Both the position numbers and the translations under genes were made by a program. DNA of 37,641 nt, from positions 1 to 37,641 of the forward strand of contig JAMPAU010000013.1 in NCBI GenBank assembly GCA_023667045.1, given 5' to 3'. The notes beneath the pieces were generated by a model. The model searched no databases and was not told where the DNA came from. It saw nothing but the letters and a program-made list of their open reading frames with translations. Source of the stretch: Ruminococcus flavefaciens. GTDB taxonomy: Bacteria; Bacillota; Clostridia; Oscillospirales; Ruminococcaceae. Below, piece by piece: positions 1-37,641 of the stretch (the stretch's first letter is position 1; each line of letters begins with the position of its first letter).

Positions 1-445
1 CTTCCATTATCGCCTGTGCAAGTCCAAGACGCTGACGCATACCGAGGGAATATTTACCGACGTGCTTTTTATTATCCGGGTCTAAGCCGACGCTCTGGAT
101 CGCGTTGCGTATCTCATTTTTTCCTATCTTCGATGTGATCCTTGAAAGAAAATATAAATTCTGATATGCACTGTAGCTGGAAATGAAGCCGGGATTTTCA
201 ATTATCACCCCGATATTTTCCGGAATTTCTATATCCTTGCCAACTACTTTGCCGTTTACTGTGATTTTTCCCGATGTAGCAGGAACAAGACCGCATATAC
301 ATTTCATCAGCATGGTTTTTCCGCTGCCGTTTCTGCCGATAAGTCCGTGAATTTTGCCTTTGCTGAATGAAACATTTATATTTGAAAGAACATTTGTTTC
401 CTTAAACTTCTTAGTAACATTTTCAATAATTATAACGTCAGACAT
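1..445 (-). CDS. ABC transporter ATP-binding protein (3' end outside window)
   Basis: About 148 N-terminal residues are visible, starting MSDVIIIENVTKKF. The Walker A loop GRNGSGKT and the ABC signature YSLGMRQRLGLAQA are both present; Walker B and the C-terminus lie beyond the left edge. The start is preceded by a strong CGGAGG site that itself overlaps the stop codon of the upstream permease gene, so the two are translationally linked. It should be the cytosolic ATPase that drives export or efflux with the two permeases encoded at 450-2052. The arrangement of one ATPase and two six-helix-type permeases behind a secreted peptide and an Agr system resembles bacteriocin export or self-immunity transporters, but the substrate is not shown by the sequence. 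Confidence 0.93.
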   Translation of the reverse strand, partial: MSDVIIIENVTKKFKETNVLSNINVSFSKGKIHGLIGRNGSGKTMLMKCICGLVPATSGKITVNGKVVGKDIEIPENIGVIIENPGFISSYSAYQNLYFLSRITSKIGKNEIRNAIQSVGLDPDNKKHVGKYSLGMRQRLGLAQAIME

Positions 446-449
446 ATTA

Positions 450-1301
450 TTACCTCCGTGAGTCAACGCTTTTTTTCTTGCTGAATATAAATGTAACTGT
501 TATTAAAGCGATGATCGCTGTCCAATAAAAGCACATACAGTATAAAAAGCTGGGATTATCAGTTTTTCCTCCAATATCAATATTATCTAATGTGATCCAT
601 GATGTAGGCGAAAATTTAAATAATTCACGATGTCCGGTATATAAAAAACAACTAAGGACAATTAACATCGAGGAGGACGCTATTCCAAGATATCTGAATT
701 TCGTAAGATAATTACAGGCGAAAATAATCATTCCCAGCAGAACGGCATTGCTCCAGGATACAACAAATGTGAACCATACTGCCTGTAAAGGAGTAAAATA
801 ATCCAGAATCAGACTTGGAACCTCAGTATAAAGGCAATTTCTCTGATAAGCTATATTGGTTTCTGATATGGTATATAGTACCTCTCCCCATTCCATTCTA
901 AAACCGCCGTATACTGATGTCATGAGGAGTGAAAAAACTAAAATAAACAGATAGTATATGGCGCTTGCGATGAAGATATATAAAATTTGCCCCAGAAGCC
1001 ATTTTCGTCGTCCTGATCTTATGTAAACATACACCTGATTATCGTCAATAAACGGTGCGTTGCAAAACAGAAGAATTATCGGGATAGTAAACAGAAGCTT
1101 TGTATAAAATTGTGAATACATAAACGGAAAGATCCATACCGGAACACTTGCTCCAAGAAACGAAGAGATATTTTTCATATCATCAATATATATCTGAATT
1201 ATTATCAATAAAAGTATTGCTACACTCCATATGCGGTAGTCCTTGCCCCATTTTCTGAGATTCTGCATACATATAGAAAAGATGATCTTACACGATTTCA
1301 T
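450..1301 (-). CDS. ABC transporter permease (first of two)
   Basis: A 283-residue integral membrane protein with about six hydrophobic segments, beginning after a short basic N-terminus (MKSCKIIF). There is no signal peptide and no soluble domain, as expected for an ABC-2 type permease subunit. The start has a good AGGAGG site, and the first codons overlap the end of the preceding permease gene by 14 nt. Its stop codon TAA overlaps the ribosome-binding site of the ATPase gene. This is the pattern of an obligately co-translated transporter. The substrate is unknown; a role in immunity to, or export of, a peptide made nearby is an inference from position. Confidence 0.82.
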   Translation of the reverse strand: MKSCKIIFSICMQNLRKWGKDYRIWSVAILLLIIIQIYIDDMKNISSFLGASVPVWIFPFMYSQFYTKLLFTIPIILLFCNAPFIDDNQVYVYIRSGRRKWLLGQILYIFIASAIYYLFILVFSLLMTSVYGGFRMEWGEVLYTISETNIAYQRNCLYTEVPSLILDYFTPLQAVWFTFVVSWSNAVLLGMIIFACNYLTKFRYLGIASSSMLIVLSCFLYTGHRELFKFSPTSWITLDNIDIGGKTDNPSFLYCMCFYWTAIIALITVTFIFSKKKSVDSRR

Positions 1302-2052
1302 TAGCTATCCTCCTTTTCACTATCTTGGCAAATATAAATCCCCATAATACTGTTAATACCGTGAATACGGCTATTATGTAAATAAAAGAAAAAACAGCGT
1401 TATCAGACATTATGCGGGACAGTGATAAATACCACAGATTAAAATTATCTGGAAGCTGCATGGTAACTCTTTCCAACAGATAGCTTGCAATAAATGGTGT
1501 GCAGGCTGATACGAATGGGTCAGGGAACAGTGCTGCTAACGCCAGACCGCTTATTGACCACATTGCGCAGCTGAATGAAAATATAAATATCCTGGTAAGT
1601 AAATATAATATCGGAGCTCCTTTATCTATCATTATTCCGAAAGGCGGTATTTTCGGATTCGGGTCAAATTCATATAAAGGAAGCTGAAATGAGTATATGA
1701 ACATAAAAAGCGTCATAGCAATAAATACTACCGCAAAAGCAGTTATGAAGCAGAAGAATATATTCGCTGTTATATATCTTCCGCTTGAACTTCTTAAAAC
1801 ACAGTTGTTTGTAACGTTGCTTTTCCATTCGTTTGCAAAGTTTACTGCAAACGGCAAGGCAGCAAAAACAGTAATGACTTTTCTGAATGCGTCTATATCG
1901 AGAAGTATATTGATTTCCGTAACAATATCAGCACCAGAAAAATTTCCTATATAGTGTTCCATCATTCTTATTGAGCATATAAGAAGAACTCCTGCAATGC
2001 TTAAATAGAACAGTGCTGAATGAAGTATCTTGTATATATAAGCTTTTATCAT
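1288..2052 (-). CDS. ABC transporter permease (second of two)
   Basis: A 254-residue polytopic membrane protein starting MIKAYIYKILHSALFY, with about six hydrophobic stretches. A GTG 21 nt further upstream is in frame, but the AGGAG site sits at the right distance from the ATG at 2052, so that start is preferred. It follows the lipoprotein gene by about 27 nt and overlaps the next permease gene by 14 nt. The two permeases are similar in size but diverged, which suggests a heterodimeric membrane part for the ATPase at 1-445. Confidence 0.8.
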   Translation of the reverse strand: MIKAYIYKILHSALFYLSIAGVLLICSIRMMEHYIGNFSGADIVTEINILLDIDAFRKVITVFAALPFAVNFANEWKSNVTNNCVLRSSSGRYITANIFFCFITAFAVVFIAMTLFMFIYSFQLPLYEFDPNPKIPPFGIMIDKGAPILYLLTRIFIFSFSCAMWSISGLALAALFPDPFVSACTPFIASYLLERVTMQLPDNFNLWYLSLSRIMSDNAVFSFIYIIAVFTVLTVLWGFIFAKIVKRRIANEIV

Positions 2053-2078
2053 AAATATCGCTCCTGTTAACACAAGTT

Positions 2079-3194
2079 CTAAAATATCTCGCCGCTCTGG
2101 ACATCGACATAATTATAGCTTATACGTGTTCCTACATCGGGATATTCAGATTTTAATGTAAATTCCCATACAGGTATATACGTCTGTGATATAATTCTGC
2201 TGTTTTCCTTTTTTATGTACGACATCTTGCAGTCAACTATCTGAACCGGATCATCAATAACCATTCTTTCATATTTGTCAATAACCATATTCAGCGCCTG
2301 CTCTGCGTCATATTGCATATCTATACTTTTTTCCTCTATTGTTGAAGCGTCGATCATGTCGTCGCAGGAAAGCTGTATCAATTTATCATTTCTGATTATT
2401 GCAGTAATGCTTACCTCTCTGGAAATTGAAAATTCTATGTCATTGTATACAACAGGGTACACTAAAATATAGCATTGCTGCTCCTCTGTCCATTTTCCCA
2501 GCGGATCGCCGTGCTTATCAAAGAAACCGCCGTATGAGTCAGCATAATTATTTGCGTCCTCAGCAGTTATTGAAAAAATATCCGGCTCACCGTAATTATC
2601 AATTCCAATTTCTTTCAGATATGACTCTACAATATTTTTTGCTTCCGCTCTTGAAAAATCATCAAATTCAACAGAACTGAATATCTCATTCATATCATGA
2701 TAAAATGTAGCGGAATAAATGAAGGAATAAGAATAACCGCTCCTTGCAAGAAAGTCATCGTAGGTCACAAAGCCTGGCTCATATATCAATCGCTTTTCAT
2801 TTTCAGTTTCATAATAAATTCTTGTGTAACCCTCGCTAAGGTCGCTTTCGGATTCGAGCAGGGATGTATTCTCTTCTTCGTTCAGAAAAATGTCAACTAA
2901 CTTATCAGGCTCAAACTCTTTTCTGTTGACACGAAATTCTTTAATAGAATCCAAATCGTATTCCGGCAGTGTCAGAGAGACCTTGACGTTTTCAAGATCA
3001 AGCTCGATATTTCCTGAACTTTCAGAAGCAGACTCCGTTCTGTCCGAAGAGGTACCGTCCTGGAATTTTTCAATATTTCCGACATAATCTGAAATATTTT
3101 CCTGATCTGCTCTTTTATCGCCGGTAGGATAACAACCAGTAAGAGCAGATATGGCGGAAACTGCTGTCACAAGGTATAATGGTGCTTTTTTCAT
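2079..3194 (-). CDS. Lipoprotein of unknown function
   Basis: A 371-residue protein with a lipoprotein signal peptide: basic MKKAP, a hydrophobic stretch, then the lipobox LTGC with the modified Cys at about residue 21. A Ser/Glu-rich linker follows, then a mixed alpha/beta region that I cannot assign to a family with confidence. It should be anchored on the outer face of the membrane. The gene sits between the small secreted protein and the ABC permeases and has a clear AAGGAGC site. An accessory or immunity role for the ABC system is plausible from context only. Confidence 0.75.
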   Translation of the reverse strand: MKKAPLYLVTAVSAISALTGCYPTGDKRADQENISDYVGNIEKFQDGTSSDRTESASESSGNIELDLENVKVSLTLPEYDLDSIKEFRVNRKEFEPDKLVDIFLNEEENTSLLESESDLSEGYTRIYYETENEKRLIYEPGFVTYDDFLARSGYSYSFIYSATFYHDMNEIFSSVEFDDFSRAEAKNIVESYLKEIGIDNYGEPDIFSITAEDANNYADSYGGFFDKHGDPLGKWTEEQQCYILVYPVVYNDIEFSISREVSITAIIRNDKLIQLSCDDMIDASTIEEKSIDMQYDAEQALNMVIDKYERMVIDDPVQIVDCKMSYIKKENSRIISQTYIPVWEFTLKSEYPDVGTRISYNYVDVQSGEIF

Positions 3195-3218
3195 AAGATG
3201 CTCCTTAATATTTTATTT

Positions 3219-3259
3219 TCTCCAACAGGTATGGAGCAATGCTCCATACCTGTTGGAGA
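3219..3259. promoter_or_regulatory. Perfect 20-bp palindrome hairpin between secreted-protein and lipoprotein genes
   Basis: The 20 bases at 3219-3238 are exactly complementary in reverse to 3240-3259, with one unpaired central base. As RNA this is an extremely stable hairpin in the 94-nt gap between two co-directional genes. Neither strand carries a U-run after the stem, so it is not a standard intrinsic terminator. A likely role is to protect the 3' end of the short upstream message or to reduce read-through, so that the secreted protein is made in excess over the lipoprotein and transporter. Confidence 0.7.
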
Positions 3260-3288
3260 TCAGGACTCATATAGCATATTCATAATAA

Positions 3289-3720
3289 TTATGAATACCA
3301 GTAACCATTGGCTGTCGTTCCGCTATATCCGGCGTATGCGTATATGTAACTGGACTTGCCAGCAGCATACCACATTGTGTATGGTATCTGATAACTGCTG
3401 TTATAGCCTGTAATCGAAGAAATTGTTTTTGTGTTGCTGATTTTGTCTGCTGTCAGTGGTGTTCCGTCATTGTTGTTGCTTTTGTAAAGCGTAAAATAAG
3501 CAGGAGCTATGGAAGAAACCGAACCGCTTATCGTGTGGATGTAAGCAACCTGTTCATTGTCGTCCTTTGGATTTCCATAGGACCACTGATGTCCGCCTTT
3601 ATCACCAAGTGTGAACCAAAATTCATGATTGGCAGCAAAGGCATTCACCCCAACCATACCAACAGCAAGCGAAGCGACAGCCATAACAGCGGCGAGAGAT
3701 CTTTTAAACATATTTTTCAT
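3289..3720 (-). CDS. Small secreted protein, candidate peptide bacteriocin or signal
   Basis: The predicted precursor has 143 residues, using the ATG at 3720 behind a GAAAGGA site; an in-frame ATG at 3738 overlaps that site and is less likely. A Sec signal peptide is clear: MKNMFKRS, a hydrophobic core, and a likely cleavage in NAFAA/NHEFW. The mature part of about 113 residues has no Cys, is rich in Tyr, Trp, Ser and Gly, and ends GYWYS, suggesting a small beta-rich extracellular protein. It resembles in size and composition the DUF2712-type secreted proteins found beside ABC transporters, but I cannot confirm that family. It lies just downstream of agrDB and upstream of the ABC exporter, so quorum control is likely. 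Confidence 0.78.
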   Translation of the reverse strand: MKNMFKRSLAAVMAVASLAVGMVGVNAFAANHEFWFTLGDKGGHQWSYGNPKDDNEQVAYIHTISGSVSSIAPAYFTLYKSNNNDGTPLTADKISNTKTISSITGYNSSYQIPYTMWYAAGKSSYIYAYAGYSGTTANGYWYS

Positions 3721-3832
3721 AAATAAACATCCTTTCATATACGCTTGTCAGTCTGAGAATAAAACCATATATAATATAGTGATTTTAGAGACTCAAAAAG
3801 ACGAAGCTTTTTAATATTTTTTTGTTTTAACG

Positions 3833-4432
3833 TTAACGATTATGAGTCTTTTTTTCTGTACAAATGCTCTGTTTCAGCTTTCCGGCTGCAAGCAGTACAG
3901 CATCCGTAATAATGAAGATCAGCTCATTTGAAGCGATCGTCCAGTCACAATTGCGGCTCAGGATAAAGAATACAAGGTCAAAAATTAACAGTGTGCAAAG
4001 AATTATCCTGTTACGCTTTCGCTGCATTTCGTTCAGAGGGTTATTCTCGTTTATCAGCGGCGCCAATACCAATATAACGAGTACGGAAACTGCTCCGATT
4101 ATTTTCCCCGTATTGAATGTATAAAGCAGCGGTACAAGCTTTGAGGCTGCAATCGATATTCCGAACATTATCGTTGATAAGATAAAACAGCGTTCGCTCG
4201 TTTCAGCGTGGTATCCTCCGGAAAACAACCTCACCGGGAGGAAAAATATCAGATATGCCGCAAAGTTTATCATTTCGCCGCAGAGCAGACTGATTATTAA
4301 AAATGTAATCAGAAGTCCGCCGTTAAGCAGGATAACTTCAAGACCGTATATGTAGATCTCACGCTTTTCAATTTCGACTATCTTATTCTTTATCAACAGG
4401 AATGTGATGTCTTCGGCAAGGTTTCGGAACAC
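3833..4432 (-). CDS. agrB: AgrB-like membrane peptidase that processes the autoinducer precursor
   Basis: The 199-residue product has the AgrB hallmark GGYHAETSERCF: catalytic His at residue 75 and Cys at residue 82 with the usual spacing, preceded by RLFSGG. Several membrane helices follow and the tail is basic. AgrB proteins cut the C-terminal tail off AgrD and form the cyclic (thio)lactone at the inner membrane face. The start is GTG at 4432, 10 nt after the agrD stop and behind a TGAGG site; no ATG in this frame fits better. The order agrD then agrB is the reverse of the classic staphylococcal order. Confidence 0.93.
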   Translation of the reverse strand: MFRNLAEDITFLLIKNKIVEIEKREIYIYGLEVILLNGGLLITFLIISLLCGEMINFAAYLIFFLPVRLFSGGYHAETSERCFILSTIMFGISIAASKLVPLLYTFNTGKIIGAVSVLVILVLAPLINENNPLNEMQRKRNRIILCTLLIFDLVFFILSRNCDWTIASNELIFIITDAVLLAAGKLKQSICTEKKTHNR

Positions 4433-4442
4433 TCGTCATACC

Positions 4443-4580
4443 TCACTTTTTCTTGTTGGACTTGATGAGAGCTTTGGGCGTCCTGGGCTGATACAGACCA
4501 AGAATCGATGTTGTCTCACTTGAAACATTTGCCACACTCTCAATTGTCTTTCTGACAACGTCAATGATTCTCTTTTTCAT
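4443..4580 (-). CDS. agrD: AgrD-like autoinducer precursor with Ser at the ring position
   Basis: A 45-residue peptide starting MKKRIIDVVRKTIESV, with a strong GGGAGG site 7 nt from this ATG (another ATG at 4586 is too close to the site). It has the AgrD layout: a basic amphipathic N-terminal helix, a short central signal segment, and a charged tail beginning YQPRTPKAL, which matches the tail of clostridial AgrD peptides. Where those have Cys five residues before the tail, this one has Ser: TTSILGL then YQP. The mature signal is therefore predicted to be a lactone closed between Ser and the Leu carboxylate. There is no Cys in the whole peptide. It is directly followed by agrB. Confidence 0.85.
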   Translation of the reverse strand: MKKRIIDVVRKTIESVANVSSETTSILGLYQPRTPKALIKSNKKK

Positions 4581-4612
4581 CTTCATTCCTCCCTTCCTGA
4601 CCTTGTGATTGT

Positions 4613-4682
4613 ATTATAACACATCAGGAACGGTTTGTGTAAAAATTTGCACGAATGGTATGTTTTTTAGCACAAATGGTAT
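4613..4682 (-). promoter_or_regulatory. agrD promoter with paired direct-repeat operator (likely AgrA site)
   Basis: A perfect -10 hexamer TATAAT lies at 4613-4618 on the minus strand, about 33 nt before the agrD start. There is no good -35 box. Just upstream of where it would be are two direct repeats, ATACCATTTGTGC (4670-4682) and ATACCATTCGTGC (4649-4661), whose starts are 21 bp apart, or two helical turns. Paired direct repeats at this spacing directly upstream of a weak -35 are typical of activation by LytTR regulators such as AgrA. The 149-bp gap after agrC therefore looks like an autoinduced promoter for agrD-agrB and perhaps the genes beyond. Confidence 0.72.
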
Positions 4683-4735
4683 TTATTTACATATTTTAAC
4701 TGTAAAATACAGCTTTTTACTCAAAATTCAAGTAA

Positions 4736-6022
4736 TCACATCGGAATCATAACGTTGGCGTTAAACACATTATTTTTATGTACAACAGAAAATTCTCCGT
4801 TGTAATGTCTGATTATGTGTCTCACGGAATGAAGCCCTATACCATGAAGCTTCTTGTCAGACTTTATGGTTTCAAGAGAAATTTCAGTTTTTGTACACTT
4901 GTTTGAAATCGAAATTACAAGGAAATTTTCAACTTGTTTTATCTTAACTTCAATAAACGGCTTTTCTTCATCTGCCGACGCTTCAAGTGCGTTGTCCAGC
5001 AGACTTCCGAGAATTGATGCAAAATGCTCCGAGGCAACTTTACAGTTTTCTGGAATCTCAGCGTTTATAATGAACGTTATACCGCTGTTTTCAGCCATTT
5101 TCTGCTTGATATACAGAATTGAATCAACCGTGTCATTACCTGTTTTATAATAGAAAAGCTTCTTTCCGAGCAAATCGTTCTGCTTCTCAAGATAACGTTT
5201 GATCCCGTCCATATCATCGTGTTCGGCAAGCGACATAAGGTCAATGATCTGGTGCTTGAAATCGTGAAGCTTTTGCTGCCATATTTCAAATATCTGTTCT
5301 GTTTCTTCCATTGACTGTTCAAGCATTTCATTTTTCAGCGTGGTCAGTTTCAATTGCTGCTGGTCTTCATAGTGAGTTGTAAGCTTGAATGCTCCGAAGA
5401 AAATAACGATTATCAGAAACAGCATCATGAAGAAAAACAAGGTTGAAACGTAAGAATTCACAGACTCATTCTGAATATCAATGAAAGTTACAGTTACGGT
5501 CAAGGCAAGCATTATAGCTGTAACTCCAAATAAAATAATGAAATATTTCTTTTGTATAGCGCCTTTTTTGGAAAGCAGTCTGTTTAGAATAACCGTCAGG
5601 AACATAAGAAAAATTTTTGACGCTGCCAACGCTACAAGTCGGTACAGCGACATCTCTTCATAAATATCGGCGGTCGGAATATGAAACGCATAAGACAGCA
5701 TACTGACGATAATTCCATCAGTCATAGCGATCAGAAGCAGATATATCAACGACCAGATAACCGCCTTAATTTTGCTTTTAGGATAAACTGCTATCTGCAA
5801 TAATGCAATAGAAACAAATCCAATGACCGCTGATATGGGCGAATACAGCTTTATGTGATTGGTCGCCAATATTAAAGCGGCAGCGATCATAGACGCAAAT
5901 ATACGTCGAAATAACTTTTTATTCGGGTTTGAATTCTCGATAAATGTTCTACAGAAAATTGTGCTAAGAAAGAATTCTGCAAATGTCGCTCCGTATTCGG
6001 CTATCCAATATATCCGGCTCAT
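4736..6022 (-). CDS. agrC: AgrC-like sensor histidine kinase
   Basis: 428 residues. The first 215 or so form six to seven membrane helices for peptide sensing. The cytosolic half has a dimerisation region with the phospho-accepting His in KLHDFKHQ (His 253), an N box LLDNALEA (Asn 344) and a G box HGIGL (393-397), as in the GHKL/HATPase_c_5 group of AgrC kinases. Its start codon overlaps the agrA stop in an ATGA tetranucleotide, so it is coupled to the regulator it should phosphorylate. The neighbouring agrD-agrB supply the ligand. Confidence 0.92.
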   Translation of the reverse strand: MSRIYWIAEYGATFAEFFLSTIFCRTFIENSNPNKKLFRRIFASMIAAALILATNHIKLYSPISAVIGFVSIALLQIAVYPKSKIKAVIWSLIYLLLIAMTDGIIVSMLSYAFHIPTADIYEEMSLYRLVALAASKIFLMFLTVILNRLLSKKGAIQKKYFIILFGVTAIMLALTVTVTFIDIQNESVNSYVSTLFFFMMLFLIIVIFFGAFKLTTHYEDQQQLKLTTLKNEMLEQSMEETEQIFEIWQQKLHDFKHQIIDLMSLAEHDDMDGIKRYLEKQNDLLGKKLFYYKTGNDTVDSILYIKQKMAENSGITFIINAEIPENCKVASEHFASILGSLLDNALEASADEEKPFIEVKIKQVENFLVISISNKCTKTEISLETIKSDKKLHGIGLHSVRHIIRHYNGEFSVVHKNNVFNANVMIPM

Positions 6023-6738
6023 AACATCTCACCCCAGATATTCAGTATCTGCTGCTTCACTTCGCTGAATTTTCTTCTGCTGACAAGAAGCTGTTCATCA
6101 TTTTTCAGAATCAGCAGGCAGTTTTGCATATTCTTCACATAATCCGTATTTACAACGCAGCTTCTGTGTATCATAATAAAGCTTTCTTTATTTATAAGCT
6201 GGTGCAGTTCGGCAATGGAGCGTCTTGCGTGAATGCAGCTTCCGTTTTTCAGGTAAACGTAAGTCTTGTGCTTTTCTGCTTCAAAATACATTATTTCAGA
6301 AACCATGACAGCCTTTTCCCCATCCTCAGTGTAGAAAATTATCTGCTTGTCGCTGCTGATTTCAAGAACATTTACAGCCGCCTGAATTGCTATGGGCATT
6401 TCCGTTTCAAGCCGTATCTTCCGTATATATCTGAACGGCTGAAATTCTATCGCCTTGAAAACAAATTCTTCATGTGCTGACAGAAAAATTATTATCAGCT
6501 CCGTATTTTCTGCCCGTATTCGTTCAGCGAGTTCAAGTCCCGATATTTTTGGCATATCTATATCAAGTATCAGGATGTCCACGGGTTCTTTACTTACAAG
6601 CAGCATATGTTCAACCTCTGCGGCATCTGAGCAGATGTCGAACTCAGTCTTGACGTGTAATTCCTGTGTAGTTCGCTTTATTACTTCTTTTGCAGCCAAT
6701 GCGTCGGATTCACAGTCGTCGCATATTATTATTCTCAT
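6019..6738 (-). CDS. agrA: AgrA-like response regulator with LytTR DNA-binding domain
   Basis: 239 residues. The N-terminal receiver has the acidic pair DD at residues 7-8 and the phosphorylatable Asp in LILDIDMP (Asp 59). The C-terminal half, from about 130, is a LytTR domain with the conserved region YFEAEKHKTYVYLKNG, the segment FIMIHRSCVVN and a basic end. It starts behind AGGAGG and a good promoter. It is expected to activate the agrD promoter through the paired repeats at 4649-4682. As first gene of the module it is transcribed separately from the T7SS locus, from which it is isolated by several hairpins. Confidence 0.93.
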   Translation of the reverse strand: MRIIICDDCESDALAAKEVIKRTTQELHVKTEFDICSDAAEVEHMLLVSKEPVDILILDIDMPKISGLELAERIRAENTELIIIFLSAHEEFVFKAIEFQPFRYIRKIRLETEMPIAIQAAVNVLEISSDKQIIFYTEDGEKAVMVSEIMYFEAEKHKTYVYLKNGSCIHARRSIAELHQLINKESFIMIHRSCVVNTDYVKNMQNCLLILKNDEQLLVSRRKFSEVKQQILNIWGEML

Positions 6739-6761
6739 GTCTTCACGCCTCCTTTTTAATT

Positions 6762-6790
6762 ATTTTACCATATTTATACTGTTTTTGCAA
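6762..6790 (-). promoter_or_regulatory. agrA-agrC promoter
   Basis: On the minus strand a -35 box TTGCAA (6785-6790) is followed after exactly 17 bp by a -10 box TAAAAT (6762-6767). Transcription would start near 6755, and the agrA ATG follows at 6738 behind AGGAGG. This is a plausible vegetative promoter giving basal AgrA and AgrC. Confidence 0.65.
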
Positions 6791-6822
6791 GAATTATTTT
6801 CAATATAACTAATATGGCAAAT

Positions 6823-6859
6823 AAAAACCTCCGCGGAATCGAATTCTGCGGAGGTTTTT
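6823..6859. terminator. Bidirectional hairpin terminator between T7SS locus and agrA
   Basis: The arms AAAAACCTCCGC (6823-6834) and GCGGAGGTTTTT (6848-6859) form a 12-bp stem with an A-run on one side and a T-run on the other, so it can work in both directions. It lies upstream of the agrA promoter and would stop leftward read-through from the T7SS genes. Confidence 0.75.
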
Positions 6860-6895
6860 CTATATAGTCCGGAGGTGGCATATCCCTATTTTATC

Positions 6896-7051
6896 CAAAG
6901 AAACGGCAAACTCCAAAGAAACGCAAATCATGCAACCACCCTGAAAAAATGCAACCATAGAAGCAATCGTTTCGTTGTACTCGGCTATCGTTTCTTTCCT
7001 CTGATTATTTCGTACAAAGAAACGATATACCCATTAGCTGCCGTTTCTTTG
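6896..7051. repeat. Cluster of CAAAGAAACG words in both orientations
   Basis: The 10-mer CAAAGAAACG occurs exactly at 6896-6905, 6914-6923 and 7015-7024, and as its reverse complement CGTTTCTTTG at 7042-7051. Near copies lie at 6966-6975 and 6989-6998. This non-coding stretch between 6860 and 7090 holds no convincing gene. The words could be binding sites for a regulator or the remains of a small mobile element. Confidence 0.6.
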
Positions 7052-7087
7052 AGTCCCGAAAACTACGCTGTTTCGGCTTTTGAGGCA

Positions 7088-7129
7088 AAATAAAAAACGC
7101 AACGATTTTTGTATCAATCGCTGCGTTTT
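7088..7129 (-). terminator. Intrinsic terminator at the end of the T7SS locus
   Basis: On the minus strand AAAACGCA-CGATT pairs with AATCG-TGCGTTTT (arms 7116-7129 and 7094-7107, with one mismatch and an 8-nt loop). It is followed by a run rich in U, GCGTTTTTTATTTT. It sits about 110 nt after the stop of the giant surface-protein gene and is the best terminator for the operon. Confidence 0.7.
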
Positions 7130-7158
7130 GATATGGCTAAAGACTGCAATTTTGATAC

Positions 7159-7190
7159 AATGCACCCTTTCCGCTTGAAAAGGGTGCATT
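7159..7190. terminator. Second hairpin downstream of the T7SS locus
   Basis: A perfect 12-bp stem, AATGCACCCTTT with AAAGGGTGCATT, around an 8-nt loop. It has no long U-run on either strand, so alone it would be a weak terminator. It lies between the giant gene and the U-rich terminator at 7088-7129 and may act as a message-end stabiliser. Confidence 0.55.
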
Positions 7191-7240
7191 GTTGTTTTGG
7201 TAAAGCTATCGTTTAAGGATTGAAATACAAGATACCAACC

Positions 7241-10200
7241 TTAGAATAGGTTATTTGCTTTTCTCTTGCGAACAACCATAATAATGAAGATGGTCGGAAT
7301 TGCAAGAACAATCAATCCACCCAAAATGAAGAGATACCACCATCTTGCAAACAAATTACCTACATAAACATGCTTAATCATCGCAAGGTTGTTTACATTT
7401 CCTGCATTATCAACCAATGTAGGTCTAATATCAGTATATCCCTTGTTGATTGTAAAGCTAATAGTATGAGCATCTGCATCATAATCGAATCCACCACTTT
7501 CATAAGTCAAAGTAGTATCATTTGTCTGAATTTCACAGCGACTCAAGTCAATATCCGGCGACACACCTTCGATCATTACTGTTTTGTCGTTTACACCATA
7601 GAATCCATCAAAAAATCCGATGTCCTGCAAGGACTTCTCATACTCGCCAACAGGCTTTACATTGTCAATGTAAATATGACCAAGCGTAATTACCTGTTCA
7701 GAGTCATCACCCTTAGCGACTGCATTCAAAGTTAAGTCAGTATCAACAGTGTCATCACTAAAGTTCTGAGCGATATAACTATTCTTCAATGTAACATCAT
7801 ACATATCAATCTGATTGATTCTTCTGTCATCCAAAGTTACATTTAGATCATTATCAACAACTTCCGTACCATCTACCTCAACCGAGAATGCTTTATCTTT
7901 TGTAACGTAACTAATGATCTCGATGTCTTCAAAGTCTGCCGAACGAACACCTATTTCATCGAATTTGTAAAGGCCGGTATGTTTTTCCTTGTTGCTATTA
8001 GGGATATAAACAAGGAAGTCAGTATCGCGCTGAATAACATATGTATGCGTTGTTTCATCACCAGCGTTGCCTGCAATATCATACGGTACACATTTTACTT
8101 CATAAATACCGTCCTGATTGAAGAACTCATTGTTAATCTTTACCGTTTCATTTGGAGATGAAAAACTATCAAAATCAATCTCCATATCATAGCCGACATT
8201 ATCTTCATTCAGCTTCATACGGTAAGAAACAATCGTGTAGTCTACCCTATCAATATTACTATCATCGAATACAATCGGTGCTGCCTCGGTTTCAGTGTTC
8301 TTAATTGTATAAACAAGAACATCAAGATTCTTGGGGGTTTTGAGAACCGGCTTTGTTTTATCAATCTCGAATACAGGAGACTGAGAATCAGCAATTATTC
8401 TGCCAGATGCATCAGTACCACCAACAACTACCTGATAGACATAATCGGATGAGAATGTAAAATTAATCGTATGTGTATCACCTGTACTTTGCCACTTATC
8501 AGCAGAAATATAATCCGCCGTACATTCCTCACGGTTTGCTGTTGTCAATTCTTTTCCTGCTTCAGTACGATAAATATGAATTGCCACCATACCGGGGACA
8601 AAGTTATGTTCCGTAATTGTGAGTGTCATCTCTTTATCAACATTAAAGCTGTTCTGTGCATCATTAATGAACTGATCGAAATTAGTAACAAGTCTTGGAT
8701 CGGTCAAATCTACTCTAAAGCTACGTTCGTTGCCACCAGAATAGTTCACCGTTGCAGCATGATCACAGCGATCTGTGCCATCAATGTCAAATGTATAATC
8801 GCCTTCACCAAATGTGATAGTAGCTACATGTTCGGTGTTCGAAGAATCAGTAAAAGAGCTGATAGTTGGAGTTCCTCCGAACTCATTCTGAATGCTCGGA
8901 ATAATTCTGGCAGAATCAAAGTTCCTCTCTATTACTGTAATTGTCGCTGTTCTTTCACGACGATAATATTCTCCATTTCCGTCTGGATTATCAAAAACAA
9001 CATTAATAATCGGTGCAGTCTGATCAACCGAGAACACGTCAGAATCTTTGGAAGATTCATTGTTGGCTCTGTCAGTCATACCAAATGAAAGCTGTATATT
9101 ATTATCATCCGCGGAGAATGTATAGTTTCTGACAACTTCTGTAACAAGGTTTTCATCCATTGCTGTGATAACCCATCCGTCTCCAAGATCCTGACCTATA
9201 GAATTTCCGGTATTACTAATAACAACACTTCTTTCACTCTGTGTGTCATTTTCAGAGGAAATAGAATATCTGACTTCACGAATACCGGACATGGTATCAC
9301 TCACTGTAACCGTAAGATTCACATCACTGCTAAACAACGGATTTCCTTCAGCATCGGTAAAGCTAGTCTGACCCATACCTGTAATTTCGATATGTTGCTC
9401 GGATTCATGTCTTTCAGGGGTATCAACAACAAATAACTCAGGTGCTTTTTCCATGGACTCATTCTCAACATAATCAAATGCTTTTACTAAAATTTGTCCC
9501 TTGAAGTTAGCATGAATATTAAAGCTTGCCTTTCCGTCTTCATTGATATATGCAGTTCCGGGATGTTCCTCACCCTTAACACCATAATTGTAATCAATAA
9601 GAACATATTCTATCCTATGAAGTCCGGATGAAGGAATGTTATCAGTTACATTAACAGTTGCGACAAGGTCTGTCTTAAAATAGAAACCGTATTCGAGTTC
9701 TGTAATAAACTTAGCTGTGTCAACATCGCCATCGGCGGAAGGAAGCGAAAAATCAATTTTTTGAACTTCCGGAGCATCATAATCAAGATAATAATCCTTA
9801 GTATCAGCACCCACATCATTTTTATTGCCGGCATTGTCCTCCGCTTCGACCTTTATGACATAATGACCGTCAGCAGGAAGTTTTCCAGATTCTCTAAGGA
9901 TTTCACGCAAGGCCTCTGTACTGAGATGATACTCATGAATATCGTTATCCTTTACAGCAGATTCCCAAATGAAATTTGTATTATTGGAATCTCTAGTAAT
10001 TTGTTCGTCATTCACATAAACAGATAAATTGTGAATACCAGAATCTGCATCGCTTACTGTAATGACAATGTCTTTATCTGAGTTATACCAAACTTGGTCA
10101 TCTGTTCTTGAAACGCCGTCACTTTCAGGAAGTTCAATTGATACGAACGGTATTACTGTTTCAAGCATATAATATTTGGAATCCGTACTATTATTGCTAT

Positions 10201-13200
10201 CCTCAGCAATTTCTCCATCTGCATAAATCTGATCAAAATCTTCGGAGTAATGACCAAATTGGTCAGTTACTCTAACTGCAATATAACCAGACTGAGGAAT
10301 ATTAGAAACAGGAATTGAGTACTTATATTCCCACTTCCCAGCTTCGTACTCTTTGCCATTGCTTATAGTATTGTAACTATCACCTTTATCCAAAGAAATT
10401 TCTACAGCACTTGAATTTAATCCACTATCGTTTTCAGCATCATGTGCCTTAACTGTAATCGTTACATTATCGTTAGCAAATATTCCGAATGTGAGAATTC
10501 TCTGAACTTTACCAATACCACTCTCCGGAGCTCTGCTCACAGATACACTATCGATAATTGGATCTTCAGTATCCTTATAAAATGTTTTTTCATCAACAGA
10601 CCCATCTACACTGGCATTACCTGCTTGGTCGTAAAAGACTGCACTTATTGTGTATGAGTGATTATCATCTAAACCTGCTGTAGTATCAGCAAGAGAAGCT
10701 GATACCATAGTATCTCCAGATGAAAAAATTTTTTCAATTGTCTGTGCATTGCTATTAGCTTTCCACTGAACCTTATTTGGATACGCATCTGTGATACTAA
10801 AATTGAATCCGACAACTTCTGATTCATCAAACCAAATGTTGTCACCTATAGTAACCGTCCCAGATGTAGTATTGATTGCAACTGTACCTGTAGGGACTGT
10901 AAAATCTGTACTAAATTCAAATGATTTGTTTTCCCCATCTGAATCCTTGTTTATACTGCCATTAATATATGCAAAACCAGTTTCAGTGTTTCCAGCATTA
11001 TCCTTAACTGTAATATTTAAGATATGACTTCCGTCATTGAATAATTCAACAGGGATTTTAATCTGAATACCTTCCACCTTTTCGTTAGAATTATCAAAAT
11101 ACTGTCTGCCTAATGTATTTGTAAGTATTCTTGAATTTTGTCCGTTGTTGGTATTAAATTCAATGGGCAGCTGCTCCGTTGCTTTGATTTCACCACTGTC
11201 ATCAGTAATATAGATAGAATAAATACCACTTCCGTTGTCTGATACATCTATTGTAAAGAAGCCATCTTTCTCCTTAATTCCGTACCATTTGTTGGATACC
11301 GAAACATTTAATGATGCGAAGTCTGGGCGAGTCAATTTTGTAGAAGGCTTTATAGATTCAATTGTAATATGATTACTTTTCAGTTCTATACCCATTAAAG
11401 CTGTTAATGCAGGTGCATTTAACGGAATATCAACATTAACTCCATTTATTGTAAACACCACATCATCATCTGCACCGATATCAAAGTTGTAATAAAAATA
11501 ATCAAAAATTTTTTCGGCTGTTTCGGCATCAGTTGTATATTCAGTTTCCATCAAATTGCCATTGACATATATTTTATTAGTTTCGTCTGAATCAACTCTA
11601 ATTTGTAATGGCTTATTGATAGTGTTTCCGAACACATTAGACTTGAGGGTAGATGTACTGGAAATTTTAATCCAGTTTTTACTAGTACTATCATAGTAAT
11701 ACAAGCCAATATTTTCTATAGCACCAATTGTTTTTTCTAATTCTTCTGGTGTAGTTTCATCTTCAACAGCCCAAGCACCATTTGAATCTCTATAAATTAT
11801 GTTAATATTTCCTGCTTCATCAATTGCTTTTATATAAAGAGTAGTTGATTTGAGTTGCTTTGTAGGAATGTTTGCTGTAAACCAAACTTCATTTCCATAT
11901 GTATCTTTATGATTCTTATTGGCATCAAAAGGTACAGTCCAGTTTGTTTTGTCAAAACTATACTCAACAGAAACAATATCAGTCTCGTTATCCCATGCTC
12001 TAATCTGAAAAGCAGTTTCTGTATTTTGGTACGACCATTGACCACCAGTCCATATAATTTTAGGAGCTACACGTTCAAGCCTTAAATCCGTACAAGTATG
12101 TTCTTGTTGATCCTTTAGTGTAAGAGCTTCGTAATCCGATTTTTCCTCACCAGCACTTACTTGTACTTTCAGATTAGTAATATGTGCAGTCCCACTAGAG
12201 GGAGCGACAAAGGTATATGTATATTCAAATTTATTTTTGCCGTTCTCAGTTCCTCTGCGTTTCATTACCTCGTCAGAGAAACATGAGACATTATTATTTT
12301 GCAACGAGATTGTAGCAGTTTCAGCCATTGCATATGCTGTAATCGTTATTTGTACATTACCATTATAAGCCGAGGTTTTAGAAAGGTCAATATCTTGCGT
12401 GATTAATGCATCATGTGAAATTTCAATATTAGCCTTACTTTCAATAGGATAAGATGTAGAAATCGCATGATACTCAGTACTTCCGCTGTTAATATTTCTC
12501 AGATAATATACTTTACTGTCAGAAAGAGCAATTACAGTATCGGTAGATTCGCTAAAAGTATTTTCCGCACTACTTGTACTAATAGCATAATCGTTATTGC
12601 TACATTTTAGATACATTTTTCCATCATCCCCAATGGAAATATCCACCGGAATATTATTTGGATTATAATCATAGCTAAGTGCAAAACTGAAATCTTCTTC
12701 ACATTCAATCTTATAGGTGTCATTAAATTCAGCATTCTTGAAAGCGAAATCTACAGAATATACAACTTCGTTTTCTCCAGTGTTCTCAGTAATTCTTTTA
12801 AACTTAGCCTCAATGTTTTTATACATCTCATCAGACCAATCAGATGAAGTAAACTCAAAATAATCTGAGTAACGAGGTTTATCGTCATTATTGTGATTAT
12901 TATAGATCGTATTAAGGCAATCCTCTTGTCCGTTATAAATGGTCAAGTTCTCGTTCTCTTTATTGGAAACATTAATAACTGTCCTCATATCACCGGGATT
13001 TTCAGCGTTTGAATCGTTCCCAGGTTCAATCCCAGGCTCATCAACATTATTGTTTCCGGGCTGAGTACTCTCTGAAGGATCAATTACATTATCTGTGCCA
13101 ACACCACTTTCACCTCCCTCGCCAGTAGTAATCTCAGTAGGAGACGTATCCCCCTCTGCGATTACCACAAAACCTGTTGAAAAGTTACTCAATATAATGC

Positions 13201-13237
13201 CAATAGAGAGCAGCACACTCAAAACTCTATTTTTCAT
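7241..13237 (-). CDS. Giant Ig-like repeat surface protein, membrane anchored
   Basis: 1998 residues. An N-terminal signal peptide (MKNRVLSVLLSIGIILSNF, cleavage near residue 28) is followed by an acidic Gly/Asn/Pro-rich linker to about 90. Then comes a long series of beta-rich modules that recur with Ig-like signatures such as DxTxPxI and VxDNAGN (for example DTEDPIIDSV, DYDAPEVQKI, DQTAPIINVV, DLTDPRLVTN, DKTKPVLKTP). The end has one membrane helix (about 1963-1988) and a basic tail, with no LPxTG sortase signal. It should project far outside the cell while held in the membrane. It is the last gene of the locus, overlaps the previous gene by 4 nt, and has a CGGAGG site. It may be an adhesin or an outer conduit of the secretion apparatus; the sequence does not decide. 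Confidence 0.88.
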   Translation of the reverse strand: MKNRVLSVLLSIGIILSNFSTGFVVIAEGDTSPTEITTGEGGESGVGTDNVIDPSESTQPGNNNVDEPGIEPGNDSNAENPGDMRTVINVSNKENENLTIYNGQEDCLNTIYNNHNNDDKPRYSDYFEFTSSDWSDEMYKNIEAKFKRITENTGENEVVYSVDFAFKNAEFNDTYKIECEEDFSFALSYDYNPNNIPVDISIGDDGKMYLKCSNNDYAISTSSAENTFSESTDTVIALSDSKVYYLRNINSGSTEYHAISTSYPIESKANIEISHDALITQDIDLSKTSAYNGNVQITITAYAMAETATISLQNNNVSCFSDEVMKRRGTENGKNKFEYTYTFVAPSSGTAHITNLKVQVSAGEEKSDYEALTLKDQQEHTCTDLRLERVAPKIIWTGGQWSYQNTETAFQIRAWDNETDIVSVEYSFDKTNWTVPFDANKNHKDTYGNEVWFTANIPTKQLKSTTLYIKAIDEAGNINIIYRDSNGAWAVEDETTPEELEKTIGAIENIGLYYYDSTSKNWIKISSTSTLKSNVFGNTINKPLQIRVDSDETNKIYVNGNLMETEYTTDAETAEKIFDYFYYNFDIGADDDVVFTINGVNVDIPLNAPALTALMGIELKSNHITIESIKPSTKLTRPDFASLNVSVSNKWYGIKEKDGFFTIDVSDNGSGIYSIYITDDSGEIKATEQLPIEFNTNNGQNSRILTNTLGRQYFDNSNEKVEGIQIKIPVELFNDGSHILNITVKDNAGNTETGFAYINGSINKDSDGENKSFEFSTDFTVPTGTVAINTTSGTVTIGDNIWFDESEVVGFNFSITDAYPNKVQWKANSNAQTIEKIFSSGDTMVSASLADTTAGLDDNHSYTISAVFYDQAGNASVDGSVDEKTFYKDTEDPIIDSVSVSRAPESGIGKVQRILTFGIFANDNVTITVKAHDAENDSGLNSSAVEISLDKGDSYNTISNGKEYEAGKWEYKYSIPVSNIPQSGYIAVRVTDQFGHYSEDFDQIYADGEIAEDSNNSTDSKYYMLETVIPFVSIELPESDGVSRTDDQVWYNSDKDIVITVSDADSGIHNLSVYVNDEQITRDSNNTNFIWESAVKDNDIHEYHLSTEALREILRESGKLPADGHYVIKVEAEDNAGNKNDVGADTKDYYLDYDAPEVQKIDFSLPSADGDVDTAKFITELEYGFYFKTDLVATVNVTDNIPSSGLHRIEYVLIDYNYGVKGEEHPGTAYINEDGKASFNIHANFKGQILVKAFDYVENESMEKAPELFVVDTPERHESEQHIEITGMGQTSFTDAEGNPLFSSDVNLTVTVSDTMSGIREVRYSISSENDTQSERSVVISNTGNSIGQDLGDGWVITAMDENLVTEVVRNYTFSADDNNIQLSFGMTDRANNESSKDSDVFSVDQTAPIINVVFDNPDGNGEYYRRERTATITVIERNFDSARIIPSIQNEFGGTPTISSFTDSSNTEHVATITFGEGDYTFDIDGTDRCDHAATVNYSGGNERSFRVDLTDPRLVTNFDQFINDAQNSFNVDKEMTLTITEHNFVPGMVAIHIYRTEAGKELTTANREECTADYISADKWQSTGDTHTINFTFSSDYVYQVVVGGTDASGRIIADSQSPVFEIDKTKPVLKTPKNLDVLVYTIKNTETEAAPIVFDDSNIDRVDYTIVSYRMKLNEDNVGYDMEIDFDSFSSPNETVKINNEFFNQDGIYEVKCVPYDIAGNAGDETTHTYVIQRDTDFLVYIPNSNKEKHTGLYKFDEIGVRSADFEDIEIISYVTKDKAFSVEVDGTEVVDNDLNVTLDDRRINQIDMYDVTLKNSYIAQNFSDDTVDTDLTLNAVAKGDDSEQVITLGHIYIDNVKPVGEYEKSLQDIGFFDGFYGVNDKTVMIEGVSPDIDLSRCEIQTNDTTLTYESGGFDYDADAHTISFTINKGYTDIRPTLVDNAGNVNNLAMIKHVYVGNLFARWWYLFILGGLIVLAIPTIFIIMVVRKRKANNLF

Positions 13238-13620
13238 ACACTATACCTCCGTTTGAAATAAAAATAAAACTCTATTGAAAAAAGCGTTAATGCGAGATCT
13301 ACAGATATTAACACAACACTTTTATTCCAAAACAAAAAAATCACAAAAAACAAAATAAGAAACACCGTAAATGGTATAAGAAGTTTTCTTTCTCTGTGTG
13401 TCTTTTTCCTCTGATGCTTAATTTCCCTACACATTGACCAAGCTGCTATTTGCATGGAAATTCCAATGATTAACCCTAACCAAAACAGCAATGCAATTAT
13501 ATATGCCATTTTCGGAAGTTCATCATCAAGGTTAATTAGTGGAACTCCAAGCAAACTACATGAGGAGATAAAGAAAAATACAACTGAACAGTTATTTATT
13601 AACAACATTCTGCGTTTCAT
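13234..13620 (-). CDS. Small polytopic membrane protein
   Basis: 128 residues with four hydrophobic segments (roughly residues 8-28, 38-62, 82-99 and 102-122) and a basic, His-rich cytosolic loop between the second and third (REIKHQRKKTHRERK). There is no recognisable family. It overlaps the preceding gene and the giant surface-protein gene by 4 nt each (ATGA junctions), so all three are translationally coupled. A structural role in the secretion apparatus is possible. Confidence 0.72.
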   Translation of the reverse strand: MKRRMLLINNCSVVFFFISSCSLLGVPLINLDDELPKMAYIIALLFWLGLIIGISMQIAAWSMCREIKHQRKKTHRERKLLIPFTVFLILFFVIFLFWNKSVVLISVDLALTLFSIEFYFYFKRRYSV

Positions 13621-14039
13621 ATTTTATACTCATCCTCAAATTCAAAGTAAAAATCAAGGATCCTTGGATTGCTCGTAAAAATCTGCCTATCAGAAACAAA
13701 CGACGCTGAAACAGGCTTTGCAGGAGGCGGAGCCACCGGCTGCGGTCTATCCGGAATTCTTGCTGCTGGGTTAACATGGGTAAAGTGCATATCTGGCTCA
13801 GGTACAACAGGTCCTCTTTTTATCGGTGCAGAGCTTGATGCATTCGGAACAAAGCAATCTGCGTATGCTGTTGCAAACGTTGATCTGCGTCGCTGCGATT
13901 TCAAACTTTTATTTCGATATTTCTTCAGTATCAAGAAACCGATGATAATTAACAGAACAACGATTGCCACTATCAGAGCGTAACTAATTATTGGAAGATA
14001 ACGTAGCCATGTATCATTTTCTAAAATAAAATTATCCAC
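13617..14039 (-). CDS. Single-pass membrane protein with Pro-rich cytosolic tail
   Basis: 140 residues: a short N-terminus, one membrane helix at about 14-38, then the basic stretch KKYRNKSLKSQRRR, which places the C-terminus in the cytosol. The tail is rich in Pro and Ser (PDRPQPVAPPPAKPVSASF) and ends in an acidic aromatic cluster. The start is GTG at 14039 behind GAGGAG; no ATG fits. It follows the kinase gene by 15 nt. EssA of classical T7SS is a comparably small one-helix protein, but I see no sequence signature that equates them. Confidence 0.7.
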   Translation of the reverse strand: MDNFILENDTWLRYLPIISYALIVAIVVLLIIIGFLILKKYRNKSLKSQRRRSTFATAYADCFVPNASSSAPIKRGPVVPEPDMHFTHVNPAARIPDRPQPVAPPPAKPVSASFVSDRQIFTSNPRILDFYFEFEDEYKI

Positions 14040-14054
14040 AAATCATCACACTCC

Positions 14055-15728
14055 TCAACTTAATGGACTTTGCAGTTCTTCAACATCAACGCCCTCAGAT
14101 TCAGCAATCTTTTTCTTGATGTTTGAATCGTTGAATAAAACCTTATTCAGATAAATTACTGCATTTCTATATTCCGTTGAATTACTGTACTGACAAAGCA
14201 CATTATACGATGCAACAGGGTTGCTACTGTACTCAGCTATAGCCCTAGCAATTTTCATTCCATCGCAGTCTATCTCGTTAAGAGACTTTCTAAGCGAAAG
14301 TGACTCAGCAACTGTTTTTACATTGACATCCTGCAAATGCTGCATAATAGTATTTACATATGTTTCCATAAGTTCCTGATCTTTAGTATTGTCAAGGCAT
14401 TTCAGCAACACATCTTCAAGTTCTGATTTACTGATACTATCATCATCTTTATACGATACTGACAAAATATCAAGATATGACTGTTTCTCACTCGGTTTTG
14501 CTTCGACAAGTGCAAACGCGGTTTCTTTATAATCTGAAAGATTATGTTCAGTGTACTCAGATGCCATGACTTCAAAATTATTCTTAGCAATTTCAAAAGT
14601 CAACTTAGAGCGCCTGCCGTTTATAATAAGAGAGACAATCAATAACAACGAAAAGAAACCTGCAAGAATGCCGAAAATAAGCAATCTCTTGCTGGGTTTA
14701 TCCCTTTCAAGCAGCTTTTTCTCTGCATATATAGCTGCTTCTTTCAGCTCATCATAAGTTTGATATCTATCATCAGGATTTTTTTCGGTACACTTTATAA
14801 TCATTTCCTCTAATTCGGGAATATAGCCCTGAGGAGTATTGAACAAGTCACGCTTAAAATATCCTGCCTCCGTAGGCTTAATATGAATATTTGGCTGCGG
14901 GTTGATGCAATCCCAGAGAGCAGCACCGAATGAGAAAATATCACTTCTGATGTCAACAATTCCTGTCGATGGTAGATTCAAAGACCGGCGCATTTCTACA
15001 GAATCGCAGCATTCCGGTGCTGCAAAACCATTAGTGCCATATACACCGATATTATCACCAAATTCATTGTTCAGCGAAACATTTGATGCTCTGCCCGAAT
15101 ATTCCATAGATTTACCAAAGTCGATAACTGTTATCGACTCGGTTTCATTGGAAATCATAATATTTTCAGGCTTAATGTCCAAATGTAGGTATCTATGATC
15201 ACCGGTAACATGATTCATGATTTCACAGAACTGCATAGTCCAATTTAACAACTTTCTTTGAAAAGCTACTACCTGTTCGTAGGAAGCATTCAAGGAAGGT
15301 GTATGTGCTTGCAGTCCTTTAAGTTCATCGCCATCACAATATTCTTTCAAATCACATCCTGCAATATAGTCCTCCACAATACAGAAATATTGTGCATAAG
15401 GAGAATTAAGATACTCACAATATTTCTTTTTATTGTCGGGAATCATTTGATATATTGCTTGGAGAATATCCTGTCGAATCTCAGGGATAACACCTGCCAA
15501 TTTACTGGTACTGCATTGTTCCAAATGGCTTAACGTTGGCAATTCATAACTAAAGAAATCTCCCCAACGCCCAATTTCTCGAAATTTCAGAGCATATGTA
15601 CGTCCTACAGATTTCTTTACTCCCTTAAATACAATACTTTCGCCGCCAACAGCAATGAATTTTTTTATTGTGTATTCGTCCATGTCATCATAAATGATGC
15701 CATCAATATTACTGTTCTTATATTCCAT
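14055..15728 (-). CDS. Membrane Ser/Thr protein kinase (Hanks type) of the T7SS locus
   Basis: 557 residues from the ATG at 15728. The kinase domain has a glycine-rich loop VGGESIVFKG (27-36), Lys 48 in YALKF, the catalytic loop HLDIKPENIM (about 180-190), the metal-binding VIDFG (about 200), and an APE motif, so it looks active. One membrane helix follows at about 344-366, then an outer helical domain of some 190 residues. The cytosolic kinase-like domain, one helix and outer helical domain match the layout of the T7SS core protein EssB, whose kinase fold is inactive. One base separates the start from the PP2C stop. Likely substrates are the SNPTPTRR protein or other T7SS parts. Confidence 0.9.
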   Translation of the reverse strand: MEYKNSNIDGIIYDDMDEYTIKKFIAVGGESIVFKGVKKSVGRTYALKFREIGRWGDFFSYELPTLSHLEQCSTSKLAGVIPEIRQDILQAIYQMIPDNKKKYCEYLNSPYAQYFCIVEDYIAGCDLKEYCDGDELKGLQAHTPSLNASYEQVVAFQRKLLNWTMQFCEIMNHVTGDHRYLHLDIKPENIMISNETESITVIDFGKSMEYSGRASNVSLNNEFGDNIGVYGTNGFAAPECCDSVEMRRSLNLPSTGIVDIRSDIFSFGAALWDCINPQPNIHIKPTEAGYFKRDLFNTPQGYIPELEEMIIKCTEKNPDDRYQTYDELKEAAIYAEKKLLERDKPSKRLLIFGILAGFFSLLLIVSLIINGRRSKLTFEIAKNNFEVMASEYTEHNLSDYKETAFALVEAKPSEKQSYLDILSVSYKDDDSISKSELEDVLLKCLDNTKDQELMETYVNTIMQHLQDVNVKTVAESLSLRKSLNEIDCDGMKIARAIAEYSSNPVASYNVLCQYSNSTEYRNAVIYLNKVLFNDSNIKKKIAESEGVDVEELQSPLS

Positions 15729-15729
15729 A

Positions 15730-16452
15730 TCACTCACTTCTCGCAATCATTAGTGCTGTAATATCATCCGTTTCTCCGCCTTGGATCAAGCTGTTAGCAA
15801 TCCTTTCAAGCGTACTTAGCGATTCATTTCGATTTCGGCATCCGCAAAGCAGTTCACACCAGCTTATAAAATCACATCTTTTATAAAAACCGTCTGTACA
15901 AAGAATATAACGGTTTCCTTCTCGAAACTCATCAGCTGAAAATGTAAGTTTAATCTCATCATCATTTTTTCCGCCGATATGCATCGCTATACTATAACCG
16001 TCCTCAGCCTTATCATCCTGCGTCAGACATCTTACTTGTCCGTAAGATGTCAACTCATATAGTCGGCTGTCTCCTGCATTAAATATAAGAACCTGAGTTT
16101 GATTTGTTACAATTCCGCATACTGTACAGCAGGTATCTTTATCAGAATGCTTGTCCGAAAAGTTATTCAATAAATGATTGTACTTCATCATTTGAATCTG
16201 AATTTCTTTTGCTACGCTTTGAATATTGAATTCATTTTCTGCAAGATACTTAACAGCCCATTCCAAAAGCCATAGCACGGTATTATAACTGGCATATTTC
16301 CCCTGATATCCAAGTGATACACCATCAGCAATTAATGCTAATGTAATGTCTTCATTATTGATATTTCTTACCGTAACACTTCCAAACTTATCCTGATTTT
16401 CATGGATTTTATTTACACATTGTTGAGAATATCCTGAACAAAAAATACTCAT
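15730..16452 (-). CDS. PP2C-family protein phosphatase
   Basis: 240 residues, the size of a minimal PP2C domain. It shows the metal-binding IADGVS (Asp 43), the GDSRLY motif (about 125), CTDGFYK (about 183) and the C-terminal GETDDITALMIA Asp pair. The usual DGMGG motif is changed to DGVSLG. It is soluble and should remove phosphates added by the neighbouring kinase. Its start overlaps the stop of the SNPTPTRR-repeat gene by 4 nt and its stop is 1 nt from the kinase start, so scaffold, phosphatase and kinase form one tightly coupled block. Confidence 0.92.
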   Translation of the reverse strand: MSIFCSGYSQQCVNKIHENQDKFGSVTVRNINNEDITLALIADGVSLGYQGKYASYNTVLWLLEWAVKYLAENEFNIQSVAKEIQIQMMKYNHLLNNFSDKHSDKDTCCTVCGIVTNQTQVLIFNAGDSRLYELTSYGQVRCLTQDDKAEDGYSIAMHIGGKNDDEIKLTFSADEFREGNRYILCTDGFYKRCDFISWCELLCGCRNRNESLSTLERIANSLIQGGETDDITALMIARSE

Positions 16453-17537
16453 TCTGTACCACCTCGCTTACGATTTGAAGGTGCGCAGTTTGATAATCTG
16501 TCATCGCTGAAATTAGAATTATCATATTGAATAGGTGTTTCCTGAACCTGTTGCCTTCTTGTCGGAGTGGGATTCGATGCTCTGCTGCCTTCAGCACCGA
16601 ACTGAGAACTAACTCCATATGGATCATCAGCACTGGAAAATGAAAGCGGTTCTGTTCTTTCATCAGTAGAATCTACAAACGGATTTATTATATTTTTCTC
16701 TCTCCGTGTCGGTGTGGTACTTGACATACGTGACTGAATATCTGAATCTTTTGAAGTCTGTATTGTTGAACCTAAAATTCCGCTTGTATCTCTTCGTGTC
16801 GGAGTCGGATTAGATATTCTGTTTACCTCTTCTGGTATTTCCGAGCCAAACGATGCAAAAGTTACGGGTTGTTCTACAAATGCGTTTTGCCTTCTTCGAG
16901 TTGGTGTAGGATTAGAAACTCGTGAATCCCCGTCAATTGGAAGATCGCTAAATGTTTCATATGGATTAGATGTACTTTCCCTTCTTGTAGGAGTTGGATT
17001 AGATGCTCTTGAAAAATCAGTTGCATCAACTGTTCTCTGTTCCTCAACCTCTCCGGCAGGAAGCGGAGGCGGAACCGAAATGCCATCACTGCTTCCCCTG
17101 CGAGTAGGTGATATACTTGACATTCTGTCAGCCATATCATCGTATGTATTAAACCCATTTGCAACTGGTGCAGCCTGTGGAGAAACAGAAAGATTTCCTC
17201 TATCAGAATTAGTATTTGACAGTCTTGAGCCAACTACAGATGACATTCTATCACTTTCATCAAAGGAACTTGCCCTACCCTGATCTACAGGATAATTCGG
17301 AACCGTGTTTCTTCTTGATGGTGTCGCATTAGACAATCTGTCCGTCGGTTCAGAATATCCAGTTGAGTTTCTTGGTCGTTCATGCCAACTGGAAAGTCGA
17401 TCATCCGGTTTCGATACACTACTTACTCCGTTACTCTGCGAATTTCTTGATGGTGTAGGATTTGATATTCTATCAGTAAATCCACAGTTGGGGTCAAATC
17501 CCTCAGTAGGAATATTTTTAAATAACAAATCGTCCAT
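16449..17537 (-). CDS. Disordered repeat protein with RxSNPTPTRR motifs, putative phospho-scaffold
   Basis: 362 residues from the ATG at 17537, which has a GCGGAGG site and avoids overlap with the upstream WXG gene. The protein is low in hydrophobic residues and rich in Ser, Pro, Asn and Arg. The short motif (D/S/N)Rx-S-(N/S)-x-(T/S)-P-(T/S)-R-R recurs at about residues 22, 66, 137, 177, 206, 240, 270 and 319, with weaker copies at 46, 97, 105 and 347. The copies are 30-40 residues apart. Each offers an R-x-S site and a Thr-Pro-Thr site. Given the adjacent kinase, phosphatase and an FHA-like protein in the same locus, multi-site phosphorylation is the natural reading. No known family is recognised. 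Confidence 0.82.
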   Translation of the reverse strand: MDDLLFKNIPTEGFDPNCGFTDRISNPTPSRNSQSNGVSSVSKPDDRLSSWHERPRNSTGYSEPTDRLSNATPSRRNTVPNYPVDQGRASSFDESDRMSSVVGSRLSNTNSDRGNLSVSPQAAPVANGFNTYDDMADRMSSISPTRRGSSDGISVPPPLPAGEVEEQRTVDATDFSRASNPTPTRRESTSNPYETFSDLPIDGDSRVSNPTPTRRRQNAFVEQPVTFASFGSEIPEEVNRISNPTPTRRDTSGILGSTIQTSKDSDIQSRMSSTTPTRREKNIINPFVDSTDERTEPLSFSSADDPYGVSSQFGAEGSRASNPTPTRRQQVQETPIQYDNSNFSDDRLSNCAPSNRKRGGTE

Positions 17538-17553
17538 AAAATAATCCTCCGCA

Positions 17554-17865
17554 TTATTCACTTTCGGGATTACGGTTATAATCTCCCAAAGCCTTGTCAC
17601 ATTCTTCAAACACCTGACGGCAATCGGTCAGTGTGTCACACATAATCTTCAATATATCATAGATACCTGTAATATTAGCCTTTACCTTGCTTGCGTCAAT
17701 ACGAAATGCATCAGCTCCGTTTCCTACCCAATTGTCAAGGAGTGTTTTTACGATCTGATCATATGTATTGTTGATATCATCATATCTCTGTACAAGTAAT
17801 TCTTTCTGCGCAATAAACGCATCAAAGGCTTTTGTATCAAGTACATTGTATTCACTGTTTGCCAT
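17554..17865 (-). CDS. WXG100-type small T7SS protein (fourth copy)
   Basis: 103 residues from the ATG at 17865 (GAGAGG site, 7-nt spacing); an upstream ATG overlaps the previous stop. It has two predicted helices joined by the turn NWVGNGADAF, a W-x-G motif at the position usual for ESAT-6/WXG100 proteins, and an acidic C-terminus. It differs from the three other copies by lying after the ATPase genes and directly before the phospho-scaffold gene. It may be a dedicated substrate or a partner of the ATPase. Confidence 0.85.
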   Translation of the reverse strand: MANSEYNVLDTKAFDAFIAQKELLVQRYDDINNTYDQIVKTLLDNWVGNGADAFRIDASKVKANITGIYDILKIMCDTLTDCRQVFEECDKALGDYNRNPESE

Positions 17866-17879
17866 AATAGCACCTCTCT

Positions 17880-19442
17880 TCATGCTTTAAGAAATCTAAC
17901 CTTGTTTAATTCATCGCTTTCTATGTCATAGAAATAACCATCGCCCAATTCACATCTTGCATACTCTGACTTAAGTTCTTTTGGATCCATATCTCCGAAC
18001 ACTGATTTAGATCCTTGCCCTGAAATAAATTCAGAAATATTGTCCAACAGAAATGCGGCGGATATGCTGTTGTTGATATATGCTCTGGTATCAGCATCGT
18101 CGTTCGCTATCTTTTTCATATCAGAATAAATAAAGTAACAGTTTTTTTCCTCCGCCTTGGCTACTAAACCTGCAAATGCTTTGATAAAGCTCTTACCTGC
18201 TTCCTGAAACAGCATTTTGCTTTGCAATACAAAAACAGTAGGCGGTGTTGGTTTTTCTTCAAACTGTGGCATACCGGGTCTTGTGCTTGATGGACGGACT
18301 TTAGCATATCCATTCTTTTCAAGCAATTCTGCCAGATCTTCCAGTTTATTGATATATATTGAGTATGGATTGCCTTCCATGTGTAAATCTAAAAGCTGCT
18401 TTCGGCCATCATCCACGAGTACTATTGCATAATTCGGATGTTTTGTACGCAATCCACGAATCATCATTTGCAGAAGATTCGTTTTTCCGAACTTCTTTTT
18501 TCCATATATAGCAATTGAACGCACTTCTTTTAAATTGACTACAATTGGCTTATGCTCATAGTAGTCCAATCCTACAGTGATTCCATCAATATTGGATTCT
18601 ACTTGTTCTATTGACAGATTATCCATAGAGTATTCCGAAAAATTATCAGCATTAAGTTCTTCACCAAATGCTTGTAGTTTCTCTACCATACATGGTACAT
18701 GAAGAGAATTGATAAACAACGGGATTTCATCTTTTTCATTTTCAAAAGGAAGAAACGCCTGAAATTCTCTTGGTTTACCAGAAACGATAGCAACACCACG
18801 CCCCGGATTCTTCATTGGCTCATCAACTTTTGAACCGAATACATCAATATAGATTTCTTTAGGCACATCAAATGCCAGTTTATATGCGAAACTTGATAAA
18901 AATTTACTTAGACCGTTACTCGTGTCACTTGCAGTAAACACAACAGTTAATCCCTTTGACAAACCATCACGGCTGAATTTCATCAGATCATCCTGATAAG
19001 ATAAATACCTTTCATCAGCAAGGAAAGAGTTAACATTATCTATTATTAATGTGATATGTCTTGGCTTTCTATCAACCGCTTCACTGTAAGCTGCATTAAA
19101 CTGCTCGGATTTTAGTAGTTTAATATTCTGTTCGAGTTTATTTTCTACTGTTCTGAATGCCCGGCGGACATTTTCCTCATTGGAGTTATCAAAGCAAGCA
19201 GCAACAAGAGGGAGTTTTTTATATTCTCCAAGATTGCCGCCAAAATCGATAATGTATATCTCCTCCGAGTCAAATTGTTCTATATTCTGATGCATTCGCA
19301 CAAGCATTGTCTTTAAAAATGTAGTCTTACCGCTCATATGACCACCAAACACAATTACATTGCTTGAATAAATATCAATATTCAATAACGGCTGTGTTTG
19401 TGTATCAAGGTCATCATAGATCCCCATTTGCAGTGATTTCAT
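17880..19442 (-). CDS. EssC-like ATPase, C-terminal half as a separate protein (two P-loop domains)
   Basis: 520 residues with two FtsK/SpoIIIE-like ATPase modules. The first has Walker A GGHMSGKT (33-40) and a Walker B candidate HITLIIDNVN. The second has GKKKFGKT (about 312-319). There is no membrane segment. In standard Firmicute T7SS these correspond to the second and third ATPase domains of a single EssC chain. Here they are on their own polypeptide, 6 nt after the gene for the membrane-bound half, with a GGAGG start. This resembles the EccCa/EccCb split of mycobacterial ESX-1. These domains normally bind substrates and gate the motor. Confidence 0.88.
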   Translation of the reverse strand: MKSLQMGIYDDLDTQTQPLLNIDIYSSNVIVFGGHMSGKTTFLKTMLVRMHQNIEQFDSEEIYIIDFGGNLGEYKKLPLVAACFDNSNEENVRRAFRTVENKLEQNIKLLKSEQFNAAYSEAVDRKPRHITLIIDNVNSFLADERYLSYQDDLMKFSRDGLSKGLTVVFTASDTSNGLSKFLSSFAYKLAFDVPKEIYIDVFGSKVDEPMKNPGRGVAIVSGKPREFQAFLPFENEKDEIPLFINSLHVPCMVEKLQAFGEELNADNFSEYSMDNLSIEQVESNIDGITVGLDYYEHKPIVVNLKEVRSIAIYGKKKFGKTNLLQMMIRGLRTKHPNYAIVLVDDGRKQLLDLHMEGNPYSIYINKLEDLAELLEKNGYAKVRPSSTRPGMPQFEEKPTPPTVFVLQSKMLFQEAGKSFIKAFAGLVAKAEEKNCYFIYSDMKKIANDDADTRAYINNSISAAFLLDNISEFISGQGSKSVFGDMDPKELKSEYARCELGDGYFYDIESDELNKVRFLKA

Positions 19443-19448
19443 AATCTA

Positions 19449-22400
19449 TCAGACCTCCCTCATAGGTTCATATTTACCATCTTGATATTCATAGATCCAG
19501 CCGTTCCTCAATACCATCTTATTAGGCAGCGGTTTTTGGAACACAATATGTGGCATTGGATGTGCATTGCTATGGTTATCATAGTATGTTTTAATCGCAC
19601 CAACAATAGCGTTAAGCTGTGTTTCAAGCTTGCCTTGCCTTTCAAGCTCTTTTTTCTGCTGGATATAGTCCATATTGTCTTTTTCGGAACGATAGAACAC
19701 AGTATAAGCTCCGCTTTTACTTGCCTCTACAATTTCAATCGGTGTTTCCATATTATCTTCAACAGTAGCACCTGAATAAGCCGACTGAAAATATTCAAAC
19801 TTTGATCCTGTTCCAACAAGCAAATATCCTCTGCCATTTCCAGGCATTGTCGGGCTTGCGGCAAGGTCATTTCCAATCATTTCCTTAGATGCCTGTCTTG
19901 TAGCAACTTTCAAGCAAAGTCTGGATTTAGAATTCACACGAATATCATCGGTTATTGCACCTTCAATATTCTGAGAGATCAAAATAATATGGAATCCAAG
20001 GCTTCGACCTACTCTGGCAATCGTTGTAATCTCACCGATAAAGTCAACATCATTATTTTCTGTCGAAAAACGTTTTAATTCTGTAAACTCATCTACTACA
20101 AGAATTAAATGCGCAAGTGCATCATTCTGTGCCTGATCACGAAGCTCCTGCATCTCACGCTCAGTCAATTTATCCTTATTTTCACCACAAAGTCTGTTGT
20201 TGATAGATTTGATATGTGATTCAATATCACGACACGCTGCAATGTATCCGTTTATGCTGTCAACGTGCATGGAATTGAACAAAATCTTTCTTCTGCGGAT
20301 TTCAGAAGTAAGAGCATCAAGAAATCTCTTAAGCATATACTCTGCACCTGTGCCATTCTCATCGCCGTCAACATCGGTAACAGAACCAACAACATGTGGG
20401 AGCGTACCGATTCTCTTGATAAATCCGCCGCCCTTCATATCCACGAGCATTAGATTTACCTCATCCGGTCTAAAACACAGACACAAGCCCAGCAGATAGG
20501 AAATGATAGTCTCAGATTTACCGGAACCGGTCGTTCCGGCTACAAGCATATGAGGACCATCATATTTTTCGTGAAGATCAAGATAGGTTATTCCACTGTC
20601 AGTTTTACCAATCGGCACACCGATGGAACTTTTGACATCATAATTTCGCTTGCCATCCTTGCCTTCCCAGAATGCCTCAATATCAATTGCACCTTTTTTC
20701 AGACCAAACAATTCAAAAAGGCTGACATTTGACGGAACTTTACCATTCTGTGAAATCTTTGCGTAGCTTAATGCAGAAAGGATCTTGTACGAATTATACA
20801 GATGCTTTCTCCAGTTCTCCGAAACAGAAAACGCAAAACGCTGTGCAAGATTTTCGTCTTCATGAGGAACTAACTCCGCATAGCTTTCATGAATCGTAAT
20901 AAGATGATTACAATAATGGGGTAAATGTTCTTTGTATAATTTCGGGAAGATAAAAGTCAAACCTAATGAGTTTTCATACGGCTTACCTTCTTCCGGAACT
21001 TCAGGAAGATACTGTGCAAAAGCGTGTTCCTTAATATCGTACTCATCATAGACAATAAATACAATGTGAGGTAATCTGCTGTTTGCAGAATTTCCGATTG
21101 CTCTTTCGCCCATAATATTTAGCATATTACTAAATACAACATTTGCACCCTCTGTATTAAATACAAACTGAGATCTATCGGGAAACAAGTCTCTGAAATG
21201 GGGAAGGAACTTATATACACTAATATTTCTTTCAATTTCATTAGGATTATCAGTTCTTGGGAAGAGAACCACAAACTGAAGATCATCGGGGGACTGATAG
21301 AAACAAAGATCAAATATCATACGTTCCAGCAGAATATTGCAAGCGTTTGTATTTTGTGAAACAATACCAAGAGCACCACAATTTTTCAAAGAAAAAAGAA
21401 GCGGTGCATTCGTCATATGTTCATATTTTTTTGCGATAAAATTAGGCAGATTGCTCAGATAGAATTTTTTATCCTCAACATATCTGTAATTCTCATCCGA
21501 AGGAATAAAAAGTCTTATTTTATCGTTTTCAAAAGTGAAGTTTGCAGCTGAGAAAACTGCATCTTTTTCAGTGCCTTTGATCTCAAACATATTGTCAACA
21601 TCATTAGACAAACCGAGTCGCACGGTTAAAAAATCTCTATCAGCTAATGCTCTGCTAAATACGTTGCTTGAAATACTGTAAACGCTGCTATTCACATTAT
21701 TACTGTCAAGAATATCATTTACATCGGGATAGAGAGAATAGAGTTTTTTTACATCCAGATTTTTACGCTGCTGAATCTCTGTGATGCTTTTTGCAATATA
21801 TGCCTGATAATGTTCACGCCAGTCAAATAGACTCCGCTTATATTTCTTTTTCTGCTTTGACCAGTTTATTATCGTGGTTACCATTGTAACAGCACCCATA
21901 GTACCACTCATAAGAACCATTGACCAACCGGCTCCGCTTCCGCTTGACATTAATCCACGAACAAGAACCATTGATGAAAGCATCAAAACAGAGGGGAGCA
22001 TCATAGAAAATAGATTTTGATCGGGTTTCTGTGGCGGATCGGAGGGCGGAATAATTTCAACAGGTGTATCGTCAAACTTATACATTTGACGTGTACTGAT
22101 ATTATAATCCGGAAAAGTTATAGCTGTATTGCTTTGATTATTCGGATTAAAAGCAGGAATGATGTTTTTAGTATTAACCTCAAAGGACTGATATGACTCT
22201 GTACTGTCAAAAACAATCTTAGTGGATGTAATAAAACCAATCTCGTATAACTTTCTTCCCAAATCACTACTGCGTAAAATTACACGATTATTGCTGTCCT
22301 TGTCTGAAATCAAGGCGTTATTATGTGATGTCAATGTCAGTTTCGGGAAAATGCCTGTACTTTGATCACAAGTTCTAAGACAGTCAACATAGATACTTGC

Positions 22401-22568
22401 ACAGACTCTGTACACCTCGCTGCTGTTTCCCTTTTTCATTAAGCCATACTTAATGCCGTCAAGTAACTGCTTCAAGGTAATATCTCGCAAAACGATCAGT
22501 TCCATTACAATACTGGCACCCTGTTTATCATTAAATTGAAGTCCAATAAGTAGTTTATTACTTTCCAT
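19449..22568 (-). CDS. essC: EssC-like T7SS motor ATPase, membrane half (FtsK/SpoIIIE type)
   Basis: 1039 residues. The N-terminal 115 or so resemble a ubiquitin-like fold of the YukD/EsaB sort (tentative). Two membrane helices follow (about 188-238), then an alpha/beta region. The FtsK ATPase domain has Walker A GTTGSGKS (about 677), Walker B LILVVDEF (about 822) and the motif GRSLGFHIILISQN. The gene has a strong AGGAGG site and follows the VWA protein gene by 19 nt. It is the best single marker that this locus is a T7SS: the hexameric inner-membrane motor that moves WXG and effector proteins. Classical EssC carries N-terminal FHA domains; here an FHA-like domain lies on the next gene product. 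Confidence 0.93.
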   Translation of the reverse strand: MESNKLLIGLQFNDKQGASIVMELIVLRDITLKQLLDGIKYGLMKKGNSSEVYRVCASIYVDCLRTCDQSTGIFPKLTLTSHNNALISDKDSNNRVILRSSDLGRKLYEIGFITSTKIVFDSTESYQSFEVNTKNIIPAFNPNNQSNTAITFPDYNISTRQMYKFDDTPVEIIPPSDPPQKPDQNLFSMMLPSVLMLSSMVLVRGLMSSGSGAGWSMVLMSGTMGAVTMVTTIINWSKQKKKYKRSLFDWREHYQAYIAKSITEIQQRKNLDVKKLYSLYPDVNDILDSNNVNSSVYSISSNVFSRALADRDFLTVRLGLSNDVDNMFEIKGTEKDAVFSAANFTFENDKIRLFIPSDENYRYVEDKKFYLSNLPNFIAKKYEHMTNAPLLFSLKNCGALGIVSQNTNACNILLERMIFDLCFYQSPDDLQFVVLFPRTDNPNEIERNISVYKFLPHFRDLFPDRSQFVFNTEGANVVFSNMLNIMGERAIGNSANSRLPHIVFIVYDEYDIKEHAFAQYLPEVPEEGKPYENSLGLTFIFPKLYKEHLPHYCNHLITIHESYAELVPHEDENLAQRFAFSVSENWRKHLYNSYKILSALSYAKISQNGKVPSNVSLFELFGLKKGAIDIEAFWEGKDGKRNYDVKSSIGVPIGKTDSGITYLDLHEKYDGPHMLVAGTTGSGKSETIISYLLGLCLCFRPDEVNLMLVDMKGGGFIKRIGTLPHVVGSVTDVDGDENGTGAEYMLKRFLDALTSEIRRRKILFNSMHVDSINGYIAACRDIESHIKSINNRLCGENKDKLTEREMQELRDQAQNDALAHLILVVDEFTELKRFSTENNDVDFIGEITTIARVGRSLGFHIILISQNIEGAITDDIRVNSKSRLCLKVATRQASKEMIGNDLAASPTMPGNGRGYLLVGTGSKFEYFQSAYSGATVEDNMETPIEIVEASKSGAYTVFYRSEKDNMDYIQQKKELERQGKLETQLNAIVGAIKTYYDNHSNAHPMPHIVFQKPLPNKMVLRNGWIYEYQDGKYEPMREV

Positions 22569-22587
22569 TTAAGCCTCCTACTTGCCA

Positions 22588-24090
22588 TCAACCATTAACG
22601 GTAAAATTATGAACAATAACTGTTGTATAGTTGCCTAATAGAATTTTAGTACCTTTCATTATGGTATCCGTCTGTCCAGCTCTGAGATCATTCTTTCTTC
22701 CACCTGTCTCAACAGAAAAAATAGCTCCCTGTGCTACATTTTTAATGATAATTGTATTTAACTTCTTATCATATGTTAAAGCAAATGCATTGCGTCCAAT
22801 ACTGCTTATATCATCGTTAGTTGCATTTTCACATATAGCTCTTTGATTCTTCGGTAAAGGTGAATTATCATTTGATTTTGGCTCAAGTGTTCTGCCTACT
22901 CTAAACTCAGAGTTTATGGCAAACTGCCATAAGTCCATACCGACACCTTTCTGGTCACGCTCATCTTCTTTGCAGATCTGTACAGAAATACTGCACTTCT
23001 TCACCTTTTTCTTTTTGAGAAGAACGACTGTAATCAATGCTCCACCAACAAGGAAACATCCACCTACTATAGCAATGACTAATATAAATGGAAAACCATT
23101 CTCCTCATCATTTGCATTTGAAGCAGTTGTAGTAGAAGCTGATGTTGCTGCCACTGTGGTATCCTTTGCAGCTTCCGTAACAGAAGCAGTTGTTTGGGCT
23201 ACAATTTTTGTTTCTGTTGGCTTAGGCTCTTCGATTTCTACCTGTGGGAACATTATGGAACCTAATGAAATATTAGAACCACCGTTCTTTATGGTTACAC
23301 CTTTTAGCTCACCAGTAGTAACAGTGTTATTAAGTTTAACTTTGATCATTGAAACAGTATCCGGCTTTAATGCATCAAAGTTTGCGCCACTATTAAAAAG
23401 CGTAAATGTATTAGAACCGAGATTAGCTATTGCATTAAGATTAACATCTTGCTTCTTACTCTCGCTAACTTGAACTACATCAACATGATACCGACCATTT
23501 TCGCTGATAACACTTCTCAGATAGTCAAACGAAGTGCCTTCAACAGAATCAATTCCGTCAGTTATCAGAATTGTACGATAATACGCATCAACAGATGTGT
23601 CAGCACTTTCTGATACATTTAGGACAGCATCATACACAAGACTTGCCTGTCCCTGAAAATCAATCTTTGACAATTCATAGCTGATGAATTCCTTATCATT
23701 TGAGTATTCATCAGCAAGAATTGTTGTTTTTGTGTCAAACATAGCAATTTTGACACTTTCTGTATCAGGCATAGATGAAACATAGCTGCTGATTGCTGTT
23801 TTGACTTCATCTCTAAGGCTATAGGGCATCGATGTGGAATTGTCAACTAAGAATGTGGTCATTATTTTAACATCCGAAGCTACAGCTTCAGCAGTTAAAG
23901 TCTCGTTTCCAATCAATAAATTTGCGTTAGAATCCAATGGCTCAGATGTGAATATTTTCATTGTTTTTCCATTGTCTGCAAAATATGCCTGCAATGGCTG
24001 GACACCTTCTGCAGCAAACACATTGACTGCTGCCTGCGTCGAAACTGCAAATACCGCAGCAGCAGCAACTATAGCTTTTATCAATTTCAT
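22588..24090 (-). CDS. VWA domain - membrane helix - FHA-like protein
   Basis: 500 residues. The signal peptide (MKLIKAIVAAAAVFAVSTQA) is followed by an extracellular von Willebrand A domain with the metal site DNSTS (Asp 83) and ILITDG. Then come a Thr/Ala-rich stalk, a membrane helix (about 333-358, followed by KKKKVKK), and a cytosolic domain of about 130 residues. The latter has FHA features (FRVGRT, then GTKILLGN), but the segment that should carry the phosphothreonine-binding Ser and His reads ISSIGRNAF and is altered. It could connect outside contacts to the phosphorylation state inside, and interact with the EssC-like ATPase encoded next. Confidence 0.85.
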   Translation of the reverse strand: MKLIKAIVAAAAVFAVSTQAAVNVFAAEGVQPLQAYFADNGKTMKIFTSEPLDSNANLLIGNETLTAEAVASDVKIMTTFLVDNSTSMPYSLRDEVKTAISSYVSSMPDTESVKIAMFDTKTTILADEYSNDKEFISYELSKIDFQGQASLVYDAVLNVSESADTSVDAYYRTILITDGIDSVEGTSFDYLRSVISENGRYHVDVVQVSESKKQDVNLNAIANLGSNTFTLFNSGANFDALKPDTVSMIKVKLNNTVTTGELKGVTIKNGGSNISLGSIMFPQVEIEEPKPTETKIVAQTTASVTEAAKDTTVAATSASTTTASNANDEENGFPFILVIAIVGGCFLVGGALITVVLLKKKKVKKCSISVQICKEDERDQKGVGMDLWQFAINSEFRVGRTLEPKSNDNSPLPKNQRAICENATNDDISSIGRNAFALTYDKKLNTIIIKNVAQGAIFSVETGGRKNDLRAGQTDTIMKGTKILLGNYTTVIVHNFTVNG

Positions 24091-24112
24091 TTCTTATCAC
24101 TCTTTATATGTA

Positions 24113-25306
24113 TTAAACAGCTGATTCAAGTATTTCTCTTATTGCATCACTAAAGTCAGGCATTTCAGGAATTGAAATATCACTGATACTTTGAATAGCA
24201 ACATTTTGGAGAGGCACAGAATGAACTGTAGTATATTCGTAATTTACATTTGTTTTATCAATTTTGATAACGGTATTTGTCCCACTGCGTACTCTTACAG
24301 AAGGAACGGAAACATCATCACTCAAACTTATTTTTGATGTTATAATTTGTTCGGGAATTGATACATGACACTCTTGAACTTGGGGTAGCTTTATTGCCGA
24401 ACTCATCGTTGTAATAGAATCAATTGTGGCAATATCTATGTTCTTAATAGTAGGAACATTAACTTTTATGTCTTGCAGAACAACTTTTTCTGCATCAAGG
24501 TTAATTTTCACAGAAGTATTTGCCACATCAACACCTGGCATTTTTATCTCAACTTCTGTGGCAGTATATTGCGTTTGATTAGGAATTACTGGATCAACAC
24601 CCATTTTTGATGCTTTCTGAACATCCACGCTCACGTTATTGTATACTGCAACAGTAGGAACAACAGGAACATTTACAGAAACATCTACATTTACGGATAC
24701 AAGATTATCGTTGACCGTTAATTCCGTATTTGGCACATCTACAGCAATTTGTTGAATTGCAACATCATGAGGAGTGTATTCAATTTTTTTAGGTATCAAT
24801 AACCCATCAAAATGAGGTGTACTTTGTGCCTCAATCACTGTATCAGCATTGATTTGAGGAATCGTTATTTTTGAATTGACTGCCTCAACACTTGGCAATA
24901 CAATCTTTACTTTCTCCAAGTTTGCTGTAACATCAGCGTTCGCTGCCAGACAGTCCAACTGTGTTTTATCGACTTTTATTTCACCAATAGGTACAATCTT
25001 CACAGTCGGAACTGCCGGACAGTCTATGCTTGTTTTTGTAATCGTAATCTTCGGAAGTGCAAGTTTATCGCTGTCAATAGTATCAGCTTCCTGCAAATCC
25101 AAAGCAATGGTGTCAATTGAAACACTCGGAATCTTAGCTTCCGTCTGAATGCTTGGAGCTGATAACTGAGCATCATCCAGTTTCATATCCTTACCGCTAA
25201 CCTTAGCAAACTCGCCCTTCAGCTGCAGGATTACCTCAGTCATTTCATATTCAAAAAGTTCTTTGTTTCTCTCTACATCTGAAAGAGCAATTTGTTTGTT
25301 TTCCAT
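24113..25306 (-). CDS. V/P-repeat protein of unknown function
   Basis: 397 residues without signal peptide or membrane helix. After an alpha-helical first 50 residues, almost the whole chain is a loose repeat of short beta-strand units of the form V-x-(I/V)-P-x-(V/I), such as AKIPSVSID, VPTVKIVP, VKVNVP-like stretches and VPSVRVR, spaced about 12-20 residues. Polar and hydrophobic residues alternate within units. The last 20 residues are again helical. This suggests a long beta-solenoid or fibre. It lies between the WXG100 gene and the VWA gene. I do not recognise a family. Confidence 0.78.
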   Translation of the reverse strand: MENKQIALSDVERNKELFEYEMTEVILQLKGEFAKVSGKDMKLDDAQLSAPSIQTEAKIPSVSIDTIALDLQEADTIDSDKLALPKITITKTSIDCPAVPTVKIVPIGEIKVDKTQLDCLAANADVTANLEKVKIVLPSVEAVNSKITIPQINADTVIEAQSTPHFDGLLIPKKIEYTPHDVAIQQIAVDVPNTELTVNDNLVSVNVDVSVNVPVVPTVAVYNNVSVDVQKASKMGVDPVIPNQTQYTATEVEIKMPGVDVANTSVKINLDAEKVVLQDIKVNVPTIKNIDIATIDSITTMSSAIKLPQVQECHVSIPEQIITSKISLSDDVSVPSVRVRSGTNTVIKIDKTNVNYEYTTVHSVPLQNVAIQSISDISIPEMPDFSDAIREILESAV

Positions 25307-25339
25307 AATTAGCCTCGCTTATCGGTAAGGAACGTTTTA

Positions 25340-25645
25340 TTAGCCTAATGTATTAGGAATGTTGTCAGCAATCTGCTGGTCAGCACTCTGCATCTGTGTT
25401 GCATTCGCCCTGAGAAGCTCTGCCAGAGAATTGAGAAGCTTCGGTACAGTGGTACCCATATAGTCCTTGACGGGACCGGAAATAAATGCGTTCATCTTAT
25501 CCTTGCTGGCACCTTCCCACTGGGCAGTTGCACCGATAAAATCTGTCTCAAAAGTGTTTGCTGCGGTTGCATACTTGCCTGCAAGCTCATCAATTTGATT
25601 AGCTGCACTTTCCATCTCTGTATACTTAAAAACAATATCAGCCAT
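25340..25645 (-). CDS. WXG100-family T7SS substrate (EsxA-like)
   Basis: 101 residues, the standard length. It forms a helix-turn-helix with the hallmark QWEGASKDKM turn (Trp-x-Gly at about 43-45), acidic first helix and a C-terminal tail that continues helical (QMQSADQQIADNIP). This is the most typical WXG100 protein in the locus, and probably the main secreted small protein. It has an ideal AAAGGAGG site, implying high expression. Confidence 0.92.
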   Translation of the reverse strand: MADIVFKYTEMESAANQIDELAGKYATAANTFETDFIGATAQWEGASKDKMNAFISGPVKDYMGTTVPKLLNSLAELLRANATQMQSADQQIADNIPNTLG

Positions 25646-25663
25646 TTTAGTATCCTCCTTTTA

Positions 25664-26032
25664 TTAGTTGATTACGGATGCGGCCGCTCCTGCACCTGCT
25701 GCGTATGCTGCCGTACCGCCGGGATTTCTGTTGTTTTCACCAAGCTGTGGATCAACAGTGTTGAGAAGCTGCTGCTGGATGTTATCGAGCATAGCCTTAA
25801 TGCTTGCGGTGAGAGAGTTACCCTGATCAATGAGATTCTCGGTGATAGCAGGAAGAACCTTTGTTGTGTAGAAATCTCTGTAGCCGTTAGAAGCATCACC
25901 AGTGAAATTACCACCGGTAAGAGTGTTAAGAATACCCTCCAGCTCGCCGTTCAGTCCGTTGATCGAAGAAATGTAGGAATCAACAGAACCCTTTGCGCCA
26001 TCTACGATTGCGCTTGTAAGAATTGTAGACAT
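25664..26032 (-). CDS. WXG-like helical T7SS protein without the Trp
   Basis: 122 residues, helical hairpin type. The turn reads GNFTGDASNGYRDFY, where Phe replaces the Trp of W-x-G. The last 30 residues are Gly/Ala/Asn-rich and end in a small hydrophobic stretch. It lies 18 nt upstream of the WXG100 gene and has a good AAAGGGG site. The pairing of a typical and an atypical copy suggests a heterodimer. Confidence 0.8.
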   Translation of the reverse strand: MSTILTSAIVDGAKGSVDSYISSINGLNGELEGILNTLTGGNFTGDASNGYRDFYTTKVLPAITENLIDQGNSLTASIKAMLDNIQQQLLNTVDPQLGENNRNPGGTAAYAAGAGAAASVIN

Positions 26033-26080
26033 AGAATTTTCCCCTTTCGGTAAAATGATTTTTTGCCAGCATCCACTGAC

Positions 26081-26410
26081 TTAGAGTTGATAAGATTTAA
26101 TTGCGGTGTTAAGGTTTGCATATTCTGTAAACACCGTAGAATATGAACCTTTAACATCGGTTAGTGTGGAAGAAATATGTTCGATGACAAGTTTCTGACG
26201 ATCAAGCGGCTCAAGAAGGTTGCTTTCACAGGAACTGATGAATTTTCTTCCAGCGGGAGTATCAAATCCGCCTTTCAGAACGCCAAGCAACTCCTCTACA
26301 TCAGCACGCAAACTCTGAAGTTTTCCCGCTAACTCAGTAAAGTCATTGATTGCCTTATCAAATGCAGCCTCGTCCAAAACAATATCCTTCGACAAATCTA
26401 ACCCAATCAT
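26081..26410 (-). CDS. WXG-superfamily small helical protein
   Basis: 109 residues. The turn is KGGFDTPAGRKFISSC, again with Phe in place of Trp, followed by a long second helix. Length and pattern fit the WXG/ESAT-6 superfamily. A perfect AAGGAGGT site precedes the ATG. It is encoded directly after the TPR protein and before the other two small proteins. Confidence 0.78.
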   Translation of the reverse strand: MIGLDLSKDIVLDEAAFDKAINDFTELAGKLQSLRADVEELLGVLKGGFDTPAGRKFISSCESNLLEPLDRQKLVIEHISSTLTDVKGSYSTVFTEYANLNTAIKSYQL

Positions 26411-26434
26411 GCGACCACCTCCTTAAAATTAGTA

Positions 26435-28027
26435 TTACATACTTTGATACTCCTTTCTGCACTGCTCTATGTATTCCATTACTGCTTCCTTTTCATCCAT
26501 AACCAACAAGTTAGCCATTTCCTCTGCCTTTGCAAACTTGCCGCTTTCAGCATACATTCTCGCACGGAAAATAACAGCAAAATTGTTTTTAGGATTCTGA
26601 AGCATCTTACTTCTGTAGAAAGCAATAGTCTCAGCATACTTTTTATCAACTACATCCTTTGTATAGGTTACATCTGATTCGGAGAGTTTTTTCATGGAAA
26701 ATGCTTCAATATATCTGCCAAAATAGGAATAATAAATATTCTCGCTGTGTTTCAGCAGACCGCCAAATTTGTATGCACCCTGATAATTCTCAATTGCTGC
26801 ATAGCACGACAGAAGTATGAAGTAAAGCCTATCATAGAAATCAGCCTTTCTATCCGTTGCTGATTCGACCTTCTGATCGACAGATTTATCAGTATAAGCA
26901 ACTGTTTCATCCATCTCAAGATCAGCGAATGTACCTTCAGGATACTCACGAACAGGATTTCCGTATTCATCGTAGTAAACTTCTGCATAATCTCCTGCAT
27001 CTTCACTGATTTCACCCATAGCAATTCTTTCATCAAGCGCCGCCATATCCTCTTCAGCCATAGCTTCAATATCAATTTCACTTAAATCATCCACAGCTAT
27101 AGGTTCAGTTGGCTTTGTATTAAATACCTTTACTTCATCATTCGGTATAAGCGATTCAGCCAGTGCGATAGCTTCATCATATCGTGTCATCTTCATGCAA
27201 ACTTCAGCTGATGTAAGAATTACTTCATCCTTTTTTGAAACATCAACGGTATTGCGAAGTTCAACCATCATGTCGTAAGCACACTGGAGATGGGAAACTG
27301 CATTACTTGGATCGGTATCTGCCTTTGCAACTAGCAATGCAACCTTCTCCATTTTTAATGAAAACTGAATTTCCTCATCAATCTCTGCATATTTTTCAGC
27401 ATCTTCTATAACCTTTTCAGCCTTAGAATAATCTTTCTTTGCCATTAAAATGCTGAAATATACCATATAGCCATTAATCTCAGTGGGAGAAACCGTAATC
27501 CACTGTACCGCACACTTAGCTGCGTTTTCGTAATCCTCAGCCATCATGTAGAGTTTAATCTTTTCGGAGATAACATCCGGATTGAGTGCTGCAAGACCTG
27601 TCTTATCGGAATCCTCATATTTTTTAAAGTTAGCTAAAGCAGCTTTAACATCCTGCCGAACACTACAAAGCATTGCCATCTGATAATATAGTCTCTGCTT
27701 TGCCTCTTCGCTGCATCCCTTGATTTCAGCTTCAGCGTAAAGCTCAAAAGCCTTTCCATAATCACCGTGGAAGAAATATGCATTACCAAGATTGAATGCA
27801 TTATCTCCATTTTCAGGATCAAGTTCCATTGCTTTTTGAAAATACTCAAATGACTCATTAAACTTGTCCAACGGAACGCATACCGTGCCTGCTCTTGATA
27901 AAGCCTGTAAATCATTTGGATTTTCTTCCAGAGCCTTTCTGAACCATTCTAATGCTAAGACATAATTCTCGTTTGAGAATGCCGATTCTGCATTGATCAT
28001 GGCTTCTGTGTAGTTTTCTTGATTCAA
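26435..28027 (-). CDS. Tetratricopeptide repeat protein
   Basis: 530 residues. The first 110 contain clear TPR units (YVLALEWFRKALEENPNDLQALSRAG, then FNESFEYFQKAMELDPENGDNAFNLGNAYFF, then YGKAFELYAEAE). The remainder is helical with weaker repeats and an acidic middle section. The start codon is TTG at 28027, with a well placed GAGGTG; the nearest ATG is nine codons inside the first helix. There is no signal or membrane segment, so it is cytosolic. It may be a chaperone or docking factor for the effectors, whose genes precede it. Confidence 0.87.
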   Translation of the reverse strand: MNQENYTEAMINAESAFSNENYVLALEWFRKALEENPNDLQALSRAGTVCVPLDKFNESFEYFQKAMELDPENGDNAFNLGNAYFFHGDYGKAFELYAEAEIKGCSEEAKQRLYYQMAMLCSVRQDVKAALANFKKYEDSDKTGLAALNPDVISEKIKLYMMAEDYENAAKCAVQWITVSPTEINGYMVYFSILMAKKDYSKAEKVIEDAEKYAEIDEEIQFSLKMEKVALLVAKADTDPSNAVSHLQCAYDMMVELRNTVDVSKKDEVILTSAEVCMKMTRYDEAIALAESLIPNDEVKVFNTKPTEPIAVDDLSEIDIEAMAEEDMAALDERIAMGEISEDAGDYAEVYYDEYGNPVREYPEGTFADLEMDETVAYTDKSVDQKVESATDRKADFYDRLYFILLSCYAAIENYQGAYKFGGLLKHSENIYYSYFGRYIEAFSMKKLSESDVTYTKDVVDKKYAETIAFYRSKMLQNPKNNFAVIFRARMYAESGKFAKAEEMANLLVMDEKEAVMEYIEQCRKEYQSM

Positions 28028-28049
28028 CAGTTATCACCTCTTTAATTTT

Positions 28050-29462
28050 TTACATACCGAACACTTGCTTTTTTCCGAAATCAAGGAAATTGCCTAACAT
28101 ATCCTCAATGAATGAAGATGGCTTAGGTATTGAATAGCTATTTCCTTCACCGAATACAATTTGTGTAAGGTTGTTTATTGCTTTTTCGGTTATTTTGGTC
28201 TTAACAGTCTGCTCAATTGCAGAATATTTTGCCAAGTTTTTGAATAATGCAGATTGCGCCGCAGTTTGTGAGGAATACCACGGAGATTTCAAAGCACTAT
28301 TGAAACCATTGATCGTAAGGTTACTATGAGCAATGAATTTTTCAAAAGCTGTAGCTGTATGATTAGCAATATGGCTATCTATTCTTGTGGCAATACTATG
28401 CTTAATTGCAGTTCCACCAATAGATATACCTTGTGTAATACTACCAATAGCAAAATTCACTGCAAAGCTCTTTACAATTTCACCAGCAGAGCCATCAAGT
28501 GTTCCATTCTCAAAGTAATAATTCAAGGCTGTTACTCCTGCATTACCAGCACCATTAGCAACTCCACCAGCTAATATTTGACTCGTAATCGCAGCACCCT
28601 TTGATACATTTCCAACAGTCATAAGTGTTGTGCCAACACCGGAAGCAGCACCGGTTGCGGCGCCGGTCACGGTTCCTGATAACATACCACTTGCGGCTGA
28701 ATCGAATATTTGACCACCTGCTCCTTTGAGTGTACCATTTTCTTTATAATACTTGTACCCAGAAGTAGCACCGCTCATCGTTGCACCAACAACACCACCA
28801 ATAATTGCCCCCTTAAAGGCTAAATCGAGAATACCGGCAATTGCCACCATTCCAGCTCCTGCCGTTGCGGCAGCAAGTACTCCCAAAGCAACAACTACTA
28901 CAACTGAAATAGCTATTTTAATAAGAGCATCCTTATGTTCTTTGCACCATTCAACGGCAGAATTCCATGCCTTTGAAATCGTGTCTGCAACAGATCTACC
29001 CCAGTTGATAGCGGCATCTTTAATACTTTTAATACCTTCAACGATTTGCTGACCCTTTTCGCAGAGCCATTCACCAGCTTTTTGATACCATTTCTTTTCT
29101 TCCTCAGTCTGTGGAGGCTTTGACCAGGGGTTTACACGATAAAACTCTTTCTTGCTCTTGTTAACAGAAATGCTTACTTCATCGTCTATCTGTCTCGCTA
29201 ATTCCATAAAATCGTTGGATTTCTTCTCAATGGTTTCTAAAGCTGAAGTCTTTATTTCTTCCACTGTAATTCTCTTTTCAATTTGATTGACAGCACCTTG
29301 AAGATTGCCAGCACCACCATTCATATTGTATGTGAGATTTGTTACAGCTTGGAATGTTGAAACCATCCGTTTAGAACATTTTATAAACGATCCGATATTT
29401 GAGTGATAGTCACTGAGTACCGCACAAGTGGATAAACCACCTGAATTAAGTTCAATTCGCAT
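28050..29462 (-). CDS. T7SS effector candidate with Gly/Ala-rich hydrophobic region
   Basis: 470 residues. The N-terminal 140 match those of the proteins encoded at 30305 and 31634: MRIELNSGGL, then YNMNGGAGNLQGAVNQIEKR, then EFYRVNPWSKPP. After amphipathic helices comes a strongly hydrophobic Gly/Ala-rich region (about 185-320) with glycine-zipper-like repeats, including the twice-used motif YKYYKENGTLKGAGG / NYYFENGTLDGSAGE. The C-terminal 130 residues match no toxin fold that I recognise. The architecture fits an exported polymorphic toxin or a pore-forming effector. The AGAAGG site is good. Confidence 0.8.
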   Translation of the reverse strand: MRIELNSGGLSTCAVLSDYHSNIGSFIKCSKRMVSTFQAVTNLTYNMNGGAGNLQGAVNQIEKRITVEEIKTSALETIEKKSNDFMELARQIDDEVSISVNKSKKEFYRVNPWSKPPQTEEEKKWYQKAGEWLCEKGQQIVEGIKSIKDAAINWGRSVADTISKAWNSAVEWCKEHKDALIKIAISVVVVVALGVLAAATAGAGMVAIAGILDLAFKGAIIGGVVGATMSGATSGYKYYKENGTLKGAGGQIFDSAASGMLSGTVTGAATGAASGVGTTLMTVGNVSKGAAITSQILAGGVANGAGNAGVTALNYYFENGTLDGSAGEIVKSFAVNFAIGSITQGISIGGTAIKHSIATRIDSHIANHTATAFEKFIAHSNLTINGFNSALKSPWYSSQTAAQSALFKNLAKYSAIEQTVKTKITEKAINNLTQIVFGEGNSYSIPKPSSFIEDMLGNFLDFGKKQVFGM

Positions 29463-29474
29463 ATATCTACCTTC

Positions 29475-30293
29475 TTATTCCTTTAAAGCAACTTGCATAA
29501 CTTCTGAAATCCATTCTTTAACGAAAGAGCCATAAAGTGAATATCCGCAATTTGTATATAAGTTTCCATCTTTATCAATATGAAACGTATATAATACATT
29601 TCCTTCATCGTTGTAAAGAGCTATAACATATTCAACATCATAATTCGTTTTTAGTTCTGATCCTATTTGTATATCATCCTTATTTTCCTTTATTGCATTG
29701 ATCATTTCAGATGACATCACAAACTTATAATTATTGTCAAAATTGGTTTCAACTATTTTTTGGAATACTCCCTTATTAACAAAACCAATGCCATAGAAAT
29801 AATTAGAACCAGGAGATCTTTCAAGAAGTTGCTTTGTAATTCCGTACTTTTCTTCTATTTGAGAAAGCATTATATCAATATTTCCTATTCTTTTTATCTT
29901 ACCACCGTTCAATGTCTGTATAGTACGATAGGTATCAACCGTCCACACATCAATTATCATACCATTTTCATCCAAAAGTTCTATACTGTACCACGGTTTT
30001 TTTAGCGTAATTACGTTGTTAAGCTCAAATTGATCTGTAATCAATTTAATGTTATCAACATCCTCTTTTTTTATATCTACACTTACGGCTTCTGAGTATT
30101 CATCAGGAATCGCATCAACGAGATGAACACTATCAATTCTCGTGTAGTCAATCATGTTCGTTTCTTCCCTTTCTGTGAAAATTTCCATATCTAAATCTTG
30201 CTGATTATCCGTAGAAATATCACTTAATTCTGTGTGGCCACAGCCTGTAATCATAGCCATAACTACGAAACATATACATAATATTTTTCTCAT
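29475..30293 (-). CDS. Lipoprotein between effector genes, candidate immunity protein
   Basis: 272 residues from the ATG at 30293, chosen because GAGGA lies 6 nt upstream; GTG at 30308 and ATG at 30305 are alternatives. A lipoprotein signal (MRKILCICFVVMAMITGC) is clear. The rest is a soluble mixed fold of unknown family with two similar-looking beta-rich halves. The reading frame follows the cysteine-protease-like effector gene with essentially no gap, the usual place for a cognate immunity gene. An outer-surface lipoprotein would suit protection against an enzyme acting outside the membrane. Confidence 0.75.
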   Translation of the reverse strand: MRKILCICFVVMAMITGCGHTELSDISTDNQQDLDMEIFTEREETNMIDYTRIDSVHLVDAIPDEYSEAVSVDIKKEDVDNIKLITDQFELNNVITLKKPWYSIELLDENGMIIDVWTVDTYRTIQTLNGGKIKRIGNIDIMLSQIEEKYGITKQLLERSPGSNYFYGIGFVNKGVFQKIVETNFDNNYKFVMSSEMINAIKENKDDIQIGSELKTNYDVEYVIALYNDEGNVLYTFHIDKDGNLYTNCGYSLYGSFVKEWISEVMQVALKE

Positions 30294-30304
30294 CGTCTTC
30301 CTCA

Positions 30305-31609
30305 TCACTCAAATTCCACAGTTTGGAATGTCAATTTTGTTTTTGAAATATTTCCATCTTTTGTAACTAGCTTACCATTATCCTTTGGATCAATATAAGC
30401 TTTTCCTCCCCATGTTGACACAATCAACAATCCATCTTCCGTGACACCTGTAACTACCATTCCGTGACCACCACATACACGTTTTTTACTTTTATTTTCA
30501 TCATAATATAGAGGAAAATCCCACCCCATAACAATAACTTGTTTTCCCTCTCGTACAAGATTATCATAGTTCGTTGCTGTAACTTTTGCATTTTTTTCTA
30601 CTTTAATAGTTGCTCCACAATCACCCATATATTGTGATAGAATTGTACTAAACGATTCTGTATCTACACTATTATGATTGAGTCCATTTTGCTTTGAGTA
30701 TAAATCAACTATTACTCGATCAAAATTTAAGTTCCCATCAACTTTTCTCATTGGAAATCCGAATTTTTCATAAAATTCTTGTTCTCCATTAGGTCGATTA
30801 CAATAGTATTCCATAACAGTATTAGTTATAGCTGCATATCCACATCCATGACTGTTAAGTTCATCTAAATAGGTTTTCAATTCATCTTCTGAAAAATCTT
30901 CTTTTCCTGTATTGGCAATGATAATATCAAGATAATCACTTTCATCATCAGAGAGGTAGCCATCAATAAGAACGTTATCTGAAGGTCTACCCTGATCTGC
31001 ACCATAATAGCCATTTGAAAAGCCTGCTTTTTCGGAATTAAATACATCATCCTCAACAACTGTTGGGGTAATGGTCATATGATCCTTCCACCACTCCTGA
31101 AATCCAGCAAAAATCTCATCCATCTTATCTCTTACAGAGCTACAGAAAGATTTAATACCATTCCGCACTTTCTGGACAGTCTCAGCTATGGCATTGCCGA
31201 TTCCACACAGCCATTCCCACGCCTTTTCACCGAAAGACTTTTCAGTGTTATCTGTCTGAGGCGGTTTCGCCCATGAGTTTACACGATAAAATTCGTTTTT
31301 ACTCTTATTTACCAAACCACCGACTTTAATGTCAGTCGCAATTGCAAGTTCTATAAATCCGTTTAACTTTTTTTCAACAGCCTTCAATGCAACAATGCGA
31401 CTTTCTTCAAGCGATATTCTTTCCTCAATTTGATCTGCTGCACTTCCCAAGCTACCAACTCCACCATTCATGTTATAGGCGAAATTTCTAACTTTCTGAA
31501 AAGAAGCCATTAGAGAACTTGATTTTGATAACAAGGAGTTAATATCGGTTTGCATTGATGATATTGATGTCATACCGCCTAAACCGCCTGCATTTAATTC
31601 AATTCTCAT
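30305..31609 (-). CDS. T7SS effector candidate with C39-like cysteine protease domain
   Basis: 434 residues from the ATG at 31609 (AGG site 8 nt upstream). The N-terminal 140 form the shared export region (MRIELNAGGL; YNMNGGVGSLGSAADQIEER; EFYRVNSWAKPP). A linker leads to a C-terminal domain with the papain-like motif HGCGYAAITN (catalytic Cys 256) and GGHGMVVTGV (His 382), followed by STWGGKAYID. This is the Cys and His order of the C39/C39-like peptidases. The enzyme probably cleaves protein or peptide after export; the target is unknown. The lipoprotein encoded next may give immunity. Confidence 0.85.
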   Translation of the reverse strand: MRIELNAGGLGGMTSISSMQTDINSLLSKSSSLMASFQKVRNFAYNMNGGVGSLGSAADQIEERISLEESRIVALKAVEKKLNGFIELAIATDIKVGGLVNKSKNEFYRVNSWAKPPQTDNTEKSFGEKAWEWLCGIGNAIAETVQKVRNGIKSFCSSVRDKMDEIFAGFQEWWKDHMTITPTVVEDDVFNSEKAGFSNGYYGADQGRPSDNVLIDGYLSDDESDYLDIIIANTGKEDFSEDELKTYLDELNSHGCGYAAITNTVMEYYCNRPNGEQEFYEKFGFPMRKVDGNLNFDRVIVDLYSKQNGLNHNSVDTESFSTILSQYMGDCGATIKVEKNAKVTATNYDNLVREGKQVIVMGWDFPLYYDENKSKKRVCGGHGMVVTGVTEDGLLIVSTWGGKAYIDPKDNGKLVTKDGNISKTKLTFQTVEFE

Positions 31610-31633
31610 AAACATCACCTATCTTAAGCCTTA

Positions 31634-33286
31634 TTAATCTAATATTGAGTCTGCCCATTGAGTAATTCTGGTGATATCATCATCGTTTGAATAATGTTCT
31701 CCGCCAATTTTATAGGCTTTATCCATTAACTCACAAGCAGTGGGGAAATATTTTCTCATCTCATCCACCTTTTCAGTTTGCCCGGTCATCTTATATGAAA
31801 AATATTCAGCAAAGAATTCAGCACCTTGCTTGTTTGTCGGGTTATTACCATCGTACCAGTAATCATTTCTAAATCCAAATTCATTTTTTCCATGACCGTA
31901 ACAGTCCCCATTGTTGATAAAATTTGCCAAAGAAATTCTTTGCCCCGATACAGTATTGTTTGTGACACCTCCTATCAAATCTTCGACTGATTGATTTGGA
32001 ACATTCAATTCTATCGCATCCTTAACAGTATTGTAAATAAATTGCTCATACGGATTCAGAGTAGTCCATTTCTTTCGTCCATCCATTAAAGCATCTATAA
32101 CCTGCTGTACACTTTCATCGTTAAGATTAAAATTGCACTTTTCATTGACTGTTTTCACAGCTTTTGTAAAGTAATTCTCTGTATCACTATATAGAGCCGT
32201 GTAAAAATTATTTTCATTATCATAAGATTGAAGAAAAGACGTTATTGATTGATATCCAGTCTTTTTTTTATTCGAATCATATTCTAAATCATTATAAAAC
32301 ATTACATCATCTATATTGTGTCCGATTTCATGGAAAAAAGTAGTGTATGCCCCGTCTTTGTCCTTGATTCCGTCATCCCCACCTATATTTAGATATACAC
32401 CAGTTTTTTCTTCGTCATTGTCAAAAGGACGATAATGTGAGCCTTTTGTATATTTCCATGATTGCACTTTGCATTTAGCTATATTATCAAAGAATATTTT
32501 ATGAGCATCACCATCTGATTTATATGCTATATATTTAATATTCGAAATGTCATCATCATCAATACCGTCTCGGGAAGAATTGGTAAAAAACTTATTAATA
32601 GCTTTTGCTTCATCATCATGCATCTTCTCGTAAATGGAGTTAAATAATTCGACTTTCTTTTTATCCGAATCAGACATTGATGAATTTACTTCCGTTTGAG
32701 ACAAATAATTTAAAAACGACTGCAGTCTCGTTTTATCATCTTGACTCAATTCATCTGACTCCAGCATTTCAAGATAACGATTGCAGAGATTCTTCAGTTC
32801 TTCATCAGATAGCGAACTGTAGTCGGTTTCATTATAAACACTCCAAGTGTGATCAAAAGCATCTAACGAATCTTTTGCAACTCTGCTAAGCCAGGACTTT
32901 GCACTTGCGAACCATGCACCAAGTTGAGACGCCAAAGCTGATGGTCTTGACCACTCATTCACATCATAAAACATCTCTTGGTTTTGAGTGACCTGAGTAG
33001 ATACAGATCTGTCAGTTATTCCAACCAATTCCGTAAACCTATCAATTTTTGTCTTTGTATCAACAAGATCGCCTTTTCTCGTTTCCTCCTGTTCAATACG
33101 TGCATCAATTGAATCAACAGCCGATTGCAACAAACCAACTCCGCCATTCATGGAATGCGAGAAATTCTTCAAGGATCTAAGAGAAGATATTGATGTTTCT
33201 GATTGCGAAATCAGCGATGAAAGATTTGCGTCCAAAAGAGATGTTGAATTTGATGTATTGCTATTATTTATTAGCTCTATTCGCAT
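31634..33286 (-). CDS. T7SS effector candidate with zinc metalloprotease domain
   Basis: 550 residues. The N-terminal 120 are the most diverged copy of the shared export region (MRIELINNS; HSMNGGVGLLQSAVDSIDAR; MFYDVNEWSRPS). The C-terminal part contains the zinc site HEIGH (His 319, Glu 320, His 323) and, about 170 residues on, GAEFFAEYF, which could give the third ligand (Glu 490 or 494). This spacing resembles the gluzincin toxin group. There is no own immunity gene directly beside it. The AAAGGAG start site is strong, and the gene is second in the locus. Confidence 0.87.
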   Translation of the reverse strand: MRIELINNSNTSNSTSLLDANLSSLISQSETSISSLRSLKNFSHSMNGGVGLLQSAVDSIDARIEQEETRKGDLVDTKTKIDRFTELVGITDRSVSTQVTQNQEMFYDVNEWSRPSALASQLGAWFASAKSWLSRVAKDSLDAFDHTWSVYNETDYSSLSDEELKNLCNRYLEMLESDELSQDDKTRLQSFLNYLSQTEVNSSMSDSDKKKVELFNSIYEKMHDDEAKAINKFFTNSSRDGIDDDDISNIKYIAYKSDGDAHKIFFDNIAKCKVQSWKYTKGSHYRPFDNDEEKTGVYLNIGGDDGIKDKDGAYTTFFHEIGHNIDDVMFYNDLEYDSNKKKTGYQSITSFLQSYDNENNFYTALYSDTENYFTKAVKTVNEKCNFNLNDESVQQVIDALMDGRKKWTTLNPYEQFIYNTVKDAIELNVPNQSVEDLIGGVTNNTVSGQRISLANFINNGDCYGHGKNEFGFRNDYWYDGNNPTNKQGAEFFAEYFSYKMTGQTEKVDEMRKYFPTACELMDKAYKIGGEHYSNDDDITRITQWADSILD

Positions 33287-33324
33287 TCCTCATTCTCCTT
33301 TCATTCAAGTTTATGAATCCAATA

Positions 33325-33951
33325 CTACATATATCCTTTAAAATGATTCATCTCAAATGCACTGCTCACCATAACTTTACGCCAGTTCATTGCTTCAGCA
33401 TTAAACATACTCACCTTTGAACTCAGTTCATTAACAAGATTTGAAAGTGAATCCATCTGAGCCTGTAAATCCCTTACAGCCTGTTCCAGGCGGGCAAGCT
33501 CATTCTTAAACTGCTGCAATGCATCGGACATATTTGGATCTTCTTCTACCGACTTGCTCTTAAACACGTCAAATATGCTAGCAGCTAATACATCTGAGCA
33601 TTTCATGCTACCTTTGAAACTTTCATCCGTCTTCTGAGCATGATTATTGAAGGAGATAATAACTTCTGGAATATTCATACCACTTAAAATGCCAAACATA
33701 GATCCCCCTGTGGTCCCGCTAATTACACCAACAATTGAACGGATATCTTCTATTCTTCTTTCAAAGTTGATTTTATCGCTCATACATGACTGAATTGCAT
33801 TTTGTGCCTGTGTTTTCTCAGCAAGACAATTCTCAGCAGCTCTTGTTGCTGCATACCTTTGATTGGCTGCATTATTGTATCTGCTTTTGGACGAATAATA
33901 TTCCTCTGCAGCCTCGTCCTGACTTGGATTATACCACGACATAAAAATCAT
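33325..33951 (-). CDS. Helical coiled-coil protein, likely effector partner or chaperone
   Basis: 208 residues from the ATG at 33951 (MIFMSWYNP); an ATG at 33942 (MSWYNP) is possible. Two coiled-coil regions (about 15-80 and 145-185) flank a central segment with Gly/Ser-rich hydrophobic residues. The shape is like the helical partners encoded before LXG toxins in Firmicutes (DUF5082/DUF5344 type), though I cannot assign the family. It is the first gene of the locus. The AAGGAG site is separated from the start by a perfect hairpin, which could control or permit initiation. Confidence 0.75.
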   Translation of the reverse strand: MIFMSWYNPSQDEAAEEYYSSKSRYNNAANQRYAATRAAENCLAEKTQAQNAIQSCMSDKINFERRIEDIRSIVGVISGTTGGSMFGILSGMNIPEVIISFNNHAQKTDESFKGSMKCSDVLAASIFDVFKSKSVEEDPNMSDALQQFKNELARLEQAVRDLQAQMDSLSNLVNELSSKVSMFNAEAMNWRKVMVSSAFEMNHFKGYM

Positions 33952-33953
33952 CA

Positions 33954-33974
33954 CTTGATACAATCTGTATCAAG
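33954..33974 (-). promoter_or_regulatory. Hairpin between ribosome-binding site and start of the first T7SS gene
   Basis: CTTGATACA and TGTATCAAG pair perfectly (9 bp, 3-nt loop). The hairpin stands between AAGGAG and the ATG at 33951. Unfolded, the spacing is far too long; folded, 6 unpaired nt remain, close to optimal. It could therefore be a translation switch. It might alternatively be an operator for a dimeric regulator. Confidence 0.6.
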
Positions 33975-34068
33975 TTTACTCCTTTCTATAAAAAATAATA
34001 TATCAGTAGCAGGTATTAAACACGCTCACCGCCACATAATAAATCAAAAGTAATATATCCTACTTTCT

Positions 34069-34095
34069 CAAAAGCTGATATTTTGCGAAGGGTTC
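34069..34095. repeat. Left copy of 27-bp inverted repeat flanking the recombinase
   Basis: Exact reverse complement of 35378-35404; on the minus strand it reads GAACCCTTCGCAAAATAT and on to CAGCTTTTG. Similarity continues imperfectly for about 7 bp beyond the outer end (GGGAAGGT against GAGAAAGT). It lies between the recombinase stop codon and the leader of the T7SS locus. Confidence 0.93.
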
Positions 34096-34133
34096 ACAGC
34101 TTCTCTATTCAATTTTCAAGCTGCTTATCCGTT

Positions 34134-35207
34134 TTAAAGTTCTATCTGAACTCGTTTCATATACTCTCTCTTTTGGTCGAAAGAGCTGTGAACATACCGA
34201 TTTAGCGTGATTTCTACGGAGCTGTGCCCCAAAAGCTCGCTCAATGCCTTGACATCGAAGCCCAACTTGATGCAATTTGTAGCGAAAATATGACGCAGAG
34301 CATGAAAATGAACTGACGGCAATTTTGCGTTTTTTAAGATTGTGCGAAAACGATACTGCATTGCTCTCGGCTCTATCGGCTTTTCAGTGCCTGTCAGAAT
34401 ATATTCGTCGGGTTTACCCTTGAACTTATGCAAAAAGCCCATCATACACTCCGGAATTGGAATCTGTCTGCGGGATGATTCGCTTTTCGGGTCGGTAATG
34501 ATGAGCTTTGTTTTACTGATTCCAGTTGGCCACTGAATGCGCTGCATGGTTTTGGTGACGGTCAAAATCCGTTTTTCGAGGTCAATATCTTTCCACTGCA
34601 AAGGACAAATTTCCCCTATACGGAGTCCTGTGGTCAGAGCGATTGCTGCCCCAAGAGTGCTGCGATTCTGGTGAGTTCCAATATACTGCTGCAAGGTTTT
34701 CTGTTCCGATTCGTCAAGAAGCTGAATCTCGGGGGACTTCTTTTTCGGTACCACAATTCCGTCCATTGGATTGAAAATCTTGTAAGTTCTGACAGCATAC
34801 TTGAAAATAGTCTTCATCAGAATTATAATATCGGCTATATATCGTGGCGAAAAGCCGTTACTCTGCTTTTCGGCAATGAAGTCGTAGATATGATTGGCAG
34901 TCACGCTGCTAACCACGCTATCGCCGAAAGCTGGTAGTATATGCTTATCAGCTTTCATTGCATAGTTGGCCGCCGTGGATTCCTTCACTCGGTGCAGGAT
35001 ACTGCGATGCCATTCATTAAACAGATCTGATACGGTCAATGCACAGTATCCCTGCGGTTTATTATGCTGGCAGATAGCTTGAACACGCTCGATGCACTGC
35101 TCTTTCGTGCGGGCAAGGACATAGAGAAACGCTCTTTTTCCGTTACTTTTCTTACCATTGGGTATGCGTGATTCGTATCGCCCATCTTTTCGCAAGTAAA
35201 GATTCAT
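34134..35207 (-). CDS. Tyrosine-type site-specific recombinase
   Basis: 357 residues. It has an N-terminal AP2-like DNA-binding segment (about 1-50), a core-binding SAM-like domain (about 57-145), and a catalytic domain with Arg 196 (TGLRIGE), His 302 and Arg 305 (HALRH), His 328 (LLGHSS) and the nucleophile Tyr 338 (NRYVH). All catalytic residues are present. The start follows AAGGAGGAG and a consensus promoter at 35321-35349. The protein is of the phage/Tn916 integrase type, but the flanking sites are inverted, so DNA inversion is the expected reaction here. No terminator follows, so its message may run into the T7SS genes. Confidence 0.94.
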   Translation of the reverse strand: MNLYLRKDGRYESRIPNGKKSNGKRAFLYVLARTKEQCIERVQAICQHNKPQGYCALTVSDLFNEWHRSILHRVKESTAANYAMKADKHILPAFGDSVVSSVTANHIYDFIAEKQSNGFSPRYIADIIILMKTIFKYAVRTYKIFNPMDGIVVPKKKSPEIQLLDESEQKTLQQYIGTHQNRSTLGAAIALTTGLRIGEICPLQWKDIDLEKRILTVTKTMQRIQWPTGISKTKLIITDPKSESSRRQIPIPECMMGFLHKFKGKPDEYILTGTEKPIEPRAMQYRFRTILKNAKLPSVHFHALRHIFATNCIKLGFDVKALSELLGHSSVEITLNRYVHSSFDQKREYMKRVQIEL

Positions 35208-35290
35208 AGTAAACTCCTCCTTGATTTTTCCTTATTGTATAATAGCGACAAATTTCAAACCAAAGTATAGAAATTTTTTCACCAAGCCCC

Positions 35291-35319
35291 TTGACATTTC
35301 CTGAAAAACATGATATACT
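35291..35319 (+). promoter_or_regulatory. Outward promoter inside the invertible segment
   Basis: A perfect -35 TTGACA (35291-35296), a 17-bp spacer and a -10 TATACT (35314-35319), with transcription expected to start near 35326 going right. There is no gene to the right before the terminator at 35417-35454, so in this orientation it makes only a short RNA. If the segment inverts, it would lie around 34154-34182 reading left into the T7SS locus. Confidence 0.75.
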
Positions 35320-35320
35320 T

Positions 35321-35349
35321 AATGTAAAGTATTTGTTGAATTTTGTCAA
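35321..35349 (-). promoter_or_regulatory. Promoter of the recombinase gene
   Basis: On the minus strand: perfect -35 TTGACA (35344-35349), 17-bp spacer, -10 TACATT (35321-35326). The start would be near 35315, giving a leader of about 105 nt before the recombinase ATG at 35207. It faces and overlaps the outward promoter, so the two must compete for RNA polymerase. Confidence 0.75.
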
Positions 35350-35377
35350 GATGTGAAATATTATGCGATGGGGGTTG

Positions 35378-35404
35378 GAACCCTTCGCAAAATATCAGCT
35401 TTTG
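35378..35404. repeat. Right copy of 27-bp inverted repeat flanking the recombinase
   Basis: Reads GAACCCTTCGCAAAATAT and on to CAGCTTTTG on the plus strand and matches the complement of 34069-34095 at all 27 positions. A plus-strand terminator begins 13 bp beyond its outer end. Confidence 0.93.
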
Positions 35405-35416
35405 GGAAGGTTATCA

Positions 35417-35454
35417 GCCATACCGTTTATTGTTACGGTGTGGCTTTTGTGTTT
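35417..35454 (+). terminator. Intrinsic terminator just outside the right inverted repeat
   Basis: GCCATACCGT pairs with ACGGTGTGGC (10 bp, one wobble pair) across an 8-nt loop, followed by TTTTGTGTTT on the plus strand. There is no plus-strand gene to its left in the present arrangement. It would end RNA from the outward promoter now, or from the recombinase gene after inversion. Confidence 0.8.
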
Positions 35455-35535
35455 AATAAGCTAAATTTCATTCTATACTCTGGGTATCAGTATCATATAT
35501 TACTCGAAATTTGGCTGAAAATCAATATATAAAAC

Positions 35536-35574
35536 CACCAGATATAGCTGCAATAAGCATCGATATATCTGGTG
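35536..35574. repeat. Inverted repeat of unknown role
   Basis: CACCAGATATA and TATATCTGGTG form an 11-bp stem with a 17-nt loop. No clear U-run follows on either strand. It lies in the non-coding stretch 35455-35833 between the recombinase cassette and the ASCH gene. Confidence 0.5.
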
Positions 35575-35608
35575 ATTTTACGGAGAGTTATAAACAGTTT
35601 GGAAGCTT

Positions 35609-35783
35609 AACGGAAATTATCCGTCAGCGAAGTTCAGAAGCAAAAACCAGTAATAACGGAAAGTGTCCGTCAGGAATGTGATTGACTCTGCTTGAGATAT
35701 CTTTAACGGAAAACATCCGTCAGGTTCAATAGAATTTTTCTTTGTCAGTAGATGGCAGTATGAAAACGGAAAATATCCGTCAA
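35609..35783. repeat. Four copies of a 19-bp palindromic repeat, AACGGAAAnnnTCCGTCAG
   Basis: Copies begin at 35609, 35655, 35705 and 35765. Only the central three bases vary (TTA, GTG, ACA, ATA), plus the last base of the fourth copy. Each contains ACGGA and TCCGT as inverted arms. Intervals between starts are 46, 50 and 60 bp, and the sequences between copies are unrelated. This looks like a cluster of protein-binding sites (iteron-like or recombinase accessory sites). No gene is seen in the stretch. Confidence 0.88.
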
Positions 35784-35821
35784 AAAGAAAAGCGGCTATG
35801 GACTCTCGTGATCCATAGCCG
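35781..35821 (-). terminator. Intrinsic terminator of the ASCH-DUF1810 transcription unit
   Basis: CGGCTATGGA pairs perfectly with TCCATAGCCG (10 bp, 9-nt loop) and on the minus strand is followed by CTTTTCTTTTTG. It lies about 130 nt after the stop of the ASCH-DUF1810 gene. Confidence 0.82.
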
Positions 35822-35833
35822 TCGGACTATTTT

Positions 35834-35947
35834 TCATTCGGTAGTGACAACCGCATCTAATAGCATCTGTAAATCTCCCATAACAATCTTATATATGGAA
35901 ATGCCCTTGTAAACCACTTCTGTAAAGTCAACTCGCCATATAGCCAA
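35834..35947 (-). pseudogene. Possible small gene or gene remnant after ASCH-DUF1810
   Basis: An open frame of 37 codons from a possible TTG (35947) to TGA, in a coding-like composition (LAIWRVDFTEVVYKGISIYK and on to LLDAVVTTE). The frame is open a little further up but has no ATG and no ribosome-binding site. It ends just before the terminator. It may be the C-terminal remnant of a lost gene; no family is recognised. Confidence 0.3.
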
Positions 35948-35951
35948 TGTG

Positions 35952-36716
35952 TCACAGTCCGAGTATCTCTAAAGTTTTCTCATCCTCATTTCCTCGATAG
36001 AACTTATCAAGAACCTTTTGAAACAATTCCTGCTCCGGTGCAGTGTGTTTGAACAGTGTCATACAGGAACGAACCTTAAATGCGTCCGTATACCCGAATA
36101 CTGCCATCGGATCATCAGTTTCAATATCCAGCAGTACCCTTGTGATTTCCAAGAGTCTTGCACTGAGAATAGGGTGAGCATAATAATCCTTGGCTTCAGA
36201 CAGATCTTTAATAGAAAAATATGCAGTTGTATCGTTATGTCCTAACCCCTGAATCTGCGGAAACACATACCAAATCCAGTGTGTCAGCTTCTCACGCTGC
36301 TTCATCTCCTGCAAAGCGGTCTGATATGTTTCACCGAAGCTGTAGCCGTTATCCTGTGCATCAATAAATTTCTGGAGGTCGGTCAGTCGCAATCCAATGC
36401 CAAGAACACCGTACTGCTCCTGCTTCTCACGAGGATAGTACTCATCCATGTGGTCGAGATTTAGAATTTCATTTTCTGTATAACCCATTTTCTCTTTCGG
36501 GAGATTAGCATAGAGTTCCCGAAACGAATTAAAATGATGCAGCTCAATAACTCTCGTTGTTATTTTCTGTATTGTGTCATCAATCAACGCAAATTCGATA
36601 AAATCTCCGACCTGTACAAGCTGTCTTTTCTCATCGTTCAGCCGGAGCTCGATTGTCTTAGAGCCTGATTTCATTTTCTCAAACGGCTCGGATTTTAATT
36701 TCATTTTGTGCAGCAT
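35952..36716 (-). CDS. ASCH domain fused to DUF1810 domain
   Basis: 254 residues. Residues 1-112 form an ASCH domain (MKLKSEPFEKMKSGSKTIEL, then VGDFIEF), a PUA-like beta-barrel fold linked to RNA or nucleotide binding. Residues 113-254 match DUF1810: DLQKFIDAQ, then LTHWIWYVFPQIQGLG, then ARLLEITRVLL, and MAVFGYTDAFKVRSCMTLF. Each domain is usually a separate protein of about 110 and 140 residues, so this is a fusion. It is cytosolic. The AGGAG site lies 11 nt before the ATG. It is the last sound gene of a small operon ending at the terminator at 35781. Function unknown. Confidence 0.88.
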   Translation of the reverse strand: MLHKMKLKSEPFEKMKSGSKTIELRLNDEKRQLVQVGDFIEFALIDDTIQKITTRVIELHHFNSFRELYANLPKEKMGYTENEILNLDHMDEYYPREKQEQYGVLGIGLRLTDLQKFIDAQDNGYSFGETYQTALQEMKQREKLTHWIWYVFPQIQGLGHNDTTAYFSIKDLSEAKDYYAHPILSARLLEITRVLLDIETDDPMAVFGYTDAFKVRSCMTLFKHTAPEQELFQKVLDKFYRGNEDEKTLEILGL

Positions 36717-36777
36717 AACATCACTCTCCTAAAAGCTGCCGCCTTACCCAAGCTGTCTCCAACACATCGTAAATATA

Positions 36778-37188
36778 TTAATTCGGCGTACCTTCCTCAA
36801 AATATTTGCTATTGTCACCGCCGAGCATTTCTACCGCAAATGCTCCGACAGCTCTGGAACGTGACTGCCCGGCATAGCAGTGAACAAGCAGAGTATCAAC
36901 AGACTTATGTGCAAGAATAAATGCAATAATCTGATCTGCCATTTCATCTGAAAACAGAACCGCACCGTCAACCTCACGGACAATATCATCAAAATACAGA
37001 GTCAGTACGCCTTTACAGAACTGATTTTACGTGAACTGCATACCAAAGCCTTGCGTATGACTGTCCTGTATAGAAATAACTGCATAAGTATCGTTCCGTT
37101 CAGCACATTCTTCCATTCCAAATGGATAATAGTGCTGCATAACATATTCAAATGCATCGTGTACGGATTTTACGAGAACTCTTTTCAT
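36778..37188 (-). pseudogene. Tyrosine/dual-specificity phosphatase gene interrupted by an in-frame stop
   Basis: From the ATG at 37188 (GGGAGTG site) the frame encodes MKRVLVKSVHDAFEYV and on to GFGMQFT, then stops at TAA (37027-37029). The same frame then continues without shift as NQFCKGVLTLYFDD to the signature VHCYAGQSRSRAVGAF, a C-x5-R phosphatase active site, ending at 36778. Read through the stop, the product would have 136 codons, right for a small phosphatase of this kind. The stop removes the active site. One base change from AAA, GAA or CAA to TAA explains it. Confidence 0.82.
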
Positions 37189-37193
37189 TATGA

Positions 37194-37412
37194 TTACACT
37201 CCCAAGTGGCATTCTATGATCTGCATAATCGCTTCAGCTCGTTTCTCACCAATCCCTTTTATAGACTTGATGTCCTGCTCCAGTTTCTGCAAGTCAATGA
37301 CAGGACTGTCCTTCGTGAGATTTTCGGCATAACGTATAAGAAAGGCTTGCATTTCCTCACGGGACATTTTCTTTATGGAGCGATAGGTTTCACGGCCGAT
37401 TACTTTATCCAT
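37194..37412 (-). CDS. Small protein with helix-hairpin-helix motif
   Basis: 72 residues from the ATG at 37412 (MDKVIGRETYRSIKKM); GTG or TTG codons 12 and 6 nt further up are possible because GGGAG lies closer to them. The C-terminal half has a helix-hairpin-helix signature, DIKSIKGIGEKRAEAI, of the sort that contacts DNA backbone. It ends 5 nt before the phosphatase pseudogene start. Function not known beyond likely nucleic-acid binding. Confidence 0.72.
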   Translation of the reverse strand: MDKVIGRETYRSIKKMSREEMQAFLIRYAENLTKDSPVIDLQKLEQDIKSIKGIGEKRAEAIMQIIECHLGV

Positions 37413-37430
37413 TATCAAGTTCACTCTCCC

Positions 37431-37641
37431 TTAAAACAAGAACAACTCCGGCATATTATAAAAAACAATATCAGCTTCGCTTTTTACACTGATTTTTGGA
37501 CAGTTCAAAACGGCGATTCTTATTTTCAACTCACCGTCTTTTTTAGCGAGATACAGTTTTCTGTTATCATACAAATATGCTGCCGTTTCAAAGGAAAAGC
37601 CATTCTTCTGAAGCTGTATTCTGTATCTATTGCGAGTTCCA
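37431..37641 (-). CDS. Partial CDS of unknown function (5' end outside window)
   Basis: An open frame enters from the right edge (GTRNRYRIQLQKNGFSFETA) and ends at TAA at 37431-37433, giving 69 visible residues ending NMPELFLF. Codon use is like that of neighbouring genes and the stop is 18 nt from the next start, supporting one operon. Beta-strand-like pattern; no family recognised. Confidence 0.6.
   Translation of the reverse strand, partial: GTRNRYRIQLQKNGFSFETAAYLYDNRKLYLAKKDGELKIRIAVLNCPKISVKSEADIVFYNMPELFLF

Follow-up and report, generated by a model that had tools for sequence, protein, structure and literature searches.

The invertible segment of the Salmonella Hin flagellar switch holds an outward promoter in addition to the gene of its recombinase, whereas fim- and RecV-type switches rely on a recombinase that is encoded outside the segment or shared by several segments. 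The accessible part of PMC5903667, which covers some of the RecV arrangement, names Hin as an example of a recombinase encoded inside its own invertible segment. In gut Clostridia, inverton group 139 is statistically linked to invertase group 35, a tyrosine recombinase family, according to the part of PMC11892184 that was available. The similarly partial texts of PMC11898584 and PMC6778178 report ESX-1-associated phase variants in Mycobacterium tuberculosis via indels in homopolymeric tracts and chromosome rearrangements in Staphylococcus aureus, respectively.

Here, we compare these systems with a locus upstream of a T7SS operon in Ruminococcus flavefaciens. The window, which is the whole stretch of DNA that was analysed (37,641 bp), corresponds to the entire contig C17 of a genome of 3.64 Mb in 112 contigs with an estimated contamination of 4.84%. 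With a probability of roughly 0.84, we propose that positions 34069-35404 form a self-contained inversion switch, which would turn the T7SS operon ON or OFF by DNA inversion. The initial annotation had already read the segment in this way; its observation was confirmed and its interpretation supported as far as sequence can show.

The T7SS operon and its upstream cassette

The putative T7SS operon runs leftward from about 33942-33963 (Table 1) and combines an EssC-like ATPase with a WXG100 protein. With 473 bits for TIGR03928, the ATPase scored far above noise, yet under the curated cut-off of this Firmicutes model (778 bits), and therefore we classify the system as a divergent T7SS. Two WXG100-like proteins are encoded in the operon, and both the LXG match and one of the WXG100 matches stayed below cut-off. 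Three further proteins have an N-terminal stretch in common at 35-45% identity and may be effectors. The first ORF was called from a TTG codon at 33963, but in three of four homologues the alignment begins at residue 7-8 or beyond, which makes the ATG at 33942 the probable conserved start. A hairpin at 33953-33975 is located between a Shine-Dalgarno-like AAAGGAG and the start of this first gene (folding z-score of -2.7). Hairpins of other sequence occupy the equivalent place in the related loci L221, L223 and L224 (-1.9, -3.2 and -1.0), and L222 gave a value of +0.5. Past the far end of the T7SS genes, a GHKL histidine kinase and a LytTR regulator are encoded on the same strand (4736-6738); regulators of this type are a common target of other cassettes. 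A search of the window against Rfam gave no matches.

Table 1. Coordinates of the T7SS operon, the cassette and its putative control elements in the window.
Feature	Position	Strand	Remarks
Putative T7SS operon, whole	14055..33963	-	first gene, three proteins with common N-terminal stretch, TPR, LXG-like, WXG100, VWA, EssC parts, PP2C, kinase
EssC-like ATPase, second part	17880..19442	-	aligns to C-terminal part of TIGR03928
EssC-like FtsK/SpoIIIE ATPase, first part	19449..22568	-	TIGR03928 E 2.3e-141, under curated cut-off
WXG100 protein	25340..25645	-	Pfam 34.0 bits (cut-off 27.3); NCBIfam 30.3 (cut-off 44.9)
First T7SS gene	33325..33963	-	coiled coil, 212 aa when counted from the called TTG; ATG 33942 is the likely start
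Gap, left site to first T7SS gene	33964..34061	-	no site stands out as a fixed promoter
Left recombination site, T7SS side	34062..34095	.	GCTGATA at 34074-34080 as spacer (by eye), with TTCTCAAAA and TTTTGCGAA as its arms
Invertible segment, 1.34 kb	34069..35404	.	inverted in L221
Tyrosine recombinase, 357 aa	34134..35207	-	R196 K241 H302 R305 H328 Y338
Outward promoter (putative)	35291..35319	+	z 4.7 compared to shuffles; past recombinase start, pointing out
Promoter-like site for recombinase	35321..35349	-	TTGACA-17-TACATT; z 3.6
Right recombination site	35378..35411	.	same spacer inverted at 35393-35399, by eye
Terminator-like stem	35416..35445	+	would stop outward promoter in sequenced state

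The sole gene between the two sites encodes, in an intact frame, a tyrosine recombinase. The complete set of catalytic residues ascribed to it earlier is indeed present (Table 1), as read from motifs and from an alignment (E 1.3e-18) with 6en0, an Int protein of solved structure. Its Pfam matches are Phage_integrase (7.5e-29), Phage_int_SAM_3 and Phage_int_M; no serine recombinase family is among them, so that the protein is not a member of the Hin/Gin family. The nearest solved relative by sequence is the Int of PDB 6en0/6emz (residues 100-353).

The perfect 27-bp inverted repeat described before was recovered as the inner 27 nt (34069-34095 and 35378-35404) of full arms that extend over 34 nt and are 94% complementary. 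The flanking inverted-repeat score of the window was 28, compared to a best score of 15 in a chance control of 129 non-recombinase ORFs (330-450 aa) from the same loci, none of which reached the threshold of 17. A 25-nt piece of the repeat, allowing up to three mismatches, occurs in the window's genome at the two sites only and was absent from the 98 relatives searched (1 of 99 genomes; R. flavefaciens UBA2946, our G424, was outside that set). The statement that the segment contains nothing besides recombinase and promoter stands with regard to genes, as the other ORFs listed overlap the recombinase, but it left out a second promoter match (11/12) on the plus strand at 34801-34829, which is located inside the recombinase gene and reads in the same direction as the outward one.

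Right of the switch, four palindromes AACGGAAAnnnTCCGTCA are present at 35607-35783, spaced by 46-60 nt from start to start and without other exact copies in the genome. The same side of the cassette contains two of them in L054 and one in L221, together with a conserved block CGAGTAATATATGATACTGATACCC closer to the switch. The palindromes are perhaps operator sites.

At the right end of the segment, the outward promoter could be confirmed as an extended near-consensus match (TTGACA-17-TATACT with TG), as could the terminator just outside the right repeat, which has a stem of 11 pairs. Promoter matches between 33200 and 36000 were not above chance (11 versus 8.2 +/- 2.8 in shuffles) and the case for the outward promoter therefore rests on conservation; both assignments are putative consensus matches that are strengthened by their conservation throughout the family. 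After inversion, the promoter would be located at 34154-34182 on the minus strand and would face T7SS with a leader of roughly 185-205 nt, in agreement with the earlier prediction.

Transcription of T7SS solely from a fixed promoter left of 34069 had been named as an observation that would speak against a switch. No promoter-like minus-strand site stands out there, and the stretch that separates the site from the first gene gave z-scores of -0.9, -0.2 and -0.7 in the window, L221 and L225. Three switch-less T7SS orthologues, L222, L223 and L224, which lack a recombinase match in the stretches fetched (1.8, 11.4 and 4.6 kb upstream), had best promoter-like sites with z-scores of 2.3, 5.3 and 5.0 within 450 nt upstream, and 11, 0 and 0 of 300 shuffles were as good. 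The site of L222 is weak, and that of L223 depends on the length searched, being missed at 300 nt (z -0.8) and found at 450 nt. For the window, the upstream z-score was -0.2 as sequenced (171 of 300 shuffles as good) and 4.2 after in-silico inversion.

Based on these parts, we propose that strand exchange by the recombinase probably takes place in the 7-nt spacer that both inverted sites contain, whereby the whole 1.34-kb segment would turn round, recombinase gene included. In the sequenced state, the outward promoter would fire to the right and meet the terminator, and T7SS would get at most read-through from the recombinase. The designation of this state as OFF or basal seems adequate, and read-through could make it basal rather than strictly OFF. 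In the inverted state, which is the one found in UBA2946, the same promoter would fire into the T7SS operon (ON). The inversion would be carried out by the recombinase of the cassette itself and would be expected to take place in growing populations, with T7SS expression following the orientation.

Layout of the cassette family

Matches to the recombinase were detected in 73 of 297 genomes of the family (E 1e-40) and in 35 of 100 genomes of the genus (1e-60), and genome_contigs contained 48 loci, some of them distant. The fetched sample comprised 155 distinct homologues, 119 of which were no shorter than 330 aa and had over 350 nt of sequence to either side. A flanking inverted repeat (score of at least 17) was found for 84 of the 107 homologues with at least 33% identity, leaving 23 without a recognisable repeat, and for 1 of 12 below 33%, as compared to 0 of 129 control ORFs. 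In a fasttree phylogeny of the 119 recombinases, the repeat label was clustered (18 changes versus a shuffled mean of 29.7), but it did not form one clade; therefore, losses, or degenerate sites missed by the score, are common.

Most family members have an outer arm TTTCGnAAA, a motif that had itself guided the site scan, and a similar, less conserved inner arm. Both site copies were scorable with equal spacer length in 62 of 97 elements. The spacer was identical in 50 of these 62, and we counted 55 different spacers. Because the repeats were detected by their agreement, the identity of the two copies is in part a product of the method, which does not apply to the variety from one element to another. 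The window is outside the 62 scored elements, its two copies having come out of the scan with different lengths.

The genome of the window carries nine cassettes, one of them with a recombinase ORF of just 295 aa, and also nine repeat-less homologues with 24-35% identity, some at contig ends. Homologues in viral_contigs (L288, two in L289, L290) are likewise located between inverted repeats, and the exact 22-nt site was absent from viral_contigs. Plasmid and phage records with a homologue numbered 13 and 10, all with less than 60% identity. Tandem cassettes about 0.5 kb apart with different spacers occur in L229 and L289, the viral_contigs record having the same pair (87% over 3 kb).

The layout was compared in 93 elements. 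Segments had a median length of 1,384 nt (10-90% range 1,301-1,431), with median gaps of 159 nt on the 5' side and 69 nt on the 3' side of the recombinase. The first ORF leading away within 450 nt was found on the 3' side only in 48 elements, where the promoter faces away (OFF), on the promoter side only in 15 (ON), on both sides in 19 and on neither in 11. From the recombinase stop to 25 nt past the far site, no terminator was found in 88 of the 93 elements, window included, and one was found in five; therefore, the sequenced state may be leaky, with basal read-through possible.

Together with the promoter-like site that faces the recombinase gene (Table 1), this missing terminator would also fit a reversed polarity, or a switch with no clean OFF, in which the recombinase promoter reads into T7SS as sequenced and inversion alters the strength or couples T7SS to recombinase expression. 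Against such an arrangement, an inward site with a z-score of at least 2 was present in only 15 of the 93 elements compared to 90 with an outward one at the 5' end (outward at the 3' end: 4), and terminators are concentrated beyond the promoter end, in a position that would stop the outward promoter. Within 200 nt beyond the promoter-end site, a terminator was present in 25 of 37 elements whose neighbour there faces the cassette and in 8 of 34 with a gene leading away; beyond the 3' site, the count was 3 of 67 with a gene leading away. L221 and L151, both turned forms, have the terminator on the opposite side. We consider the reversed or leaky arrangement unlikely.

Orientation of the cassette at orthologous loci

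The nearest cassette with T7SS among the genomes searched is that of UBA2946. Its orthologous cassette is turned at the orthologous T7SS locus (L221/L055), and hence the inverted form, whose absence from related genomes had been named as an observation against a switch, does exist. When L221 was compared to the reversed window, plus-strand matches covered the outer flanks (72% over 221 nt; 81% over 205 nt), whereas the inner segment aligned on the minus strand with 78% over 1,292 nt; the strand changes at the repeats. The T7SS homologues are in the same order, from the first gene through the second ATPase part. Since the segment is inverted in UBA2946, the outward promoter faces T7SS there. 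Judged between assemblies, the cassette is one whose putative promoter takes both orientations at one locus, and the flipped form in a related genome suggests that the bacterium probably switches its T7SS by turning DNA.

The recombinases of both strains are 85% identical and UBA2946 is another species-level genome; the comparison therefore tells that the segment has inverted after the two diverged, but not how often, and the inversion is either old or recurrent. Both genomes are draft assemblies, and that of the window shows one orientation only. A locked relic, i.e. a past inversion after which the cassette became fixed in each lineage, would be in agreement with this single orientation per assembly at the locus and with the 23 of 107 homologues without recognisable repeats, but the recombinase frame is intact and the inner 27 nt are perfect. 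Moreover, the spacer copies agree within each genome and differ between window (GCTGATA) and L221 (GCCGATA, both by eye), as expected with ongoing exchange. This agreement favours recurrent inversion, and we regard a relic as quite unlikely.

Opposite orientations were also observed at other loci, in all cases between assemblies or contigs. Both flanks matched for L067/L068, which are two contigs of one assembly (94-96%), and for L060 and L062 versus L141; one flank matched for L151/L152 (92% over 2,996 nt), L160 versus L239/L261, and others. A flank match near the site was found for 134 pairs, which are not independent events. Of these, 13 matched on both flanks (4 in opposite and 9 in the same orientation) and 115 on a single flank (30 opposite, 85 same); six mixed ones, all with L142, were set aside. 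One-flank opposite pairs could reflect moved rather than turned cassettes. L142 itself has a 181-bp inverted repeat; on either side, the repeat apparently extends into the beginning of a gene for a secreted protein (912 and 2,079 aa; signal peptide by eye), which suggests a choice between two surface proteins.

Targets of the cassettes and comparison with known systems

The nearest relatives of the window cassette adjoin other operons, encoding an FHA protein with PP2C-like and kinase-like proteins in L053, a dynamin-like protein in L054 and a dockerin protein in L056. It is very unlikely that the cassette is a solo integrase, a minimal mobile element with inverted ends that serve its transposition and with T7SS as an accidental neighbour: the recombinase is of integrase type and the cassettes next to these different operons seem to get around, but orthologous loci keep both flanks with the inner segment alone turned, the sites are inverted rather than direct with no second gene inside, and the common outward promoter and outside terminators are unneeded for transposition. 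As for an integrative mobile element with direct att repeats and cargo, the sites are inverted and no other gene lies inside. In the upstream sequence of switch-less T7SS loci, similarity to the window starts only at about the first gene, which makes insertion boundaries unreadable.

A second T7SS subtype is present in L225, with an EssC part that is 37% identical to that of the window. The head of this operon carries a cassette with a 72% identical recombinase, oriented as in the window. EssC matches were found in 31 of 100 genomes, and a cassette near T7SS in 3 of the 25 genomes with fetched T7SS stretches, some of which stop short of the operon head.

To describe the targets, we took the first ORFs of at least 120 aa, called without annotation; the Pfam and PADLOC tallies are based on the first 900 aa of longer targets and each cover the 25 families listed first, out of 119 and 90, respectively. 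The Pfam matches listed among 101 first target genes comprise LytTR response regulators (18), dockerin (4), BspA-type LRR (4) and dynamin (2), as well as helicase/restriction, lectin and glycosyltransferase families. The PADLOC model matches listed for first targets include BrxA, AbiLi, type II/IIG enzymes and DrmD. All of these are putative family-level assignments, which do not amount to proof of systems. A fixed promoter (z of at least 2) was also present in 17 of 69 target gaps, 12 of them before LytTR regulators; therefore, the switch is not always the sole control and, where a fixed promoter exists, probably adds to another one.

On the non-target side of 11 of 97 cassettes, we observed a closely related small Cro/XRE-like gene (69-100% identity) that always leads away. 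It is located at the promoter side in L226, L233, L230, L144, L235, L228, L060, L062 and L068, and at the other side, with the cassette turned, in L141 and L067. A palindrome ACTCA-n-TGAGT is found between site and gene in 8 of these 11. Four more cassettes have weaker Cro/XRE-like matches, one of which points toward the cassette.

We see about even odds for a broader proposal, namely that Ruminococcus and its kin use a portable one-gene inversion cassette with private sites as a general bet-hedging module before many unrelated contest, surface and regulatory operons (at least two T7SS subtypes, LytTR, restriction/BREX-like). The roughly nine cassettes that a genome can contain, each with its own spacer, would then switch independently. 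A subset would act as a two-output toggle, in which the same promoter could reach the small Cro-like regulator on the non-target side in the other state.

If the inversion switch of the window is true, its T7SS would be randomly switched in a fraction of cells, predicting mixed armed and unarmed populations, and such random switching may explain why T7SS of this kind are hard to see expressed. As the recombinase moves together with its switch on a single 1.3-kb piece that has its own private site pair, the family would provide many compact inversion switches for study or as tools. It also offers a prediction, from sequence only, of phase-variable operons in rumen and gut Clostridia.

The initial annotation had compared the locus to switches of the fim and clostridial RecV type. 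This likeness holds for the tyrosine recombinase, the short inverted sites and the promoter in the segment, but, unlike in fim and RecV, each switch of the window family has one recombinase, which is encoded inside the segment, and the nearest precedent is Hin. As in the flagellar switch of Salmonella, the recombinase gene of the window is part of the invertible segment; in contrast, Hin is a serine invertase, whereas the window cassette encodes an integrase-type tyrosine recombinase, with different sites in each cassette. The Int of 6en0/6emz, which we take to be that of Tn1549, is a conjugative-transposon integrase and serves a large mobile element, whereas the window recombinase belongs to a one-gene inversion cassette. 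The two examples of inverton group 139 located by coordinates in the available part of PMC11892184 have about 205 and 227 bp between repeats, which is too short for a recombinase gene. The ESX-1 variants of M. tuberculosis resemble the window in that phase variation touches T7SS, but, as far as the accessible text of PMC11898584 goes, they arise by indels and not by promoter inversion.

In line with the earlier view that a T7SS made phase-variable by inversion would be new, none was found in the literature searched, a collection that lacks most subscription papers and preprints. Likewise, no description of the Ruminococcus cassette family was found in the titles and abstract starts of this literature, or in the available parts of PMC8138268 and PMC11868660. 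The invertible-promoter switch and the Hin-like layout are known, and it is the family-wide spread of the cassette and T7SS as its target that are new as far as this literature shows.
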